Below, piece by piece: positions 1-64,000 of a stretch of 64,000 nucleotides of DNA. The notes beneath the pieces were generated by a model, which ran no database searches, was not told the DNA's origin, and saw only the letters and a program-made list of their open reading frames with translations. The stretch spans positions 2,976,001 to 3,040,000 of the forward strand of contig NZ_CP059901.1 in NCBI RefSeq assembly GCF_014127285.1, in the 5' to 3' direction. Position 1 is the first letter of the stretch. Every line of letters starts with the position of its first letter. Position numbers and translations under genes: made by a program. This DNA is from Mumia sp. ZJ1417 (GTDB taxonomy: Bacteria; Actinomycetota; Actinomycetes; Propionibacteriales; Nocardioidaceae).

Positions 1-1
1 C

Positions 2-709
2 GGCGTCCTCGTCGGCCTCTACGTCGGCGGGTCCCTCGCCACCGGTGACTACCACCCCGGCATCAGCGACATTGACGCGGTCGCGCTCCTCGACCGCTCC
101 CCCACGCTCGCGACCCGGGCGATGCTCATCGAGACGCACGGGCGACTCGTGCGCGACGCCGAGGGAGGGAGCGCACTGCACTGCGTGTACGTCCCCGACG
201 ACGACACCGTCGACCCGGCGCACAAGCACTGGACCTGGGCGTTCGGCGAGCTCTACCGCCGCCCACTCAGCGGGATCGCACGCGCCGAGCTTCTGGCCGA
301 CCCGGTCGTCGTCGTGGGCCCTCCCCCGTCGGACTGGCTTCCACCGATGGACGTCGTCGACATCGCTGAGGCTGCACGCGCCGAGCTGGCCGGCTACTGG
401 ACGCAGGCCCTGCGCAAGCAGGCGATCTGGCTCCAGGACCTCTACGTCGATCTCGGGCTCATGGTGCTCGCCCGCGCCGACGCGACGATCCGCGAAGGAC
501 GGCTCATCACCAAGGCCGAAGCTCTCGGCCGCATGGCCACCCTCGGGGTCCCCGCCAGCCTCGTCGCCGAGGTCGCCCAGCGCCGCAACGGCGAGCAGGT
601 GGACCTCGATGACGGTCAGCGCCAACGGCGAGCCGCGTACGTCCGTCAGTTCCTCACCGGCGAGGTTGCCCGCCTGCTCACGGCCTCCGTACGGTCAGCG
701 TCCGAGTGA
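2..709 (+). CDS. AadA-like nucleotidyltransferase (5' end outside window)
   Basis: The frame is open from the first bases and reads GGSLATGDYHPGISDID, the GS...DxD signature of the polymerase-beta-like nucleotidyltransferase fold that transfers a nucleotide to a small molecule. The C-terminal half is helical (ALRKQAIWLQDLYVDLGLMVLARA), as in the AadA-type helper domain of aminoglycoside adenylyltransferases. About 235 residues are visible; AadA proteins are about 260, so only the extreme N-terminus is missing. The internal ATG at 122 would remove the catalytic motif and is not the start. The fold is clear, but the substrate cannot be read, so an actual aminoglycoside resistance role is unproven. 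The 3' end overlaps the convergent GH3 gene by 32 nt. Confidence 0.8.
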   Translation, partial: GVLVGLYVGGSLATGDYHPGISDIDAVALLDRSPTLATRAMLIETHGRLVRDAEGGSALHCVYVPDDDTVDPAHKHWTWAFGELYRRPLSGIARAELLADPVVVVGPPPSDWLPPMDVVDIAEAARAELAGYWTQALRKQAIWLQDLYVDLGLMVLARADATIREGRLITKAEALGRMATLGVPASLVAEVAQRRNGEQVDLDDGQRQRRAAYVRQFLTGEVARLLTASVRSASE

Positions 710-3386
710 AGCGGATGTCCTGTGACGAGCTGCCGACGTACAGGCGGGTCCTGCCGGTGGGCGTGATCCAGTAGCCCCACTCGGTGTCCCAGTACGCGAG
801 CTTGTGCTCAGGCGTGTAGAGCTCGATCGGGATCGTGACCCACCGCGTCTCGCGCGGCCCGAGCGTGACCTGCGCCCAGCCGAGCAGCTGCTTCGGCGGC
901 GTCTCGGCGCGGTCCGTGTTCAACCGCCCGTTGTAGAGCTGCACGGTCTCGGTGCTCGTCCGCCTGCTCGTGTTGGTCACCCTGACCTGCACCCGTCCCG
1001 GCCGGTATGCGTTCGGACGCGCGTCGTCACGCGCACGCGGGTTGTCGACGCGCACGTTGCGGTAGCGGAAGCTCGAGTACGACAGCCCGTGGCCGAACGG
1101 ATAGAGCGGCCTCACGCCGTTCTCCTCGTACCCGCGATAGCCGACGAAGACCCCGTCGTCGTAGTCCACGGTGATGTTCGGGTTGTTGACGTCGGGGAAC
1201 GGGCTCTCGAGGTTGAGCCCGCGCTCGACCTGCCGATCCGAGCGCGGCCAGCTCAGCGGCAGCTTGCCGGAGAAGTTCTCCTCGCCGAACAGGAGCGCAG
1301 CGATCGCACGGCCCTGCTCCTGCCCTGGATACCAAGCCTCCATCACGGCATCCACCCGACTCAGCCACGGCAGGGGCACAGCGCCGCCGGTGGCCAGCAC
1401 CACCACCGTGTTCGGGTTGGCCTGCGCCACGGCGCGAATCAGGCGGTCCTGGTCCTGCGGGAGGACCAGGTCGCCGCGGTCGAGCGACTCGCCCATGTAG
1501 TTGGTCGCGACGACGACGGCGACGTCTGCCTCACTCGCAGCCTCCACGGCCTCGTCGATCTGCGGCGAGGCGTTGGCGACCGGTGGACGCCACGTGAACC
1601 TGACGCCGGGCCCGAAGTTGGAGGTGACGATGCAGCACTGGTCGGGCGCGTCAGCGACGTACTCGATGCGCACGTCGTACGACTCCCCCGCCTGCAGGTT
1701 CAGGTCGACCGACTCCTGCCGGATCCGGTCGGCGCTCGCCGTGAGCACTTCCTCGTCGTTCACCCAGAGCGTGGCGCTGCCCAGGAGCGTGAGCCCGAGC
1801 GAGTAGCGCCCGCTCACGGTCGGCTCGAGCGTCCCGGTCCAGCGTGCCGACGGCTCCTCGGCCGCGAGGATCGCGTCCGGGAGCTTCGGCGCCGGTGTCG
1901 GGTCGTACCCGAATCCGGCGAGCGTGCCGACCAGCCCCTGGCCCCAGTTCACCTGGTCCTCGACCCGGCTGGCAACCGGCGTCCCGGAGAGGTCCGGGGT
2001 CGTGAACCACTCGGCGGCGAGCCCGTCGCCCGTCCCCTCTGCAGGCTGCAGGACGCTCGACGGTACGGGCTGGTCGCCTGGCATGTTGTCTCCGGCGCGG
2101 ACAGGATCGCCGCCCGCGACGTGCGTGACGTCGACCCCGGTGCCGGCCCGGTCCTCGATCCCCTCGACGACGGTGCTCACGTTCGTCGGATCGATGACGG
2201 TGTCGCTGCCGAAGCCCTGGATGTAGCGGTCGGCGGACTCACCGATGACCGCGACAGAGTCGAGGTCGCGCCCGTCGAGCGGCAGGGCGTCGCGGCGGTT
2301 GTGCAGCAGCACCGAGCCCTCGACGGCAGTCCGGTACGCCCGCTCGCGGCCGTCCGCGACCACGTCGTCCGGCAACGCCTCGGGATCCGGCCGTGGGTTC
2401 TCGAGGCTTCCCGGCGGTGGGTTGTCCATCAGCCCGTCGGCGAAGTACGTACGCAGGACGCGGTGCACCATGTCGTCCCACCGCTCCGCCGGGATCGTCC
2501 CGTCCAGGACGGCCGCACGCAGCTGCGCCGGGTCGGGGAAACTGGGACCGCACACGTCGGTGCCGTAGACGTAGGCGTCCAGGCTCTTGCACGCGTTGAA
2601 GTCGGAGCTCACCCAGCCCTCGAAGCCGAGCTCACCCTTGAGGATGTCCCACAGGAGGTGCGGGTTCTCGCAGGACGGGCTGCCGTTGACCTTCGGGAAC
2701 GCGCACATGATGACGCCGGGCTCCTCGGCGACGATCGGCTCCCACTGCCGGGTGTAGATCTCGCGCAGGGTGCGTTCGTCGAGGACCGCGTCGAGCGTCG
2801 TCCGCTGGGTCTCCTGGTTGTAGACGTTGTAGTGCTTGACGATCGAGTACACGCCGTTGGTGTCGTTCGTCTGGTCGACCCCGTCGACGGCCGCGGCCGG
2901 GATCAGTCCGCCGAGCAACGGGTCTTCACCGAACGAGCCCCACTGCCGTCCGCTGTAGGGAGTTCGCAGCAGATCGACCTCCGGGCCGGCCCAACCACTG
3001 AACCCGGTCAGGTGCGTCTCGAGTCCGACCTGCTGCCCGAACTGGCGAGCGCGCGCGAGGTTCCAGGTCGAGGCGATCGCGAGGCCGGCCGGGAACGCCG
3101 TCGTCGGTGTCCCGCCGGTGATCACCCCGGTGGCGCCGTCGATCTCACGCCGCGCGGGGATCCCGAGCTCGGGGATGGCGACCGCCCCCGCGCCGCTGCC
3201 CTCGAAGAGCGTCAGCTTCTGGTCGAGCGTCATGACGGCGGCGAGCAGGTCGGCCCGCTCGTCGGGACTCAATGACGTATCCATCCAGGGCGGGTCGGCG
3301 GCCTGGGCACTCGTTGGGACGAGTGCCAGTCCTGCAAGGAGTACGGCGGACGCCGTCACCTGGAGGATCCGTGAGCTGAGTCGCAT
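678..3386 (-). CDS. Secreted glycoside hydrolase family 3 beta-glucosidase with PA14 insert
   Basis: This 902-residue GH3 enzyme hydrolyses beta-glucosides outside the cell by a retaining mechanism. The start MRLSSR at 3386 is chosen because GGGAGG lies just upstream and a signal peptide follows (hydrophobic stretch, cut after SAQA near residue 30); a frame extension to 3494 has neither. The N-terminal barrel carries KHYNVYN near 184 and GWVSSDF with the catalytic aspartate near 262. A PA14 carbohydrate-binding domain is inserted at about 454-601 (AAEWFTT to YDVRIEYVAD). The second GH3 domain (ATGGAVPLPW, WYPGQEQGRA) and a fibronectin-III-like tail follow. Two AATGTCC direct repeats 19 bp apart (3478-3484, 3497-3503) lie upstream and could be regulatory. 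The precise sugar specificity is not visible. Confidence 0.9.
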   Translation of the reverse strand: MRLSSRILQVTASAVLLAGLALVPTSAQAADPPWMDTSLSPDERADLLAAVMTLDQKLTLFEGSGAGAVAIPELGIPARREIDGATGVITGGTPTTAFPAGLAIASTWNLARARQFGQQVGLETHLTGFSGWAGPEVDLLRTPYSGRQWGSFGEDPLLGGLIPAAAVDGVDQTNDTNGVYSIVKHYNVYNQETQRTTLDAVLDERTLREIYTRQWEPIVAEEPGVIMCAFPKVNGSPSCENPHLLWDILKGELGFEGWVSSDFNACKSLDAYVYGTDVCGPSFPDPAQLRAAVLDGTIPAERWDDMVHRVLRTYFADGLMDNPPPGSLENPRPDPEALPDDVVADGRERAYRTAVEGSVLLHNRRDALPLDGRDLDSVAVIGESADRYIQGFGSDTVIDPTNVSTVVEGIEDRAGTGVDVTHVAGGDPVRAGDNMPGDQPVPSSVLQPAEGTGDGLAAEWFTTPDLSGTPVASRVEDQVNWGQGLVGTLAGFGYDPTPAPKLPDAILAAEEPSARWTGTLEPTVSGRYSLGLTLLGSATLWVNDEEVLTASADRIRQESVDLNLQAGESYDVRIEYVADAPDQCCIVTSNFGPGVRFTWRPPVANASPQIDEAVEAASEADVAVVVATNYMGESLDRGDLVLPQDQDRLIRAVAQANPNTVVVLATGGAVPLPWLSRVDAVMEAWYPGQEQGRAIAALLFGEENFSGKLPLSWPRSDRQVERGLNLESPFPDVNNPNITVDYDDGVFVGYRGYEENGVRPLYPFGHGLSYSSFRYRNVRVDNPRARDDARPNAYRPGRVQVRVTNTSRRTSTETVQLYNGRLNTDRAETPPKQLLGWAQVTLGPRETRWVTIPIELYTPEHKLAYWDTEWGYWITPTGRTRLYVGSSSQDIRFTRTLTVRRP

Positions 3387-3553
3387 GATGCCCTCCCACA
3401 TTGGGGGCCTCGCGTGATGCTGCCGGTACGACGCCCGTATGGTCTGGTTGTCTGCTGCCCCGAGACCCGGTGTCTGAAATGTCCACTCTGGCACCTAATG
3501 TCCGACCTTGCTCTTGATGCTCGCCGAGCGCAACCCCACAGGCCGACTCGCCG

Positions 3554-3882
3554 TCACGACGCCGCTGGAGCCAGCACGATCTCTCCGCCCGTCAGCGCCG
3601 GCGCACCCTCGCGATCGACAACCTGGGTCGCGAAGAGGATCCGGTCGGAGGAGACCCACACCGCGGTCCGCAGCGTCTCCCCCGGGAAGACGACACCGGA
3701 GAACCGCGCCTCGACCGCGCGGACGCCCCCCGAGCGGCCGCCGAGGACATGATCCCCGATCGACCGGCACACCAGTAAGGACACGGACGGGCGCACACCT
3801 CGGCTCTGCCTGCGCGAGGGATCGGCCGATGCACCTCGACCCGCTGGCTGGCGTGCAGGATCGACCGCACGTCCACGTCCAC
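3554..3882 (-). pseudogene. Broken MaoC-type (hot-dog) dehydratase remnant
   Basis: Two different minus-strand frames carry separate pieces of one family. The first (from about 3882) reads VDVDVRSILHASQRVEVHRP, like the N-terminal hot-dog domain of MaoC/type-2 enoyl-CoA hydratases. The second (from about 3750 to the stop at 3554) reads ARFSGVVFPGETLRTAVW, the conserved C-terminal hot-dog segment. The middle of the protein, including the HGL catalytic stretch seen in intact relatives, is missing, and the frames do not join. An intact enzyme is about 280 residues; this remnant spans about 110 codons. I infer a decaying gene that has suffered an internal deletion and frameshift. No intact gene can be read in 3387-3929. 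Confidence 0.55.
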
Positions 3883-3890
3883 CCCGACGA

Positions 3891-3922
3891 GGAGGCGGGG
3901 GCCGCGTACGGCCCCCGCCTCC
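3891..3922 (-). terminator. Hairpin after hsp20
   Basis: A perfect 13-bp GC-rich inverted repeat with a 6-nt loop (GCGTAC) lies 8 nt beyond the hsp20 stop. There is no T-run, which is usual for actinobacterial terminators. It separates hsp20 from the MaoC remnant. Confidence 0.65.
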
Positions 3923-3929
3923 GTGATGG

Positions 3930-4352
3930 TCAGGCGCTGATCGCGCGGCTCTCACCCTTGTCGCGAACCACCTCGACCTTGCGCGGACGAGCGCGCTCCG
4001 CAACGGGGATCGTCACACGGAGCACGCCGTCGGCGTAGCGTGCCTGGACGGCCTCGGTGTCAAGCGTGTCGCCGAGGATGAGCTGACGACTGAACACGCC
4101 TCGCGGCCGCTCGGCGGCGATCAGTTCCTCGACGCCCTCACGCGCCGGGCGGTCGGCCCGGACCGTCAGGACGTTGCGCTCGACGTCGATGTCGATCGAG
4201 CCGGGCTCGATGCCCGGAAGATCGAGCTCGACCACGAACGTGTCACCCTCACGCCAGGCATCCATCGGCATCCCGGCCGGTCGGGCAGCGGTCCCGAAGA
4301 CCTGCTGGGTCAGACGGTCGAGCTCACGAAACGGATCGGTGCGCATGAGCAT
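3930..4352 (-). CDS. Hsp20/alpha-crystallin small heat-shock protein
   Basis: A 140-residue ATP-independent holdase chaperone of the cytoplasm that keeps unfolding proteins soluble. The start [12 protein letters not shown] is the classic Hsp20 N-terminus, and the alpha-crystallin domain runs from about residue 30 to 125 ([28 protein letters not shown] in outline) with the family's GVLRVTIPV near the end. GGAGGTGA sits 8 nt before the ATG at 4352; a second ATG two codons in is also possible. It is divergent from an HspR-like MerR gene, which on family precedent would repress it until heat stress, and a strong promoter is visible in the gap. A perfect hairpin follows the stop. Confidence 0.93.
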
Positions 4353-4414
4353 GGTCTCTCACCTCCACAGACTCCGACATGCAGAGCATGTTCTGTAACG
4401 GTTGGTATAGTTTT

Positions 4415-4443
4415 TATATAGCAAGCGAAAGACACGAGTGCAA
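4415..4443 (-). promoter_or_regulatory. hsp20 promoter in AT-rich divergent gap
   Basis: Read on the minus strand, TTGCAC (4438-4443) and TATATA (4415-4420) are separated by exactly 17 bp, a near-consensus housekeeping promoter driving hsp20. The surrounding 40 bp is the most AT-rich stretch of the first 10 kb. GCAAG is repeated 19 bp apart and an imperfect CAGA-CATG-TCTG dyad lies at about 4382-4395. No exact HAIR operator (CTTGAGT-N7-ACTCAAG) is present. Confidence 0.6.
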
Positions 4444-4458
4444 GGGGTACCCACGACG

Positions 4459-4734
4459 ATGGATGGACGCAGCCCGCATCAGGCGGTGTACGCGATCTCC
4501 GTCGCCGCCGAGCTCGCAGGGACCGCCGCCCAGAACCTCCGCGTCTACGAACGCGTCGGCCTGGTGACGCCCAGCCGGACGAGCGGAGGCACGCGGCGCT
4601 ACAGCGACGACGACGTCGTCCGCCTGCGCCGGATCATCGCGCTCCTCGACGACGGCCTCAACCTCGTCGGGATCGCGAGGGTCCTCGAGCTCGAGGACGA
4701 GAACGCGGTGCTGCGCGACGCCGCAGGACGCTGA
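4459..4734 (+). CDS. HspR-like MerR-family heat-shock repressor
   Basis: A 91-residue DNA-binding protein. YAISVAAELAG, LRVYERVGLVTPSRT, GGTRRYSDDDV and GLNLVGIARVLELE follow the HspR pattern (ISVAAxLAG ... GINLAGIKRVLELE) very closely, covering a MerR-type winged helix and a short coiled tail. HspR homologues repress dnaK or hsp20 operons and are released on heat stress; here the gene is divergent from hsp20, which supports that job. ATG at 4459 is preferred because the upstream in-frame GTG at 4438 lies inside the hsp20 -35 box; AAGGGG at 4442 is a plausible ribosome site. The name HspR is from family resemblance and context, not proven. Confidence 0.8.
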   Translation: MDGRSPHQAVYAISVAAELAGTAAQNLRVYERVGLVTPSRTSGGTRRYSDDDVVRLRRIIALLDDGLNLVGIARVLELEDENAVLRDAAGR

Positions 4735-4775
4735 CGGGACGCGCCCCGGCCCACGTCCGGCGTGACCTGGGCCAC

Positions 4776-4788
4776 TAAAGTCCCGCTC
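4776..4788 (+). promoter_or_regulatory. Candidate leaderless -10 element for the MFS gene
   Basis: TAAAGT (4776-4781) matches the TAnnnT -10 pattern and ends 7 nt before the ATG at 4789. No Shine-Dalgarno sequence is present, so transcription may start at the initiator codon. Confidence 0.35.
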
Positions 4789-6090
4789 ATGCATGAACGT
4801 CAGGCGGACCGACGCCTCTGGACATGGGTCGTCGTCCTCGGCCTAACCGGGCAGCTGGCCTGGACGGTCGAGAACATGTACCTCAACGTGTTCGTCTACG
4901 ACACGATCACCGACTCCCCCGCCGCGCTCGCGACCCTGGTCGCGCTCAGCGCGTGCGCCGCGACAATCGCTACCCTCCTCGCCGGGGCCGCGTCCGACCG
5001 CAGCGGCCGGCGGCGCGAGTTCATCGCGGGCGGCTACGTGCTGTGGGGCCTGTGCACCGCCGCGTTCGGACTGGTCAACGTCGACGCCGCCGCCTCGATG
5101 CTGCCGATGCTCGACGCGGTCGTGGTCGCCGTCATCACGATCATCGTGCTCGACTGCGTGATGAGCGTCCTCGGCGCGACCGCCAACGACGCCGCGTTCA
5201 ACGCGTGGGTCACCGACTCCACCAACCCCGGCAACCGCGGCAAGGTCGACGGCGTGCTCGCCACCATGCCGCTGCTCGCGATGCTGGTGGTCTTCGGCGC
5301 GCTCGACCCGCTGACCCGGGGCGGCCACTGGGTCCTCTTCTTCTCGATCATCGGCGGCGTCACCGCGGTGGTCGGCGTGATCGCCTGGTTCGGGCTGCGC
5401 GAGCCCCGTCAGCCGCGCCCCGGAGGCAGCTATCTGTCATCGGTCGTCCACGGCCTGCGCCCGAGCACCGTGCGCGCCAACCCGCCGCTCTACATCGCCC
5501 TGGTGGCGTGGGCGATCCTCGGCACGAGCACGCAGGTCTTCCTGCCGTACCTGATCATCTACGTCCAGCGCTACCTCGACATCGAGGGCTACGCGATCGT
5601 GCTCGCCTCGGTCCTGATCGGTGCGGCCGTCATCAGCATCGTCGGCGGACGGGTGCTCGACCGTGTCGGCCCGTCGCGGGCGATCCTGCCCGTTGCCGGG
5701 ATCTATCTCGTCGGCCTGCTCCTGATGTTCCCCGCCCGCGGCATGCTCGCGGTCATCGGCGCCGGGATCGTGATGATGGCAGGCTTCATGCTCGGCGTTG
5801 CCGCTCTCTCCGCGACCGTCCGCAACCTCACCCCGACCGACCGGGCCGGACAGGTCCAGGGTCTCCGGATGATCTTCGCGATCCTCATCCCCATGGTCGT
5901 CGGCCCGTTCCTCGGCGCCGCGGTGATCGCGAGCGCGGACGAGACCTTCACCGAGCTCGGCGTCGTCAAGCAGGTGCCGACGCCGTGGATCTTCCTCACC
6001 GCCGCGCTCGTCGTGGTGTTCCTCGTCATCCCCGCCCGCCGGCTGCGGACGGTCGGGCCCCTCCCGAAGACCCTGGAGACGACCGCGTGA
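4789..6090 (+). CDS. MFS transporter, probable sugar or glycoside importer
   Basis: A 433-residue integral membrane protein with about 12 hydrophobic segments and MFS loop motifs (AGAASDRSGRRREF between segments 2 and 3, GGRVLDRVGPSRA in the second half). ATG 4789 is chosen because it follows a TAnnnT element at leaderless distance; nine upstream codons in frame lack any ribosome site. It overlaps the GH2-DUF2804 gene by 4 nt (GTGA), so the two are almost certainly co-transcribed. The partner is a cytoplasmic glycoside hydrolase, so this is most likely the importer of its glycoside substrate, perhaps in the manner of GPH-type sugar symporters. The substrate itself is inferred from context only. 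Confidence 0.8.
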   Translation: MHERQADRRLWTWVVVLGLTGQLAWTVENMYLNVFVYDTITDSPAALATLVALSACAATIATLLAGAASDRSGRRREFIAGGYVLWGLCTAAFGLVNVDAAASMLPMLDAVVVAVITIIVLDCVMSVLGATANDAAFNAWVTDSTNPGNRGKVDGVLATMPLLAMLVVFGALDPLTRGGHWVLFFSIIGGVTAVVGVIAWFGLREPRQPRPGGSYLSSVVHGLRPSTVRANPPLYIALVAWAILGTSTQVFLPYLIIYVQRYLDIEGYAIVLASVLIGAAVISIVGGRVLDRVGPSRAILPVAGIYLVGLLLMFPARGMLAVIGAGIVMMAGFMLGVAALSATVRNLTPTDRAGQVQGLRMIFAILIPMVVGPFLGAAVIASADETFTELGVVKQVPTPWIFLTAALVVVFLVIPARRLRTVGPLPKTLETTA

Positions 6091-8876
6091 TCACGACCTG
6101 GGGCGAGGCCCTCGATCCCGACCGCGTCTTGCCCGAGTACCCCCGTCCCCAGCTCGTCCGCGACTCGTACGTGAACCTCAACGGACGGTGGGAGCACGCG
6201 TTCACCCCGGCCGGCGTGACCGAGGCGCCCGTACGGTGGGACGGCGAGATCGTCGTGCCGTTCTCTCCCGAGGCGCCGCTGTCGGGCGTGAACCGGATGC
6301 TCACGCCGGACGAGGCGCTCTGGTACCGCCGGACGGTCCGGCTCCCCGACGGCTTCGTCCGTGACCGGGTGCTGCTGCACTTCGGCGCGGTCGACCAGGA
6401 CTGCGAGGTCTGGGTCGACGGCACGCGGGTCGGCAAGCACCGCGGCGGCTATCTCCCGTTCACGCTGGACGTGACCGATGCCCTCACCGGCGACGAGCAT
6501 GCGCTCGTCGTCCGCGTCCGCGACGTCACCGACACGTCGTGGCGCAGCCGCGGCAAGCAGAAGCTCGAGCGCGGCGGCATCTGGTACACCCCGCAGTCGG
6601 GGATCTGGCAGACCGTCTGGCTCGAGTCGGTCCCCCGCCAGTGGGTCGCCCAGCTCGTCCTCACGCCGTCCCTCGAGACCGGTGAGGTCGAGGTCTGCGT
6701 GCTGCCCGGCGGCGACGGCGACCGTACGGCGGAGGTGGCCGTGAGCGCGGACGGCCACGAGGTCGTCCGCACGAGCGTCGAGGTCGGCGTCCCGACGCGC
6801 CTGCCGCTCGGCGACGACCTCCGCCGGTGGTCGCCCGAGGACCCGTTCCTGTACGACGTCGAGGTGCGGCTCGGCGACGACCACGTCACCAGCTATGTCG
6901 GCATGCGCTCGTTCGGGATCGGGCCCGACGCGCACGGCCGTACGCGCCTGCTGCTCAACGGCGCGCCGTACCTGCACGCCGGGCTGCTCGACCAGGGCTA
7001 CTGGCCCGACGGCCTCTACACCGCGCCGTCGGACGAGGCGCTGGTCCACGACATCCGTACGGCCAAGGAGCTCGGCTTCACGATGCTGCGCAAGCACATC
7101 AAGATCGAGCCGATGCGCTGGTACCACCACTGCGACCGCCTCGGGATGCTCGTCTGGCAGGACATGGTCAACGGTGGGCGCCGCTACAACCCGGCCGTCA
7201 TCACGACGCCCGTGGCCCTGCCGGTGACGCTCGCCGACTCCCACCACGCGCTGTTCGGACGACAGGACGAGGAGGGGCGCACCGAGTTCCTCGACGAGCT
7301 CGACGCCACTGTGGCGCTGCTGCGCTCGGCGCCGAGTGTCGCCGCCTGGGTGCCGTTCAACGAGGGATGGGGGCAGTTCGACGCGATGGCCGCCGCCGCA
7401 CGGGTGAGGGAGCTCGACCCGACGAGGCCCGTCGACCACGTGAGCGGCTGGTACGACCAGGGCGGCGGCGACATGGCGAGCCGGCACGTCTACTTCCGGC
7501 CGTACCGGCTCTCGCGCCGCGACGCCGAGGACCCGCGCGCGGCGGTGCTGTCGGAGTACGGCGGCTACTCCTACCGCGTGACCGGGCACGTGTGGAACGA
7601 CAAGGAGTTCGGCTATCGCAAGTACGCCGAGCGGGCGTCGTTCGAGCGCGCGTACCTGCGCCTGCAGCACGCCCAGGTCGGACCGGCGGTCGAGAAGGGC
7701 CTGGCGGCGTTCGTCTACACCCAGCTGGCCGACGTCGAGGACGAGACCAACGGCCTCATGACGTACGACCGCCGCGTGCTCAAGGTGGACACCGAGGCGG
7801 TCCGCGCCTCGAACCAGCGGCTGCGCCAGCGCCACGACCACGCGGCCGGCGGAGCCGCGCTCCCTGTCGCCGTGCACGAGCGCGAGATCACGGCGCCGGT
7901 GTCGCTGACCCTGCCCGACGGACGGCTCAACCCGGACGCCATCGGATGGACGCGTACGCCGCTGGTGACCACCGACGGGGTCGGTCGAGGGCGCGTGGGC
8001 AGGGGTCGCAACAAGCGCTGGGAGTACTGGGCGGTGACGACGCCGACCCACATCGTCGCGCTCGTGGTCTCGGACATCGACTACGCGGCGGTGCACGGGC
8101 TCTGGCTGCTCGACCGGACCAGCGGCGAGACGATCTCGTACGACGCGATCGGCGTGCTCGGCGGCAGCGCCACGCTGCCCGGCACGCTCGGCGCCGGTCC
8201 GGCCCGAACGTCGACCAAGAACCTTCAGATCGCCCTCGACGAGGTCGACGGCGGGACGCGCCTGCGGGCACGTACGGAGCGCGTCGAAATCGACGTGGTC
8301 GCGCACCGGCCCGTGGGGCACGAGTGCCTCGGCGTCGTGGTGCCGTGGACGGATCGGCTCTTCCAGTACACCGTCAAGGACGTCGCGAGGCCCGCGACCG
8401 GGACGCTCCGCGTCGACGGCGTGGCGGTGTCCGTGCCCGAGGGCGAGTCTTGGGCGACGCTCGACCACGGGCGGGGCCGCTGGCCGTACGCGGTCCACTG
8501 GAACTGGGGCGCCGGCTCCGGCCGTACCGATGGTCGCGTCCTCGGCCTCCAGGTCGGCGGGAGGTGGACCGACGGCACCGGGTCGGTCGAGAACGCGCTG
8601 GTCGTCGACGGACACCTGTCGAAGATCAGCGAGGAGCTGGTCTGGGCCTACGACACGGACGACTGGATGGCACCGTGGCGGATCACGGGCGACACCGTCG
8701 ACCTCACGTTCACGCCGTTCCACCTGAAGGCGTCGGTGACCGACCTCAAGGTGTTCTCGTCACGGAGCCACCAGTGCTTCGGCCACTGGTCCGGACACGT
8801 GCGCGACGACACCGGGGCGTGGGTTCGCGTCGAGGATCTCGTCGGCTGGGCGGAGGACGTCCGCAACCGTTGGTGA
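6087..8876 (+). CDS. GH2 beta-glycosidase fused to DUF2804 domain
   Basis: A 929-residue protein starting at GTG 6087, overlapping the MFS stop, with GGAG 8 nt upstream; no signal peptide, so cytoplasmic. Residues 1-590 are glycoside hydrolase family 2: sugar-binding jelly roll (VWVDGTRVGKHRGGYLPF), immunoglobulin-like domain, then the barrel with acid/base VPFNEGW (E426) and nucleophile SEYGGYS (E490). Residues about 598-929 are a full DUF2804 domain (EREITAPVSL, RLNPDAIGWTR, KRWEYWAV, CFGHWSGHV, ending EDVRNRW). DUF2804 is usually a separate protein of about 330 residues. There is no stop or internal start at the join, so this is a true fusion. The function of DUF2804 is unknown to me. A reading extended upstream to 4824 only shadows the transporter gene. 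Confidence 0.9.
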   Translation: MITTWGEALDPDRVLPEYPRPQLVRDSYVNLNGRWEHAFTPAGVTEAPVRWDGEIVVPFSPEAPLSGVNRMLTPDEALWYRRTVRLPDGFVRDRVLLHFGAVDQDCEVWVDGTRVGKHRGGYLPFTLDVTDALTGDEHALVVRVRDVTDTSWRSRGKQKLERGGIWYTPQSGIWQTVWLESVPRQWVAQLVLTPSLETGEVEVCVLPGGDGDRTAEVAVSADGHEVVRTSVEVGVPTRLPLGDDLRRWSPEDPFLYDVEVRLGDDHVTSYVGMRSFGIGPDAHGRTRLLLNGAPYLHAGLLDQGYWPDGLYTAPSDEALVHDIRTAKELGFTMLRKHIKIEPMRWYHHCDRLGMLVWQDMVNGGRRYNPAVITTPVALPVTLADSHHALFGRQDEEGRTEFLDELDATVALLRSAPSVAAWVPFNEGWGQFDAMAAAARVRELDPTRPVDHVSGWYDQGGGDMASRHVYFRPYRLSRRDAEDPRAAVLSEYGGYSYRVTGHVWNDKEFGYRKYAERASFERAYLRLQHAQVGPAVEKGLAAFVYTQLADVEDETNGLMTYDRRVLKVDTEAVRASNQRLRQRHDHAAGGAALPVAVHEREITAPVSLTLPDGRLNPDAIGWTRTPLVTTDGVGRGRVGRGRNKRWEYWAVTTPTHIVALVVSDIDYAAVHGLWLLDRTSGETISYDAIGVLGGSATLPGTLGAGPARTSTKNLQIALDEVDGGTRLRARTERVEIDVVAHRPVGHECLGVVVPWTDRLFQYTVKDVARPATGTLRVDGVAVSVPEGESWATLDHGRGRWPYAVHWNWGAGSGRTDGRVLGLQVGGRWTDGTGSVENALVVDGHLSKISEELVWAYDTDDWMAPWRITGDTVDLTFTPFHLKASVTDLKVFSSRSHQCFGHWSGHVRDDTGAWVRVEDLVGWAEDVRNRW

Positions 8877-9166
8877 CAGCCAGATGACGCCGCGAGACAC
8901 ATCCTCCGACGCGACGGCGCTCCGGGCGCGTATCATCGACTCCGCAGCCATATCCGGAAGCCCGCACGAGGACATCGGCGCTCGCCATCTCCCCGATGCG
9001 GCCGGTGTCCGTCGCCAGGAGCACTCGCTCGGCGATCGCTCACTCGCCGCGGCGCGCAGGCATCGGAGACGGAACGACCGTCTCCTCCGTGTCTCGCCCA
9101 GGCCGTCCGGCTGGCTGTCGGGGTGCGCCAGCACCCCGGCAGGCGTACCGAATCCGAGGAGGATCG
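8877..9166. other. Intergenic region with one small hairpin
   Basis: 290 bp between the GH2 fusion and the helicase; no credible gene is seen. GGAGACGG-AACGA-CCGTCTCC (9065-9085) is a perfect 8-bp stem with a 5-nt loop and could terminate the upstream operon. No T-run follows. GAGGAGGA at 9156-9163 is the ribosome site of the next gene. Confidence 0.35.
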
Positions 9167-11299
9167 TTGGCCCGACCGGCCCAGCGTCGACCGGACCCCC
9201 GCCGCAAGGGGGGTTCTCGCCGACCACAGCGTGAGCGCACCAACGACGGCGACAACGTCGGCCTCCTCCCCCTGCTTGCGCAGGCCGTGCGAGAGGTCGA
9301 GCGTGCGGTCCAGCGCGGGACGGCCTCGGAGTCCACGCGGACCGCGTTCCAGGTGATCGCGTTGCTCGTGCGCGAGGAGCGCGCGAGGGTCAAGCAGGAC
9401 GAGATGCCCGAGGCCCGCCGCGCGGAGCAGCTCAAGCGCCTCGACGGGATCGCCACGATCCTCGCGACCACGGCGGCACGCGATCCTTCTCTGTTCACGC
9501 TGCTCGCGGACGACGCCGTCATCTCCCCCGCCGCGATCAGGCTCCGCCGCGAGATGCTGGTCGCCGCCGGCCTCGAGGTCGAGGAAGAGCCGGAGCCTGA
9601 GCCTGAGGCGAGCGCGCCGACGACGACCGAGCGCCAGGTCCGGCCCCAGTCGGTCGTGTCGCGACAGCTCGCCAACCCGTTCCTCACCCCGGACTTCTCC
9701 ACAGCGTCGACCCCCAGCCGACCTCGTACGGGGCGTCTGGCCAACTGGGAGCTGATCGAGCCCCTGCTCCGCTCGTTCGAGCGCGGGGGGCCGGCGTCGA
9801 GCATGAAGCTGCCGGTCCCGACCTCGCTGAGCACCCGTGAGGGTCGCGAGCTCATGCCCCACCAGGCAGAGCTCGTCGCGGCCGCGACCGACGGGCACAG
9901 GACGTTCCTGCTCGCCGACGAGCCCGGCCTCGGCAAGACCGCCCAGGCTCTGCTCGCGGCCCAGGCCGCCGACGCGTTCCCGCTCCTCGTGGTCGCCCCC
10001 AACGTCGTCAAGATCAACTGGGCACGCGAGGCGGGCCTGTGGACGCCGCGTCGCAGCGCGACCGTCATCCACGGCGACGGCAACACGATCGACGGGTTCG
10101 CCGACATCGTCGTCGTCAACTACGAGGTCCTCGACCGCCACATCGGCTGGCTCGGCGAGCACGGCTTCCGCGGCATGGTGGTCGACGAGGCCCACTTCAT
10201 CAAGAACCGCAAGTCCCAGCGCTCGCAGCATGCGCTCGAGCTGTCGGAGCGCATCCGCGCCCGGACGATGCGCCCGCTGCTGATGGCGCTCACCGGCACG
10301 CCGCTCATCAACGACATCGAGGACTTCCGCGCGATCTGGCAGTTCCTCGGCTGGATCGACGACCGCAAGCCCCTCCCCGAGCTCATGTCGGCGCTCGAGG
10401 AGACCGGGCTCTCCCCCGGCGAGCCCGGCTTCTATGCCGCGGCGCGCCGATGCGTCGTCGACATGGGCATCGTGCGACGCCGCAAGCTCGACGTCGCCGC
10501 CGACATCCCCGCACGCCGGATCGCGGACATCCCGGTGGAGCTCGACGACGAGACCGGCCGTTCGATCCGCGAGGCCGAGCGCGTGCTCGCCCGCCGCATG
10601 GTCGCCCGGTACGACAACGCCCTCGATCACCGGTCGTCCGGCAAGGTCGTCGACGGCATCGACCACGAGCTCGTGCGCCTCGTCGCCAAGTGGGAGCGCG
10701 AGGAGGACACGAACGAGACGGGCAACGTCTTCGGGATGATGCGGCGGATCGGCCTGGCGAAGGCCGGGCTCGCCGCCGACTACACCGCGCAGCTCGCCCG
10801 CAGCGTCGGCAAGGTCGTCTTCTTCGCGAAGCACCTCGACGTCATGGACGTGGCCGAGGAGACGCTCGCCAAGCGCGGGCTGCGCTACGCGACGATCCGC
10901 GGCGACCAGACCTCGACGCAGCGCCAGCGCGACATCGACGCCTTCGTCAACGACCCCGAGGTCGCGGTCATCGTGTGCTCGCTGACCGCTGCCGGAGTGG
11001 GCGTCAACTTGCAGGTCGCGTCCAACGTCGTGCTCGCCGAGCTCTCGTGGACCGATGCGGAGCAGACCCAGGCGATCGACCGGGTGCACCGCATCGGTCA
11101 GGCCGAGCCGGTCACCGCGTGGCGCATCATCGGCGCGCAGACCATCGACGCGAAGGTCGCCGAGCTCATCGACTCCAAGGCTGCCCTGGCCGCGACGGCA
11201 CTCGACGGCGAGGTCGTCGACGAGAAGGCCTCGACCGACGTCCAGCTGGAGGCCCTGGTCGGTCTGCTCACGGACGCGCTGGTCGAGCGCGGCGACTGA
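9167..11299 (+). CDS. SNF2-family DEAH-box helicase/translocase
   Basis: A 710-residue ATP-driven DNA translocase of the Snf2/Rad54 group. The start is TTG 9167, with GAGGAGGA at ideal distance; earlier in-frame codons are low-complexity and lack a ribosome site. The N-terminal 230 residues are charged and probably partly disordered (an EEEPEPEPEAS tract). Motif I LADEPGLGKT is near 249-258, motif II VVDEAHFIKN near 339-348, motif III LTGTPL, then the second RecA lobe with motif VI DRVHRIGQ at 638-645. No reader domain, nuclease or methylase partner is adjacent, so it stands alone rather than in an obvious defence cassette. Chromatin-like remodelling or repair is the family role; the target here is unknown. 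Confidence 0.9.
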   Translation: MARPAQRRPDPRRKGGSRRPQRERTNDGDNVGLLPLLAQAVREVERAVQRGTASESTRTAFQVIALLVREERARVKQDEMPEARRAEQLKRLDGIATILATTAARDPSLFTLLADDAVISPAAIRLRREMLVAAGLEVEEEPEPEPEASAPTTTERQVRPQSVVSRQLANPFLTPDFSTASTPSRPRTGRLANWELIEPLLRSFERGGPASSMKLPVPTSLSTREGRELMPHQAELVAAATDGHRTFLLADEPGLGKTAQALLAAQAADAFPLLVVAPNVVKINWAREAGLWTPRRSATVIHGDGNTIDGFADIVVVNYEVLDRHIGWLGEHGFRGMVVDEAHFIKNRKSQRSQHALELSERIRARTMRPLLMALTGTPLINDIEDFRAIWQFLGWIDDRKPLPELMSALEETGLSPGEPGFYAAARRCVVDMGIVRRRKLDVAADIPARRIADIPVELDDETGRSIREAERVLARRMVARYDNALDHRSSGKVVDGIDHELVRLVAKWEREEDTNETGNVFGMMRRIGLAKAGLAADYTAQLARSVGKVVFFAKHLDVMDVAEETLAKRGLRYATIRGDQTSTQRQRDIDAFVNDPEVAVIVCSLTAAGVGVNLQVASNVVLAELSWTDAEQTQAIDRVHRIGQAEPVTAWRIIGAQTIDAKVAELIDSKAALAATALDGEVVDEKASTDVQLEALVGLLTDALVERGD

Positions 11300-11308
11300 C
11301 GGTGGAGC

Positions 11309-11342
11309 GCAGCCCGGTCGGCGTCATCGCGGGCCGGGCTGC
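11309..11342. terminator. Inverted repeat between convergent genes
   Basis: GCAGCCCGG and CCGGGCTGC form a perfect 9-bp stem with a 16-nt loop. It spans the gap between the helicase stop (11299) and the oppositely oriented DUF1254 gene and extends into the latter's last codons. A bidirectional terminator role is likely but not certain. Confidence 0.4.
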
Positions 11343-12769
11343 CTCTCCAGCTCGCCAGGGCGCCAGGTCTTCTCGAACCACGGCTCAAGAGGGCCGTACA
11401 GGCGCAGGATGGGGAACCAGCTCTTGCCGGGCACGGTCTGGATCCAGTTCGCCTCGCGACCCTCGGGCGCGGTCGGGCCGAACCAGACCGTGATCGACCC
11501 GTCCGTGTTCGCGGCGACGTCGCCGGTCAGGCTCATGACGCTCGGGTACGGGTCGTCGGTCTGCAGCAACGACCGGGTCTGCGTGTCGTACACGTCGATC
11601 GACCAGAAGTTCTTCGCCGGAGGGTCCGCCGGCAACGTGAGCGTGTAGGTGCTCCCGCCGTCGAGCACCTCCCCCTCGGCGTCGCGGGCGACGTACGCGT
11701 ACGCGGAGCCCGCGCCGACCTGCGCATGCGCCATCGCGGGCGTGATCACCGTCGCGAAGTAGTGGAACTGCGTCCGTGAGTCGAGGAGCCTCGCGCCGTC
11801 TCGGAGGAACTCGTAGCTGCCGCCGGTGAAGGCCGACAGCCAGGACGACCCCTCGTAGAGATATGCGTCGGGGTCGCGCGGCGCGTACACGAGAGCACGG
11901 CTGATCGCGGCTCCCGCCTTCGCCGCGTCGTCGAGGATGTCCCGCAGCCGTTCGTCAGGCGCGAAGGGCTTGCCGTGGACGATGCCGAGGGCGGCGAGCT
12001 GGCCGGCCCGCTCCGGGTCCAGCGCCGTCGTCGGCTCTTCCTGCACGAGCTCGTCGATCTCCTCGTAGAACGTGACGTCGTTGGCGTGGACGGTGTTGAA
12101 CGCGAGCCCGGCGATGTTCACGTAGTCCATCTCGGGCGGGTCGGCCGCGTCGGAGAGCGCGTAGACCTTCGTCTCCTTCAGGGCGGGCACGCCGCCGAGT
12201 GCGCGGAAGACCACCCAGTTGGTGTACGTCGATGTGCGGGAGACGAAGTAGCCCTCCGGGACGTCACCGTCGTAACCGGGCGGCAGGAACAGATAGCGTC
12301 CGCCCTCGCCGCGGTCCGGTCCGGCGATCCCCATGTCGGCGACGTAGCGGAACCAGAAGTCGTCGACGACGCACAGGGACTGCTTCGGCGGCTCGATCAC
12401 GATCGGCCCGCTCGCCCGCAGGTCGAGGAACATCGTGCCGTAGGTCGTCGCCGTGTTGGGCGTGAGGAAGTAGCTGCTGGAGCTGGCCCGCGGATCGGTG
12501 TACGCCAGCTGGTGCGGCGCGGTGATCCCGACGCTGCGCAGGCCGCTGCGCATCGCCACCAGCGACGCCCCAGGCATCGCGTTGAGGAAGACCTCGACCC
12601 CGCGCATGAAGTCGAGGCTGTCGTACAGCCGCCCGACGGAATCTCCGACCGGGACGCCGTCGAACAGCGTGAACTCCCCCAGCGGTGTCGTGATCGTCGG
12701 CGGTGTGCTGACCGCGTCCAGTGCCCGTGCCAGGTCCGCTGCGTGCGAGCTCCGCACCTCGTCCGTCAT
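11324..12769 (-). CDS. DUF1254/DUF1214 domain protein
   Basis: A 481-residue protein with the paired architecture DUF1254 (N-terminal, NAMPGASLVAMRSGL, TPNTATTYGTMFLDLR, VVDDFWFRYVADMG) and DUF1214 (C-terminal, NFWSIDVYDTQTRSLLQTDD, DGSITVWFGPTAPEG, NWIQTVPGKSWFPILRLYGP). The biochemical function of this family is not established. No signal peptide is visible here although many relatives are exported. GAGGGGGA precedes the ATG at 12769. The next gene on the same strand, 84 bp upstream, is a winged-helix regulator that might control it, but the gap argues against simple co-translation. Confidence 0.88.
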   Translation of the reverse strand: MTDEVRSSHAADLARALDAVSTPPTITTPLGEFTLFDGVPVGDSVGRLYDSLDFMRGVEVFLNAMPGASLVAMRSGLRSVGITAPHQLAYTDPRASSSSYFLTPNTATTYGTMFLDLRASGPIVIEPPKQSLCVVDDFWFRYVADMGIAGPDRGEGGRYLFLPPGYDGDVPEGYFVSRTSTYTNWVVFRALGGVPALKETKVYALSDAADPPEMDYVNIAGLAFNTVHANDVTFYEEIDELVQEEPTTALDPERAGQLAALGIVHGKPFAPDERLRDILDDAAKAGAAISRALVYAPRDPDAYLYEGSSWLSAFTGGSYEFLRDGARLLDSRTQFHYFATVITPAMAHAQVGAGSAYAYVARDAEGEVLDGGSTYTLTLPADPPAKNFWSIDVYDTQTRSLLQTDDPYPSVMSLTGDVAANTDGSITVWFGPTAPEGREANWIQTVPGKSWFPILRLYGPLEPWFEKTWRPGELERQPGPR

Positions 12770-12853
12770 GGGTGTCCCCCTCTCGTGCTGCCGGCGCAGC
12801 GTGTCCGAGACGCTAGCGGCTCCGCGCGTGCTGCGCCCGATTCTGTTCGCTGC

Positions 12854-13390
12854 TCACTCGTCGTCGGGTTCGGGAAGGAGGATCGTCGCGAGGCTGACCC
12901 GTCGCTTGCCGGTGCCGTCGTCGGTGAGGTACGGGGCGAGGAGGTCGCCGAGCCCGGCCTGGATCGCGGCGAGGTCGTCCGCCGTCACGTAGAGCGGCCC
13001 CCGCCCGAATCCGAGGTAGTCGCGAAGGCTCGCCTCGGGGTGGTCGACGATCCTGTCGAAGCTCGCACTCACGTCACCGAGGAAGGTGAGGAACGCCGTA
13101 CGCAGCTGCGCGGCGCTCATCTCCCGGAGCTCGGCCTGGTCGACGTGCGCCATCTGCTCGCCCAGCGCGAGCGTGCGCTCGACCGCTCCTCGCACCCTCC
13201 GCTCTCCCACGACCTCGAGGATCCCGGCCTCGACCAGCGTCGCGACGTGGCGATAAAGGGTCGCCTGCGTGACGTCGGGCAACGCCTCGCGGAGCTGCGC
13301 CGTCGTGAGGCGACGTCCACCAAGCTGCTGGACGATGCGCAGCCGTACCGGATGCATCACCACGTCGGCGACCGACGACCTCTGCGCCAT
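12854..13390 (-). CDS. ArsR-like winged-helix transcriptional regulator
   Basis: A 178-residue regulator. The N-terminal 75 residues are a winged helix (VMHPVRLRIVQQL, LTTAQLREALPDVTQATLYRHVATLVEAGIL) of the ArsR-like HTH_20 kind. The remainder is an all-alpha effector or dimerisation domain with no metal-binding cysteines. It is divergent from a small conserved protein across 77 bp containing an AT-rich palindrome, so autoregulation plus control of that gene is plausible. Its ligand cannot be read from the sequence. Confidence 0.82.
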   Translation of the reverse strand: MAQRSSVADVVMHPVRLRIVQQLGGRRLTTAQLREALPDVTQATLYRHVATLVEAGILEVVGERRVRGAVERTLALGEQMAHVDQAELREMSAAQLRTAFLTFLGDVSASFDRIVDHPEASLRDYLGFGRGPLYVTADDLAAIQAGLGDLLAPYLTDDGTGKRRVSLATILLPEPDDE

Positions 13391-13414
13391 GAATCGACTC
13401 CCGTCATTGTTCTC

Positions 13415-13422
13415 ATCATGAT
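13415..13422. promoter_or_regulatory. Small palindrome in divergent gap
   Basis: ATCATGAT is a perfect 8-bp palindrome in an unusually AT-rich run (13405-13428) between the winged-helix regulator and the small gene at 13468. It is the best candidate operator for that regulator. Assignment is by position only. Confidence 0.25.
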
Positions 13423-13467
13423 AATGTTCGCAACGTCAGGTTGATTCTAGGTTGACGGAGGACGTTC

Positions 13468-13836
13468 ATGACGCACATCAGCGCCGACGCCGCAGGCATC
13501 CATCTCGAGTTCCCCGGCTGGGAGCGGTGGATGGCAGGGCGGTCCGCCTTCACTGCCCCGCTGGACGCGATCGTCGACACCTCCGTCGAGCCTGGCTGGA
13601 CCTCAGAGATCCTTGGGATCCGTTCGGGTCTCGTCGTCTCCGGCTATCTGAAGGTCGGCACGTTCCGGCACCCATCCGGCGTACGCCGCCTCGTCTCAAT
13701 GCGGCGCGGACAGCCGCTGCTGCGCGTCGCGCTCGATCGCGGGACGACCGGCTTCGACGAGCTCCTGCTCAGCAGCCCCGACGCGGCGGCGATCGCGCAG
13801 GCGATCGACGCGACCGCGCACCACCACCGCTACTAG
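13468..13836 (+). CDS. Small conserved protein, possibly PH-like fold
   Basis: A 122-residue soluble protein with GGAGG 7 nt before ATG 13468. I do not recognise a named family. Alternating beta-rich segments (IHLEFPGWERWMAG, FTAPLDAIVDTSV, RRLVSMRRGQPLLRVAL) followed by a single C-terminal helix (SPDAAAIAQAIDATA) are what a bacterial pleckstrin-homology-like domain looks like. That is a structural guess. It is divergent from the winged-helix regulator and probably its target. The ankyrin protein begins 35 bp downstream in the same direction. Confidence 0.7.
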   Translation: MTHISADAAGIHLEFPGWERWMAGRSAFTAPLDAIVDTSVEPGWTSEILGIRSGLVVSGYLKVGTFRHPSGVRRLVSMRRGQPLLRVALDRGTTGFDELLLSSPDAAAIAQAIDATAHHHRY

Positions 13837-13871
13837 GGTGGGGCGCCAGTTCGAGGCGACCAGGAGGGGCG

Positions 13872-14171
13872 ATGTCCGGCGGCGACTGGAAGGACATGTT
13901 CGGCGCGGCGTGCAAGGGCGACGTCGAGCTGGTCTGCTATCACCTCGACCAAGGCGTGGACGTCGACTACGCCCACCCGGAGTTCCCGTCGACGGCGCTC
14001 GTCGCGAGCATCCTGGCCGGGCAGGAGGAGAGCGCAACCGTCCTGCTCGACCACGGTGCCGACCCGCTCCTCGAGTCCGAGCTCGACGAGCAGACCCCCG
14101 TACAGGCTGCGCGTCACATGCGCATGGCCGCGCTCGAGGCACGGCTCCGCGACCTCGGCGCCCGAGCCTGA
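13872..14171 (+). CDS. Short ankyrin-repeat protein
   Basis: A 99-residue protein starting at ATG 13872 behind AGGAGGGG. It contains roughly two and a half ankyrin repeats: FGAACKGDVELVCYHLDQGVDVDY, then SILAGQEESATVLLDHGADPLLE, then TPVQAARHMRMAALEARL (each broken by the usual turn). Such proteins mediate protein-protein contact and have no catalytic function of their own. No signal peptide. It ends 3 bp before the convergent erm gene. Confidence 0.82.
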   Translation: MSGGDWKDMFGAACKGDVELVCYHLDQGVDVDYAHPEFPSTALVASILAGQEESATVLLDHGADPLLESELDEQTPVQAARHMRMAALEARLRDLGARA

Positions 14172-14174
14172 GCA

Positions 14175-14972
14175 CTACCACTGCCCGACCCGCCTCCACA
14201 GTGAGGCCCACTGGTCGGGCGTGAGCTCCCTCGGCAGCGCTCCGCGCGCGACCTCCGCGTCCCGCAGCGCGTGCCGGACCTCACCCGAACGTGCCCCGCC
14301 CGCCCGTACGAGGATCTGCTCCAGACCGGAGCCACGGCCGGTGAAGACCGCCTTGACGAAGCGCTCGTACGGGGCGCGCTCGGTTTCCGGGACGAGCGGC
14401 CGTTCTCGGCGGTCGACGGCGAGGATCCCACCGTCCACGCTCGGCATCGGCGTGAAGTGGCGAGCCGGGACGCGCTGGTGCAGCCCGAACGCGAACCACG
14501 GCGCGCTCTGCGCCGTCATCATCGTGCTCCCACCGACGCCGGCCCGCTTCCGCGCGACCTCCCACTGGGTCAGCAGGACGGCGTGCCGCCAGCCGGGCGA
14601 GCGGAGCAAGCGCCGCAGGATCGGCGTGGTGAGGTGGAACGGGACGTTGCCGACGACCACGGGACGATCGAGCCTGACGTCGAGCGCGTCGGCGTGACGG
14701 ACCGTGACCGACGGAAGCCGCGACCGGAGCCGATCGACGCGGCGTCGGTCGAGGTCGACCGCGGCGAGGTCACGACCGAGGCGCGCGAGCGGGTACGTGA
14801 GAGCACCGTCGCCGCAGCCGATCTCGAGGATCGGCCCGTCGGTGGCACGGACGAGCGCGACGATCCGCTCGATCGTCGGACGGTGGTGGAGGAAGTTCTG
14901 GCCGAGCTCGTGCCGGCCGCCAAGAGGGGTGCGTGATCGCAAGGGAGCGCTCCAACCGGAGGAGAGGAGCAC
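14175..14972 (-). CDS. erm: 23S rRNA adenine-N6 methyltransferase, Erm family
   Basis: Erm enzymes methylate A2058 of 23S rRNA using S-adenosylmethionine and give macrolide-lincosamide-streptogramin B resistance. HELGQNFLHH (near 21-30), the SAM loop EIGCGDGALT (50-59), AVDLD after the second strand and catalytic NVPFHLTTP (109-117) are all present; N-V-P-F is the Erm/KsgA motif IV. The length fits. The housekeeping KsgA has NIPY and other context, so Erm is favoured. The start is uncertain: GTG 14972 gives 265 residues without a clear ribosome site, while a TTG ten codons later has GGAG upstream. Upstream lies a leader ORF with hairpins, suggesting drug-inducible expression. Confidence 0.85.
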   Translation of the reverse strand: MLLSSGWSAPLRSRTPLGGRHELGQNFLHHRPTIERIVALVRATDGPILEIGCGDGALTYPLARLGRDLAAVDLDRRRVDRLRSRLPSVTVRHADALDVRLDRPVVVGNVPFHLTTPILRRLLRSPGWRHAVLLTQWEVARKRAGVGGSTMMTAQSAPWFAFGLHQRVPARHFTPMPSVDGGILAVDRRERPLVPETERAPYERFVKAVFTGRGSGLEQILVRAGGARSGEVRHALRDAEVARGALPRELTPDQWASLWRRVGQW

Positions 14973-15000
14973 CCGGACGCGGGGGTCGTTCGACGCGCTG

Positions 15001-15057
15001 CCGGGTGCGGGGGCATCCGGAAGACGGCGCGGAAGGTGAGAAGAAGGTCGCGCCGTC
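15001..15057 (-). promoter_or_regulatory. Hairpins of a probable erm attenuator
   Basis: On the transcript, GACGGCGCG (15049-15057) and CGCGCCGTC (15023-15031) form a perfect 9-bp stem with a 17-nt pyrimidine-rich loop. The stem begins inside the stop codon of the leader ORF. A second hairpin with one mismatch follows at 15001-15020, and the palindrome GGAGCGCTCC lies at 14945-14954, next to the erm start. This order (leader, stem at its stop, more stems, erm) is the layout of translational or transcriptional attenuation. Confidence 0.5.
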
Positions 15058-15118
15058 AGGCTCGGCGGGGGCGCACCACGAGGGTCGCCACGCGAGCCAG
15101 CGCGGGAGTCGTACTCAT
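15056..15118 (-). CDS. Candidate erm leader peptide (20 residues)
   Basis: An ATG at 15118 opens a 20-codon frame beginning MSTTPALARV and ending VRPRRA, with GGTGA a few bases upstream. It stops 83 bp before the longest erm reading frame and its stop codon lies in the base of the first hairpin. Inducible erm genes are usually preceded by short leader peptides at which a drug-bound ribosome stalls. The C-terminal RPRRA is arginine/proline-rich. No homologous leader is recalled, so this is inferred from position and structure. Confidence 0.45.
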   Translation of the reverse strand: MSTTPALARVATLVVRPRRA

Positions 15119-15165
15119 GGATGTCACCGTACGCAGCGCCGCGACGGCCGTCATCCGGTTTTCGG

Positions 15166-15816
15166 TCAGCGCCGAAGGCCGGACTCGATCGCGAAGACGA
15201 CGAGCTGCGCCCGGTCTCGCGCGTGGAGCTTGACCATCGCGCGGCTCACGTGCGTACGGACCGTGTCGGGACTGACCACGAGCGCGTCGGCGATCTCCTG
15301 GTTGGAACGGCCCGTCGCGACCCAGCCGAGGATCTCGCGCTCCCTCTCTGTGAGGTCGTCCAGCCGCGGGTGCGGGCGCGCCGCGGCGGACGACCCGCTG
15401 AACCGCTCGATCACGGTACGCGTCACCGACGGGGCGAGCAGCGAGCCGCCGGCCGCCACGACGCGGATGCCGTCGAGCAGCGCCGTCGGCTCGGCGTCCT
15501 TGAGCAGGAAGCCGCTTGCTCCGTGGCGCAGCGCCTCGAAGACGTACTCGTCGAGCTCGAACGTCGTCAGCATCACGATGCGGACACCGTCGAGCGTGGC
15601 GTCACGGTTCACGTCGGTGAGCAGCGCGAGGCCGTCGAGGACCGGCATCCGGATGTCGCACAGCACGACGTCGGGCGTCGTCCGGCGGATCAGCGCGAGC
15701 CCCTCGCGCCCGTCGGCAGCCGCACCCACGAGCTCGAGGTCGTCCTCGGTCTCGATGAGGGTCGCCAACCCCATCCGGACGAGCGGCTGGTCGTCGACCA
15801 GCGCCACCCTGATCAC
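15166..15816 (-). CDS. NarL/LuxR-type response regulator
   Basis: A 216-residue regulator: receiver domain (VALVDDQPLVRMGL, phospho-acceptor in VVLCDIRMP, LLKDAEP with the conserved lysine) followed by a LuxR helix-turn-helix (LTEREREILGWVATGRSNQEIADALVVSPDTVRTHVSRAM in outline). The start overlaps the kinase stop by 4 nt, so the pair is translationally coupled. The divergent ABC-2 exporter at 17048 is the obvious candidate target. The gene lies just upstream of the erm leader in the same direction, but 48 bp of separate upstream sequence suggests erm has its own promoter. Confidence 0.93.
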   Translation of the reverse strand: MIRVALVDDQPLVRMGLATLIETEDDLELVGAAADGREGLALIRRTTPDVVLCDIRMPVLDGLALLTDVNRDATLDGVRIVMLTTFELDEYVFEALRHGASGFLLKDAEPTALLDGIRVVAAGGSLLAPSVTRTVIERFSGSSAAARPHPRLDDLTEREREILGWVATGRSNQEIADALVVSPDTVRTHVSRAMVKLHARDRAQLVVFAIESGLRR

Positions 15817-16916
15817 CGCTGCTCCGGGAGCGTCGCACGGACACGGAAGCCCGTGCCTTCCGCCGGCCCGACGTCGAGCACGCCGCCGACCTCACCGAGC
15901 CGTGCCCGCATGCCCGAGATGCCCATGCCCTCATCCTGGCCGGAGGTCGGGCCACCACGCCCGTCGTCGCTCACGGTGACCACCAGCTCTCCGCCGGTCC
16001 GGACGAGCGAGAGCACGGCCCGCGTGGCATTCGCATGCCGCAGGACGTTCGTCAGCGCTTCTTGCGCGATCGCGTACACGACCTCGCCGAGACGATCGTC
16101 GACATCGCCCACGTCACCGGTCCGGACGACCTCCAGCCCACCCGCGCGCACCCGGTCGAGCAGCGCGTCGAGGTCGCCGATCCCCCGTACGGGTCGGCGC
16201 GCGGCCTCCGCGCCCGACATCCGCCCAAGCTCGGCGCGCAACGCGTCCAGCGACTCGCGGCTCGTCGCCCGGATCGCCTCGATGCTCTCGCGAGCCTTGG
16301 CCGGGTCGCGGTCGAGCACGTGCAGCGCGACACCGGCCTGCATCGCGATCACCGCGAGGCCATGGCCGACGCCGTCGTGCAGGTCTTGCGCCATCCGCAG
16401 CTGCTCCTCGGTCGCCGCACGCGCGCTGCGGTCGGCGCGCGACGCCTCGAGCTGGCTCACGGCGGTGGCGACGGCACCCGCCGCGGCGACCACGGCCAGC
16501 AGCCCGATCGCTTGCCAGACCTCCTGAGGACGGTCGGCGCCGGTGACGAGCATCCGGGCGAGCAGGGAGCTCGCGGCGACGAGGGCGGCGCCGGCGGCCC
16601 ACGGCACCCACCTCCACGACGTCGCCCGCAGCGCGACCACGAACGTCACGGTCGGAAGAGCCAAGAAGATAGGCCCGTCCGCGAAACCCGCGCCGAAGTA
16701 GACGGCCGTGCAGACGCCGCTGGCCACGACGGCGACCTCAGGTCGCCACGGAAGCACAGTAGGAAGGACGGCGAGCACCGCGATGATCACGGCGCCCAGC
16801 ACCTCGCCGTGACCAGGGTCCACGTCGCGGTTGGCCGCGAACGTGCCGAGCAGCACGACGACCACCATCGCCCACCAACCGTGGGCGTTCGCTAGGACGC
16901 TGCGCCGGTCGCTCAC
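15813..16916 (-). CDS. Membrane sensor histidine kinase, HisKA_3 type
   Basis: A 367-residue kinase. The first 150 residues hold about five membrane spans with little extracellular loop, as in intramembrane-sensing DesK/LiaS-like kinases. The dimerisation helix carries AQDLHDGVGHGLAV with the phosphorylated histidine, and the ATPase domain shows EALTNVLRHA (N box) and SDDGRGG and GISGMRARL (G boxes). It is upstream of and overlaps its regulator. 131 bp with repeated CGTACG tracts separates it from the divergent ABC operon. Ligand unknown; the neighbourhood (erm, ABC-2) suggests an antibiotic or envelope signal. Confidence 0.92.
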   Translation of the reverse strand: MSDRRSVLANAHGWWAMVVVVLLGTFAANRDVDPGHGEVLGAVIIAVLAVLPTVLPWRPEVAVVASGVCTAVYFGAGFADGPIFLALPTVTFVVALRATSWRWVPWAAGAALVAASSLLARMLVTGADRPQEVWQAIGLLAVVAAAGAVATAVSQLEASRADRSARAATEEQLRMAQDLHDGVGHGLAVIAMQAGVALHVLDRDPAKARESIEAIRATSRESLDALRAELGRMSGAEAARRPVRGIGDLDALLDRVRAGGLEVVRTGDVGDVDDRLGEVVYAIAQEALTNVLRHANATRAVLSLVRTGGELVVTVSDDGRGGPTSGQDEGMGISGMRARLGEVGGVLDVGPAEGTGFRVRATLPEQR

Positions 16917-17047
16917 GGGCCGAGGATAGACCGCGGCGAGCCCTACGGCGTACGGCCACGCGAGGCTTCGGCGTACGCAGATCCGCGTACGGAGGAGCCG
17001 CGTCAGGGCGGACGCTTTCCGCGCCCCAGGCGACGACCGTAGGGGGC

Positions 17048-17965
17048 ATGGACGATCTGGTGGTACAGACAGACGGGCTGACCAAGAGGTACGGCGACCG
17101 ACTCGCCGTGGACTCGGTCAGCATGACCGTACGACGGGGCGAGGTCTACGGATTCCTCGGCCCGAACGGGGCCGGCAAGACGACGACCCTGCGGATGATG
17201 CTCGGACTGATCCGGCCCACGGCTGGAGAGGCGAGCGTCCTCGGACGCCCTGCGGGACGTCCTGACGTGACCGCACGGGTCGGTGCGCTCGTGGAGGGGC
17301 CGGGATTCTTCCCGTACCTGTCCGGGCGGGACAACCTGCGGACGATGGCCCGCTACCGGGGCCTCGGCGACGATGCCGTCGACGCTGCGCTCGCGCGTGT
17401 CGATCTGACCGACCGCGCGGATGACAAGTTCAAGGCGTACTCGCTCGGCATGAAGCAGCGGCTCGGTGTGGCCTCCGCGCTCATGGGCGACCCGGAGCTG
17501 ATCGTGCTCGACGAGCCCACCAACGGCCTCGACCCGGCCGGGATGGCCGACATGCGGGCTCTCGTGGTGTCGCTCGCGCGCGGCGGCCAGACCGTGCTGC
17601 TCTCCAGCCACCTCCTCGCCGAGGTCCAGGAGATCTGCGACCGCGTCGGCGTCATCAACGACGGTCGGCTCCTGCGCGAGGCGCGGGTCGACGAGCTGCG
17701 CGGTGACGCGACGCTACGGGTCCGCGCGACCCCGGAGGACGCGGCCATCGCGGTCGCGATGCGCGTCGCGGGCGAGGACGCCGTACGCCGCACGCCGCAC
17801 GGGCTCGAGCTCGCGCTGACGGCGGCCGCTGCCCCCGCACTCGTCCGCGACCTTGTCGCGGCTGGTGTCGACGTCCACGAGGTGTCCCCCACCGAACGCA
17901 GCCTCGAGGAGGTCTTCTTCGAGATGACCACCGAGGCACCGACCACGAAGGAGAAGGTGGCATGA
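17048..17965 (+). CDS. ABC-2 exporter ATPase subunit
   Basis: A 305-residue ATPase of the antibiotic/bacitracin-type ABC exporters. Walker A GPNGAGKT is at 38-45, the signature reads YSLGMKQRL, Walker B LIVLDEPTNGLDP, and the H loop SSHLLAEV. The C-terminal 90 residues (DATLRVRATPEDA, VSPTERSLEEVFFEMT) are the usual extension of this subgroup. AGGGGG precedes ATG 17048. The stop overlaps the permease by 4 nt. It is divergent from a two-component system, the classic arrangement for drug-sensing exporters. Confidence 0.93.
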   Translation: MDDLVVQTDGLTKRYGDRLAVDSVSMTVRRGEVYGFLGPNGAGKTTTLRMMLGLIRPTAGEASVLGRPAGRPDVTARVGALVEGPGFFPYLSGRDNLRTMARYRGLGDDAVDAALARVDLTDRADDKFKAYSLGMKQRLGVASALMGDPELIVLDEPTNGLDPAGMADMRALVVSLARGGQTVLLSSHLLAEVQEICDRVGVINDGRLLREARVDELRGDATLRVRATPEDAAIAVAMRVAGEDAVRRTPHGLELALTAAAAPALVRDLVAAGVDVHEVSPTERSLEEVFFEMTTEAPTTKEKVA

Positions 17966-18831
17966 CCACGCTGATCGACAACCCGATGACGCGCAGCACC
18001 CGGGCGGAGCTGTTGCGGCTCCGCAAGTGGCCGGCCGTGTGGGTGCTGGTGGCCGTCTGGGTCGCCCTGGCCCTGGTCTTCGGCTATCTGTTCCCGTACC
18101 TGTCGTACCGGACGGGCGACCTCAGCTTCGCCGGCGACGGCGACACCCGCGCGCAGCTGCTCGTCGAGATGCTCCCTGCGGCGCTGCCGACGGTGCTCGT
18201 CCAGGGGCTGCCGATGTTCGGCGGTGCGCTGGCGCTGGTGCTCGGCGCGATCGTGGCCGGCAACGGCTACGGCTGGGGGACGTGGAAGACGGTCTTCACC
18301 CAGGGGCCGTCGCGCCCCGCCACGGTCGGAGGCTCGCTCGTCGTGCTCACCGCCGCAGTCCTCGGCAGCCTCGCGCTGACGCTCGTGCTGTTCACCGGGG
18401 TCTCGCTCCTCGTTGCCGGTACGGAGTCGCAGGCAGTCACCTGGCCGTCGGTTGGCGCGCTGCTCGAGTCCTTCGGCGGCGGATTCCTGGTGCTCGAGAT
18501 GTGGGCGCTGCTCGGCTATGCGCTCGGCACCGTGGCGCGGGGGCCCGCGCTGGCGGTCGGGCTCGGACTGGTGTGGGCCCTGGTCGTCGAGAACCTGCTC
18601 CGTGGGGTGGGCGCGCTGCTCGGCCCGGTCGAGGCGGTGACGGAGGTCCTGCCCGGGACGGCCGGCGGCTCGCTGGTCGGCGCCATCGTCGACGTCTCGT
18701 CCAACCCGAACGAGACTCCCGGCATCCTCGAGGTCCTCACCGGCGGCCAGGCGCTCGCGACGGTGGCGGCGTACTGCATCGGGCTCGTGGTGCTGGTGCT
18801 CGTCGTAGTCCGGCGACGGGACGTGGCCTGA
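17962..18831 (+). CDS. ABC-2 exporter membrane subunit
   Basis: A 289-residue permease with about six membrane spans (AVWVLVAVWVALALVFGYLF, ALVLGAIVAG, GSLVVLTAAVLGSLALTLVLF and others). A large extracytoplasmic loop between spans 1 and 2 contains YRTGDLSFAGDGD. It is the partner of the preceding ATPase, with which it overlaps by 4 nt, and together they would form a dimeric exporter. The substrate is not readable. A strong hairpin follows at 18850-18875. Confidence 0.88.
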   Translation: MTTLIDNPMTRSTRAELLRLRKWPAVWVLVAVWVALALVFGYLFPYLSYRTGDLSFAGDGDTRAQLLVEMLPAALPTVLVQGLPMFGGALALVLGAIVAGNGYGWGTWKTVFTQGPSRPATVGGSLVVLTAAVLGSLALTLVLFTGVSLLVAGTESQAVTWPSVGALLESFGGGFLVLEMWALLGYALGTVARGPALAVGLGLVWALVVENLLRGVGALLGPVEAVTEVLPGTAGGSLVGAIVDVSSNPNETPGILEVLTGGQALATVAAYCIGLVVLVLVVVRRRDVA

Positions 18832-18849
18832 CAGCTCCTCGCTCGCGAG

Positions 18850-18875
18850 CGCGGTAGGACATCTGTCCTGCCGCG
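18850..18875 (+). terminator. 12-bp inverted repeat after ABC operon
   Basis: CGCGGTAGGACA and TGTCCTGCCGCG pair over 12 bp (one G-T) with only 2 nt between. It sits 19 nt after the permease stop and 75 nt before the next gene. It is probably the terminator; so tight a dyad could also be an operator for the downstream two-component operon. Confidence 0.5.
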
Positions 18876-18949
18876 TTCGCGACATCGTCCTCTGCGGTGA
18901 GGGGGTCCTCGGTGCCTAGGGTCGAAGACACCGAACCGAAGGAGCGCCG

Positions 18950-19375
18950 ATGTCTACCGTCAGCACACCCCGCACCAGACCCACCGCCGCCCGCGTGCCG
19001 TGGACCGTCGACCTCGTCATCGTCGCCGCTGCGACCGTGTGCGCCATGATCGCCTGGACGTTCGCGTCGAAGGTTGCCGGCGTCGAGCTCACTGTCGAGG
19101 CCGGCGACGGGGTGCAGGAGGTCGGCGTTGCGGCGGTGGCCGCGTCCGCAGCGGCCGGAGCCTTGCTCGGGCTGCTGATCCTGCGGCTCCTCGAGCGACT
19201 CACGGCTCGGGCACTGCCGATCTGGACAGCGCTCGTGATCGTCGGGACGCTCCTCTCGGCCGTCGGCCCGACGGCCGCCCGGTCACCGGCGGCAACGGGG
19301 GCACTCCTCTCCCTGCACGCGGTCGTCGCGGTGGTCGTCCTCGTCGCTGCGCACCGTTCGCGGCGGCTGCGGTGA
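18950..19375 (+). CDS. DUF6069-like small membrane protein
   Basis: A 141-residue protein with four hydrophobic spans (VDLVIVAAATVCAMIAW, AAVAASAAAGALLGLLIL, IWTALVIVGTLLSAVGP, LSLHAVVAVVVLVAAH) and short loops. It matches the general look of the DUF6069 family, whose function is unknown. GAAGGAG precedes ATG 18950. It is followed 40 bp later by a sensor kinase in the same direction and may share a transcript with it, possibly as an accessory sensor; that role is inference. Confidence 0.75.
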   Translation: MSTVSTPRTRPTAARVPWTVDLVIVAAATVCAMIAWTFASKVAGVELTVEAGDGVQEVGVAAVAASAAAGALLGLLILRLLERLTARALPIWTALVIVGTLLSAVGPTAARSPAATGALLSLHAVVAVVVLVAAHRSRRLR

Positions 19376-19415
19376 GCGCAAGCCGCGGGGCCACGGAGAG
19401 CCCGCCGGGCGTACG

Positions 19416-20537
19416 GTGAGCACCGTGTCGCGTCTCGCGCGAGTCCTCCCTAGGCATGCCGCCGTGCTGGTGTGGGTGCCGGTGCTCCTCGCGGCACCGG
19501 CACTTGAGGTCCGCTCCGGACCGGGCCCGGTGGTGCTCGCGCTGGGCCTGGTCGCCCTCGCCGCCACGAGCTGCGTCGTCGCGGTCCTGAAGAGCTGGCC
19601 GTGCTCGAGCACCGTCTCGACGGCCGCCTGGGTCGTGCTGACAGTCTCGGTCGGGATCGGCTCATTGGCCTACGACGGGTGGCCTCCGGCGTGGCTGCTC
19701 GTCGCGATGACGGCAGGGGTCACCTTCCGACCGGCCGTGGCTCTCGGCGCGATCACCCTCGCGGTCGTGCTCGCGACCTCAACGCTCGCGCGCGGCGGCG
19801 CCAGTGTCGAGGACGTGTACTCGCAAGCGTTCGTCGTCGCCCTCGCCGGAGCCGCGGCCGCGACGTTCAGCCACCTGGTGGCGACCGCCGATGCACTGCG
19901 TCGTACCCGGGCGCAGCTCGTCGTCGCGGCCGTCGCCGACGAGCGCGAGCGGTTCTCCCGCGACCTTCACGACGTGCTTGGGCACACCCTCTCCGTCATG
20001 GTGGTGAAGGCGCAGGCAGTCCGGCGACTGGTCCCCACCGACCCCGACGCCGCTGCAGTCCACGCCGCCGACATCGAGCAGATCGGGCGGACCGCGTTGA
20101 CGCAAGTGCGTGAGACCGTCCACGCAGTCCGAACGCTGACTCTCACCGAGCAGCTCGAGGCAGCGCATGACGCGCTGACCGCCGCCGGCATCCGTGCCGA
20201 CGTGCACACGCCGACGTCGTCGGTCGACCCCGCGGTGGGCACTCCGCTCGCATGGGCGCTGCGCGAAGGAGTGACGAACGTGCTCCGCCACTCCAGCGCC
20301 AGCACGTGCAGGATCGACCTCGTACGTCGTGGGACGTCGTTCGAGCTCCGCGTCTGCGACGACGGCGTCGGGACGCCGCCACCGGAGCACGAGGGACGGA
20401 TCGGTGGCCTCGACGGCCTTCGGTCCCGCCTCGTCGCCGCCGGCGGCGAGCTGGAGGTCGCGCCCGGCCCCGACGGGTTCTCGCTCACCGCACGTGTGCC
20501 GGCAGCACTGGACGCGGCGACGGAGCGATCGCGGTGA
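19416..20537 (+). CDS. DesK-like sensor histidine kinase
   Basis: A 373-residue kinase from GTG 19416. About five membrane spans fill residues 15-155, then a short coiled linker, the HisKA_3 helix SRDLHDVLGHTLSVMVVKA with the phospho-accepting histidine, and an ATPase domain (REGVTNVLRHS, VCDDGVG, GLDGLRSRL). This is the DesK/LiaS type of kinase that senses the membrane itself. Stop and the regulator's GTG overlap by 4 nt. Paired with the regulator at 20534. Confidence 0.92.
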   Translation: MSTVSRLARVLPRHAAVLVWVPVLLAAPALEVRSGPGPVVLALGLVALAATSCVVAVLKSWPCSSTVSTAAWVVLTVSVGIGSLAYDGWPPAWLLVAMTAGVTFRPAVALGAITLAVVLATSTLARGGASVEDVYSQAFVVALAGAAAATFSHLVATADALRRTRAQLVVAAVADERERFSRDLHDVLGHTLSVMVVKAQAVRRLVPTDPDAAAVHAADIEQIGRTALTQVRETVHAVRTLTLTEQLEAAHDALTAAGIRADVHTPTSSVDPAVGTPLAWALREGVTNVLRHSSASTCRIDLVRRGTSFELRVCDDGVGTPPPEHEGRIGGLDGLRSRLVAAGGELEVAPGPDGFSLTARVPAALDAATERSR

Positions 20538-21139
20538 TCCGCCTGCTGCTGGCCGAGGACCAGACGATGATGCGCGGCGCCCTCGCGGTGCTCCTCGGGC
20601 TCGAACCCGATCTCGAGGTCGTCGACCAGGTGGCTGACGGCCGCGACGTGCTCCCCCACGCGCTCCGCTCTCGACCGGATGTCGCGCTGCTCGACATCGA
20701 GCTGCCGGGGCGCAGCGGTCTCGACGCCGCCGAGGACCTCGCTCGCGAGTTGCCCGCGTGCCGCGTCCTGATCGTGACGACGTTCGCGCGGCCGGGCTAC
20801 GTCCAGCGTGCGATGGCGGCCGGCGCGAGCGGCTTCGTCGTCAAGGACGATCCCGCGGAGCACCTCGCCGCGACCGTCCGCCACGTCGCGGGCGGCGGCA
20901 CCGCCATCGACGCAACACTCGCCCGTCGCGCCTTGCGCGAAGCCGCCTCGCCTCTGACCGACCGCGAACGAAGCGTGCTCACCACCGCCGAGGACGGGGC
21001 GACGATCGCGGACATCGCCGAGCGGATGCACCTCTCGAAGAGCACGATCCGCAACTATCTGTCCAGCGCGATCGGCAAGACGGGGACGCGCAACAAGGTC
21101 GAGGCAGCGCATCTCGCCCGACGCAACGGCTGGCTCTGA
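20534..21139 (+). CDS. DesR-like LuxR-type response regulator
   Basis: A 201-residue regulator starting at GTG 20534, overlapping the kinase stop; an upstream frame extension to 20252 only shadows the kinase. The receiver shows LLLAEDQTMMRGAL, LLDIELPGRSG with the phospho-acceptor, and GFVVKDDP. The C-terminal HTH (LTDRERSVLTTAEDGATIADIAERMHLS in outline, then STIRNYLSSAIGKTG) matches the DesR branch, where STVRNYLS is typical. Target genes are not evident; DUF6069 upstream is the nearest candidate. It converges on the SanA-like gene with 9 bp between. Confidence 0.92.
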   Translation: MIRLLLAEDQTMMRGALAVLLGLEPDLEVVDQVADGRDVLPHALRSRPDVALLDIELPGRSGLDAAEDLARELPACRVLIVTTFARPGYVQRAMAAGASGFVVKDDPAEHLAATVRHVAGGGTAIDATLARRALREAASPLTDRERSVLTTAEDGATIADIAERMHLSKSTIRNYLSSAIGKTGTRNKVEAAHLARRNGWL

Positions 21140-21148
21140 CCGCGGCGC

Positions 21149-21820
21149 CTAGGACGTCGCCTCGGGCTTGGCCCAGGAGGTGCGGCCGTCGCCGGTGATG
21201 GGGATCTCGGGTCCCTGCATGACGTCGGGACGGAGTGTCGCCTCGCCGAGGCCCCGTACGCGGGCGAGCAGCTCACGTGCGCTGACCCGCAGGCGGTTGG
21301 CGTCGCCGACGCCGAGCCCTCGTACGTCCATCCCGGCGGCGCTTGCGAGATCCACGGCGCGCGCGATGTGGAAGTCCTGCGTCACGACGACGGCAGTCTC
21401 GACACGGAAGACCTCGCGGGCGCGGCGCATCGTGTGCCACGTGCTGCGGCCGGCGTAGTCGGTGAACACGTCCTCGGGCGGCACCCCTGCACGGAGGACG
21501 GCATCGCGCATCGCGTCGGGCTCGTTGTACGCGTGCGTCCGGTTGTCGCCGGAGACGAGGACCTTGTCGACCGTCCCCGCGCGATAGAGCGCGACCGCCG
21601 CGTCGACGCGCTGCTGGACGACCGCGCCGAGCCTGCCGTCGGGGAGCACCCACGACCCGGGGACGATCGCGACCTGGGCGTGCGGTAGGTCGTCGGGGTC
21701 GTCGGTGACCCGGTCGTCGGTCCGCTTCACCACGACGGCGTTCGCGGCAGCGACCGCGAGGACCCCCGACAGCGCGGCGGTCCCGGCGACGATGATCAGG
21801 CGGTGGCGCAGGCGACTCAT
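21149..21820 (-). CDS. SanA/YdcF-like DUF218 membrane protein
   Basis: A 223-residue protein with an N-terminal signal anchor (LIIVAGTAALSGVLAVAAANAVV) and an outward-facing DUF218 domain: VAIVPGSWVLPDGRL, ALYRAGTVDKVLVSGDN, NEPDAMRDAVLRAGV, DYAGRSTWHTMRRA, VVVTQDFHIARAV. SanA proteins are linked to envelope integrity and vancomycin tolerance in enterobacteria; the reaction is unknown. The start MSRLRHR at 21820 is chosen because it leads straight into the anchor; the longer frame merely runs antisense through the response regulator. It is divergent from the OmpR-type pair across 90 bp. Confidence 0.87.
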   Translation of the reverse strand: MSRLRHRLIIVAGTAALSGVLAVAAANAVVVKRTDDRVTDDPDDLPHAQVAIVPGSWVLPDGRLGAVVQQRVDAAVALYRAGTVDKVLVSGDNRTHAYNEPDAMRDAVLRAGVPPEDVFTDYAGRSTWHTMRRAREVFRVETAVVVTQDFHIARAVDLASAAGMDVRGLGVGDANRLRVSARELLARVRGLGEATLRPDVMQGPEIPITGDGRTSWAKPEATS

Positions 21821-21910
21821 GCCGGTGAGCGTAGGCGACGCGGTCAACCTGCACAGGATCTTCACACCTTCTCGGCACCACCTGCGCAGCCGCGAACTTA
21901 CGCTCAGGAC

Positions 21911-22603
21911 ATGGGCACACCGGCAGCACGGATCCTCGTCGTCGAGGACGAGCGTGTCATCAACCAGTCGGTCGTCGACCGCCTCGTCGCCGAGGGGTTC
22001 GAGGTCCGCCAGGAGTACGACGGCCCGAGCGCCGTCGCCACCGCCGCCCAGTGGCCACCGGACCTGGTCGTCCTCGACGTGATGCTGCCCGGATTCGACG
22101 GCCACGAGGTGTGCCGCCGCGTGCAGGCCGAGCGCCCCGTACCGGTCCTCATGCTCACCGCCCGCGACGACGAGACGGACGTCCTCGTCGGGCTCGGGGT
22201 CGGAGCGGACGACTACCTCACCAAGCCGTTCAGCATGCGCGAGCTCGTCGCGAGGGTGCGGGCGCTCCTGCGGCGGGTCGAGCGCGCGGCCGCGCTGACG
22301 GTCGCTGCGCCCGAGGCGCTCTCGCTCGGTGCGCTCGAGGTCGACCGTGCACGTCGCCAGGTCCGGCTCGACGGCACGCTCGTCCACCTCACCCCGACCG
22401 AGTTCGACCTGCTGGTCTGCCTTGCGACCGAGCCCGGCACGGTCCTCACCCGCGAGCAGCTGCTGGCCGAGGTCTGGGACTGGCGCGACGCCGCCGGCAC
22501 CCGTACGGTCGACAGCCACATCCGATCGCTGCGCGGCAAGATCGGCGCCGAGGCCGTACGCACCGTGCACGGGGTCGGGTACGCCCTCGAGGTGACGCCA
22601 TGA
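21911..22603 (+). CDS. OmpR/PhoB-type response regulator
   Basis: A 230-residue regulator: receiver (ILVVEDERVINQS, phospho-acceptor in LVVLDVMLPG, LTARDDE, YLTKPFS) and winged-helix output domain (LTPTEFDLLVCLATEPGTVLTREQLL, RTVDSHIRSLRGKIG, TVHGVGYAL). ATG 21911 is preceded by CAGGAC, a weak ribosome site; a longer frame from 21803 has no better one. It overlaps the kinase by 4 nt and leads a three-gene operon with the DUF4173 protein. TGAGCGTA and TACGCTCA flank the divergent gap (21826-21833, 21899-21906) and could be binding half-sites. Confidence 0.93.
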   Translation: MGTPAARILVVEDERVINQSVVDRLVAEGFEVRQEYDGPSAVATAAQWPPDLVVLDVMLPGFDGHEVCRRVQAERPVPVLMLTARDDETDVLVGLGVGADDYLTKPFSMRELVARVRALLRRVERAAALTVAAPEALSLGALEVDRARRQVRLDGTLVHLTPTEFDLLVCLATEPGTVLTREQLLAEVWDWRDAAGTRTVDSHIRSLRGKIGAEAVRTVHGVGYALEVTP

Positions 22604-23610
22604 GGCCGCTCGACCGACTCGGTTCGATCAAGACGAAGCTCGGGGTCCTCGTCGCGGTGACCGTCGCCGTCGCCGCCGTGCTCCCCCTCGCCGGGTCGCG
22701 TCTCGGCCTCGACCCGCTCCTGACGGTGCCCGCCACGGTCGCCGTCGCGCTCCTCGTCACGCAGCTCCTCGCCCGCGGCATGACGTCGCCGCTGCGCGAG
22801 ATGACGGCGGCGGCACGGACGATGGCGACCGGCGACTACTCCCGCCGGGTGACCGCATCCTCGCGCGACGAGGTCGGCGAGCTCGCCCGCGCCTTCAACA
22901 CGATGGCCGCCGACCTCGAAGCCGTCGACCGCCAGCGCCGCGACCTCGTCGCGAACGTCTCCCACGAGCTGCGCACTCCGGTCACGGCGCTGCGGGCGCT
23001 CCTGGAGAACCTCGCCGACGGCGTCGTCGATCCCGACCCCGAGCAGCTCCGTACGGCGCTCGAGCAGACCGAACGGCTCGGTCACCTCGTCTCCGACCTG
23101 CTCGACCTGTCCCGCGTCGATGCCGGGATCAGCGCACTCGACGCGCAACCGATCGAGGTACGACCGTTCCTCGACGACGCCGTCCGCGAAGCGGCGCTCA
23201 CCGGGCAGCCGGTGCGCTTCGCGGTGTCGGTCGAGCCGTCCGACCTCGTCGTACGCGCCGACCGCGCCCGGCTCCACCAGCTCGTCGCCAACCTGCTCGA
23301 CAACGCCGCACGCCACAGCCCCGACCAGGGCGCCGTGCACGTCCAGGCGCGGCCCGGCGAGCGCGGCATGGTGCTCGAGGTCTCTGACGAAGGACCCGGC
23401 ATCGACCCCACCCAACGGACGGCCGTCTTCGAGCGCTTCACGACCGGCACCGGCGCCGGCCAGCACGACGGCGGCACCGGCCTCGGCCTCGCGATCGCCC
23501 GCTGGGTCACCGACCTGCACGGCGGCTCGATCGAGGTCGCCGACACCACGACCGGATGCCGGATCCGCGCCTGCCTCCCCGAGAACCTCCCGGAAGGAAC
23601 ACCCGCGTGA
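22600..23610 (+). CDS. HAMP-containing sensor histidine kinase
   Basis: A 336-residue kinase with two membrane spans at residues 12-55 and almost no extracytoplasmic domain. A HAMP linker (TSPLREMTAAARTMATGDYSRRV in outline) leads to the HisKA domain with NVSHELRTPVTAL and to the ATPase domain (LVANLLDNAARHS, EVSDEGPGID, GGTGLGLAIARW). Lacking a sensor loop, it may sense through the membrane or through the co-encoded DUF4173 protein, whose gene overlaps its stop by 4 nt. Ligand unknown. Confidence 0.93.
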   Translation: MRPLDRLGSIKTKLGVLVAVTVAVAAVLPLAGSRLGLDPLLTVPATVAVALLVTQLLARGMTSPLREMTAAARTMATGDYSRRVTASSRDEVGELARAFNTMAADLEAVDRQRRDLVANVSHELRTPVTALRALLENLADGVVDPDPEQLRTALEQTERLGHLVSDLLDLSRVDAGISALDAQPIEVRPFLDDAVREAALTGQPVRFAVSVEPSDLVVRADRARLHQLVANLLDNAARHSPDQGAVHVQARPGERGMVLEVSDEGPGIDPTQRTAVFERFTTGTGAGQHDGGTGLGLAIARWVTDLHGGSIEVADTTTGCRIRACLPENLPEGTPA

Positions 23611-25106
23611 GCTCTGCCTGCCCTGCGTACCCCGTTCCGCCAGCGTCCCCGAAGCCCGAGCCCCTGCTCGACGCCCTCTTCGGCCAGCTGTGGCCCGAGC
23701 CGTCGGTACCTGCACGGCCCCGGCTTGTCGTCGCTGCCGCCGCCGTCGGCGCGCTGGCCGCCCTGGTGCTGCCGTTCCGCGACCTCGGGATCGGCACGTT
23801 CCTCGTCTTCGTCGGCGTCTGTGGTGTCGTCGCCGTCGCCGACGAGCGGTTCCGCCGCCCGTACCACCTGGTGTCGGCCACGCTGAGCGTCCTCCTGCTG
23901 ACGCCGCTGTTCCTGCTCGCGGCGGAGTGGGTGAGCATCTTGTGCCTGCTCGCGGCGTTCGCGGTCGGCGCGACGGCGCTGGCGGGGGGCCGCTCGGTCC
24001 CCGGGATGGCCGCCTCGATGGCCGCGGTCCCGCTCGCGGCGGTACGGGGGCTCCCCTGGCTGGGCAGGTCGCTCACCGTCGCGCCCGGTTCGCGCACGTG
24101 GGCCCCGATCGTCCGTACGGTCGTGCTGTCGGCCATCGCTGGCGCGGTCTTCGGCGCGCTCTTCGCGTCCGCCGACGCGGTCTTCGCCCGCTGGGCGGAC
24201 GCGCTCGTGCCCGACCTGACCCTCGACGACATGCCCGTTCGCGCCTTCACCGGCCTGGCACTCGGGGGCCTGACGCTGGCCGGCGTCTACGTCGCGCTCA
24301 ACCCGCCGCGTGTCGAGCGCCTGGCGGTTCCGGTCGGCTCCCCGGTGGTGCGACGCTTCGAGTGGCTGGTGCCGGTGTCGCTGGTCGTCGGGCTGTTCGC
24401 CGTCTTCGTCGTCGCGCAGCTCACCGTGATGTTCGGCGGTCACGACTACCTGCGACGGACGACCGGACTCACGTACGCCGAGTACGTGCACCAGGGCTTC
24501 GCCCAGCTCACGATCGCGACGCTCCTCACCCTCGCGGTGGTCGCGCTCGCGGCACGGAAGGCCCCGCGCGTGACGGCCCGCGACCGGCTGCTCCTGCGCA
24601 TGGTGCTGGGCGCGCTGTGCCTGCTGACGCTGGTCGTCGTGGCCTCTGCGCTGCACCGGATGAGCGTGTACGAGGAGGCGTACGGCTTCACCCAGCTCCG
24701 GCTCCTCGTGTCATTCTTCGAAGGGTGGCTCGGCGTCGTGGTCCTCCTCGTCCTCGTCGCGGGGATCAGGCTTTCGGGGCGGTGGGTCCCCCGCGCCGCC
24801 CTGCTCACCGGGGCGGCCGCGCTCCTCGCGATGGCGGCGCTCAACCCGGACGCGTACATCGCCGAGCGCAACCTCGACCGGTACGAGGCCACCGGCAAGA
24901 TCGACTGGTACTACCTGTCCGACCTCTCCGCCGATGCCACGCCGGTCCTCGCGGACCTGCCGGCCGACCTGCGCGGGTGCGTCTGGGTGGACGCCGCCCG
25001 TACGGGCGACTGGTTGGAGTGGAACCTCGGCCGTGCCCGTGCCCACGAGGCGGCACCCGGTGGCCTCGCCGGCGGACGCGACTGCGAGAGCTCGCCACAG
25101 GGGTGA
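23607..25106 (+). CDS. DUF4173 polytopic membrane protein
   Basis: A 499-residue protein with roughly 11-12 membrane spans, starting at GTG 23607 in a 4-nt overlap with the kinase. VADERFRRPYHLVSATLSV, FGGHDYLRRTTGLTYAEYVHQGF and LNPDAYIAERNLDRYEATGKIDWYYLSDLS (read in sections) are the conserved segments of the DUF4153/DUF4173 family. The C-terminus is a soluble tail with a cysteine pair. Family function is unknown. The strict coupling to a two-component pair suggests it is a sensor accessory or a regulated envelope protein. Confidence 0.88.
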   Translation: MSSACPAYPVPPASPKPEPLLDALFGQLWPEPSVPARPRLVVAAAAVGALAALVLPFRDLGIGTFLVFVGVCGVVAVADERFRRPYHLVSATLSVLLLTPLFLLAAEWVSILCLLAAFAVGATALAGGRSVPGMAASMAAVPLAAVRGLPWLGRSLTVAPGSRTWAPIVRTVVLSAIAGAVFGALFASADAVFARWADALVPDLTLDDMPVRAFTGLALGGLTLAGVYVALNPPRVERLAVPVGSPVVRRFEWLVPVSLVVGLFAVFVVAQLTVMFGGHDYLRRTTGLTYAEYVHQGFAQLTIATLLTLAVVALAARKAPRVTARDRLLLRMVLGALCLLTLVVVASALHRMSVYEEAYGFTQLRLLVSFFEGWLGVVVLLVLVAGIRLSGRWVPRAALLTGAAALLAMAALNPDAYIAERNLDRYEATGKIDWYYLSDLSADATPVLADLPADLRGCVWVDAARTGDWLEWNLGRARAHEAAPGGLAGGRDCESSPQG

Positions 25107-25403
25107 GGGGATCGCCTCGCCGGTCGACAAGGCCAGCCCGCCGGCGGCATCCGTCAGGCGCGTCGCCATCGTTGACGTCGCCACATCGTGCGCGAAACAA
25201 CACGAGCCCCTAGGCTCCGTTACCAATCAGTAACGTCCTCGCAAAACTGCCGTGAAGACGTTGCAGCCCGCGCACCCGGGGGACCCTTCAGCGGGCACTG
25301 CCCGCTGCGCCACGCCTCGCTACCGCGAGTGACCGCAGTCGGATTCTCGTCACGTCGCCACGCTCTCGTCGGCGTCGTGCACCCACCGATACAGGAGTCA
25401 CTC
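25107..25403. other. Intergenic region upstream of the lipase
   Basis: 297 bp without a credible gene. It holds TAGGCT (25211-25216), a TAnnnT-type -10 element, immediately followed by the CGTTAC/GTAACG dyad, and the lipase ribosome site AGGAG (25393-25397). The implied 5' untranslated region is about 180 nt and no riboswitch-like fold was recognised. Confidence 0.4.
25218..25235 (+). promoter_or_regulatory. Candidate operator for the lipase gene
   Basis: CGTTAC-CAATCA-GTAACG is a perfect 6-bp inverted repeat with 6-nt spacer lying directly downstream of a TAGGCT -10 element. Its position at the expected transcription start suits a repressor, and its form is typical of TetR-family sites. No regulator is adjacent, so it would be controlled from elsewhere. 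Confidence 0.45.
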
Positions 25404-26738
25404 GTGAAGCAGCTGCACAGACCCCTCATGACCGCGGCCTTGTCCGCGCTCGTCCTCTTCGGCGTCCAGGCGCCCGCCTCGGCGGCCGAGGACACCCCGG
25501 TCGTCTCCCGGGGCATCACCATCCCGACGTTCTACAACCCGCCCACGTCCTTGCCGTCCGCCAACGGCGCCCTGATCCGGAGCGAGCCGCTCACGCTCGG
25601 CCTCAGCCTGCCCGGCCTCAGCGGTCCGCTCCCGGGGACGGCGACCCGGATGATGTACAAGTCGACCGACTCGAACGGCCAGCCCGTCGCGGTGACCGGC
25701 GCCTACATCGAGCCTGCCGCACGGTGGACCGGCAGCGGTCCGCGCCCGCTCGTCGTGCTGGCGCCCGGCACCATGGGCCAAGGCGATCAGTGCGCGGCGT
25801 CGCTCGCGCTCGAGAACGCGCTCGCGCTCAACCTGACCGAGGGCACGGTGTCGGTCGGTTACGAGAACCTCGCCACGTACCGCCTCCTCGCCAAGGGCAT
25901 CGCGGTCGCCGTCACCGACTACGTCGGGCTCGGGGCGACCGACCGGCTGCACACCTACGTGAACCGTGTCGACGAGGGCCACGCCGTGCTCGACGCCGTA
26001 CGGGCGACGCGCTCGCTGACCGGGACCTCGGTCACCGCCTCCTCCCCCGTCGGCCTGTACGGCTACAGCCAGGGCGGCGGCGCGACCGCGTCGGCGGCCG
26101 AGCTCCAGCCGACGTACGCACCGGACGTCACGCTCGCCGGCGTGTACGCGGGCGCTCCGCCGGCTGATCTCGTGAAGGTCCTCCCTGGCATCGATGGCAG
26201 CGCGCTCGCCGCGGCCGCCGGATGGACGGTGAGCGGGCTCGCCCAAGCCAAGCCTGCCCTCCAGCCGATCATCGACAGCTACATCAACGACGCTGGCCGC
26301 GCGGCGCTCGCCGACGTCTCGACGATGTGCGTCGGCGACGGCATCCTCGGCTACCCCTTTGCCAAGACCAAGAGCTGGACCAAGCAGGGCATCTCGCTCG
26401 GCGACGTCATCGCCCGCGAGCCCGCGGTGAAGGCGGCGGTCGACGCGCAGCGCATCGGTAGGATCAAGCCGTCCACGCCCGTGCGCGTCGCCACCGGCGT
26501 CGCCGACGACACCGTCCCGCACGGTCAGGCCCGTCAGCTCGCGGTGGACTGGTGCGCCAAGGGCGCCAACGTCACGTACGAGCCGATCTACCTGCCCAAC
26601 CTCGGTGACAAGATCGTGCTCACGAACCACTTCCTGCCGCTCATCGAGGACCAGGGGTCGGCGATCGGCTGGCTCACGGACCGACTCGAAGGCCGGCGGG
26701 CGTACTCCAACTGCTGGAAGCTGCCGCTGATGCTGTGA
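25404..26738 (+). CDS. Secretory lipase/esterase (LIP family)
   Basis: A 444-residue exported alpha/beta hydrolase. GTG 25404 follows AGGAG and opens a signal peptide (MKQLHRPLMTAALSALVLFG, cleaved after PASAA near 33). MMYKSTDSNGQPVAVTG and RPLVVLAPGTMGQGDQCA (oxyanion region) precede the nucleophile elbow YGYSQGG with Ser222; VATGVADDTVPHGQAR carries the acidic residue and TNHF the histidine near the end. The layout matches the secretory lipase family of fungi and actinobacteria, which cleave triacylglycerols or esters outside the cell. A dyad lies at the predicted promoter. No partner genes. Confidence 0.9.
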   Translation: MKQLHRPLMTAALSALVLFGVQAPASAAEDTPVVSRGITIPTFYNPPTSLPSANGALIRSEPLTLGLSLPGLSGPLPGTATRMMYKSTDSNGQPVAVTGAYIEPAARWTGSGPRPLVVLAPGTMGQGDQCAASLALENALALNLTEGTVSVGYENLATYRLLAKGIAVAVTDYVGLGATDRLHTYVNRVDEGHAVLDAVRATRSLTGTSVTASSPVGLYGYSQGGGATASAAELQPTYAPDVTLAGVYAGAPPADLVKVLPGIDGSALAAAAGWTVSGLAQAKPALQPIIDSYINDAGRAALADVSTMCVGDGILGYPFAKTKSWTKQGISLGDVIAREPAVKAAVDAQRIGRIKPSTPVRVATGVADDTVPHGQARQLAVDWCAKGANVTYEPIYLPNLGDKIVLTNHFLPLIEDQGSAIGWLTDRLEGRRAYSNCWKLPLML

Positions 26739-26787
26739 GGTGACGCGCCGGAAGGCGATCTGGCGCCGTCGGTGGCAGACTCGCCGC

Positions 26788-27699
26788 ATGCCCACCGTCC
26801 TCGTCACCGGCGCCGGTGGTCCTGCAGGGTCCTCGCTCGGTCGTCAGCTCGCCGACCGTGCTCGCGACGGGCGTACGTTGCGCACGATCGGTGTCGACCT
26901 CGACTCTCTCGACGGAGGACCGTTCACCGACACCGCCACGGTCGCCGCCGCGGCCGACCCCGCGTACGCCCCGTCGATGCGTGCGGTCGTCGAGCGCTTC
27001 CGCCCCGACCTCGTGATCCCCACGGTTCAGGACGAGCTCCCGCAGGCGGCCGTCCTCGCGGACGTGATCGCGGAGGCAGCCGCGCCACGCGCCTCGGTGG
27101 TGATCGCGAGTGCTCGCGCCTCCGGCCTCGCCGCGGACAAGCTCCTCACGATGTGGACGCTCGCGAGCGCCGGTGTCCCGGTGCCCGTCCACACGGCAGC
27201 CTCCGAGCTGCCGGACGCGGCCGGCGCGCTCGCGTGGGCCGGCGGACCGGTCGTGGTCAAGCCTCGGGTGTCGCGCGGCGGGCGCGGCGTCTCGGTCGTG
27301 GAGAAGCCCGAGGACCTCGACTGGTCGGCCACCGATGCCTCATGGATCGTGCAGGGCTTCGTCGACGGACCCGAGTACGCCCCGCAGGTCTACCGCTCAC
27401 CACGCACCGGGCTTACGACCGTCGTGGTCCTCGAGAAGACGGTGCTCAAGGAGGGCCGCGTCGGCAACGCGGCCGACGCCGTACGCCTGCCGGACAGCGC
27501 CGTCCCCGATGTCACCCAGATCGCTGCCGCGACCGTCGAGGCGCTCGACCTCGTCGGTCCGGTCGACATGGACGTGCGTCGGGACACGGCCGGCGCGCCG
27601 TACGTGCTGGAGGTCAACGGCCGGTTCGGCGCCCTGTCCGCGCACGCACCCGAGCTGCTCGACCTAGTCCTCGACGAGTGGCTCGGCCCCAAGCCGTGA
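26788..27699 (+). CDS. ATP-grasp enzyme, CarB-like
   Basis: A 303-residue ligase-type enzyme from ATG 26788. An N-terminal Rossmann-like pre-ATP-grasp domain (VLVTGAGGPAGSSLGRQLA, IPTVQDELP) is followed by the ATP-grasp fold: AADKLLTMWTLASAGVPVP, PVVVKPRVSRGGRGVSVV, GFVDGPEYAPQVY, VDMDVRRDTAGAPYVLEVNGRFG with the metal-binding D and E-x-N. It resembles carbamoyl-phosphate-synthase-like proteins that activate a carboxylate with ATP and couple it to an amine. The glycosyltransferase overlaps its stop by 4 nt, so it probably makes or modifies a substrate or substituent for that polymer. The actual substrate is unknown. Confidence 0.85.
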   Translation: MPTVLVTGAGGPAGSSLGRQLADRARDGRTLRTIGVDLDSLDGGPFTDTATVAAAADPAYAPSMRAVVERFRPDLVIPTVQDELPQAAVLADVIAEAAAPRASVVIASARASGLAADKLLTMWTLASAGVPVPVHTAASELPDAAGALAWAGGPVVVKPRVSRGGRGVSVVEKPEDLDWSATDASWIVQGFVDGPEYAPQVYRSPRTGLTTVVVLEKTVLKEGRVGNAADAVRLPDSAVPDVTQIAAATVEALDLVGPVDMDVRRDTAGAPYVLEVNGRFGALSAHAPELLDLVLDEWLGPKP

Positions 27700-28973
27700 G
27701 TGCCTTCCTCGGTGCGCTCGCGACCGTGGTGAGCGTGACCGTGCTCGTGGCAGGTCTCCTCCGGCTGCTCTTCGTGCCGTTCTCGCTGCTGTTCGAGGTG
27801 CGTCACCGCGGCCCCGACGACACGAGACCTGTCGACGTCGGCACGATCTTCACCGAGCCGCCGTTCGTGAGCGTGGTCGTGCCCGCCTACAACGAGGGCG
27901 TCGTCCTCGAGAACTGCCTGCGCTCGATCGCGAACAGCGCCTACGACCGGTACGAGGTGATCTGCGTCGACGACGGGTCCACCGACGACACGTACGCGGT
28001 CGCGCAGGCGGTCGCCGACGAGCTAGGGCCGGTCACGGCGCTCACCCAGGCCAACGCCGGCAAGGGCGCGGCGCTCAACACCGGGATCGCGCACGCTCGT
28101 GGCTCGGTGCTGATGCTCGTCGACGCCGACGGCCTCTTCGGGCCGCACACGATCACGCGCATGCTGCAGGCGTTCCGGCAGGAGGACGTCGGCGCGGTCT
28201 GCGGCAACGACCGTCCCGTGAACCTCGACCGCGTGCAGACCCGGTTCCTGGCGCTGATCAGTCATCTCGGCACGGGCCTCATGCGCCGCGCGATGCACGA
28301 GCTCGGATGCCTGCCGATCGTGTCGGGCAACATCGGGGCCTTCCGCCGTGACGTGCTCGACGTGGTCGGAGCCGTCCGCGAGGACACCGTCGGCGAGGAC
28401 CTCGAGCTCACGTGGCGCGTGTACGGCGTGGGTTACCGCGTCGCGTTCGCCCCGCACGCTCTGCTCTACGCCGAGTCGCCGTCGACCCCGCGCGCGCTGT
28501 GGCGGCAGCGGGTGCGGTGGGCCCGGGGTCTGCTCCAGGTGACCCGACGGCACCGGCGCATGGTCGGCAACCTGAGGTACGGGGCGTTCGGCGCCTTCCT
28601 CGTGTTCAACACCGTCACGCAGATCGTCGTCCCCTTCCTCCAGGTGCTCGCCGTGCTCGTGATCGCCTCGCTCGCGGCGGCCGGCGACGTCCCCGCGCTC
28701 CCCGCGAACCTGTGGACGGCCCTGGTCCTCGTCGGCCTCCCGATCTCCGTCGTCCTGCTCCTCCTCGCGGTCGCGCTCGACCGGGCTCCCCGGGACCTGC
28801 GCTACGTGTGGACGCTGCTGGCCTGGCCCGTCTATTCAGGTGTGATGAGCCTCGTGATGGTGCGCGCAGTCTGGCTCGAGCTGAAGGGAGCCGAGAACCG
28901 ATGGAACAAGCTCGACCGCACCGGGACGGTGTCGGTGGACGGCCTGGTCGACGACTCCGGGGCATCGTCCTGA
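27696..28973 (+). CDS. Membrane processive glycosyltransferase family 2 (PgaC-like)
   Basis: A 425-residue GT2 enzyme starting at GTG 27696. One N-terminal span, then the catalytic domain: VVPAYNEG, VDDGS (D92, D93), LVDADG (DAD 143-145), GEDLELT (catalytic D235) and QRVRW (271-275), the full D,D,D,QxxRW set of processive synthases such as PgaC, hyaluronan and cellulose synthases. Three to four C-terminal spans form the export channel. It would polymerise a UDP-sugar, plausibly UDP-GlcNAc, while exporting the chain. Its last 73 nt overlap the next gene, implying tight co-expression. The sugar identity is inferred from the best family resemblance only. Confidence 0.88.
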   Translation: MSAFLGALATVVSVTVLVAGLLRLLFVPFSLLFEVRHRGPDDTRPVDVGTIFTEPPFVSVVVPAYNEGVVLENCLRSIANSAYDRYEVICVDDGSTDDTYAVAQAVADELGPVTALTQANAGKGAALNTGIAHARGSVLMLVDADGLFGPHTITRMLQAFRQEDVGAVCGNDRPVNLDRVQTRFLALISHLGTGLMRRAMHELGCLPIVSGNIGAFRRDVLDVVGAVREDTVGEDLELTWRVYGVGYRVAFAPHALLYAESPSTPRALWRQRVRWARGLLQVTRRHRRMVGNLRYGAFGAFLVFNTVTQIVVPFLQVLAVLVIASLAAAGDVPALPANLWTALVLVGLPISVVLLLLAVALDRAPRDLRYVWTLLAWPVYSGVMSLVMVRAVWLELKGAENRWNKLDRTGTVSVDGLVDDSGASS

Positions 28974-30172
28974 TCGGCACGCTCGCCGTCGCCGCGGCAG
29001 TGGGTGCCGTGCTGCTGCCCGACAATCCGTCTCCGGAGGACGACGGCCCGCTCCCGACCCTGCGCCCGAGCCCTGCCCCTAGGGAGGTCCGGTCGCTGAG
29101 CGTCGACTTCGGCAGGGTCATCGACCCCGAGACCGACTGGGACGCCGTCTCCGAGCAGCTCGCCGACGCTCACGCGACGACGGTGAACCTCGGCGCCGGA
29201 CGGGTCGAGTTCACCGCGTTCGACTGGTCGGAGCACCCGGACGCTGCCGCCGAGCCCGGCACCGACCACCTCGCGGTCGCGGCACGGATGCTGCGCGAGG
29301 CGCCGGACGGGAGCCCCCGCCAGATCAACCTCATCGTCGACGCCTTCGTCCCGGAGTGGATCAAGGAGGACCCGAGGGTCGCCGGGACGGGCGTGCGTGG
29401 GAGGCGTTCCACCCATGGCGCCTCGGCAACGCAGCTCGCGACCGGCGAGGTCGGCGACCGCCTGGTCGCGTACGTCGCCGCGCTGGGCGAGCGCTACGAC
29501 CCCGCTGCGATCGAGGTCACCGAGCTGTTCTTCAGCGCCTACACCTACGGCGACGAGGACCTCGCCCTCTACCGCGAGATGTCCGCGGAGGCGGACTGGC
29601 CGCGCACCGAGGACGGCGCCATCGACACCGAGTCGCCGCTGATCGGCAGGTGGCGCTCGGAGGTGATCGCCGGACTGCTGGGCCGGATGCGTACGGCCCT
29701 CGACGCCGTGCGGGACGGCGAGGGCCGGCAGATCGGGCTGACGATGGACGTGGGGGTCGACTGGGAGGACCCGGCGTCCGGTCGACCGAAGAGCGGGCAG
29801 GACTACCGGATCCTGCTGTCCTCCGTCCGCGACCTGCGCCTACAGCTGTGGGCATACATCGGCATCCCGCTCCGCCCGCCGGCCGACATCGAGCAGGTCA
29901 CGGCCGCGCTGCGAGACGGCGGGTACGACATGACTCGGTTCCTGGTCTCGGTCGGCCTGTGGGGCGACCGGTCGACGGGCAAGGCGCGCCGGATCACGAC
30001 GACCGCGCTCGACAGCGCCGTACGGAGTGCTGCCACGAACGGGATCACCAATGTCAACGTCACCCCGTACTCGTTGATGACCGCGGGCGACTGGGATGTC
30101 CTCCGGTCCGCGTGGGCCGATACGACTACGTCGACGGGGGCAGCGTCGCCTGTGGATCCGGATCAGCGCTGA
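28901..30172 (+). CDS. Membrane-anchored extracytoplasmic protein, possible TIM-barrel hydrolase
   Basis: A 423-residue protein from ATG 28901 (GGGAG upstream), beginning inside the synthase gene. An arginine-rich N-terminus and one span (IVLIGTLAVAAAVGAVLL, about 20-38) export it; a proline-rich linker follows. The body alternates strands and helices: VRSLSVDFGRVID, TTVNLGAGRVEFTAFDW, INLIVDAFVPEWI, EVTELFFSAYTYGDED, GLTMDVGVDWEDP, LQLWAYIGIP, TRFLVSVGLWGD. This periodicity and the acidic strand ends suggest a TIM-barrel glycosidase-like fold, as in the C-terminal domain of PgaB. I do not recognise a named family, and catalytic residues are not identified. Context argues for trimming or binding the polymer made by the synthase. 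Confidence 0.7.
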   Translation: MEQARPHRDGVGGRPGRRLRGIVLIGTLAVAAAVGAVLLPDNPSPEDDGPLPTLRPSPAPREVRSLSVDFGRVIDPETDWDAVSEQLADAHATTVNLGAGRVEFTAFDWSEHPDAAAEPGTDHLAVAARMLREAPDGSPRQINLIVDAFVPEWIKEDPRVAGTGVRGRRSTHGASATQLATGEVGDRLVAYVAALGERYDPAAIEVTELFFSAYTYGDEDLALYREMSAEADWPRTEDGAIDTESPLIGRWRSEVIAGLLGRMRTALDAVRDGEGRQIGLTMDVGVDWEDPASGRPKSGQDYRILLSSVRDLRLQLWAYIGIPLRPPADIEQVTAALRDGGYDMTRFLVSVGLWGDRSTGKARRITTTALDSAVRSAATNGITNVNVTPYSLMTAGDWDVLRSAWADTTTSTGAASPVDPDQR

Positions 30173-31940
30173 CTGCCGGCGCCTCGCGGGCGTCGGGAAG
30201 ATCGACCGTGACCGTCGTCCCCTCCCGCGGTGTGCTGCGGATCGCCATCGTCCCGCCGTGCGCGGTGACGATCGCGTCGACGATCGAAAGGCCCAGGCCG
30301 AGGCCACGGACCCGCTGCTGCTGCGCCGTACGGGTCCGGAAGAAGCGCTTGGTGACCCGCTCGAGCTCGTCGGCGGTCATGCCGGCACCGTCGTCGGCGA
30401 CCACGAGCTCTGCTCCCCGGCCACCGTCACCGGCGGCGGTCGCGTGGACGGAGACACGGACCGTCCCCCCGCGCGCGGAGAACTTCACCGCGTTCGCGAC
30501 GAGGTTCTCGACGACCTGTCCGAGTCGTTCGGGGTCGGTCACGAGAGACACCCCCTCCGGTGCGTCGACCGTCACGGTCACGCCGGCCGTGTCGGCGGTG
30601 GGCATCAGATTCGCGACCGATCGTCGGACCGTCTCCGTAGCGTCGAGAGGACGGGCGTCGAGGGCGAAGGTCCCCGCCACGACCTGCACGCTGAGGAGAA
30701 GGTCCTCGACCAGCCGGAGCAGCCTCTGAGCGTTGCGTTCGACCACGTCGAGCGAGTGGTTCTGCGCGACGGTGAGCGCGCCCTCGTCGGACCGCAGCAG
30801 CTCGACGTACCCCATGATCGACGCCAGCGGCGTCCGCAGCTCGTGGCTGACGAGCCCGATGAACTCGTCCTGGAGGCGCTCGGCCTCCTTCCGCTGGGTC
30901 AGGTCGGTCGCGACGAAGAGGTATCCGTCCGCCTCAGCGTCGTCGAGCAACGACCGGCGCGTGACCGTCACCTCGACCGGCAGGGACGAACCGTCGAGGC
31001 GCACCAACGTCCACTCCCGGTGCTCCGGACGCCCCACGCCGGCCTCCCCGACGAGGCCCTGGAGGAGGTCGACAGCCGTGCTCCCCAGCCCGCGAGCCGC
31101 GGCAGCACCGCGGAGGCCCTCGGGGTCGAAGAAGTCGGTGACCGACGATCCGGTCAGCACTGCGTCGGTGCCGCCCAGGAGCACACGAGCACCTGGGCTG
31201 TTGATCATGATCGTCCCGACCTCGTCCGTCCCGACGATGAGCTGCTCGGTGGCGGCCTCGACCACACTCGCCAGCAGGTCGCGTGACTGCTCGAGCCGAG
31301 CGGAGAGCGCCTGCAGCCGGTCGCGGCTCCCTTCGAGCGAGTGCATCGTCGCGACCTGCTGCCGACGCAGCGACTCGAGCGTCGCCGCCTGCTCGCGCAG
31401 CCGCTGCGTGACGGCGGACGCACCGGTGCCGACCAGGAACGCGCACGTGGTCACCACGATCGCCCGGGTCGGCGCCGACGGGGAGACGTCGGGACGGACC
31501 GACAGGAACGCCGGGAGCATGGTCACGACCCCGGCCCCGGCGGTCCCGAGCGCGAGCCCCAGGTAGCCAGGCTGGAGTGCGAGGTTGATGACCGGCAGGA
31601 AGAGCATGCTCGAGAAGTAGCTCGCGGCCTCCCCGGAGCCGTACGCGAGTCCGCCCAGGGCCGCGATCTGCGCGAGGGGTAGCGCGTATTGCCACCAGTG
31701 CGGCCACCGCTCCCACGCGCCGAACAGGGCGACCAGCTGCACGACGATGACGATGCTCACGGCGACGACCGTCGACCGCGGGTGCGGGATCGTCCCTCGA
31801 ACGACCTCCACCGCGACGACGATCCCGAACACGCCCGTGAACGGGAGTTCGCGAAGTCCGACCATCTCGGGGTCGAACTGGCTGCCGAAGACCCGGGTCA
31901 GCCGACGCAGCCGTGACCTCGGGCGAGCCTGCGTCGTCAC
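30126..31940 (-). CDS. PAS-containing sensor histidine kinase
   Basis: A 604-residue kinase. Five or six membrane spans occupy residues 35-175, a coiled coil 178-225, and a PAS domain about 222-350 (LIVGTDEVGTIMINSPGA, HREWTLVRLDGSSLPVEVT, FVATDLTQRKEAERLQ). HisKA follows with GLVSHELRTPLASIMGY (H366) and the ATPase domain with LVANAVKFSA, VADDGAGM and GLGLGLSIVDAI. Its GTG overlaps the stop of the receiver-PIG-L gene by 4 nt, so that fusion protein is its probable phosphorylation partner. The 3' end overlaps the exported-protein gene on the other strand by 47 nt. Confidence 0.93.
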   Translation of the reverse strand: MTTQARPRSRLRRLTRVFGSQFDPEMVGLRELPFTGVFGIVVAVEVVRGTIPHPRSTVVAVSIVIVVQLVALFGAWERWPHWWQYALPLAQIAALGGLAYGSGEAASYFSSMLFLPVINLALQPGYLGLALGTAGAGVVTMLPAFLSVRPDVSPSAPTRAIVVTTCAFLVGTGASAVTQRLREQAATLESLRRQQVATMHSLEGSRDRLQALSARLEQSRDLLASVVEAATEQLIVGTDEVGTIMINSPGARVLLGGTDAVLTGSSVTDFFDPEGLRGAAAARGLGSTAVDLLQGLVGEAGVGRPEHREWTLVRLDGSSLPVEVTVTRRSLLDDAEADGYLFVATDLTQRKEAERLQDEFIGLVSHELRTPLASIMGYVELLRSDEGALTVAQNHSLDVVERNAQRLLRLVEDLLLSVQVVAGTFALDARPLDATETVRRSVANLMPTADTAGVTVTVDAPEGVSLVTDPERLGQVVENLVANAVKFSARGGTVRVSVHATAAGDGGRGAELVVADDGAGMTADELERVTKRFFRTRTAQQQRVRGLGLGLSIVDAIVTAHGGTMAIRSTPREGTTVTVDLPDAREAPAVSADPDPQATLPPST

Positions 31941-32992
31941 GCGTGCTCTCTCACGGAATCGGCCTCCGCCGTCGCCACGACCTCCGGGGCCGCCACCAGC
32001 TCCGCCGCGCGCACCGTCTCGAGGGGCTCGACGTCACGCGCCGGGCTGAAGCGCGACCAGTAGCGCGCCGTCGCCCTCACCAGCTCGGGCTGCACGTAGT
32101 CGCGATGACGTTGCGACGCGTACGCGGCGAGCATCCTCAGTTTGGTCTCCACGTAGCCCTCGACGTCGATGAAGCGGTTGGGGCGGAACTCCACGGTGCT
32201 CGACGGGCTCTGGTAGCACCACAGGCCAGGGACCCGCCGCGCGGCGACCTGCACGGCCTCGTGGACCGCACGGTGGTCCTGGTGCCGGTCTCGCGCGCTG
32301 TGCGTGTAGACGCGGTCCGGCTGCACCTCGGCGACGACCTCCTCGATCGCCGTGATGACCCCGTCGGCCGGGTCGAGATAGGTGTCCTGGAAGTCCAGGT
32401 GCACCAGACGTGCGCCGACGACCGCGGCCGCGGCGAGCGCCTCCTCGTGACGCACCGCCGCCTCGCCCCCGATCGCGCCGCCCGAGAGCGTCATGATCAC
32501 CAGCTGGTCGCCAGCGGCCGCGTGTGCCGCGAGCGTCGCGCCGATCCCGATCTCGACGTCGTCGGGGTGCGCGCCGACCGCCAGCACGACCGAACGGGAC
32601 CGCGAGCGGACCAGCTTCGCCTCCTGCGCGAGCTGGGTCGCCCGGGCCGCGAGGTCCGTGGGCGCGATCGGCTTGACCAGGAACTCGTCGGCGTCGCTGC
32701 GCAGGGCCTCGACCGCGTACGAGACGACCCCGTGCGCGGTGAGGATCACGACCGGGACACCGGGGGCGAGCATCCGCACCTGGGGAAGGATGTCCAGCCC
32801 CGAACGTCCGGGAAGCTCGATGTCGCTCACGATCACGTCGAAACGGTCGACGGCGAGGACCGTGAGCGCCTCCTCCGCGTCGGAGGCGATGGCGACCTCC
32901 ATGTCCGCGAAGCGCTCGAGCGCGATCCGGGCGAAGTTGGCCGCGTCCGGATCGTCCTCGATCACCAATGCCCGGAGCTTCTGGACGTCCAC
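31937..32992 (-). CDS. Response-regulator receiver fused to PIG-L (LmbE) deacetylase
   Basis: A 351-residue fusion. GTG 32992 is preferred over TTG 33025 because GGGGGAG lies immediately upstream. Residues 4-120 are a receiver: ALVIEDDPD (D13, D14), IVSDIELPG (phospho-acceptor D57), LTAHG (T85), FLVKPIA (K107). Residues about 134-330 are a complete PIG-L domain: LAVGAHPDDVEIG (zinc ligands in AHPDD, 141-145) and THSARDRHQDH (H231, D235, H237, H240). PIG-L enzymes remove the N-acetyl group from GlcNAc-type sugars. No DNA-binding domain is present, so phosphorylation by the overlapping kinase would directly switch an enzyme rather than transcription. The polymer-synthesis genes opposite suggest the substrate pathway. 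Confidence 0.9.
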   Translation of the reverse strand: MDVQKLRALVIEDDPDAANFARIALERFADMEVAIASDAEEALTVLAVDRFDVIVSDIELPGRSGLDILPQVRMLAPGVPVVILTAHGVVSYAVEALRSDADEFLVKPIAPTDLAARATQLAQEAKLVRSRSRSVVLAVGAHPDDVEIGIGATLAAHAAAGDQLVIMTLSGGAIGGEAAVRHEEALAAAAVVGARLVHLDFQDTYLDPADGVITAIEEVVAEVQPDRVYTHSARDRHQDHRAVHEAVQVAARRVPGLWCYQSPSSTVEFRPNRFIDVEGYVETKLRMLAAYASQRHRDYVQPELVRATARYWSRFSPARDVEPLETVRAAELVAAPEVVATAEADSVREHA

Positions 32993-33085
32993 GATCTCCC
33001 CCTCAACCGACTCGATTGGCAGCAACCTATATCCGCGGGGTCGGACGAGCGAGGCGGAAACGACGTCAGGACGGGTGCGAGCACC

Positions 33086-33940
33086 TCAGCCGATCGCCGC
33101 CACCGTGGGAGGTGGGAGGTCCACCCGAGCCCGGTCGGTGCCGGTGGTGAGCGGGTACGAGAGGTGCTGGTGGACCAGCAGCCACTTCCCGTCTCGCCGC
33201 CGGAAGACGCGTGTCCCGCGCGACCAGGTCGTGACGCTGTCCCCCTCCGCCTGCGGGACCTCGACGCGGTCGAGCCCCCACGCCACGGCGACGTCGTCGC
33301 GGACGACGATCTCGGGGTCGACCACCGTGAAGTCGACCTTCTCCTGCGTCGCCTCCAGCCCCCGACGGCAGTTCTCACGGACGGCGTCGACGTCGGGGAG
33401 CACGTGCGGCTCCTCGTACTCGTACGACGCCACGTCCCTCGCGATGTCGGCCATCAGGCCGTCGAGGTTCTTGGCGGCGGTGTCGTCGTGCCAGCGTCGC
33501 AGCACCGCCGCGATGTCAGCCTCGCCGGCGCGGTCGCGCCGGTCACGGTCGTCGGCGAACGAGTGGTGCTCGTGCGCGATGCGCCACCGTCCCTCGACCC
33601 GGCGCAGGCCGAGGGTGAGGCGCAGCCGCTGGTCGGGGTGCTCGTCGTGGGCCCCCGTCGAGCGGCAGACGACGAGCCCGTGCGCGAACGCGACGTCGTC
33701 TCCCGCCGTGATCTCCAGGGACTCGAGGGCGAACTGTCCGTCGCCGCGCTGCCAGGCGAGGAACGCAGGCCACGAGTCGCGGTACGCCTGCATGCCGCGG
33801 TTGCCCTCGTACGGCGGAGGGACGTCGTACATCACGACGTCGTCGGTGTGGTCGGCGAGCACGGCGTCGAGGTCGGTCCCACGGTCGACGGCGTCGATCC
33901 AGCGGGTCACCAGGGTGCGGATGTCGGATTCGTGGTCCAT
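33086..33940 (-). CDS. Tandem SnoaL-like (NTF2-fold) protein
   Basis: A 284-residue cytoplasmic protein made of two SnoaL-like domains: residues 1-130 (IRTLVTRWIDAVDRGTDLDAVLADHTDDVVMYDVPPP in outline, ending RWRIAHEHHSF) and about 140-270 (IAAVLRRWHDDTAAKNLDGLMADIA, ending KWLLVHQHLSYPL). Such folds are cup-shaped and serve as isomerases, cyclases or ligand binders; no catalytic residues can be assigned. The gene is divergent from the SnoaL-tailed ECF sigma factor with only 31 bp between, so the two share a control region. It may be a regulatory target or a cofactor. Confidence 0.87.
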   Translation of the reverse strand: MDHESDIRTLVTRWIDAVDRGTDLDAVLADHTDDVVMYDVPPPYEGNRGMQAYRDSWPAFLAWQRGDGQFALESLEITAGDDVAFAHGLVVCRSTGAHDEHPDQRLRLTLGLRRVEGRWRIAHEHHSFADDRDRRDRAGEADIAAVLRRWHDDTAAKNLDGLMADIARDVASYEYEEPHVLPDVDAVRENCRRGLEATQEKVDFTVVDPEIVVRDDVAVAWGLDRVEVPQAEGDSVTTWSRGTRVFRRRDGKWLLVHQHLSYPLTTGTDRARVDLPPPTVAAIG

Positions 33941-33971
33941 CGCGGAGCCTCCGGTCTGAGAGTGTGCTGTC

Positions 33972-34958
33972 GTGGAAGGAACCTCGCAGAGCGACGAAAC
34001 TCATCGCGACGACCACGAGGACGACCTCGCGAGCGCTCGCGCCGGCGACGAGGACGCCTTCGCGCGCCTCGTCACGCCGTACCGCCGCGAGCTGCGCCTC
34101 CACTGCTACCGGATGCTCGGCTCGACCGCGGACGCGGCGGACGCGGAGCAGGAGACGCTGGTCCGCGCGTGGCAGGGCCTCGCACGCTTCGACGGCCGGC
34201 ACCTGCGGGCCTGGCTCTACCGCATCGCCACCAATCGCTGCCTGACGCTGAGCGAACGACGCGGCCGCCGCGAGCTCCCCGTCGCTCTCGGCGCAGGCGC
34301 GACCGAGGTCGCGTGGCTCGAGCCGCTGCCCGGAAGCTGGCTCGAGGCATCCCCCGAGGATCAGACGGTCGACCGCGAGACCGTACGCCTTGCGTTCGTC
34401 GCCGCGTTGCAGCACCTCCCGGCGTCGCAGCGCGCCGTCCTCCTGCTGCGCGAGGTGCTCGCGTTCCGCGCAGCCGAGGTCGCCGGCATCCTCGACCTCA
34501 CCGTCGCCGCGGTGAACAGCCTGCTGCAGCGGGCGCGCGCCGCAGTCGCGGACGGGCTGCCACCGGCACCAGCGTCGTACGACGGAGGGCTCGACGCACT
34601 GGCCGACCGCTACGCCCGTGCGTGGGAGGCGGGCGACGTCGACCAGATCGTGGCGCTGCTCGCCGACGACGTCCGCTACTCGATGCCGCCGCTCCCCCGT
34701 TGGTACGCAGGTCTTGCCGACGTCACCGCGTTCCTGCGCAGCGGCCCGGTGCGGGAGTCCTGGCGGTTCCTGCCGACGACCGCGAACGGGCAGCTCGCGT
34801 TCGGGACGTATATGCGCGACGCCGAGCGCGGGGAGTTCCGACCGGGCGGGCTGGACGTCCTCACGGTCGAGGACGGACGAGTCACCGAGGTGGTCGCCTT
34901 CCTCGAGGCGGACTTCACCGCGTTCGGGCTGCCGGTGTCGCTCCCCGTGCAGCGGTGA
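33972..34958 (+). CDS. ECF sigma factor with C-terminal SnoaL-like domain
   Basis: A 328-residue SigG/SigJ-like sigma factor from GTG 33972. Sigma-2 ([41 protein letters not shown] in outline, then [11 protein letters not shown]) and sigma-4 ([39 protein letters not shown]) take residues 18-190; the last 130 are SnoaL-like ([47 protein letters not shown]). In this sigma group the extension replaces an anti-sigma factor and regulates activity, possibly by binding a ligand. No anti-sigma gene is adjacent, which fits. Convergent with the downstream response regulator (4 bp gap). Confidence 0.9.
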
Positions 34959-34962
34959 CGCC

Positions 34963-35625
34963 TCAGCCGGTGCCGCGGAGGTAGGTCAGGACGGCCGACA
35001 CGCGCCGGTCGCTCGCAGGGTCCAGGTCGAGCTTGGCGAAGATGCTGCCCACATGCTTGCGGACGGCGGCCTCACTCACGAACAGCGCCTCGGCGATCGA
35101 GCCGTTCGTCCGCCCCTCGGCCATCAGCGACAGGACCTCCCGCTCCCGGGCGGTGAGCGCGGACAGAGGCCCGTCGTCGCGACGACGCGCGAGCAGCTGC
35201 CGGACGACGTCGGGGTCGACGACCATCCCGCCGTCGGCGACCGTCCCGAGGTCGCGGAGGAACTCGGCGACGTGCCCGACGCGGTCCTTGAGGAGATAGC
35301 CGACCCCGCCCCCGTCGGTGGACTCGAGAAGCGTCGGGAGGTAGGCGTCCGCGACGTACTGCGACAGGACGAGGAGAGCCACGTCGGGATGGGTCTCGCG
35401 GATCGTCGCCGCCGCACGCAGCCCCTCGTCGGAGTGGTCCGGCGGCATCCGCACGTCGGTGATCACGACGTCGGGCGGCTCGCGGCGCACGTACGCGACG
35501 AGCGCGTCACCGTCCTCGACGGCCGCGATCACGCGGTGTCCCGCGCGCTCGAGGATGCCGACCATGCCCTCGCGCAGCAGCGCCGAGTCCTCGGCGAGGA
35601 CGATCGTCAGGGCTCGATCTGGCAC
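34963..35625 (-). CDS. LiaR-like LuxR-type response regulator
   Basis: A 220-residue regulator: receiver (IVLAEDSALLREGM, VVITDVRMPP with the phospho-acceptor, YLLKDRVG) and LuxR output domain (LTAREREVLSLMAEGRTNGSIAEALFVSEAAVRKHVGSIF in outline). GTG 35625 is favoured because GGAG lies 5 nt upstream; an earlier GTG at 35631 overlaps that site. The gene overlaps the kinase by 19 nt. The pair is divergent from a MacB-like ABC transporter, a common LiaRS-type arrangement for envelope stress. Confidence 0.92.
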   Translation of the reverse strand: MPDRALTIVLAEDSALLREGMVGILERAGHRVIAAVEDGDALVAYVRREPPDVVITDVRMPPDHSDEGLRAAATIRETHPDVALLVLSQYVADAYLPTLLESTDGGGVGYLLKDRVGHVAEFLRDLGTVADGGMVVDPDVVRQLLARRRDDGPLSALTAREREVLSLMAEGRTNGSIAEALFVSEAAVRKHVGSIFAKLDLDPASDRRVSAVLTYLRGTG

Positions 35626-36893
35626 GGGCACTCCATCCGCAGCCGGGTCGGTCCTCCGACGGGACTCGACACCTCCAGGGTGCCACCGAGCGCATCGAGC
35701 CGAGTCACGAGACCTGCGAGCCCGCTCCCCGGCTCGACCGTGGCTCCGCCGACGCCGTCGTCGGTGACCGTCAGGACGAGCCGGTCGTCACGGACCCACG
35801 CGACCACCGCACCGCTGCGGGCGTCGGCGTGCTTGACCACGTTGGTGAGGCCCTCGCTCGCGACGAAGTAGGCCGCGGCCTCGATCGGCGGGGGCAGGCG
35901 TACATCCAGGCTGATCTCGACCGACACGGGGATCGGCGTACGGTCCGCCACCTCACGGACGGCCGCGGCGATCCCGTGGTCGACCAGCACCCGCGGGTGG
36001 ATGCCACGGACCGCGCTGCGCAGATCGGCCAGCGCCTCCTCCGCTTCGTGGTGCGCCTGCTTCACGAGGTCGAGCCCCTCCCCTGGAGGGACGTCCATCT
36101 CGGCCCGACCCAGGGTCATCGTCAGCGCCACGAGACGCTGCTGCACCCCGTCGTGCAGGTCGCGCTCGATGCGGCGCCGCTCGGTCTCGAAGGCGTCGAC
36201 GAGGTTGATCCGCGAGCGGCGCAGCTCGGCGACGTGCGCCGCCAGCCTCTCCTCCGTGGGGCTGAGAAGGAGGCGGGCGAGCGCGGCCTGGCCGGCTGCT
36301 GCCGCGGTGAGGAGGTACGCGCTGATGACGAGGGCGATCGGCGTGGCCACGAGCGCGAACGGCAGCGCCTCCACCGTGCTGTCGAAGGTCCACCCGAACA
36401 CCATGACCTGGTCGTACGCAGCACCCAACGGCGACAGGGCGAGTCCGCCGACGAAGGTGGCGACGAACGAGACGAGCACCGCGTCGACGATCCACAGGAC
36501 GACGGCGAGGAGGATCGCGTAGCCGAGCTCGCGCCACGACCCCGGCTCCTTGCGGACCTGTCGCAGGCGCGCGAGCAGCGTGAGCCCCGTGAGGTCGGGG
36601 TGAGGGCTGAGCAGGGCGGGCTCCCCCGGCGACTGCATGAGTCGCAGGCGACGCCTCTCGATCGCCCCCACCGCGACACCGAGCGCAGGGATCGTGGCGA
36701 GCACGAACACTCCGATGACGAGGATGCTGGTCACGACGCCGACGGCGACGACGACGAGGAACACGGCGAGGACCAGGACGCCGACGAGCGCCGACGACGC
36801 CAGGTAGGCGAGCGAGCGCCATGGCCACGCCGAGAAGAGGAACCGCGCGGGGTTCCCCGTCAGCGACGACCAGACCGTGCCCGAGCGACTCAC
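35607..36893 (-). CDS. Sensor-domain histidine kinase, LiaS-like
   Basis: A 428-residue kinase from GTG 36893. The N-terminal 210 residues are the 'putative sensor' membrane domain with four spans and an intervening hydrophilic segment (LGYAILLAVVLWIVDAVLVS, LSPLGAAYDQVMVFGW). HisKA_3 follows with IERDLHDGVQQRLVALTMTL, then the ATPase domain (SEGLTNVVKHADA, VTDDGVGGA, GLAGLVTRLDALGG). It belongs to the actinobacterial group of kinases beside ABC exporters. Its promoter region is shared with the divergent ABC operon and contains a perfect dyad. Confidence 0.92.
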   Translation of the reverse strand: MSRSGTVWSSLTGNPARFLFSAWPWRSLAYLASSALVGVLVLAVFLVVVAVGVVTSILVIGVFVLATIPALGVAVGAIERRRLRLMQSPGEPALLSPHPDLTGLTLLARLRQVRKEPGSWRELGYAILLAVVLWIVDAVLVSFVATFVGGLALSPLGAAYDQVMVFGWTFDSTVEALPFALVATPIALVISAYLLTAAAAGQAALARLLLSPTEERLAAHVAELRRSRINLVDAFETERRRIERDLHDGVQQRLVALTMTLGRAEMDVPPGEGLDLVKQAHHEAEEALADLRSAVRGIHPRVLVDHGIAAAVREVADRTPIPVSVEISLDVRLPPPIEAAAYFVASEGLTNVVKHADARSGAVVAWVRDDRLVLTVTDDGVGGATVEPGSGLAGLVTRLDALGGTLEVSSPVGGPTRLRMECPCQIEP

Positions 36894-36930
36894 CTCTCGA
36901 GCGTAGAGGGCGGCGGACGCGGGTCAAGAA

Positions 36931-36946
36931 GTAGCGCGCACGCTAC
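36931..36946. promoter_or_regulatory. Dyad in shared kinase/ABC control region
   Basis: GTAGCG-CGCA-CGCTAC is a perfect 6-bp inverted repeat in the 109-bp divergent gap, 38 bp before the kinase start and 57 bp before the ABC gene. It is the best candidate site for the LuxR-type regulator at 34963. Function inferred from position. Confidence 0.35.
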
Positions 36947-37002
36947 CTCGATGGGGCGCGCAGGCCAGGGGAAAGCACGGGCGGCGACGGTTCGCTGGAA
37001 CC

Positions 37003-37770
37003 ATGAATAACGCCACTCCCACCGTGACGGCCCCGCCGACGACGACAACCGATGCGATCACCCTCGACGCCGTGACCAAGCGGTACGCCTCTGCGGCTGG
37101 CGATGTGACCGCCCTCCAGGGGATCACGCACACGTTCGCTCCGCACACCTTCACCGCGGTGATGGGCCCGTCGGGATCGGGCAAGTCGACCCTGCTCCAG
37201 TGCGCGGCGGGACTCGATCAGCCGTCGTCGGGATCGGTGTGGATCGGCGACGTCGAGCTCGGCCGGCTCGGCGAGGTGCAGGCGACCGAGCTGCGGCGAC
37301 GAGCGATGGGGTTCGTCTTCCAGTCGTACAACCTCCTCCCTGCGCTGACCGCGTACGACAACGTCGCGCTCCCCCTGCGTCTCGCGGGCCAGCGGCCCCG
37401 ACGCGACGTCGTCCTCGGCGCCCTCGCGACGGTGGGGCTCGGCAACCATCACCGGCGCCGCCCCGCGGAGCTGTCCGGCGGGCAGCAGCAGCGGGTCGCG
37501 ATCGCGCGCGCCCTCGTCGCGCGACCGTCGGTGGTCTTCGCGGACGAGCCGACAGGCGCGCTCGACCGCGCGACGAGCCGCGACGTCCTGGCGCAGCTGC
37601 GCGCCGCCGTCGACCGTGACGGCCTCACGATCGTCATGGTGACCCACGACCCGGTCGCCGCCGCCACCGCGGACTCGGTCCTGTTCCTCCAGGACGGGCG
37701 CGTGGTGGGCTCCCTGACCAGCGCGACGGCGACCCAGATCGCTGCCGCGATGAGCGAGATGGAGCGGTGA
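37003..37770 (+). CDS. MacB/LolD-like ABC transporter ATPase
   Basis: A 255-residue ATPase of the type-VII (MacB/FtsE/LolD) ABC class. Walker A GPSGSGKST, Q-loop FVFQSYNLLPALTAYDNVALPL, signature ELSGGQQQRVAIARAL, Walker B VVFADEPTGALDRA and VMVTHDPVAA are all intact. The following gene encodes an FtsX-like permease. These transporters use mechanotransmission rather than carrying substrate through the membrane, and in actinobacteria are often linked to peptide-antibiotic or lipid stress. Divergent from a LiaRS-like pair. Confidence 0.94.
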   Translation: MNNATPTVTAPPTTTTDAITLDAVTKRYASAAGDVTALQGITHTFAPHTFTAVMGPSGSGKSTLLQCAAGLDQPSSGSVWIGDVELGRLGEVQATELRRRAMGFVFQSYNLLPALTAYDNVALPLRLAGQRPRRDVVLGALATVGLGNHHRRRPAELSGGQQQRVAIARALVARPSVVFADEPTGALDRATSRDVLAQLRAAVDRDGLTIVMVTHDPVAAATADSVLFLQDGRVVGSLTSATATQIAAAMSEMER

Positions 37771-39698
37771 TGCTGTCGCTCAGCAGGCAGGTCGTCCGGA
37801 GCAGCTGGACGCTGTATGTCGGCGCGTTCGTCGCGCTCGCGCTGGGGGTGGCGCTCATCGGGCTCGCCACCGAGCTGACCGCAGCGGCAGGCACGGCGTA
37901 CGACGCCCTGGGCGCTGGCGAGGACGCCGCGCGCGAGCAGCTCGACGGTCTCCTGTCGATGCTCGGCTTCATGGCGGGGATCTCCGGGTTCATGGCCATC
38001 TTCGTCGTCGCGAGCACGTTCTCGTTCGTCGTCTCGGCCCGCCGCCGCGAGCTCGCCCTCCTCCGGCTTGTCGGCGCCACACCCCGGCAGGTACGGCGGA
38101 TGATCCGGGCGGAGGCTCTCGTGGTGGCGCTCTTCGCCGCCTGTGCAGGCGTCGTGGTCGGCCACCTGCTGACGGGTCCGACGCTGTGGTTCCTCGCGCA
38201 GCGCGGGCTCGCACCGGAGGGGATGTCGACGCCCTCGCCGTGGTGGGCGGTGTCGATCGCGCTGCCGACGGGGGTGCTGGTGGCCTTGCTGGGTGCACGC
38301 GCGGCCGCACGACGAGCGTCGCGTGTCCCCGCCGTCGACGCCCTTCGCGAGTCGGCCGTCGAGCGCCGCCGGATCGGGTTCTGGCGTGCCGTCACCGGGG
38401 TGGCCTGCGTGGCGGGCTCTGTCGCGATGCTCGTCGGCACAGGCACGCTCGACAGCGAGCTCGTCATCCTCTTCGCCATCTTCGCGCCGCAGCTGATCGT
38501 CATCGCCCTGGTGTGCTTCGGCCAGCTCGTCATCCCCCCGGTCGCGCGCCTCGTCGGACGGCTCGGGCCCCGCGGGGACGTGGCGCTGCGACTCGCTCGC
38601 GACAACGTGTCCGCGCAGTCGCGGCGTACGGCCTCGCTCGCGGCGCCGATCCTCGCAATCTCCGCGATCGCCGGCTCGCTGCTGCTCACGATGAGCTTCT
38701 CCGTCGACTGGGTGCGCGCGCTCACGACCGAGCGGCTCCAGGCACCGGTCGTCGTCCAGACCGACGGCAACCCCGACGCGATGGACGCCCTCGAGCGGTC
38801 GCGCGTCGTCGGCACGCTCGACGCGGGTGTCCCCGTGGTGGTCAAAGCCCGCATGCACGGCGAGACCGTACGGGAGACCGCCGAGGGCATCGACCCGTCG
38901 GCGGCTGCCGCGGCCCGCGGGACACGTGCGCGTACGGGCTCGCTCGACGACCTGTCGGGGCAGACTGTCGCGTTGTCGCAGCAGTACGCCCGCGACTACG
39001 GCCAGCGCGTCGGCGACCGGGTGGCGTTCACCTTTCCCGACGGCACGACGGCGCGGCTGACGACCGTCGCCGTGGTCGACGACGCCCCGGAGCTCCAGGC
39101 GGACGTCCTGGTGCCGCGGGCGCTCGCGCTCAGACACGCACCCGAGGGCGTCCCGGAGCACGCTTTCGTCCTCCCCGCGTCGGGGGTGCCGGCGAGCGAG
39201 ACCCTCCGCGTCCTTGACACCGAGCTCGCGGCGAGCGGGGCCGACGTGTCCACCGCCGGCTCGTGGATCGACCAGCGCGATGCGGAGCAGCGGCACATGA
39301 ACCAGATCGCGATCCTGGTCCTCCTCGGACCCGCGGGGGTCTACTCGGCGATCGCGATCGCCAACACGCTGCTGATGGGCAGCCTCCAGCGTCGGCACGA
39401 GTTCGTGACGACGCGCCTGATCGGCGCCACGACCCGGCAGGTACGTCGCATGGTGCTGTGGGAGTCCGCGCTCGTCTCGGCGGCCGCACTGCTCCTCGGC
39501 GCGCTCACTATGGCAGGGATCGGCGCGCTGATGCACGCCTCCCTGTCAGAGCGGCTCCCCGACATGGCGGCGACCGTCCCCTGGGGAAGCCTTCTCGTGA
39601 TCGGCGCCGCCTGCGCCGTGACCGCCATCGGTGCAGCGCTCGCCCCGACCCGGTTCATGCTCCGCCGTACGAGCCCGTCGGAGGCCACGGTCGAGTGA
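37770..39698 (+). CDS. FtsX-like ABC permease with duplicated FtsX domain
   Basis: A 642-residue permease from ATG 37770, with GGAG 5 nt upstream; the preceding GTG 37767 is an alternative. Two FtsX units are visible, each with the conserved cytoplasmic loop: RRRELALLRLVGATPRQVRRMI near residue 95 and RRHEFVTTRLIGATTRQVRRMV near 540 (20-residue portions). Each is followed by membrane spans. Between them lies an extracytoplasmic region of about 200 residues. About ten spans in total. It works with the preceding ATPase; substrate unknown. Confidence 0.9.
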   Translation: MLSLSRQVVRSSWTLYVGAFVALALGVALIGLATELTAAAGTAYDALGAGEDAAREQLDGLLSMLGFMAGISGFMAIFVVASTFSFVVSARRRELALLRLVGATPRQVRRMIRAEALVVALFAACAGVVVGHLLTGPTLWFLAQRGLAPEGMSTPSPWWAVSIALPTGVLVALLGARAAARRASRVPAVDALRESAVERRRIGFWRAVTGVACVAGSVAMLVGTGTLDSELVILFAIFAPQLIVIALVCFGQLVIPPVARLVGRLGPRGDVALRLARDNVSAQSRRTASLAAPILAISAIAGSLLLTMSFSVDWVRALTTERLQAPVVVQTDGNPDAMDALERSRVVGTLDAGVPVVVKARMHGETVRETAEGIDPSAAAAARGTRARTGSLDDLSGQTVALSQQYARDYGQRVGDRVAFTFPDGTTARLTTVAVVDDAPELQADVLVPRALALRHAPEGVPEHAFVLPASGVPASETLRVLDTELAASGADVSTAGSWIDQRDAEQRHMNQIAILVLLGPAGVYSAIAIANTLLMGSLQRRHEFVTTRLIGATTRQVRRMVLWESALVSAAALLLGALTMAGIGALMHASLSERLPDMAATVPWGSLLVIGAACAVTAIGAALAPTRFMLRRTSPSEATVE

Positions 39699-39722
39699 CG
39701 GCGACGGGTCGTCGCGCCGCGG

Positions 39723-40226
39723 TCAGCCCCGCAGGCCGGGATCGGTGTGGACGAGGAAGGCCCGCAGGTCGTCGCTCAGCCGGCGGAGCAGCTCGGGATC
39801 GATGTCGGCGAAGAGCACGCGCTCCAGCTCGTCCTGCCCGGCGATGAGCTCCTGGGCACGCTGCTCGCCCTCGGCAGTCAGCGTCACGAGGATCTGGCGA
39901 CGGTCCGCCGCCGAGACGACCCTGCGGACAGCACCCTTGTCCTCGAGCCGGGTGATGCGGTTGGTGATCGCGCCGGCGGTGAGCTGCGCCGCCTCCTGCA
40001 GCTGACCGACCGACATCTCTCCGCCGTGGCGTACGAGGTTGGCGAGGATCTCGAGCTCCCACAGCTCCGTGCCCTTGGGGGCCAGGCGCCTCGCGACGGT
40101 GTCGACGTAGTGCGCGGCGCGGCGCAGGCGCAGCACGACGGCCTTGGCCGTGAGGTCGCGCGAGCCGTCGTGGTCTCGGACGTAGTCGAGGATCGGGTCG
40201 ACGCGATCGTGCTCGGGCTCGGTCAT
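39723..40226 (-). CDS. MarR-family transcriptional regulator
   Basis: A 167-residue dimeric winged-helix repressor. The core reads LWELEILANLVRHGG, MSVGQLQEAAQLTAGAITNRITRLEDKG and VRRVVSAADRRQILVTLT, the MarR HTH and wing with its DxR motif. It is divergent from a DHA2 efflux pump, and an inverted repeat overlaps that gene's -10 element. MarR proteins of this arrangement release DNA on binding the exported drug or a phenolic; the ligand is unknown. Confidence 0.92.
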   Translation of the reverse strand: MTEPEHDRVDPILDYVRDHDGSRDLTAKAVVLRLRRAAHYVDTVARRLAPKGTELWELEILANLVRHGGEMSVGQLQEAAQLTAGAITNRITRLEDKGAVRRVVSAADRRQILVTLTAEGEQRAQELIAGQDELERVLFADIDPELLRRLSDDLRAFLVHTDPGLRG

Positions 40227-40255
40227 GGGCAGCTAAGTCTCTCTTCTGGATTTAC

Positions 40256-40303
40256 TTTAACGCTGCGACTATCGTTGTACTAAGTCAATCAAAGGGTCTT
40301 AGT
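40256..40303 (+). promoter_or_regulatory. MFS promoter with overlapping MarR-type operator
   Basis: TTTAAC (40256-40261) and TACTAA (40278-40283) are spaced by 16 bp and fit a housekeeping promoter for the exporter. ACTAAG (40279-40284) and CTTAGT (40298-40303) form an inverted repeat with a 13-bp spacer covering the -10 box and start point, where a bound MarR repressor would block transcription. CTAAGTC also recurs at about 40235. Confidence 0.55.
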
Positions 40304-40305
40304 TC

Positions 40306-41751
40306 ATGATGTCAGCCGTCACCGGCCAGCACACCCACGAGCACCAGCGCCGCATGACGATCGGTCTTGCGGTGCTGGGCGTCTTCGTCACGTACGTCCC
40401 GATCACGGCGGTCGCCGTCACGCTCACGACGATCGGAGGTGCGACCGGCGCGACCACCACCGACATGCAGTGGATCACCGACGCGTACGTCATCCCAATG
40501 GCCGCCGCGGTCCTCTCCGCCGGAGTGTGGGGCGACCTGCACGGTCGCCGCCGCATCTATCTCATCGGCATGGTGCTGACCGTCCTCGGCGCCACGACCG
40601 CCGGACTCGCGGCGACCCTCGCAGACAGTGCGGCGGTCAATCTCCTGATGGTCGGTCAGGCCGTCTCCGGGCTCGGCGCGGGACTGCTGCTGCCGACGAC
40701 GCTCGCCCTGATCGCGCACGCCGTGCCCGACCCGCGCGAGCGCGGGAAGTACATCGGCATGTGGGCCACCGGCATGATGGCCGGCCTGGCACTGGGCCCC
40801 CTGATCGCCGGCACGATCCTGCGCGTCGCCGCATGGGGCTGGATCTTCGTCCCGACGGGCGTGCTCGCTCTGGTCGCGGCCGGCGGGGCGCTGAGCCGTC
40901 TCCCCGAGTCGAGCACGCCCGAGGGGCGTCACCTCGACTGGCCGGGCCAGATCACCGCGACGCTCGCGATCGCCGCGTCGATCTTCGGCATCATCGAGGG
41001 CGGCGCCAAGGGATGGGACTCCCCCGAGGCGATCGCCGGCCTCGTCGTCGGCGCGTGCGCCTTCCTCGCCTTCGTCGTCGCGGAGAAGCGGTCGTCCTCC
41101 CCACTGATGGACCTGTCGCTGTTCCGGTCTTCGACGTTCTCGGCCGCAGGATTCTCCGCGCTCGTCGCCCTCTTCTCGATCGTGGGGACGATGTTCCTGC
41201 TGAGCCTGTTCCTCGGGTACGCCCAGGAGCTGAGCCCGCTCGAGATCGGCACACGGCTGCTGTTCGTCACCGGCGTCGGTGCACTCGTCAATCCTCTCGT
41301 CGGGCACCTCATGCACCGCGTCCGCGCGATCAACGTCCTGATCGCCGGCCTCGTGCTGGCCGTCGTCGGCGCGGTGTCGATCAGCGGCATCGACACGGGG
41401 ACCGGCTTCGGCGACCTCGCCTGGCGCCTGGCCGTCTTCGGGGTGTCGGTAGCGATGATGATGACCGCCGTCTCCACCGCCGCGATCAACGCCGTGCCGT
41501 GGCAGCGTGCCGGCATGGCCGCAGCGAGCAACACCGCGATGCGCCAGTACGGCGGCGCCCTTGGTCCGGCGATCCTCGGCGCCGTGTTCACCGGGCAGCT
41601 CGCCGCGGGAGCCAGTCACGCCGAGTCGCTGCGCGCGGCGCTGCTCGTGAACGCCACGCTCCTCGTGGTCGCCGCCGTGGCGTGCGTCGCCGCCTCGCTC
41701 AGTGAGCGTGCGCGTACTCGCCGAACCGCAGCAGCATCGCCAGCAGCATGA
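40306..41751 (+). CDS. DHA2-family MFS drug exporter
   Basis: A 481-residue transporter with about 14 membrane spans, the DHA2 (drug:H+ antiporter, 14-span) layout. Family motifs include GVWGDLHGRRRIYLIGMVL (loop 2-3), GLGAGLLLPTTLALI and GPLIAGTILRVAAWGWIF. The start ATG 40306 is 3 nt past the operator dyad; a second ATG follows directly. It is controlled by the divergent MarR protein on context. The drug cannot be named. Its end overlaps a convergent membrane-protein gene by 53 nt. Confidence 0.9.
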   Translation: MMSAVTGQHTHEHQRRMTIGLAVLGVFVTYVPITAVAVTLTTIGGATGATTTDMQWITDAYVIPMAAAVLSAGVWGDLHGRRRIYLIGMVLTVLGATTAGLAATLADSAAVNLLMVGQAVSGLGAGLLLPTTLALIAHAVPDPRERGKYIGMWATGMMAGLALGPLIAGTILRVAAWGWIFVPTGVLALVAAGGALSRLPESSTPEGRHLDWPGQITATLAIAASIFGIIEGGAKGWDSPEAIAGLVVGACAFLAFVVAEKRSSSPLMDLSLFRSSTFSAAGFSALVALFSIVGTMFLLSLFLGYAQELSPLEIGTRLLFVTGVGALVNPLVGHLMHRVRAINVLIAGLVLAVVGAVSISGIDTGTGFGDLAWRLAVFGVSVAMMMTAVSTAAINAVPWQRAGMAAASNTAMRQYGGALGPAILGAVFTGQLAAGASHAESLRAALLVNATLLVVAAVACVAASLSERARTRRTAAASPAA

Positions 41752-42145
41752 ACACGGGCATGAGGACGTGCCCGACCATCATCACGCCCATCTCCCCGAT
41801 CATGCCCGCCCACAAGAACGGGTAGAGCACCCAGAACCCCGCGTACATCGCGAGGGTCATCTCCGCGACCGGCCGGAAGCTGTGGCCGCGGAAGATCATC
41901 CACGCGACCATCGGCGCGGCCATCGCCGTCGCCATCACCGTCGTCTCGACGTCGGTGCGGTGGACCCACGCCGACTCGGCCAGCCCGTCGGTGGCGAGCA
42001 TCCACAACGGATAGAGGACCGCCATGCCGAGCAGCATCGCGGCGATCATCTCGAGGTAGTGGCGCGTGAAGGTCCAGCCGGACCGCTTCCACCACGGTCG
42101 TGCCGTGGTGGGAGCGGCGGCGGCCGCTGCGTGGTGGCCTGACAT
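41699..42145 (-). CDS. Four-span membrane protein of unknown function
   Basis: A 148-residue protein with four predicted spans (LEMIAAMLLGMAVLYPLWML, VMATAMAAPMVAWMIF, VAEMTLAMYAGFWVLYPFLW, GVMMVGHVLMPVFMLLAMLL). It is rich in methionine and histidine, with HGH-like ends (MSGHHA, EYAHAH). I do not recognise a functional family. GGGGGAG precedes the ATG at 42145. It is divergent from a TetR regulator with a dyad 14 bp from its start, so it is probably that regulator's target. Metal or drug transport is conceivable but not shown. Confidence 0.72.
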   Translation of the reverse strand: MSGHHAAAAAAPTTARPWWKRSGWTFTRHYLEMIAAMLLGMAVLYPLWMLATDGLAESAWVHRTDVETTVMATAMAAPMVAWMIFRGHSFRPVAEMTLAMYAGFWVLYPFLWAGMIGEMGVMMVGHVLMPVFMLLAMLLRFGEYAHAH

Positions 42146-42158
42146 GGCTCCCCCTAAG

Positions 42159-42176
42159 TCGTACGTGCGTGTACGA
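42159..42176. promoter_or_regulatory. TetR-type operator candidate
   Basis: TCGTAC-GTGCGT-GTACGA is a perfect 6-bp inverted repeat with 6-bp spacer between the membrane protein and the TetR gene. GTACGAG recurs at about 42208. Form and position suit binding by the TetR protein at 42264. Confidence 0.5.
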
Positions 42177-42263
42177 GATCACGCTAGCACGAACATGGAC
42201 ATCCGAGTACGAGTTAGCATGGACGCGGCCCGCCTGCCGACGGCGAGGCCGTGAGGAGCTGAC

Positions 42264-42863
42264 GTGATCGACGACGTCCAGGAGGCCTCCGCGCCTCGAC
42301 GCGCAGACGCCCTGCGCAACATCGCCACCATCGTCGAGGCAGCGACGCGCTGCCTCGCCGACGACCCGGACGTGAGCATGAACGCGATCGCCAAGGCCGC
42401 CGGCGTGGGCCGGATGACGCTGTACGGCCACTTCCCCTCCCGAGCGACCCTGGTCGCCGAGGTCGTCGACCGCGCACTGCGCGACGCCGAGTCCACTCTC
42501 GGGGCGGTCGACGTCAGCGGCGACCCCATGGCAGCGATTGGGCGACTGCTCGACGCGTCGCTGCGTGTCACCTACCAGTACGGCGGCCTCGTCCAGGCCG
42601 CAGAGCAGTCGCTCTCGCCCGATCTGTTCCAGCGCGCACACGCGCAGCAGATCGACCGCATGCAGGCGCTGCTGAAGCGCGGACGACGTGGCGGACAGTT
42701 CCGTCGTGACCTACCGCTCGAGTGGCAGGTCACGACGATCCAGAGCATCCTGCACACCGCAGCGACCGCCGTCCACCAGGGCACCGTCACCGCCGAGCAG
42801 GCGCCGACACTGGTGACCACCACCATCCTGGCGATGCTCGCACCCGCCCGGTCGGAGGAGTAG
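42264..42863 (+). CDS. TetR-family transcriptional regulator
   Basis: A 199-residue repressor from GTG 42264 with GAGGAG upstream. The N-terminal HTH reads RNIATIVEAATRCLADDPDVSMNAIAKAAGVGRMTLYGHF (in outline), and the remaining helices form a ligand-binding, dimerising domain (QYGGLVQAAEQSL, ILHTAATAVHQGTVTAEQA). It is divergent from the four-span membrane protein and probably represses it and itself through the dyad at 42159. Ligand unknown. Confidence 0.9.
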   Translation: MIDDVQEASAPRRADALRNIATIVEAATRCLADDPDVSMNAIAKAAGVGRMTLYGHFPSRATLVAEVVDRALRDAESTLGAVDVSGDPMAAIGRLLDASLRVTYQYGGLVQAAEQSLSPDLFQRAHAQQIDRMQALLKRGRRGGQFRRDLPLEWQVTTIQSILHTAATAVHQGTVTAEQAPTLVTTTILAMLAPARSEE

Positions 42864-42873
42864 TGACCGCCGC

Positions 42874-43362
42874 TCAGGCCGCCGCGACCCGTTCGGCGAA
42901 CCGCGCCGACCGCTCCCGCAGGCCGGCGACACGTCGCGCGATGAACGCCTTCGGGTCCCCGGCACCCTCCGACGGGGCCGGCCGGCGCCGGGCGTGACGC
43001 GAGCACGACAGATCGGCATGGATCAGCGTGCCGACGGTGTCGCCGTTGCGCCCAGCCGCCCCCGCACGCTTCGCGACGTACAGCACGACGTCGTCAGTCT
43101 CCTTGACGTCCTCGCACCACGTGCAGATTGCCGCCCGCTGCACGGAAGGGTTGGTCGTACGGAGGATCAGACCGACTGCACCGCCGTCGGTCGGCACCAC
43201 GACGTACGCGCGACGCGGGTTCTTCGGGTCGACCCACCCGAGGACGTCGTGGTCGTCCCACGCGACGACGTCGAGCTGGGGCGGCAAAGGCGCCTGCGTG
43301 GCCTCGCGGCGGGAGGCGTTGACGAAGGACGCGCGGATCTGGTGTCCGGTGAGGGGATGCAT
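42874..43362 (-). CDS. FBP-type treble-clef zinc-finger protein
   Basis: A 162-residue protein whose C-terminal part is the FBP/FusB-type zinc finger: AICTWCEDVKE supplies CxxC and DLSCSRHARRRP the second pair (C..H), with IHADLSCS typical of elongation-factor-G-binding proteins. FusB-type proteins rescue EF-G from fusidic acid on the ribosome, and actinobacterial relatives are annotated as FBP-domain proteins of less certain role. ATG 43362 (MHPLTGHQIRASFVNASRRE) is the family-like start; the longer frame to 43569 is not. It converges on TetR with 10 bp between. Confidence 0.82.
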   Translation of the reverse strand: MHPLTGHQIRASFVNASRREATQAPLPPQLDVVAWDDHDVLGWVDPKNPRRAYVVVPTDGGAVGLILRTTNPSVQRAAICTWCEDVKETDDVVLYVAKRAGAAGRNGDTVGTLIHADLSCSRHARRRPAPSEGAGDPKAFIARRVAGLRERSARFAERVAAA

Positions 43363-43630
43363 GGCAAGGCTCACTCTCGAATGCAGGAGAAGGGTCGCGG
43401 AACCACACCCAACCCGGCGCGCTCGCGAGGAGTCAGGCAGCCGTGGTCGAGGCGGTGGCACCGAGGCCCAAGCAGGCCGAGGAGGCCGCCCCGCTCCCTG
43501 CGTACCGCATCTCGAACTCCTGTCACGCGGACCTGGTGAGCACCTTCGGCCACACCGATACGCGGTCACCTTACCGGCGCGATCAAGGGGTTATCGCAGC
43601 ACGGTCCGAGATGTTGTGGATTCATTCCAG

Positions 43631-43646
43631 TGTGATCCAAATCACA
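43631..43646. promoter_or_regulatory. CRP/FNR-family binding site
   Basis: TGTGATCCAAATCACA is an exact TGTGA-N6-TCACA match, the consensus of CRP and of mycobacterial Crp. Its core TGAT-CCAA-ATCA also resembles the FNR box. It lies 190 bp before the truncated-haemoglobin start and about 270 bp from the FBP start. Anaerobic, NO or cAMP control of the globin operon is the natural reading. Confidence 0.7.
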
Positions 43647-43748
43647 CCGCAATCCGCCCTGTTGCTCCGCCGCAGGTGGAGGCACCAACCCGACACAACG
43701 CCGCGTCACGAAGCCACCAACGGCATTCCGATTACCGCCTCGACGCCT

Positions 43749-43777
43749 TTACCGCGCACCGAGAACACTGCTATACA
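43749..43777 (+). promoter_or_regulatory. Promoter-like pair for the globin operon
   Basis: TTACCG (43749-43754) and TATACA (43772-43777) are separated by 17 bp. This would place transcription start near 43784, about 50 nt before the truncated-haemoglobin ATG. The CRP-type site would then be centred at about -145, a distal activating or repressing position. Confidence 0.45.
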
Positions 43778-43835
43778 AGCGGCCGACACCGCGTGCGTCG
43801 CAAGAGGAGCCGACCGCGCAGACGGGAGCACCACA

Positions 43836-44225
43836 ATGACCGAGGTCGAGACTGTCCAGGACGAGCAGTCGCCTTATGTGCGGGTGGGTGGCGGCGCTGC
43901 TGTGCGCGTCGTCGTCGATCGCTTCTACGAGCTCGTGATCGGCGACCCCACGCTCGCGCCGTACTTCGTCGACAGCGACCTGACGAACCTCAAGCGCCAC
44001 CAGGTCCAGCTGATCTCGCACCTCCTCGGCGGCCCCGTCACGTACGCGGGACGCGAGCTGCGCGACGCGCACGCCGGCCTGGCGATCACCCCGGAGGCGT
44101 ACGGCCGCGTGGTCGAGCACCTGGTCGGCGTCCTCGTCGACGCTGGTGTCCCCGACGACATCATCGCCTCGCTCGGTGGCACCCTCGAGGCCGTGCAACC
44201 CGACATCGTCAGCCAGCAGAGCTGA
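43836..44225 (+). CDS. Truncated haemoglobin, group I (HbN-like)
   Basis: A 129-residue haem protein of the 2-over-2 globin fold. RVVVDRFYELVIGDPTLAPYF (helix B region, in part), DLTNLKRHQVQLISHLLGGP and RDAHAGLAI with the proximal histidine are characteristic of group I truncated haemoglobins such as mycobacterial HbN. HbN oxidises nitric oxide to nitrate using bound oxygen. ATG 43836 follows GGGAG; a long N-terminal frame extension from 43443 is not protein-like. A flavohaemoglobin starts 4 bp after its stop and could act on the same substrate. Confidence 0.9.
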   Translation: MTEVETVQDEQSPYVRVGGGAAVRVVVDRFYELVIGDPTLAPYFVDSDLTNLKRHQVQLISHLLGGPVTYAGRELRDAHAGLAITPEAYGRVVEHLVGVLVDAGVPDDIIASLGGTLEAVQPDIVSQQS

Positions 44226-44229
44226 GCCC

Positions 44230-45384
44230 GTGGATCCAGCAGCACTCAAGGAGAGCTGGGCGTACGTCGCCAAGAGCGGCGACGACGTCCCCCTCTTCTT
44301 CTATTCGCACCTCTTCCTGTCCCATCCCGATGTGCGCAGCATGTTCCCCGTCTCGATGTCGGCTCAGCGCGACAAGCTGGTCACGGCACTCGGCACGGTG
44401 GTGAGCAACGTCGACCAGTTCGACACCGTCGCTCCCCTCCTCGGCCAGCTCGGCAACGACCACCGGCGCTTCCGGGCGACGCCCGACCACTACAACGCCG
44501 TCGGCGCTTCGCTCCTCGCCACCCTGAAGCACTTCCTCGGTGACCAGTGGACCGACGAGCTCGCCACGGACTGGGCGGCGGCGTACGGCGTGATCGCCAA
44601 GACGATGGTCCAGGGTGCCGAGGAGTCGGCCAAGTCCACGCCCTCGTGGTGGAACGCCGAGGTCATCTCGGCCGACCGCCGCACCCTGGACGTCTCCGTC
44701 CTCCAGTTCCGTACGGAGCAGCCGCTGCCGTACCAACCGGGACAGTCGGTCGCGATCGAGGTCCCGCAGCGCCCGAGGCTCTGGCGCTACTACTCCCCCG
44801 CCAATGCGCCCCGTGAGGACGGCACGATCGAGGTGCACGTCCAGATCGTCGACGGCGGCCAGGTGAGCAGCGCCATGGTCAAGGATCTGCAGGTTGGCGA
44901 CACGGTGCGGATGAGCGCAGCCGTCGGCACCGCGCTCACACTCGACGACCCGACGCAAAACCTGCTTCTCGTCGCCGGAGGCACCGGACTGGCGCCACTC
45001 AAGGCCGTCGCCGAGCAGGTCGACCGGCACTGGCTCGCCACCGGTCGCGGACCGAAGGTCCACCTCTTCCACGGCGCGCGGATGCCGTGGAACCTGTACG
45101 ACGAGGACGCGATGCGGGCGCTCGCCGATCGCCCGTGGTTCTCCTACGACACCGCAGTCTCCGACGACTCGACCTACCCCGGGCGACGCGGGATGGTGGG
45201 TGACGTCGCGGTGTCCAGTGGTGGTTGGCGCGGATATCGAGCTCTGGTGTGCGGGTCCCGCGCGATGATCCAGGCCACGGTCTCCCAGCTCATCGCTGCC
45301 GGCATCCCTCCCGAAGAAATCCGGTACGAGGACTTCGGCGAAGGCGGCTACCGACCGCGTAACGACACGCAAAAGGACGGGTGA
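44230..45384 (+). CDS. Flavohaemoglobin-type globin/FAD-NAD(P)H oxidoreductase
   Basis: A 384-residue two-domain protein from GTG 44230. Residues 1-135 are a globin (YSHLFLSHPDVRSMFPVSM, RRFRATPDHYNAVGASLLATL with the haem histidine). The rest is a ferredoxin-reductase-like module: FAD site WRYYSPANAP, then NAD(P) site LVAGGTGLAPLKAV and RALVCGSRAMI. Flavohaemoglobins (Hmp) convert NO and oxygen to nitrate with NAD(P)H. The ribosome site is weak, but the 4-bp gap from the truncated-haemoglobin gene suggests translational coupling. The globin part differs enough from Hmp that the exact substrate is an inference. Confidence 0.88.
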   Translation: MDPAALKESWAYVAKSGDDVPLFFYSHLFLSHPDVRSMFPVSMSAQRDKLVTALGTVVSNVDQFDTVAPLLGQLGNDHRRFRATPDHYNAVGASLLATLKHFLGDQWTDELATDWAAAYGVIAKTMVQGAEESAKSTPSWWNAEVISADRRTLDVSVLQFRTEQPLPYQPGQSVAIEVPQRPRLWRYYSPANAPREDGTIEVHVQIVDGGQVSSAMVKDLQVGDTVRMSAAVGTALTLDDPTQNLLLVAGGTGLAPLKAVAEQVDRHWLATGRGPKVHLFHGARMPWNLYDEDAMRALADRPWFSYDTAVSDDSTYPGRRGMVGDVAVSSGGWRGYRALVCGSRAMIQATVSQLIAAGIPPEEIRYEDFGEGGYRPRNDTQKDG

Positions 45385-45390
45385 ACAGCC

Positions 45391-45942
45391 ATGACGACCC
45401 CCACAGACGTCAGCAGTATCGCGTCCGAGATCCGCCGGGCGACCTTCACCGTGCGCAGGCGCGGGTTCGACGAGGACGAGGTCGTCGACTACCTGAGCCA
45501 GCTCGCGACCACGGTCCAGCGGCTGGAGGCCGAGAACTCACGACTGCGTGCCGACCTGAGCACCGAGCGACGGGCCCGTGAGGACAAGGGCAACGAGCCG
45601 ATCAGCGCGCAGGCCGTCCTCATGTTCGCCGAGGCTCAGAAGGTCGCCGACAGCCTCATCGACGAGGCGGTCACCCACGCCCGCGACCTGATGATGTCGG
45701 CGCGGTCCCAGCAGCGTGACATCGTCCGCGACGCGCACTCGGCGGCCACGGAGGCGGTCCACAAGTCGGAGGCGGTGGCCATGCAGCATGCTGATAGCGC
45801 GGGCTACGACCACCCGATCCCCGAGATCGAGTACGTGCGCACGTTCGCGAAGGTCGCGCAGATCCAGCTCCGTTCGGTGCTTGACGCACTGACCGAGCAG
45901 GTCGACGCCCTCGGCGAGATGCCGCGCCTCGAGAAGGACTGA
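45391..45942 (+). CDS. DivIVA-domain coiled-coil protein
   Basis: A 183-residue protein. The N-terminal segment RRATFTVRRRGFDEDEVVDYLSQL is a DivIVA membrane-curvature domain (F-x-x-x-R-G-Y/F-D-x-x-E-V-D), followed by coiled coil (TVQRLEAENSRLRADLSTERR). DivIVA/Wag31 proteins gather at poles and recruit growth machinery; this one is short and lacks the long tail of Wag31. It begins 6 bp after the flavohaemoglobin stop and is thus the third gene of the NO-defence operon, an unexpected partner. AAAAGGA precedes ATG 45391. Confidence 0.85.
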   Translation: MTTPTDVSSIASEIRRATFTVRRRGFDEDEVVDYLSQLATTVQRLEAENSRLRADLSTERRAREDKGNEPISAQAVLMFAEAQKVADSLIDEAVTHARDLMMSARSQQRDIVRDAHSAATEAVHKSEAVAMQHADSAGYDHPIPEIEYVRTFAKVAQIQLRSVLDALTEQVDALGEMPRLEKD

Positions 45943-46065
45943 GTGTCGGCGCGGTAGGCCACGGCCGCTCCACGAAATGACGCCGAGAGGTGTCGATCCA
46001 GGTCTGGCCCGTTCGACCCAGGGGTGAGAGGGTCCGAGAGGGACCTGTCCAGACAGGAGCGAACG

Positions 46066-46485
46066 ATGGCGAAGTACATGCTGATCATGCGGACGACCGA
46101 CGAGGGCTTGGCGAAGTTCGAGAACGTCGACTTCGACGAGATGCTCGAGATGATGGGCCGCTTCAACGAGGAGCTCATGCGCGCCGGCGTGCTGCTTGCC
46201 GCCGAGGGCCTCGAGGACCCCGCCGAGACGGTGGTGGTCGACTTCAGCAACGAGACACCGGTCGTCAGTGATGGTCCGTACGGCGAGACCAAAGAGCTCT
46301 TCGGCGGCTACTACATCCTGGACGTCGCGTCGAAGCAGGAAGCCGTCGAGTGGGCCAAGCGCCTCCCGTACGCGCAGGGGACGAAGGTCGAGATCCGTCG
46401 CGTGCCGACGATCGACGAGTTCCCGCAGGACAACGAGTGGATCCAGAAGGAGCGCGCCTGGCGTGAGCAGACCGGGCAGCTGTGA
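46066..46485 (+). CDS. YCII/DGPF-domain protein partnered with ECF42 sigma factor
   Basis: A 139-residue soluble alpha/beta protein. MAKYMLIMRTTDEG at the start and VVSDGPYGETKELFGGYYIL in the middle are the YCII/DGPF family hallmark (DGPF loop). Family members are of unknown function but are found beside ECF42-type sigma factors, exactly as here, with the sigma gene 25 bp downstream. AGGAG precedes ATG 46066. It may be a target or a modulator of the sigma factor. Confidence 0.9.
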   Translation: MAKYMLIMRTTDEGLAKFENVDFDEMLEMMGRFNEELMRAGVLLAAEGLEDPAETVVVDFSNETPVVSDGPYGETKELFGGYYILDVASKQEAVEWAKRLPYAQGTKVEIRRVPTIDEFPQDNEWIQKERAWREQTGQL

Positions 46486-46510
46486 GCCTGGCCGCCCCCA
46501 GCACGTGACG

Positions 46511-47773
46511 ATGGACGGGCAAGAGGCGAGGCGCGCCGTCGAAGCGGTGTGGCGGATGGAGTCCGCCCGCATCGTCGGCGCCCTCGCCCGCTACACCGGC
46601 GACTTCGCGCTCGCCGAGGACGTCGCGCAGGAAGCGCTCGCCGAAGCCCTCGTCGGATGGTCGACGAGCGGAGTCCCGGACAGTCCCGCCAGCTGGTTGC
46701 TCGCGGTCGGCCGTCGGCGGGCGATCGACGCGTTCCGACGCCGGTCGGCGAGGGACGAGCGGTATGCGGTGCTGGCGAGGGATCTCGACGAGAGCACCGC
46801 CGGTGCCGACGACCTGTTCGACCCCGACGCGATCGACGACGACGTCCTCGCCCTCGTCTTCACCGCGTGCCATCCCGTCCTCTCGAGAGAGGCGCGCGTC
46901 GCGCTGACGCTGCGCGTCGTCGGCGGCCTGACGAGCGACGAGATCGCCAAGGCGTTCCTCGTCCCGGTCCCGACCGTGCAGGCACGCATCACTCGCGCAA
47001 AGAAGACGCTCGCGGCCGCGCACGTCCCGTTCGCGGTCCCTGAGCGGCACGAGCGGGCAGAGCGGATCGGGTCGGTCTTGAGCGTGATCTACCTGATCTT
47101 CACGGAGGGGTCGTCCGCGTCCGGTGGTGACGCGTGGATCAGGATCGACCTCGCGCAGGAGGCGGTGCGTCTGGCGCGGGTGCTCGTACGGCTCACGCCG
47201 GAGCCAGAGGTGTTCGGGCTCCTCGCGCTGCTCGAGCTGACGGCGGCCCGCTTCCCGGCTCGCCTCGACGCGCACGGCGAGCCGGTGCTCCTGGCCGACC
47301 AGGACAGGCGACGCTGGGACCGCTCGGCGATCCTCCGGGGCCGCGCGGCGCTCGCGAGCGCGGTCGCCGCCGGGCGCGGCCTCGGGCCGTACGGGCTGCA
47401 GGCGGCGATCGCGGCCTGCCACGCCGACGCACCGTCCGTCGACCAGACCGACTGGGACCGCATCGTCGTGCTGTACGAGGCACTCGGTCAGGTCGCTCCC
47501 TCGCCGGTGGTCGAGCTCAACCGCGCGGTCGCCCTCGCGATGGCGTCCGGGCCAGCGGCCGGGTTGCGTCTCGTCGACGAGATCGCCGAACGGGGCGACC
47601 TCGCGTCGTCGCACCTACTGCCCTCCGTACGGGCGGAGCTGCTCGTACGACTCGGGGCCAGGGACCAGGCGCGGGAGGAGTACGCCCGTGCTGTCGAGCT
47701 GTGCGGGAACGCCGCCGAGCGGGCCGTGCTCGAAGGCAAGGCGGACGCGCTAGGACGCGACCTCGACCGGTGA
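46511..47773 (+). CDS. ECF42-type sigma factor with TPR-like extension
   Basis: A 420-residue protein. Sigma-2 (ESARIVGALARYTGDFALAEDVAQEALAEALVGW in outline) and sigma-4 (LTLRVVGGLTSDEIAKAFLVPVPTVQARITRAKKTL in outline) occupy the first 180 residues. The remaining 240 form a helical DUF6596/TPR-like extension (VIYLIFTEGSSAS, ALLELTAARFPAR, YEALGQVAPSPVVELNRAVALAM). This is the ECF42/SigI-like architecture, where the extension is needed for activity and no anti-sigma factor exists. ATG 46511 is used; GTG 46505 is equally possible. The upstream DGPF gene is its usual neighbour. Confidence 0.92.
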   Translation: MDGQEARRAVEAVWRMESARIVGALARYTGDFALAEDVAQEALAEALVGWSTSGVPDSPASWLLAVGRRRAIDAFRRRSARDERYAVLARDLDESTAGADDLFDPDAIDDDVLALVFTACHPVLSREARVALTLRVVGGLTSDEIAKAFLVPVPTVQARITRAKKTLAAAHVPFAVPERHERAERIGSVLSVIYLIFTEGSSASGGDAWIRIDLAQEAVRLARVLVRLTPEPEVFGLLALLELTAARFPARLDAHGEPVLLADQDRRRWDRSAILRGRAALASAVAAGRGLGPYGLQAAIAACHADAPSVDQTDWDRIVVLYEALGQVAPSPVVELNRAVALAMASGPAAGLRLVDEIAERGDLASSHLLPSVRAELLVRLGARDQAREEYARAVELCGNAAERAVLEGKADALGRDLDR

Positions 47774-47788
47774 AAGGGCCCGTGCCGT

Positions 47789-48556
47789 CTAGCGCTCGGG
47801 CCGCGTGTTGAGCGCGTCGGCGAGCCCTTGCATGCCTGCGAGGAGACCGCCGTCGACCCGCAGGTCGGTGCCGGTGATCCAGCTCGCACGGTCGGAGAGC
47901 AGGAACGCCACGGCGTCCGCGACGTCCTGGGGTACGCCGACCCGCCCCAGCGGGTACCAGTCGGTGGCACGGTCGAGCGCGTGCGGGTCGTCCGCGAGCT
48001 GACGGCGCCGCTGAGCGTTCACGACCGTCCCGGGCGAGACGGAGTTGACCCGGACGCCGTACGGGCCGTACTGGACCGCGAGCGTCTTCGTGAGGTTGAG
48101 GACGCCGGCCTTCGCGGCGCTGTAGACATCGGCGCCGAAGTAGCTGTGGCCGTTCACCGAGGCGATATTGACGGCCGAGCCGCGCCCTGCCGCGCGCATC
48201 GACGGGAGGAACGCCTGCGACACCCGGATCGTGCCGGCGAGGACGACCTCGAGGTCCTGCGCCCACGTCGCCTCGTCCACCGACTGCAGCGAGCCGCCGT
48301 TGCAGAGCGCGGCACCGTTGACGAGCTGGTCCGGCGCGCCGAGGCGCTCCACGAGGTCGGCGCCGACCTGTCGGACAGACTCGGCCGACGCCAGGTCGAG
48401 GTACACCGCCTCCGTCCCCGGCAGGTCCCGCGCTAGGGCCTCGACGGTGTCGAGGTCGTTGTCCGCCAGCACGACGTAGCTGCCGTCGGCCACGAGGGTC
48501 CGGGCGATGGCCTGCCCGATGTCACTTGCTGCACCTGTCACGATCGCGTTGCTCAC
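47789..48556 (-). CDS. Short-chain dehydrogenase/reductase
   Basis: A 255-residue NAD(P)-dependent oxidoreductase from GTG 48556, with GGAAGG upstream. AIVTGAASDIGQAIA carries the TGxxxGxG nucleotide site (last G is in IG), VVLADNDLD ends in D, which suggests NAD preference; NGAALCNG, INIASVNG-like VNIASVNGHSYFG, and YSAAKAG give the catalytic S, Y and K. NSVSPGTV and WITGTDLRVDGGLLA complete the classical SDR fold. Substrate unknown. It converges on the sigma factor with 15 bp between and is divergent from the PEP-mutase-like gene. Confidence 0.92.
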   Translation of the reverse strand: MSNAIVTGAASDIGQAIARTLVADGSYVVLADNDLDTVEALARDLPGTEAVYLDLASAESVRQVGADLVERLGAPDQLVNGAALCNGGSLQSVDEATWAQDLEVVLAGTIRVSQAFLPSMRAAGRGSAVNIASVNGHSYFGADVYSAAKAGVLNLTKTLAVQYGPYGVRVNSVSPGTVVNAQRRRQLADDPHALDRATDWYPLGRVGVPQDVADAVAFLLSDRASWITGTDLRVDGGLLAGMQGLADALNTRPER

Positions 48557-48651
48557 GAGGGCTACCTTCCCGCGCGGGCACCGTCGTGGCAACCATGGTC
48601 GCGTCCGATTCCCGCCGGAACGTGTCTGACCCGCGCGGAAGACTGACACGC

Positions 48652-49443
48652 ATGACCTCCCATGAGAGAGCCAAGACCTTCCACGCGCTCCACGACGACG
48701 TGCTCGTGCTCCCCAACGCGTGGGACGCTGCGTCCGCGCGGCTGATCCAGGAGGCCGGTGCCCCTGCGATCGCCACGACCAGCGGGGGCGTCGCGTGGGC
48801 ACTCGGTGCCGCGGACGGCCAGGCACTGGATCCGACGGCGCTCTTCGACGCGGTGCGTCGGATCGTGGCCGCCGTCGACGTCCCAGTCTCCGCCGACATC
48901 GAGGCGGGCTTCGGGGACGTCGCCGCGACCGTTGCCGGAGTGATCGAGGCGGGCGCCGTCGGCATCAACCTCGAGGACTCCGAGTCCGGCACGCTGCTCG
49001 CGATCGACACGATGGCGGAGCGCGTCTGTGAGGCACGCGCGGTTGCCGACGCGGCTGGTGTGCCGCTCTTCGTCAACGCCCGGACCGACGTCTATCTGCT
49101 GGGCGTGAACGACCTCGACGACGCCGTCGCCCGCGCCCGTGCGTACGCCGCGGCCGGCGCGGACGGCGTGTTCGCCCCCGGCCTGAGCGACCTGGGCGCC
49201 CTCGCCGCGGTGACGCAGGCGGTCGACGTGCCGGTCAACGCGATGGCCGGGCCCGGCTCGCCGTCGGTCCGTGAACTGGCGGCGGCTGGAGTCTGTCGGA
49301 TCAGCACCGGCACGGCACTCGCCCAGGCGGCGTACGGCCTCACCGAGCGCCTGGCTCGCGCCGTCCTCGCCGACGGGACGTTCGACGCGCTCGCGGGCGG
49401 CGCCGACTACGGCCGGATGAACGCGCTGCTCGCCAACAGCTGA
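48652..49443 (+). CDS. Isocitrate lyase/PEP mutase-like protein
   Basis: A 263-residue TIM-barrel enzyme. LVLPNAWDAASARLIQEAG, IATTSGGVAWALG, PVSADIEAGFGD (metal-binding D and E), GINLEDSE and LFVNARTDVYL are the hallmarks of the PEP mutase/isocitrate lyase superfamily that forms or breaks C-C or P-C bonds beside a carboxylate. The KKCGH motif of true isocitrate lyase is absent, as in the smaller oxaloacetase, 2-methylisocitrate-lyase-like and phosphonate members. No phosphonate genes are adjacent, so the reaction is undecided. Confidence 0.88.
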   Translation: MTSHERAKTFHALHDDVLVLPNAWDAASARLIQEAGAPAIATTSGGVAWALGAADGQALDPTALFDAVRRIVAAVDVPVSADIEAGFGDVAATVAGVIEAGAVGINLEDSESGTLLAIDTMAERVCEARAVADAAGVPLFVNARTDVYLLGVNDLDDAVARARAYAAAGADGVFAPGLSDLGALAAVTQAVDVPVNAMAGPGSPSVRELAAAGVCRISTGTALAQAAYGLTERLARAVLADGTFDALAGGADYGRMNALLANS

Positions 49444-49484
49444 GCGGCGGGCATGGTTCGTGCTCACCCGGCACCATGTCTTCC

Positions 49485-50918
49485 ATGGGCGATCCGCTCG
49501 AGGTCTACCGTCGCAAGCGCGACTTCGCGCGCACGCCTGAGCCTGCCGGGGAGGGCGCCGGCGGTGTGGGCGGGCCCCTCCGCTTCGTCGTGCAGCGCCA
49601 CCGTGCAAGTCGGCTGCACTACGACCTGCGGTTCGAGATCGACGGCGTCCTGGTCAGCTGGGCGGTCCCCAAGGGGCCGACCCTCGATCCCGATGCCCGC
49701 CGGCTCGCGATGCACGTCGAGGACCACCCGATCGAATATCTCCTCTTCGAAGGCGTCATCCCGTCGGGCGAGTACGGCGGCGGCGACGTCATCGTCTGGG
49801 ACACCGGGACGTGGGAGCCCACCAAGACCGACGACCCACGGGCGGCGATCGAGGGTGGTGAGCTGCACGCCGAGGTCCACGGGGAGAAGCTGCGCGGCCG
49901 GCTGGTCCTCGTACGCCGTGGTGGAGATCAGGGCGAGAACGCCTGGATGCTCCTGCACAAGCACGACGACTTCGCTGCCTCGGGCTGGGATCCGGAGGAC
50001 CATCCGCGCTCGGTGCTCAGCGGGCGTACGAACGACGAGGTGAAGGCCGACCCGCACTTTCTGTGGCGGTCCGACGCGCCAGCCGCGGAGGCGGCTGTGT
50101 CGCTGCTGCCCGAGCCGCTCCCGGACCAGGCGATCGACGACCTGATGGCGCTCGGCAAGCGGGGCACCTGGGAGGTCTTCGGCCGCAGCCTGAAGGTCAC
50201 CGGCCTCGACAAGGTGCTCTTCCCGGGAGACCCGCCGGTGACCAAGCGCGAGCTGCTGGCGTACACCGCACGGATCGCGCCGATCGCACTGCCGTACGTC
50301 GAAGGGCGCACCTTCGCGGACGACCCGGCGGCGCTGGTCGAGGCCGCGAACCTCGGTGCACGGGAGTGGGCGGTGCCGATCTCCCGCGCCGACGCGCCGC
50401 GCGAGCCGACCTACGCGCTGATCGACCTCGAGCCGGGCGACCGTACCTCGTGGGACGACCTGCTCACCCTCGCCCGGCTGCACCGTACGGCGCTCGGGCA
50501 CCTCGGCGTGACGGCGCGGCCGAAGGTGACAGGTCGACGCGGCATCCAGATCTGGGTCCCGGTCGTCGCCGGCTACTCGTTCGACGACACCCGCACCTGG
50601 GTGGAGACGCTCTCAGAGACGGTCGGCCAGGTGGTGCCTGAGCTGGTCAGCGCGAAGGCGGACGTCAAGCAGCGCAAAGGTCTCGTCCGGCTCGACGGCA
50701 CCCAGAACGCGATCGACAAGACCCTGCTCGCGCCGTACTCGCCCCGCCCCGACTTCGGCGCGCCAGTGTCGGTGCCGCTCGGCTGGGACGAGCTCGACGA
50801 TCCGGACCTGCGACCCGGTGGTTGGACGATCCGTACCGTCCTGGACCGCCTCGAGGAGAAGGGCGACCCGTTCCGCGTGCTCCTCGGCGCCGCGCAGGAA
50901 CTGCCGGAGATCACGTGA
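49485..50918 (+). CDS. LigD-like 3'-phosphoesterase/polymerase protein with internal deletion
   Basis: A 477-residue protein beginning MGDPLEVYRRKRDFARTPEP, the usual start of the actinobacterial LigD phosphoesterase domain; ATG 49476 is a possible alternative. Residues 30-185 are the 3'-phosphoesterase (QRHRASRLHYDLRFEIDG, PIEYLLFEGVIPSGEYGGG, MLLHKHDD) that cleans DNA ends. From about 235 a LigD polymerase domain follows (LDKVLFPG, PKVTGRRGIQIWVP, GTQNAIDKTLLAPYS). Between VEGRTF and ADDPAALV (about residue 277) the RYPDG...FWHK...TYLVV block I expect of the family is missing without a frame break, and the DxD motif reads IDLEP. NHEJ polymerase activity is therefore doubtful. No Ku or ligase gene is in the window. 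Confidence 0.82.
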   Translation: MGDPLEVYRRKRDFARTPEPAGEGAGGVGGPLRFVVQRHRASRLHYDLRFEIDGVLVSWAVPKGPTLDPDARRLAMHVEDHPIEYLLFEGVIPSGEYGGGDVIVWDTGTWEPTKTDDPRAAIEGGELHAEVHGEKLRGRLVLVRRGGDQGENAWMLLHKHDDFAASGWDPEDHPRSVLSGRTNDEVKADPHFLWRSDAPAAEAAVSLLPEPLPDQAIDDLMALGKRGTWEVFGRSLKVTGLDKVLFPGDPPVTKRELLAYTARIAPIALPYVEGRTFADDPAALVEAANLGAREWAVPISRADAPREPTYALIDLEPGDRTSWDDLLTLARLHRTALGHLGVTARPKVTGRRGIQIWVPVVAGYSFDDTRTWVETLSETVGQVVPELVSAKADVKQRKGLVRLDGTQNAIDKTLLAPYSPRPDFGAPVSVPLGWDELDDPDLRPGGWTIRTVLDRLEEKGDPFRVLLGAAQELPEIT

Positions 50919-52452
50919 GGCCCGCAGGGGTGAGCCCGACGACGTCGGCGAGGTAGCGGTCGACGGCGGCGAGGTTGTCCTCGCGGTCGGTCGCCCCGAC
51001 GTAGCCGTCAGGCCGTACGAGCAGCGCCGACGCCTCTCCGACGCCAGGCACAACCGTCACGCGGACGACCCGCAGGAGGTCACCCCAGCGGCGGACGAGG
51101 ACATCCACGTCGGCGGCGCGCGTGTGACCGTACGGCCCGACGAGCACGAGGGTGAAGGCGGTCGGCGACAGGCTCCTGTGGAGCGTCGTCGCGATGCCGT
51201 CGACGACGACCGGTCCGTCCGGGACGCGGTCGCCGGGGCGCAGAGCCCGGTGCGTGCGCTGCCCGTCTGCCGCTATCGCGCCGACACGATAGCGGACGTC
51301 GAGCTCGGCGACCGCCCGGAACGCGGTCCGACGCAGCGCCGGCACCCGAGCGAGCAGCGGCAGCACCGTCGTCCCGACGAGGGTGCGCACGCGGCCGAGG
51401 GTGCGGTTCGACGACGTCGCGACCCGGAACACGCGCCCGGTGGCCTCCAGGACGTCGCGCGCGACCGGCAGCCGTTCGGCCTCGTACGAGTCCAGCAGAT
51501 CGCTGCCCGCCAGTCCTCGGCACACCAGCGCGAGCTTCCAGCCGAGGTTGACCGCGTCCTGGATACCGGTGTTCATCCCCTGGCCGCCCGCGGGACTGTG
51601 GATGTGCGCGGCGTCGCCGGCGAGGAGGACGCGCCCGGTGCGCAGATGGTCGACACAGCGCTCGGAGATCGAGAAGTCCGTCAGCCAGACCGGGTCGCGG
51701 ACGACGACCTCGCCGTTGGTCCGGGTGCCCACGAGCCGCTCGAGGTCGGCGAAGGCGGTCGCGTCGTCGCCGGGCGGACGCATCGTGAGCGCACGCCACG
51801 ACGCCGGGCTCCCCAGCGGGAAGAAGAACAAGAGCCCTTCCTCCCCGAGGTACGCGTGGGCCTGGCCGTGATCGATGCCGTCGGCCTCGACGTCGGCGAG
51901 GACGAAGGTCTGCGGGTAGGTCGATCCGGCGAAGTCGGCACCGACCACCGTACGGACCGCACTGTGGGCGCCGTCGCAGCCAACGGCGTACCGGGCCCTG
52001 ATCGTGGTCCGCTGGCGGCCTGCGCGGTCGACGACGGCCGTCACTGCGTCACTGCCCTGCTCGAGGCCGGCGAGGGTGCTGCCCCGCTCGACGTCGACGC
52101 CCGCGCCGGCGAGGTGGTCCAGCAGGATCCGTTCGGTGCGCGCCTGCGAGAGGAAGAGGAGGAACGGGTACGCGGTCTCGGTGATCGCCGGGTCGAAGAG
52201 GCGGATCGCTGCGGTGCGCCCGCGCCCGTGGATCGTCACGCCGGAAGCCCGATCGCCCGCAGCCACCAGGTCGTCCGCGACCCCGAGCCTGTCGAGCACC
52301 TCCAGCGTGCGTGCCTGGACGACGAGTGCTCTCGACTCGTGGACGGCATCGGGTGCGGCGTCGACGACGCGGACGGCGAGCCCTTGGGCAGCCAGCTCCA
52401 GCGCCATCGTGAGCCCGGTCGGCCCCGCACCGACGACCAGCACATCCGTCAT
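50911..52452 (-). CDS. FAD-dependent aromatic monooxygenase, class A
   Basis: A 513-residue flavoprotein. VLVVGAGPTGLTMALELA is the FAD Rossmann motif, YAVGCDGAHSAVR the DG motif and GRVLLAGDAAHIHSPAGGQGMN the GD motif of para-hydroxybenzoate-hydroxylase-type monooxygenases. The C-terminal 150 residues are the thioredoxin-like domain of the MhpA/RdmE group. These enzymes hydroxylate phenols or polyketides with NAD(P)H and oxygen. ATG 52452 is preferred (GAAGAG upstream); ATG 52476 would add eight residues. Divergent from a DHA2 exporter, so the pair may modify and expel an aromatic drug such as rifampicin or tetracycline; the drug is conjecture. Confidence 0.9.
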   Translation of the reverse strand: MTDVLVVGAGPTGLTMALELAAQGLAVRVVDAAPDAVHESRALVVQARTLEVLDRLGVADDLVAAGDRASGVTIHGRGRTAAIRLFDPAITETAYPFLLFLSQARTERILLDHLAGAGVDVERGSTLAGLEQGSDAVTAVVDRAGRQRTTIRARYAVGCDGAHSAVRTVVGADFAGSTYPQTFVLADVEADGIDHGQAHAYLGEEGLLFFFPLGSPASWRALTMRPPGDDATAFADLERLVGTRTNGEVVVRDPVWLTDFSISERCVDHLRTGRVLLAGDAAHIHSPAGGQGMNTGIQDAVNLGWKLALVCRGLAGSDLLDSYEAERLPVARDVLEATGRVFRVATSSNRTLGRVRTLVGTTVLPLLARVPALRRTAFRAVAELDVRYRVGAIAADGQRTHRALRPGDRVPDGPVVVDGIATTLHRSLSPTAFTLVLVGPYGHTRAADVDVLVRRWGDLLRVVRVTVVPGVGEASALLVRPDGYVGATDREDNLAAVDRYLADVVGLTPAGLT

Positions 52453-52539
52453 CGCTGTCTCTTCGGAGTCGTCCATCGTCCGAGCGTAGGAGTCGAGAAC
52501 GGTCATGGCGATGCGGCGCGAGCGGCCCGCCGCTAGCGT

Positions 52540-52562
52540 GTGGCCAGACGTCCGGAGGCCAC
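52540..52562. promoter_or_regulatory. Dyad between monooxygenase and exporter
   Basis: GTGGCC and GGCCAC form a perfect 6-bp inverted repeat with an 11-bp spacer, directly after TAGCGT (52534-52539), a TAnnnT element oriented toward the exporter. It may be an operator for a regulator encoded elsewhere; no regulator is adjacent. Confidence 0.3.
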
Positions 52563-52594
52563 GGTGACCACCGGCACACAGGGGGTGGCCCGTG

Positions 52595-54079
52595 ATGTCG
52601 ACCGACACTGCCGCGAAGACCGGTGGCGTGCTGGCCGCCACGTGCCTGTCCACGTTGGTCGTGAACGCCAACACGTCCGCGGTGAGCATCCTGCTCCCGG
52701 CGATCAGCGACGACACCGGGATGTCGGTCGACACGCTGCAGTGGGCGGTGACCGGCTACTCGCTCGTCGGTGCCGCGGTGATCGTGACCTCGGGCGCCCT
52801 CGGCGACGTCTTCGGGCGCAAGCGGGTCTTCCAGCTCGGTCTGCTGCTGTTCGTCCTCTCGTGCCTCGTCATCGCCCTGGCGAACACCGGCGAGATGGTG
52901 ATCATCGGTCGCCTGATTCAGGGTGCGGCCGGTGCCACGATCCTCGCGTGCGGGCTGAGTCTCCTGTCCGTCGCGAACTCCGGCGACGCACAGCTCAGAG
53001 CCGTGTCGCTGTGGGGTGCGGCCGCTGCCGTGGGGGCGGCCGCGGGTCCGCTTGTGGGCGGCGTCCTCGTCGACTTCACCGGGTGGCAGGGGTTGTTCTG
53101 GATCGACGCCGGCATCGCGATCGTCTGCATGGTGATGACGTTCGCGACGGTCACGGAGTCCCGGGACGAGACACGATCGCGCTCGATCGACTACGCCGGT
53201 GCCGTCCTCGTCGCCCTCACGCTGAGCCCGATCCTGCTGGGGACGAGCAAGGGCAGCGACTGGGGCTGGTTCAGCGTGGCCACGATCGGCTGCTTCGCGA
53301 TCGCCGTGATCGCCGGCTTCGCGTTCGTCGCCGTCGAGAAGCGGGTCCGTGTGCCGCTCCTGGACCTCGCTCTCCTGCGCAACCGCACGCTCGTCGGCGC
53401 GACGATCGCGATCCTCGTGGGCGCGGGCACGATCAATGCGCTGATGTATCTGCTCAGCCTCTATTTTCAGAACCCTGCCGCCCTCGGGTTCACGCCGTTC
53501 CAGGCCGGCCTCGCGACGCTCCCGGCGACCGTGGGGCTGGTCGTGGTCGCCCCACTCGTGCCGACGATGGCGGCCAAGGTCGGTGGGCGCCAGGTCGTCT
53601 CGCTCGGGTTCCTCATCACCGGAGTGGGGTTCGCCGTCGTCGGTCTGACCCAGGCGGACTGGCGCTACCTCGCGTTCCTGCTGCCACTCGTCGCGATCGC
53701 CGTCGGCATGGGCATGTCGAACGGCCCGGCTTCGTCGGCGGCGACGGCCTGCGTCGACGCCGACGACGTCGGCGCCGCCTCCGGCGTCTCGAACATGGCC
53801 CGGTACGTCGGCGCTGCCGTGTTCACCGCGGTCGCGGCGACGGTGAACGCGGCCGTCATCACGAACCGCACGGACACCGGTCACTCGCAGGGCGACGCGC
53901 TCGCGGCCGGGATCGGCGCCGCCTCGTGGGTGATGGCGGGCCTCAGCTTCGCCGCGGTCCTGCTGGGCGTCCTCATGAAGCGGCACCGCCAGGCGAAGGG
54001 CACGCTCACCGACGCCGTCGCCGCCGCCGCCGCGCCGATCCAGACCCTGCCAACGACGGCGACACCGCAACCCCGCTGA
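52595..54079 (+). CDS. DHA2-family MFS exporter
   Basis: A 494-residue, about 14-span transporter. GALGDVFGRKRVFQLGLLLF, GRLIQGAAGATILACGLSLL and GPLVGGVLVDFTGWQGLFWI are DHA2 motifs (loop 2-3, motif C region and span 6). ATG 52595 follows a GGGGG ribosome site; GTG 52592 is adjacent. The C-terminus is a soluble alanine- and threonine-rich tail. Divergent from a flavin monooxygenase, suggesting export of an aromatic compound or its hydroxylated product. Related to but not a recent copy of the exporter at 40306. Confidence 0.9.
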   Translation: MSTDTAAKTGGVLAATCLSTLVVNANTSAVSILLPAISDDTGMSVDTLQWAVTGYSLVGAAVIVTSGALGDVFGRKRVFQLGLLLFVLSCLVIALANTGEMVIIGRLIQGAAGATILACGLSLLSVANSGDAQLRAVSLWGAAAAVGAAAGPLVGGVLVDFTGWQGLFWIDAGIAIVCMVMTFATVTESRDETRSRSIDYAGAVLVALTLSPILLGTSKGSDWGWFSVATIGCFAIAVIAGFAFVAVEKRVRVPLLDLALLRNRTLVGATIAILVGAGTINALMYLLSLYFQNPAALGFTPFQAGLATLPATVGLVVVAPLVPTMAAKVGGRQVVSLGFLITGVGFAVVGLTQADWRYLAFLLPLVAIAVGMGMSNGPASSAATACVDADDVGAASGVSNMARYVGAAVFTAVAATVNAAVITNRTDTGHSQGDALAAGIGAASWVMAGLSFAAVLLGVLMKRHRQAKGTLTDAVAAAAAPIQTLPTTATPQPR

Positions 54080-54082
54080 GCA

Positions 54083-55024
54083 TCAGCGCACGGGGACGGC
54101 GCCGGACAGTCGTCGGGCCGCGTCCGGGTCGTGCGTCGGAACGATCCCGACGCGTTCTCTGACGGCATGGAGGCGGTGCAGCGTACGGAACGTCTCGCCT
54201 CGGTCCTCGTCGGCGAGCCCGCCCGGGAAGGCGGACTTCTGGCGTAGGTCCTCGACCTGGTAGCTGTGCCACGCCGCGTCGCCCGCGAGCAGCACCCACC
54301 CGCGCTCGGTGTGCAGGAGAACGCCGACGCTCCCAGGGGTGTGGCCCGCGAGGTCGACGAGCACGACCGAGCCGTCACCGAAAAGGTCGTGGCTCGCGGC
54401 AAACGTGAGGACGGGCGGCCCCTCGAGGTCGTACAGGACCGTCGTACGCCCCCGCAGTGCGTCGCGGACTCCTCCGACCGGTGCGATCAGCCCGTCCATG
54501 ACCCAGTCCCGCTCGCGGGTGTGGAGCCGCACCGGCAGGTCGGGAAGGTCGAGCAGGCCGCACACGTGGTCCCAGTGCGCGTGGGTCGGCAGGGCGAAGT
54601 CGAGTGCAGGCGCCGGGTCGAGCTCACCGAGGGCCGTGACGGTCGCGACGGTCCGGCCCGGGGGGCTCATCACGGCCCGAAGGACCGCAGGCAGCTGCGC
54701 GACCGCACGCCGCTCAGCGTCGAGGCACAGGCTCGGATCCACGAGGAACGTCGCTTCAGGATGGGTGACCACGAACGTCTGGAGCGCGTTGGGGATCCGG
54801 CGCGGGCTCCGGCGGCCCTCGACGATCATCGCGGTCGGGACCGGGCGGGCCACCTGACGCAACGGCGTGACAGTCACGGTCCGGGTCGCGTACGGGAGGC
54901 CTGCGTCGGTCAGGCTGCGGAGGAACCGCTCGTCCCGTGGCCGCGGACGCACCACGCCCTTCAGGAGGCCTGCGGCTGCTGCGCAGCATACGGCGATGCT
55001 GGGAGTTCGAACGTCTTCGGACAC
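54083..55024 (-). CDS. MBL-fold metallohydrolase
   Basis: A 313-residue metallo-beta-lactamase-fold hydrolase from GTG 55024, behind GGAAGG. The metal motif THAHWDH (HxHxDH), DLAGHTPGSVG, VLLAGDAAW and IVPTHDP supply the two-zinc site. The first 60 residues are an extra segment with a hydrophobic patch (SIAVCCAAAAGLLKG) that could be a weak membrane or signal segment. The group includes lactonases and glyoxalase II. It is divergent from a MerR gene, and its own promoter has a 20-bp palindrome between -35 and -10, the hallmark of MerR-type activation. Confidence 0.88.
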   Translation of the reverse strand: MSEDVRTPSIAVCCAAAAGLLKGVVRPRPRDERFLRSLTDAGLPYATRTVTVTPLRQVARPVPTAMIVEGRRSPRRIPNALQTFVVTHPEATFLVDPSLCLDAERRAVAQLPAVLRAVMSPPGRTVATVTALGELDPAPALDFALPTHAHWDHVCGLLDLPDLPVRLHTRERDWVMDGLIAPVGGVRDALRGRTTVLYDLEGPPVLTFAASHDLFGDGSVVLVDLAGHTPGSVGVLLHTERGWVLLAGDAAWHSYQVEDLRQKSAFPGGLADEDRGETFRTLHRLHAVRERVGIVPTHDPDAARRLSGAVPVR

Positions 55025-55050
55025 CGGGGTGACCGCCTTCCGTCGTCGGG

Positions 55051-55099
55051 TTGACCATCGATGATGGGACGCTATAACTTCAGGTCGACCTGAAGTAAA
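55051..55099. promoter_or_regulatory. Divergent promoters sharing one 20-bp palindrome
   Basis: ACTTCAGGTCGACCTGAAGT (55077-55096) is a perfect palindrome. Toward the MBL gene, TTTACT (55094-55099) and TATAGC (55071-55076) are 17 bp apart with the palindrome core between them. Toward merR, TTGACC (55051-55056) and TATAAC (55073-55078) are 16 bp apart and the palindrome covers the start point. One bound dimer could thus activate one gene and repress the other. Confidence 0.7.
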
Positions 55100-55110
55100 G
55101 AGGTGATCCG

Positions 55111-55503
55111 ATGCCCGAGACGGAGATGCGGGTCGGCGACGCCGCCGCTGTCCTCGGCATCGCGGCGCACGTCCTGCGCCACTGGGAGGACGTCGAGCTG
55201 CTCCGACCACCGCGGCTCCCCTCGGGCCATCGCGTCTACGACGAACAGTCGCTCGCGCAGGCTCGGATGATCCAGATCTGCCAGCGCGCCGGACTCTCGT
55301 TGGCCGAGATCCGTGACCTCGCTGCCGCGGAGCGCGCCGACCGGATCGGGATCATCGCTGCCAAGCGAGTCAGCATCGCCGAACAGGTCGCCGATCTCGA
55401 GCTGGCCGACCGGTTTCTCTCGCACGTGGTGACCTGCGCCCATCCGGTCGTGTCCGACTGCGACGAGTGCTCCGCCCTGGTGGCGAGAGCGCGACTCGGA
55501 TGA
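55111..55503 (+). CDS. MerR-family regulator with C-terminal cysteine cluster
   Basis: A 130-residue regulator. MRVGDAAAVLGIAAHVLRHWEDVELLRP (in outline) and GHRVYDEQSLAQARMIQICQRAGLSLAEI form the MerR winged helix; a dimerisation helix follows. The tail TCAHPVVSDCDECSAL carries C-x7-C-x2-C plus a histidine, a likely zinc or other metal site. It is not SoxR, whose cluster is CxxCxCx5C. GAGGTGAT is a strong ribosome site for ATG 55111. The 20-bp palindrome just upstream is its probable operator, controlling itself and the MBL hydrolase. Confidence 0.9.
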   Translation: MPETEMRVGDAAAVLGIAAHVLRHWEDVELLRPPRLPSGHRVYDEQSLAQARMIQICQRAGLSLAEIRDLAAAERADRIGIIAAKRVSIAEQVADLELADRFLSHVVTCAHPVVSDCDECSALVARARLG

Positions 55504-55508
55504 CGCAG

Positions 55509-55603
55509 CGCTGAGGCCTCCGTCCCCGATTCGGGCATTTTGCCACCGAATCCGCTGTCGGGTTGGGTGTCAAAGTGCCCGAATCGGGGACGGGGCCTCA
55601 GCG
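55509..55603. repeat. 33-bp near-perfect inverted repeat
   Basis: The left arm 55509-55542 and right arm 55571-55603 are complementary over 33 positions, differing by one inserted base and one T/C. The 28-nt centre is unpaired. The arms contain CCCCGATTCGGGCA / TGCCCGAATCGGGG. It lies between the convergent merR and tetR genes, so it can fold in both transcripts and may act as bidirectional terminator. Its length exceeds a normal terminator; I suspect a dispersed intergenic repeat or miniature mobile element. Confidence 0.75.
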
Positions 55604-55638
55604 GATCAGGCAGCGACCGAGATCGCACGAGGGGTGCC

Positions 55639-55680
55639 GAGACCCGGGGTCTCGATACGGGCTCGCCCTACGCGACCGGG
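55639..55680. repeat. Degenerate intergenic repeat with GGTCTCGATACGG core
   Basis: GAGACC-CGG-GGTCTC forms a 6-bp hairpin and is followed by CGATACGGGCTCGCCCTACGC. The GGTCTCGATACGG...GCTCGC wording resembles a repeat common between genes in Nocardioides-like actinobacteria. This copy is imperfect and runs into the last codons of the TetR gene. Confidence 0.4.
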
Positions 55681-56315
55681 GACCCGGGACGCAGCCAGGA
55701 CACGACGACGTCGCCGATCAACGCGCGCAGCCGCGGGCGCTGATCGTCGGCGAGCAGGTCGACGTCGAAGAGGTAGCCGAACGTGTACTGGTTGGCGACC
55801 TGGAACACGCAGTACGAGCTGATCAGCAGGTGCACGTCGAGCGCGTCGACGTCGTCACGGAACACCCCGTCGGCGACGCCTCGCTTGAGGATCGTCTCGA
55901 GGACCTCCATCGCCGGCTTGCCGAGGTCACGGAGCACCTCGAGCTTGCGGATGCCCTCACCGCGGTGGATGTTTTCGATGGCGACCAGGCGCATGAAGTC
56001 CTGGTGCTCGACGTGGTGGTCGTACGTCAGCTCGGCGAGCCGCCTGATCGCGTCGACAGGGCCGAGGTCACCAACCTCGAGACGCTCCTCGGCCTGACGG
56101 ATCCCGCGGTACGCGTTCTCCAGAACGGCGAGATAAAGCTGCTCCTTGCCGCCGAAGTAGTAGTAGATCATCCGCTTCGTCGTGCGAGTGCGCTCCGCGA
56201 TCTCGTCGACGCGGGCACCGGAGTATCCGTCCTCGGCGAACGCCCGTGTGGCGACCTCGAGGAGCTCCGCCTTCGTACGCTCGGGATCGCGCTGCCTCGA
56301 GACCTGGTCAGTCAC
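55668..56315 (-). CDS. TetR-family regulator of the quinate/shikimate-type cluster
   Basis: A 215-residue repressor: HTH RTKAELLEVATRAFAEDGYSG, ARVDEIAERTRTTKRMIYYYFGGKEQLY (split here), then a long ligand-binding domain (HQDFMRLVAIENIHRGEGI, FQVANQYTFGYLFDVDLL). It is divergent from the 3-dehydroshikimate dehydratase gene, and an inverted repeat overlaps that gene's -10 element. Relatives regulate aromatic-acid pathways; an intermediate such as protocatechuate or dehydroshikimate is a plausible inducer. Confidence 0.9.
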   Translation of the reverse strand: MTDQVSRQRDPERTKAELLEVATRAFAEDGYSGARVDEIAERTRTTKRMIYYYFGGKEQLYLAVLENAYRGIRQAEERLEVGDLGPVDAIRRLAELTYDHHVEHQDFMRLVAIENIHRGEGIRKLEVLRDLGKPAMEVLETILKRGVADGVFRDDVDALDVHLLISSYCVFQVANQYTFGYLFDVDLLADDQRPRLRALIGDVVVSWLRPGSPVA

Positions 56316-56372
56316 GGCACCACCCTAGTCGAGCGAGGCCACCGAGGACCGGCAGTCGGCCCTGGCCCCCGC

Positions 56373-56398
56373 AATGTACGAAATGGTACGTTCCTCGC
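56373..56398 (+). promoter_or_regulatory. TetR operator over a leaderless promoter
   Basis: AATGTACGAAATGGTACGTT (56373-56392) has GTAC half-sites with matching flanks (AAxGTAC-N6-GTACxTT). Its right end TACGTT fits a TAnnnT -10 element that finishes 6 nt before the GTG at 56399, implying a leaderless transcript blocked by bound repressor. Confidence 0.55.
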
Positions 56399-58186
56399 GT
56401 GCGTACGTCGATCGCCACCGTCTGCCTCAGCGGAAGTCTCGTCCCCAAGCTCCACGCCTGCGCCGAAGCCGGCTTCGACGGCGTGGAGATCTTCGAGCCC
56501 GACCTCGTGACCGCGTACGAGTCGCCCGAGGAGATCCGCACGCTCGCGGACCGGCTCGGGCTGTCGCTCGACCTCTACCAGCCGTTCCGCGACTTCGAGG
56601 GCGTCGACGAGGAGACCTTCGCCGACAACCTTCGCCGCGCGGAGACGAAGTTCGCGCTGATGAACCGCCTCGGCATGGACCTGATCCTCGTGTGCAGCAA
56701 CGTCGCCACCGCCACGATCGACTCCGACGAGGTGTCGGCCCGTCAGCTGCGCGCCCTCGGTGAGCTCGCCGCCTCGTACGGGGTCCGCATCGCGTTCGAG
56801 GCGCTCGCCTGGGGCAAGTACATCGACGACTACCGCCGCGCATGGCGGATCGTAGAGCGCGCGGACCACCCCAACATCGGCGTGTGCCTCGACTCGTTCC
56901 ACATCCTGTCTCGCGGCCACGACCCGAGCGACATCGAGAAGATCCCGGGCGACAAGATCTTCTACCTCCAGCTCGCCGACGCCCCTGCCCTCGACATGGA
57001 CGTGCTCTCGTGGAGCCGGCACCACCGCCTCTTCCCAGGCGAGGGCAGCTTCGACCTCACCGGCTTCCTCGGCCACGTGCTCGCCGCCGGCTACACCGGA
57101 CCGCTGTCGCTCGAGGTCTTCAACGACGTCTTCCGACAGACCGACGTGCGACGCACCGCCGCGCACGCGCACCGCTCGCTGGTCTGGCTCGCCGACCAGG
57201 TACGCCGTCCCGACACCGCAGCCACCACCAGGCCGCTCACCGCCGTCAGCCCGCCGCAGGCCTTCGACTTCGTCGAACTGCGCGGGTCCGGGCTCGACGA
57301 CACCGACCTCGTGCTCGAACAGCTCGGCTTCACCTTCCGCGGCCGGCACCGCACCAAGCCCGTACGACTCTGGTCGTCGGGGAGGGCCCGCGTGATCCTC
57401 AACGACCGCGGAGGGGACAAGCCGGCCCACCTGGCCGCGTTCGGTCTCGAGGTCGCCGACGCGGACGCGGCGCTGGCGCGGGCCCGCGAGCTCGACGCGC
57501 CCCCGGTGTTCCGGCAGACCCATGCGGGCGAGCAGGACCTGCCGGCGACGGCGGCACCCGACGGAACGCAGATCCTCTTCAGCGACCACGGACCCGATCC
57601 ACGCTGGCTCGACGAGTTCACGTACGGCGATCCCGAACGCTCCGACGTCGCCCGCTCCATCGACCACGTCAACGTGACGCAGCGCTGGCAGGACTTCGAC
57701 GAGGCCGTGCTCTTCTATCAGAGCGTCCTCGGCCTCGACCCGGAGCCAGCCCGCGAAGTCGCCGGGCCGAGCGGGCTCGTCCGCAGCCAGGTGATGCGTA
57801 CGCCGGACGGCTGCGTGCGACTCCCCCTCAACGTGGAGCCGCAGGGCGAGGACCGGCGTACGCAGCACGTCGCGTTCGCCTCAGACGACGTCGTCGGGCT
57901 CGCCCGTACGGCACGGGGGCGCGGACTGTCGTTCCTCCCCGTACCCGACAACTACTACGACGACCTGCGCGCGCGCTTCGGCCTCGACGACGCGTTCCTC
58001 ACCGAGCTGCGGTCGCTGGACCTGCTGTACGACGAGGACGCCGACGGCGGGTTCGTGCACTTCTACACACGCACCCTCGGTGACGTGTTCTTCGAGTTCG
58101 TCGAGCGGCGCGGTCCGTACGACGGGTACGGGGCCGCGGACGCGCCCGTACGACTCGCCGCGCAGCGCGCCACCGGCGCCCTCTGA
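56399..58186 (+). CDS. qsuB: 3-dehydroshikimate dehydratase, QsuB-like, with HPPD-like domain
   Basis: A 595-residue bimodular protein. Residues 1-285 are a sugar-isomerase-like TIM barrel with the metal/active-site segments of dehydroshikimate dehydratases (IAFEALAWGKYIDD, GVCLDSFHILSRG, FYLQLADAP, LSLEVFND). This domain converts 3-dehydroshikimate to protocatechuate. Residues about 300-595 resemble 4-hydroxyphenylpyruvate dioxygenase with its H, H, E iron ligands in DHVNVTQ, QHVAFAS and VFFEFVER; in QsuB relatives the role of this part is less clear. GTG 56399 gives a leaderless start. A TRAP transporter and quinate/shikimate dehydrogenase follow in the locus. Confidence 0.88.
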   Translation: MRTSIATVCLSGSLVPKLHACAEAGFDGVEIFEPDLVTAYESPEEIRTLADRLGLSLDLYQPFRDFEGVDEETFADNLRRAETKFALMNRLGMDLILVCSNVATATIDSDEVSARQLRALGELAASYGVRIAFEALAWGKYIDDYRRAWRIVERADHPNIGVCLDSFHILSRGHDPSDIEKIPGDKIFYLQLADAPALDMDVLSWSRHHRLFPGEGSFDLTGFLGHVLAAGYTGPLSLEVFNDVFRQTDVRRTAAHAHRSLVWLADQVRRPDTAATTRPLTAVSPPQAFDFVELRGSGLDDTDLVLEQLGFTFRGRHRTKPVRLWSSGRARVILNDRGGDKPAHLAAFGLEVADADAALARARELDAPPVFRQTHAGEQDLPATAAPDGTQILFSDHGPDPRWLDEFTYGDPERSDVARSIDHVNVTQRWQDFDEAVLFYQSVLGLDPEPAREVAGPSGLVRSQVMRTPDGCVRLPLNVEPQGEDRRTQHVAFASDDVVGLARTARGRGLSFLPVPDNYYDDLRARFGLDDAFLTELRSLDLLYDEDADGGFVHFYTRTLGDVFFEFVERRGPYDGYGAADAPVRLAAQRATGAL

Positions 58187-58206
58187 CCCGTCGGACAGCC
58201 GCGGCC

Positions 58207-59196
58207 CTACGGCGCCTCGCCGGTCGAGTCGCGGAGCACCAGCTCGGTCGGGAGCACGACACGCGCAGGCGTACGGGGCTGGCGTGTCGGCGTCGCCATG
58301 TCGAGCAGGATCTCGACCGCCGCCCGTCCGACCTCGCCGTGCGGGCCCCCGAGGGTCGTGAGGCGCGGGGTGCACAAGTCCGAGGCGAAGATGTCGTCGA
58401 ACCCGACCACGCTCACGTCCGCCGGCACCCGCACACCGCGCTGCGCGAGCCGCTGGACGACCCCGATCGCGAGCAGGTCGTTGTGCGCGACGACGGCAGT
58501 CGCGCCGGTGTTGAGGGCACCGTCGGCCGCGACTCCTCCGTGCGAGACCTTGGGCGTGAACGGCCCCACGCGCTCGACCCGGATGCCGAGGTCGTCGCCG
58601 GCGGCGCGCAGCGCGGACCACCTCGTCGCCGCCATCCACGAGTTGCGCGGCCCGGCGAGGTAGACGAGATGGCGGTGCCCGAGCGACGCCAGGTGCTCCA
58701 CGAGCTGGCGGCACCCCTGGACGTGGTCGAGGACGACGCTCGAGAGCCCTGGGAGCTCGCGGTTCATCAGGACGACCGGGCGTTGCGCCGAGATCTGCTC
58801 GAGGTTCTCGTCCGGCAGGCGGCTCGCGGCGAGCACGAACCCGTCGACCGAGCCGACGAGGCGCTGGATCTGGTCGTACTCGATGCGCGGCGACTCCTCG
58901 GCGTTGACGAGCACGAGCGTGTACTCCGACGCCTTCGCCCGCAGCTCGGCCCCGCGGATCAGCTCGAAGTAGTGCGGGTTCGTGATGTCGGAGACGACCA
59001 TCGCGACGGTGTGGTGGCGGCCGGAGAACAGCGCGCGGGCATGCGGGTTCGGCCGATAGCCAAGCTCGGCAGCGACCGCGAGGACGTGCTCGCGGGTCTT
59101 CGCACTCACTCGCGTCGGATGGGAGAACGCGCGTGACACCGTCGAGGTCGCGACCCCGGCGGCCGCGGCGACGTCGTAGATCGTGGGGTCGGCCAT
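58207..59196 (-). CDS. LacI-family regulator
   Basis: A 329-residue repressor. TIYDVAAAAGVATSTVSRAFS is the LacI HTH, followed by the hinge (AVAAELGYRPNPHARAL) and a periplasmic-binding-like ligand domain (VAMVVSDITNPHYFELIRGAE in part, VVGFDDIFASDLCTPRLT). ATG 59196 is the canonical start; the longer frame has no family match. It is divergent from the TRAP/dehydrogenase operon and TGGCAA/TTGCCA sites lie between. It probably responds to quinate, shikimate or a related acid. Confidence 0.92.
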   Translation of the reverse strand: MADPTIYDVAAAAGVATSTVSRAFSHPTRVSAKTREHVLAVAAELGYRPNPHARALFSGRHHTVAMVVSDITNPHYFELIRGAELRAKASEYTLVLVNAEESPRIEYDQIQRLVGSVDGFVLAASRLPDENLEQISAQRPVVLMNRELPGLSSVVLDHVQGCRQLVEHLASLGHRHLVYLAGPRNSWMAATRWSALRAAGDDLGIRVERVGPFTPKVSHGGVAADGALNTGATAVVAHNDLLAIGVVQRLAQRGVRVPADVSVVGFDDIFASDLCTPRLTTLGGPHGEVGRAAVEILLDMATPTRQPRTPARVVLPTELVLRDSTGEAP

Positions 59197-59216
59197 GTCA
59201 CATAGCGAACACGATC

Positions 59217-59243
59217 TGGCAACCCGATGGCAACCGCTTGCCA
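59217..59243. promoter_or_regulatory. LacI-type operator
   Basis: TGGCAA-CCGC-TTGCCA (59228-59243) is a perfect 6-bp inverted repeat with LacI-like spacing, and a further TGGCAA half-site lies at 59217-59222. It sits 33 bp before the dctQ start and 21 bp from the lacI start. TAAGTT at 59262-59267 is a possible -10 element for the operon. Confidence 0.6.
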
Positions 59244-59275
59244 CGACAATCTCGTCGTCCCTAAGTTCCCCTCCT

Positions 59276-59854
59276 ATGACGTACGCCACACCACCCCTGC
59301 GAGGTCCCGAGCGGGTGAAGTCGTTCTTCGACGCCCCGCCCCGGTGGGCATCGAGGACCGTCCGGGTGCTGACCGCGATCGAGCTGGCGATCGGCATCGC
59401 CGCTCTGCTGCTCATCTTCTTCCTCGTGCTCGCGCAGGCCGCGCAGCGCTACCTCCCGTTCGACGGCTGGCCGTGGACGGGCGAGCTCGCCCGCTTCTGC
59501 CTGGTGTGGCTGACCTTCGTCGTGGCAGGTGTGCTCGTCACGAGCGACTCCCACATCGCGATCGAGATGGTCGACGCGATCGACAACGAAGTCGTACGCC
59601 GCATCGTCCGCGTCATCTCGTGTGTCGTGGTCGCGGCCATCGGTGCCGCCCTCACCGCCGAGGCGTGGTCGCTGACGATGGACCAGGGCATCATCAAGTC
59701 GCCGGCCATGCGGATGCCGATGTCGTGGCTCTATGCGATCTCGCTGGTCGGATTCGTGAGCACCACCCTGCGCGCCGCGTTCGCCGCAGTGCAGTACGCC
59801 GTCGTCGGCGTGCCGCAGGACCGTACGCGTGACATGGAGGCCCCGGTCGCATGA
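59276..59854 (+). CDS. TRAP transporter small permease (DctQ-like)
   Basis: A 192-residue membrane protein with four spans (ELAIGIAALLLIFFLVLAQ, FCLVWLTFVVAGVLVTS, VRVISCVVVAAIGAALTAE, SWLYAISLVGFVSTTLRAAF). RYLPFDGWPWTGELARF and the fourth-span wording are typical DctQ. TRAP systems use an ion gradient and a binding protein to import organic acids. ATG 59276 follows CTCCT rather than a ribosome site and may be leaderless. Stop overlaps the DctM start by 4 nt. Confidence 0.9.
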   Translation: MTYATPPLRGPERVKSFFDAPPRWASRTVRVLTAIELAIGIAALLLIFFLVLAQAAQRYLPFDGWPWTGELARFCLVWLTFVVAGVLVTSDSHIAIEMVDAIDNEVVRRIVRVISCVVVAAIGAALTAEAWSLTMDQGIIKSPAMRMPMSWLYAISLVGFVSTTLRAAFAAVQYAVVGVPQDRTRDMEAPVA

Positions 59855-61125
59855 GCCTCCTCGTTCTCGGCCTCCTCATCACCGTCCTCCTGGTGATCCG
59901 GGTCCCGATCGCGTTCGCGTTCATCGGCCCGTCGCTGCTCTATCTCATGACCAACGATCAGTCGCTGGGCCTCGCGCTGCGCCTCGTCGCGCAGTCCACG
60001 GCCAGCTTCCCGCTGCTCGCTGTGCCTCTGTTCATCCTGCTCGGCTGCCTGGCCAACCACGCCGGTATCGCGGACCGCCTGTTCGACTTCGCGCTGGCCC
60101 TGCTCGGCCGGGTGCGCGGCAGCCTCGGCTACGTGAGCGTCGGCGTGAGCCTCGGCTTCTCCTGGATGAGCGGGTCGGCCGTCGCGGACGCCGCCGCGCT
60201 CGGCAAGGTCCAGATCCCGGCGATGCTCCGCAGCGGCTACTCCAAGAAGTTCGCCCTCGGCGTCACCGGCGCCGCCTCGCTCATCGCCCCGGTCATGCCG
60301 CCGAGCATCCCCGCCGTGATCTACGCCGGGCTTGCCGCGGTGTCGACGGGCGCGCTGTTCGCCGCCTCCGTCGTTCCCGCGCTCCTGATGGCACTCGGCC
60401 TGTGCGTCGTCGTGTTCTTCTGGGTCCGCCGCGACCCCAACATCGAGCGCACCCAGTTCAGCGGCGCGCGGGTGTGGGAGACCGGCAAGCGCGTGATCGC
60501 GCCGCTCGGGGCGCCGGTCATCATCCTCGGCGGCATCCTCGGCGGCTTCTTCACCCCGACCGAGGCGGCAGCGGTCGGCGCGGCGTACATGGCGATCCTC
60601 GGCTTCGCGTACGGCACGCTCAAGATCCGCGACCTGCCCAAGGTCCTCACCGAGGCGGTCCTCACCAGCGGCGCGATCATGCTGATCGTCGCGTCGGCCA
60701 ACCTGCTCGGCTACATCTTCGCGAGAGAGCAAGTCGCGCAACACCTCTCGGCCTGGGTCCTCGACCTGACCTCGAGCCCGACAGTCTTCCTGCTGCTCGT
60801 GCTCCTGCTGTCGCTGGTCCTCGGCACGGCCCTCGACGCGATCGCCGTCCTCACGTTGACCGTCCCGATCCTGCTGCCGATCGCGGCGGTGTACGAGGTG
60901 GACCCGATCGCGCTGGGCGTGCTGATGATCCTGTCGCAGATGATCGGCCTGCTCACTCCCCCGGTGGGCACCGTCATCTTCGTCCTGCAGGCGATCGCGA
61001 AGGCGCGGATGTCGGAGGTGTTCTGGGGCTCGCTACCGTTCATGGTCCCGCTTCTCCTGCTGTGCCTGGCGATCGTCTTCTGGCCCGATGCGATCCTCTA
61101 CCTCCCGAAGGAGCTGGGCCTGTGA
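59851..61125 (+). CDS. TRAP transporter large permease (DctM-like)
   Basis: A 424-residue protein with about 12 hydrophobic segments, the ion-coupled subunit. VPLFILLGCLANHAGIADRLF, SVGVSLGFSWMSGSAVADAAALG, APVMPPSIPAVIYAGLA and GGFFTPTEAAAVGAAYM are conserved DctM segments. It overlaps both neighbours by 4 nt (dctQ upstream, dehydrogenase downstream), a strictly coupled operon. With DctQ and the binding protein at 62078 it would import the cluster's carboxylate substrate. Confidence 0.93.
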   Translation: MSLLVLGLLITVLLVIRVPIAFAFIGPSLLYLMTNDQSLGLALRLVAQSTASFPLLAVPLFILLGCLANHAGIADRLFDFALALLGRVRGSLGYVSVGVSLGFSWMSGSAVADAAALGKVQIPAMLRSGYSKKFALGVTGAASLIAPVMPPSIPAVIYAGLAAVSTGALFAASVVPALLMALGLCVVVFFWVRRDPNIERTQFSGARVWETGKRVIAPLGAPVIILGGILGGFFTPTEAAAVGAAYMAILGFAYGTLKIRDLPKVLTEAVLTSGAIMLIVASANLLGYIFAREQVAQHLSAWVLDLTSSPTVFLLLVLLLSLVLGTALDAIAVLTLTVPILLPIAAVYEVDPIALGVLMILSQMIGLLTPPVGTVIFVLQAIAKARMSEVFWGSLPFMVPLLLLCLAIVFWPDAILYLPKELGL

Positions 61126-62075
61126 CCGGGCATCACGACAGCCGCGGCTCCGTCCTCGCCGGCCTGCTCGGCCAGGGCGTCAAACCGTCGCTCACCCCGC
61201 CGATGCACGAGCGCGAGGCCGACCGGCACGGGCTTCGCTACGTCTACAAGGTGGTCGATCTCGACGACACCCAGGTGGACGCCGACCACGTGCGCGACCT
61301 CCTCGCGGCGGCGGTCGAGCTCGGCTTCGACGGGCTCAACGTCACCCACCCCATCAAGCGGACCCTGCTGCCGTACGTCGACGAGCTCGCCTCCGAGGTC
61401 GTCCGCATCGGCGCCCTCAACACCATCCTGATCCGCGACGGCGTCACGACAGCGCACAACACCGACGTCACCGGCTTCACCCGCGCGTTCCACGAGGGTC
61501 TGCCCGGCGCGGACCTCGACGACGTCGTCCTGCTCGGCGCCGGCGGCGCGGGCACGGCGGTCGCGCACGCGCTCGCCGACCTCGGGGCCACGCGGCTCCA
61601 CGTCGTCGATCCCGATCAGACGCGCGCCGAGAGCCTGCGCGCCTCGGTGTCCGGCACGGGCGCGACGCCCAACGTCCGTACGCACGCGCCGTCTGCACTC
61701 GCCACCGTGCTCGCCGGCGCCTCCGGACTCGTCAACGCCAGCCCGGTCGGCATGGCCCAGCACCCCGGCTCACCCGTGCCGGACGAGCTGCTCGCCCCGC
61801 AGCTCTGGGTCGCCGACATCGTCTACCGCCCCCTCATGACCGAGCTGCTCCGTACGGCGCGAGCACGCGGTTGCCCCACCCTCAGCGGCGCCGGGATGGC
61901 GGTCCACCAGGCCGCCGACACCTTCGAGCTCCTCACCGGCAGGACAGCTCACCGCGAGGAGATGTTCCGCGACTTCGACGAGATGGTCTCCGCCGAGACC
62001 GCCCCGCCGCAGGACGCGGACGTCGACCATCCCACCCATCGGTCTCGGGAGACCTCCGGAGAAAGGAACCAGTAG
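61122..62075 (+). CDS. Quinate/shikimate dehydrogenase (AroE/QsuD family)
   Basis: A 317-residue enzyme from GTG 61122, overlapping dctM. Substrate domain: PSLTPPMHEREADRHGLRYVY, NVTHPIKRTLLPYVDELA (catalytic K79), NTDVTGF (D115). Rossmann domain: LLGAGGAGTAVAHALADLG, then VVDPDQTR with D163 where NADP enzymes have basic residues, indicating NAD. The SLTP-x-MHE pattern, rather than S-x-SPxxHN, matches catabolic quinate/shikimate dehydrogenases. It would oxidise quinate or shikimate to the 3-dehydro acid, feeding the dehydratase at 56399. The C-terminus carries an unusual acidic tail. Confidence 0.87.
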   Translation: MTGHHDSRGSVLAGLLGQGVKPSLTPPMHEREADRHGLRYVYKVVDLDDTQVDADHVRDLLAAAVELGFDGLNVTHPIKRTLLPYVDELASEVVRIGALNTILIRDGVTTAHNTDVTGFTRAFHEGLPGADLDDVVLLGAGGAGTAVAHALADLGATRLHVVDPDQTRAESLRASVSGTGATPNVRTHAPSALATVLAGASGLVNASPVGMAQHPGSPVPDELLAPQLWVADIVYRPLMTELLRTARARGCPTLSGAGMAVHQAADTFELLTGRTAHREEMFRDFDEMVSAETAPPQDADVDHPTHRSRETSGERNQ

Positions 62076-62077
62076 CC

Positions 62078-63097
62078 ATGTCTACACACCGATTCCGCCG
62101 TACCACCACGATCGCCGTCTGGGCGGTCGTCCCCGTGCTCGCGCTCACCGCCTGCGGTGGGGGCGACGACGAGGGAGGTGACGGTGGCGACGTCGAGCTC
62201 ACGCTCGCGCACAGCTACACCGAGAACCAACCGCAGCACCGCTGCGGAGCCCAGGTCATCGCCGACGAGGTCGAGAACGCCGACGTCGGGGTGACGGTGA
62301 AGCTCCACCCCAACAGCCAGCTCGGCGGCGACGCCGACCGGATCAGCTCGGTCGTCTCCGGAGACATCGACATCGACATCCAAGGCGCCTCGGCGCTCGG
62401 TGCCGTGTACGAGCCGGTCGCCGTCCTCGACGCCGCGTACGCCTTCGACGACAACGACCACCTCGTACGGTTCTTCGAGAGCGACGACTCAAACGAGCTG
62501 CTCGACGGCTTCAAGGAGGAGACGGGCGTGACGACGCTCGGCGCCTGGTCTGCCGGCATGCGGCAGTTCACCGCCAACGAGCCGATCCGTACGCCGGCAG
62601 ACCTCGAGGGCCTGCGGATGCGCTTCCCCGCGTCGCCGCAGTTCCTCATGAACGCCAAGGCGCTGGGGGCGAACGCGACCGAGGTGGCGTACGAGGAGCT
62701 CTTCCTCGCGCTTCAGCAGGGCACGGTCGACGGCCAGGAGAACCCGATCGTCAACATCGACGCCGTCAGCCTCGACGAGGTGCAGGACTACATCAGCATG
62801 TCGTCGCACCAGGCCAACTCCAACCTGGTGATCATCGGCCAGAAGTGGGACGAGCTGTCCGACGAGCAGCAGGAGGCGTTGCAGGCGGCGGTCGACAAGG
62901 CCGTCGAGGAAGTTCCGGGCTGTGTCGACGAGGACGAGCAGAAGACGCTCGCCGAGTGGAAGGACAGCGGGGCGCTGAAGGTCGTCGACGACGTGGACGT
63001 CGAGGCGTTCCGAACGAAGGCCGACACCTACTTGCGCGAGAACTTCAACGATGAGCAGCTCGCCGTCTACGAGGCGATCCGGGGCACGGCTGAATGA
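62078..63097 (+). CDS. TRAP substrate-binding lipoprotein (DctP-like)
   Basis: A 339-residue exported receptor. The lipobox LALTACGG places the lipidated cysteine at residue 26. LTLAHSYTENQPQHRCGAQV, VTVKLHPNSQLGGDADRI, LGAWSAGMRQFTANEPI, EGLRMRFPASPQFL and LALQQGTVDGQENPI are DctP hallmarks; the conserved arginine in RMRFP binds the ligand carboxylate. It delivers substrate to DctQM. GGAGAAAGGA precedes ATG 62078. Unusually, it lies after the dehydrogenase rather than first in the operon. Confidence 0.92.
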   Translation: MSTHRFRRTTTIAVWAVVPVLALTACGGGDDEGGDGGDVELTLAHSYTENQPQHRCGAQVIADEVENADVGVTVKLHPNSQLGGDADRISSVVSGDIDIDIQGASALGAVYEPVAVLDAAYAFDDNDHLVRFFESDDSNELLDGFKEETGVTTLGAWSAGMRQFTANEPIRTPADLEGLRMRFPASPQFLMNAKALGANATEVAYEELFLALQQGTVDGQENPIVNIDAVSLDEVQDYISMSSHQANSNLVIIGQKWDELSDEQQEALQAAVDKAVEEVPGCVDEDEQKTLAEWKDSGALKVVDDVDVEAFRTKADTYLRENFNDEQLAVYEAIRGTAE

Positions 63098-64000
63098 CGG
63101 GGTCGGGGGAAGTCCAGACCTTCACCGGCCCGGTTGACGAGGGCGTCCTCGGGGTCACGCTGATCCACGAGCACGTCTTCGTCGGGCATACCGAGCTGGA
63201 CCTGAACTTCCCCCATCCGGAGTGGGACGAGGCCGCGGCGGTCGAGACGGCCGTCGCGGGCCTCGACCGCCTGTGGGACCTGGGCGTACGGACGGTAGTC
63301 GACCTCACCGTCCTCGGTCTCGGACGTGACGTGGCGCGGGTGGCGACGGTTGCCGCCCGGTCACGCGTCCGGCTCGTCGCGTCGACGGGCTACTACACGG
63401 CGGACGTGCTGCCGCCGTACTTCCACACCCACGGGCCCGGCCTGCTGATCAACGGGCCGGACCCGCTGGTGGAGATGTTCCTCGCCGACATCGAGAACGG
63501 CATCGCCGGCACGGGCGTCCGAGCCGGGATGCTCAAGGTGGTGACCGACCGGGCCGGACGCACCCCGGACGTCACGCGGGTGATGACAGCGGCGGCGATC
63601 GCGCACCAGCAGACCGGGGTGCCGATCACCACGCACACGCACGCACCGTCGGAGAACGGCCGCGACCAGCTCGCGTTCCTCGGCAAGCACGGCGTCGCGC
63701 CCGACCGCGTGATCGTCGGACACTGTGGCGACTCCGAGGACCTCGCCTATCTGCGCGCGCTCGCCGACACCGGGGCGACGCTGGGGATGGACAGGTTCGG
63801 GATGGAGCACCTGCTGGCCGACGAGAAGCGCGTACGCACGGTGCTGGCGTTGCTGCCTCTCGGCTACGCCGACCGCATGGTGCTGTCGCACGACGCCGCG
63901 TTCTTCAGCCGGGTGACACCGCCGAGCTGGCGCGCCACGCATGTCCCGAACTGGCACATGGAGAACGTCCACCGGCGCATCGTCCCGATGTTGCGCGAGG
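63094..64000 (+). CDS. Phosphotriesterase-family hydrolase (3' end outside window)
   Basis: Starts at ATG 63094 in a 4-nt overlap with dctP and remains open to the window end, about 302 codons (family length 320-350). GVTLIHEHVFVG gives the HxH metal ligands, GMLKVVTD the carbamylated lysine, TTHTHAPS and VGHCGDS the next two histidines and LSHDAAFF the last aspartate: a complete binuclear amidohydrolase site. Family members hydrolyse phosphotriesters or, more often, lactones. As last gene of a quinate/shikimate-type operon it may open a lactone of the imported acid; that is inference. Confidence 0.9.
   Translation, partial: MTGSGEVQTFTGPVDEGVLGVTLIHEHVFVGHTELDLNFPHPEWDEAAAVETAVAGLDRLWDLGVRTVVDLTVLGLGRDVARVATVAARSRVRLVASTGYYTADVLPPYFHTHGPGLLINGPDPLVEMFLADIENGIAGTGVRAGMLKVVTDRAGRTPDVTRVMTAAAIAHQQTGVPITTHTHAPSENGRDQLAFLGKHGVAPDRVIVGHCGDSEDLAYLRALADTGATLGMDRFGMEHLLADEKRVRTVLALLPLGYADRMVLSHDAAFFSRVTPPSWRATHVPNWHMENVHRRIVPMLRE

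Follow-up and report, generated by a model that had tools for sequence, protein, structure and literature searches.

Accounts of how two-component systems control surface glycans usually place that control in transcription or cyclic-di-GMP. Response regulators with enzymatic outputs include the CheB methylesterase, the cyclic-di-GMP enzymes, and PorX, and the protein described here resembles them in that its receiver precedes a catalytic domain but differs in that its output is a PIG-L de-N-acetylase. With a receiver fused to the modifying enzyme, a signal would act on glycan chemistry directly. Standard metabolic enzymes carrying receivers are already known (PMC5847659, section 14), and PMC12471899 names CheB and PdeR as response regulators with enzymatic output. 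The main text of PMC5847659 contains none of the terms PIG-L, LmbE, or deacetylase, and PIG-L is also absent from PMC12471899. Searches of titles and abstracts for the architecture, for its pathway, for surveys of regulators, and for PgaB, whose scope took in few subscription papers, listed no paper on a receiver-PIG-L fusion.

Several GlcNAc compounds serve as substrates of PIG-L enzymes, and BshB, MshB, and the diacetylchitobiose deacetylases are stand-alone enzymes. These have the same fold and zinc-site motifs as the PIG-L domain of the window (the whole stretch of 64,000 nucleotides analyzed here, from Mumia sp. ZJ1417), whereas the latter domain is preceded by a fused receiver and falls far below the BshB1 cut-off. 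The pig-L gene of C. difficile, as described in PMC12613277, is also stand-alone and merely neighbors a response-regulator gene.

The receiver-PIG-L fusion and the adjoining kinase gene

The window contained a single open reading frame encoding a receiver followed by a PIG-L domain (Table 1), with GAGGGGGAG, a purine-rich stretch, immediately 5' of its GTG codon. The first-pass annotation had described an intact receiver and an intact PIG-L zinc site without a DNA-binding domain, and the domain searches agree on all three points. The receiver carries an acid pair, D13/D14, within the EDD motif at residues 12 to 14, the acceptor D57, T85, the switch aromatic F104, and K107. The PIG-L domain (90.1 bits against a Pfam cut-off of 28.2) carries the motifs AHPDD (141 to 145) and HSARDRHQDH (231 to 240), which supply H142, D144, D145, H231, D235, H237, and H240; of these, H142, D144, D145, H237, and H240 are the zinc and catalytic motif residues. 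Both domains scored well over their Pfam cut-offs, and a scan of the 351 residues at E ≤ 0.001 found no third family, DNA-binding families included, so that the protein, with its receiver joined directly to an enzyme domain, belongs among the response regulators with metabolic-enzyme outputs. The location of the gene on the minus strand is a detail that the earlier annotation did not give.

Table 1. Positions of the fusion gene, its domains, and adjoining genes in the window
Feature	Position	Strand	Description
ATP-grasp ligase	26740..27699	+	ATP-grasp_3
Membrane family-2 glycosyltransferase (GT2)	27696..28973	+	Best family PgaC/IcaA, below cut-off
Putative glycoside-hydrolase-barrel protein	28901..30172	+	Predicted model; single N-terminal hydrophobic segment
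Histidine kinase gene	30126..31940	-	Hydrophobic N terminus, PAS (just under cut-off), HisKA, HATPase_c
GTGA overlap of kinase start codon and fusion stop codon	31937..31940	-	Sequence; 4 nt
Receiver-PIG-L fusion gene	31937..32992	-	351 residues; GTG start at 32992, TGA stop at 31939-31937
PIG-L deacetylase domain core	32243..32584	-	Residues 137-250; Pfam E 2.1e-25
Receiver (Response_reg) domain	32642..32968	-	Residues 9-117; Pfam E 3.2e-25

The structure predicted for the fusion protein had a pLDDT of 92.5, with values under 50 at tail residues 333 to 343 and 349 to 351. Its receiver part resembles solved receivers, and its PIG-L part resembles BshB and the diacetylchitobiose deacetylases, with BshB-type proteins giving the best solved folds. 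BshB1 was also the best NCBIfam match, at 86.4 bits against an equivalog cut-off of 182.5, which places the protein outside the BshB1 family. No export signal was seen in the sequence of the fusion protein.

The kinase gene begins within the stop codon of the fusion gene. Its product has four N-terminal hydrophobic segments and a HELRT motif of HisKA at residue 366, and its HisKA and HATPase_c domains were clear by Pfam. Cotranslation with a PAS histidine kinase, as proposed earlier, gains support from the 4-nucleotide overlap, although the PAS assignment itself fell just short of the Pfam cut-off (26.5 bits against 27).

Conservation of the fusion among relatives

Relatives of the fusion were taken as the best 80 of at least 518 matches at a loose threshold, giving 81 proteins with that of the window. 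The receiver and PIG-L domains lay within one open reading frame in all 80, which came from six phyla, so that the artefactual join which the first-pass annotation thought homologues might reveal is excluded. The same annotation called the output unusual, which is fair; with 80 relatives read and at least 518 loose matches, "unique" would not be. The receiver part and the PIG-L part of the window protein each matched 81 of 81 proteins, and the Pfam Response_reg and PIG-L models each matched all 61 proteins scanned (E ≤ 0.01). Identity to the window fusion was 36 to 68% over the 60 relatives compared, and mean column identity was 45% among 61 aligned fusion proteins.

The phosphoacceptor D57 was present in 81/81 proteins and D14 in 78/81; position 85 was T or S throughout, position 107 was K in 79 and R in 2, and position 104 was an aromatic residue (F or Y) in 74. 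In the PIG-L domain, H142, D144, D145, H231, H237, D239, and H240 were kept in all 81, and D235 was replaced by E in one. The pattern selection of relatives favored AHPDDVEI, HQDHRAVH, or DADEFLVK, and conservation at those sites is therefore partly built in; D57 is unaffected. In three alphaproteobacterial members, residues of the acid pair, the Thr, or the Lys differ, and the receiver of one of them (L076), at 23.9, falls short of the Pfam cut-off (30.2). The length from K107 to H142 varied between 29 and 37 residues, which makes a single rigid helical coupling unlikely and leaves a fixed-length rigid linker, considered as a sign of allostery, unsupported.

A recurrent set of glycan genes

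Genes for ATP-grasp proteins (69), GT2 enzymes (62), PHP-type hydrolases (52), and kinases (63) were found in the loci of the 80 relatives, whereas 20 control stretches from the Mumia genome contained 0, 1, 0, and 3, respectively; the neighbor models were seeded from the same 80 loci, and all control stretches came from this one genome. ATP-grasp and GT2 genes occurred together in 60/80 loci, and an ATP-grasp gene lay immediately downstream of the fusion on the same strand in 60/80. Neither was nearby in nine loci. A separate single-domain receiver was also encoded in 9/80 loci, and the kinase may therefore act on something other than the fusion.

In the window, the GT2 and ATP-grasp genes overlap by 4 nucleotides. 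The ATP-grasp protein is PRK12767/carbamoyl-phosphate-synthase-like, below both NCBIfam cut-offs, and its true start may be 48 nucleotides further in. The GT2 retains the DDGSTDD, DAD, ED, and QRVRW motifs. In a comparison with 12 common-type loci from Cellulomonas, the window ATP-grasp was matched in 12/12 and the GT2 in 11/12 at only 30 to 38% identity, and the fusion protein at 57 to 62%. The window ATP-grasp and GT2 are thus, as judged from sequence, diverged versions of the enzyme classes found in the Cellulomonas loci. The adjoining ATP-grasp, GT2, and barrel genes, which recur elsewhere, were absent from the earlier annotation.

The barrel gene is convergent with the kinase gene, their 3' ends overlapping by 47 nucleotides, and barrel relatives were found in 6/80 loci of fusion relatives. 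With its predicted model (pLDDT 71), C-terminal chains of PgaB ranked first (Z 24.8, rmsd 3.8, 322 aligned residues), closely followed by GH42 (Z 23.4). An assignment to GH153, the PgaB family, may or may not hold: the fold ranking put it first but indecisively, nothing significant was found by sequence against Pfam (best GHL10, E 0.17) or with a sequence profile against the PDB (a binding protein came out best, at E 0.19), and the profile comparison with E. coli PgaB was nonsignificant.

Systems for PNAG (pgaABCD or ica) are the nearest described gene sets. The window GT2 is closest to PgaC/IcaA, the membrane-anchored barrel protein has the PgaB hydrolase domain as its nearest solved fold (predicted model), and a deacetylase is part of the set. 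In contrast to PNAG systems, the window set has an ATP-grasp ligase and a receiver-fused deacetylase without a visible export signal; PNAG deacetylases are exported, whereas the window enzyme would, in our proposal, be cytosolic. Membership in the PNAG systems was rejected on two features, the PgaC/IcaA score of the GT2 (175.4 bits against a cut-off of 422.3) and the lack of CE4 (PF01522) matches in the Mumia genome at E ≤ 0.001, a search that did find matches in 11 of 14 control genomes.

In Kangiella, the fusion gene is followed by ATP-grasp, GT2, and TPR protein genes, with divergent genes for a heme-NO-binding protein, a hybrid kinase, and a LuxR regulator. Known outputs of H-NOX/hybrid kinase signaling in gammaproteobacteria are cyclic-di-GMP enzymes and transcription factors. 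The Kangiella locus has the same signaling components, but the neighboring candidate output is a glycan deacetylase. The LuxR regulator and the separate single-domain receivers in 9/80 loci are competing phosphorylation targets.

Four further relatives were examined over 14 to 16 kb. In G019 (same order), a GT2 gene is followed by a PIG-L gene and an ATP-grasp gene; no receiver was found on this PIG-L protein, which has N-terminal hydrophobic segments in its place. This set suggests that the deacetylase belongs to the pathway and that the receiver is exchangeable; the PIG-L enzyme seems to be the pathway member and the receiver its exchangeable control part. Around G109, which has the fusion, and G153, neither ATP-grasp nor GT2 was found over 14 to 16 kb at E 1e-5. 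The PIG-L site of G153 looks intact, and the region N-terminal to it was unrecognized as a receiver by Pfam. G012 has the fusion with glycan genes, and a kinase of the window type was not found in 16 kb. G019, together with G153, which has at most a decayed receiver, would provide natural controls for receiver function.

Proposed role of the fusion protein

The gene set around the fusion is best read as an undescribed exopolysaccharide-type pathway whose regulated output is glycan de-N-acetylation. The explanation to which we give somewhat better than even credence is that the fusion protein is a response regulator with enzyme output, a phosphorylation-switched PIG-L de-N-acetylase in a GT2/ATP-grasp glycan pathway. 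The membrane-bound PAS histidine kinase encoded by the overlapping next gene would phosphorylate D57, and the resulting change in the receiver would alter how active the attached zinc-dependent PIG-L (LmbE) type deacetylase is, or where it is placed, with no transcription step. The deacetylase, working with the membrane GT2 synthase and the ATP-grasp ligase, would act on the cytosolic side to liberate amino groups of GlcNAc units, and the ligase may reacylate the exposed amines. Being cytosolic, the deacetylase would need to act before or during export. Phosphorylation could thus reset how a surface polymer is charged or substituted. Phosphotransfer, the substrate, the role of the ligase, and the sign of control are what we infer, and the G109 and G153 loci and the separate single-domain receivers lower our confidence. 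G012, G153, the three altered alphaproteobacterial receivers, and the separate single-domain receivers also speak against extending this reading to every member. The occurrence of the fusion beside glycan synthesis genes in many unrelated bacteria suggests that the chemistry of a surface polymer may be changed by a signal to an enzyme and not to a gene.

An unlikely alternative is that the receiver controls placement: it would mainly dock the attached enzyme to the membrane kinase (or the GT2), with phosphorylation releasing or recruiting this enzyme and catalysis itself unregulated. The kinase bears hydrophobic N-terminal segments, the hydrophobic segments at the receiver position in G019 suggest that nearness to the membrane matters, and a linker of 29 to 37 residues suits docking better than rigid coupling. 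The receiver-less cassette was seen only once, however, and T/S85 and K/R107 in 81/81 proteins and the aromatic at 104 in 74/81 point to a working phospho-switch, although docking may use such a switch too. Phosphorylation may instead have no effect, the receiver being a structural remnant that merely aids folding or dimerization, as G153, with its intact-looking PIG-L site, and the three altered alphaproteobacterial members (including L076) could suggest. D57 in 81/81 proteins over six phyla, a mean column identity of 45%, and kinase matches in 63/80 loci against 3/20 control stretches would be unexpected for a remnant, and we regard this as highly improbable.

The PIG-L enzyme might also act on a small GlcNAc metabolite, for scavenging or in the manner of BshB and MshB, with the glycan genes merely frequent neighbors. 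The BshB-type matches in NCBIfam and among solved folds and the nine loci, as well as G109 and G153, with neither ATP-grasp nor GT2 favor this role, but 86 bits is far short of the BshB1 cut-off, GT2 and ATP-grasp genes together in 60/80 loci are well over the control (1/20 and 0/20), and these genes flank PIG-L even in the receiver-less G019; a small-molecule role thus seems improbable. A bolder form of the phosphorylation-switch proposal, possible if doubtful, is that this is a widespread undescribed exopolysaccharide-type pathway in which a cytosolic, phospho-gated PIG-L deacetylates GlcNAc and the ATP-grasp enzyme adds other acyl or aminoacyl groups, so that the kinase rewrites the polymer in real time, with receiver, membrane anchor, and decayed receiver being interchangeable.

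Wider occurrence

The plasmid collection gave no match to the fusion at 1e-30. Among viral structures, receiver and LmbE matches were separate, and none of the 50 matches listed was named as both. A phylum-wide search for the common-type ATP-grasp found it in 3/296 genomes at 1e-40; seven candidates per genome were scored and the diverged ATP-grasp of the window itself was missed, so that further misses are likely. Two of the three matches had no fusion within short flanks. The third (L114) adjoins genes for a receiver-PIG-L fusion, a PHP protein, and a GT2. As a whole, the gene set offers a so far unexplored pathway to a polymer, for which the list of enzymes is defined.

Domain architecture and conservation of the fusion protein

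The fusion protein of Mumia sp. ZJ1417 consists of a receiver domain (residues 9 to 117; E value, 3.2e-25) and a PIG-L deacetylase domain (residues 137 to 250; E value, 2.1e-25), with no third domain detected by Pfam at an E value of 0.001. The receiver and PIG-L residues named in the first-pass annotation were all found at the positions it had assigned to them. A purine-rich GAGGGGGAG stretch lies upstream of the GTG start codon, and the stop codon shares bases with the start codon of the histidine kinase gene (GTGA at 31940 to 31937). The kinase has kept its HELRT and ATP-binding motifs and carries four hydrophobic segments at its N terminus; its PAS domain falls slightly below the Pfam cutoff (26.5 versus 27 bits).

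Features in and around the fusion locus of Mumia sp. ZJ1417
Feature	Position	Strand	Remarks
Secretory lipase	25188-26738		
ATP-grasp ligase	26740-27699	plus	
Family-2 glycosyltransferase (GT2)	27696-28973	plus	4-nt overlap with ATP-grasp gene
Barrel protein	28901-30172	plus	one N-terminal hydrophobic segment
PAS histidine kinase	30126-31940	minus	
Receiver-PIG-L fusion	31937-32992	minus	GTG start at 32992; 351 residues
Double-SnoaL protein	33086-33940		
Sigma factor with C-terminal SnoaL domain	33972-34958		
Two-component pair	34963-36893		

A scan of the genome collection returned at least 518 matches at an E value of 0.001, the best 80 of which were analyzed as relatives. A single open reading frame holds both parts in all 80, and the receiver and PIG-L parts of the Mumia protein each match 81 of 81 proteins. 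Pfam at an E value of 0.01 found both families in 61 of the 61 proteins scanned; one of these, at locus L076, was under the receiver cutoff. Among the best 80 matches plus the Mumia protein, D57 is present in all 81, D14 in 78, D13 in 76, T85 in 77 (Ser in the other 4), and K107 in 79 (Arg in 2), while H142, P143, D144, D145, H231, H237, D239, and H240 are invariant and D235 is present in 80. The scan patterns sat around AHPDDVEI, HQDHRAVH, and DADEFLVK, so conservation there was partly selected for; D57 lies outside them. Three relatives (L076, L077, and L080) have altered acid-pair, Thr, or Lys positions and retain D57.

The predicted structure, for which 61 of the 81 sequences were used (mean pLDDT, 92.5; pTM, 0.76), leaves two residues between the last receiver helix (111 to 132) and the first PIG-L strand (135 to 140). 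The distance from K107 to H142 is 35 to 37 residues in 66 of the 81 proteins and 29 to 34 in 15; the two domains thus always abut, with a spacing that is not fixed.

By tree labels, the relatives belong to the Actinomycetota, Pseudomonadota, Bacteroidota, Rhodothermota, Gemmatimonadota, and Myxococcota (L079 carries no label). Metagenome bins account for several of them, although that label is not attached to Kangiella sp. HZ709 or Marinicella sediminis. The distribution is patchy, with matches at 1e-50 in 6 of 58 genomes (3 of 6 in the same genus); the Mumia strain and G153 are among the six matched. One locus (L047) encodes a second match to the fusion protein (14783 to 15790; 35% identity) about 6 kb from the first and adjoining a kinase match.

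Gene neighborhood of the fusion

Using models seeded from the same 80 loci (E value, 1e-10), ATP-grasp genes were found near the fusion in 69 loci, GT2 genes in 62, PHP-type hydrolase genes in 52, and kinase genes in 63, compared with 0, 1, 0, and 3, respectively, in 20 evenly spaced 17-kb control stretches of the Mumia genome. The ATP-grasp gene starts less than 400 nt downstream of the fusion on the same strand in 60 loci; ATP-grasp and GT2 are both present in 60 and both missing from 9. In 46 loci, a kinase gene is found no more than 7 kb downstream and on the same strand. At L048 the order is fusion, ATP-grasp, PHP, GT2, single receiver, kinase. Single-domain receivers (the representative being Response_reg by Pfam) form a cluster found in 9 of the 80 loci, so the kinase may act on more than one target.

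In the Mumia genome, the ATP-grasp, GT2, and barrel-protein genes point toward the kinase gene, and the coding 3' ends of the convergent kinase and barrel-protein genes overlap by 47 nt (30126 to 30172). The best family match of this GT2 is PgaC/IcaA, with a score under that family's cutoff. Pfam gives no significant hit for the barrel protein (GHL10 scores best; E value, 0.17), and a profile comparison with Escherichia coli PgaB was not significant. The nearest fold to its model (pLDDT, 71) is the PgaB hydrolase domain (Z score, 24.8), followed by GH42 enzymes (Z score, 23.4); since the PgaB fold is itself reported to be close to GH42 and GH35 (PMC5933820), fold ranking alone is insufficient to fix the family. 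Within the order, 6 of 147 genomes, the Mumia genome among them, encode relatives of the barrel protein.

The Mumia locus and six relatives (L001 to L004, L006, and L026) form one tree group (support, 100/99) in which ATP-grasp and GT2 have diverged. All six relatives have the barrel protein, and PHP was not matched in their loci. Compared with 12 Cellulomonas loci carrying the common type, the Mumia ATP-grasp (12/12 matched) and GT2 (11/12) are 30 to 38% identical, whereas the fusion is 57 to 62% identical. The two enzyme classes that accompany the deacetylase are therefore the same in both cases, though in versions that have diverged from each other.

Proposed role in a glycan pathway

We modestly favor a kinase-phosphorylated response regulator with a PIG-L deacetylase output in a glycan pathway. 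The most likely mechanism is that the coupled kinase would phosphorylate D57, which would shift the activity or placement of the attached deacetylase. The receiver appears to be a control part attached to an enzyme of the pathway, the deacetylase. In a genome of the same order (G019; L127, 5663 to 9024), GT2 is followed by a PIG-L protein and ATP-grasp; this PIG-L protein has no receiver match and, as read from the sequence, N-terminal hydrophobic segments in the receiver's place. Another relative (G012) has the fusion, ATP-grasp, GT2, and barrel genes together, with no kinase of this type found within 16 kb.

Alternatively, the PIG-L domain could act on a small GlcNAc metabolite, as BshB and MshB do, the glycan genes being only neighbors. 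Among solved structures, the PIG-L part matches BshB and diacetylchitobiose deacetylases; hits to receivers are separate ones, and none of the 50 matches listed is described as both. In G109 the fusion adjoins a kinase match with neither ATP-grasp nor GT2 within 16 kb, and neither was found within 14 kb in G153. In the PIG-L protein of the latter (L128, 4722 to 6014), Pfam calls no receiver in the stretch preceding PIG-L; the second half of this stretch is weakly receiver-like (about 10 bits), and no acceptor Asp could be placed in it. The G109 and G153 loci, together with the separate receivers, slightly lower our confidence in the regulated glycan pathway, and that in a small-metabolite substrate rises marginally; given how regularly ATP-grasp and GT2 accompany the fusion, we nevertheless regard a small-metabolite substrate as unlikely.

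Receivers operate in the cytosol, so deacetylation should precede or accompany export. This differs from PNAG systems, in which CE4 deacetylases are exported; the Mumia genome has no CE4 match. ATP-grasp enzymes couple carboxylates to amines, which makes re-acylation of the freed amine by the ATP-grasp ligase a natural, if speculative, guess. Receivers joined to metabolic enzymes are already known, as described in PMC5847659, and no report of a receiver-PIG-L fusion was found by title or abstract in a partial literature coverage mostly outside subscription papers; we therefore regard PIG-L as a probably new output for proteins of this kind.

Other genes near the fusion

The Kangiella locus (L056) has the order fusion, ATP-grasp, GT2, TPR protein, the last of which, in our own reading of its sequence, appears to end in an outer-membrane barrel. 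Divergent from this set (4983 to 7824) are genes for a heme-NO-binding (H-NOX type) protein (Pfam E value, 2.1e-30), a hybrid kinase, and a LuxR-type regulator, which suggests nitric oxide as an input at this locus. The hybrid-kinase cluster occurs in 5 of the 80 loci; the heme-NO-binding protein was identified by Pfam in L056, the sole locus so examined.

The Mumia secretory lipase gene (LIP family; E value, 2.3e-72) immediately precedes the ATP-grasp gene; tblastn over the 80 related loci gave no match covering more than 30% of its length. The SnoaL-bearing sigma factor, which we take to be ECF41-like, is divergent from the double-SnoaL protein gene. A separate two-component pair, in which a receiver-LuxR-type regulator accompanies a HisKA_3 kinase bearing a Sensor domain, is encoded about 2 kb upstream of the fusion. 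Genes for a carbon-nitrogen hydrolase (L066, 6982 to 7794) and a class I/II aminotransferase (L051, 9353 to 10546) recur in the neighborhood of the fusion, the former in 10 and the latter in 9 of the 80 loci.
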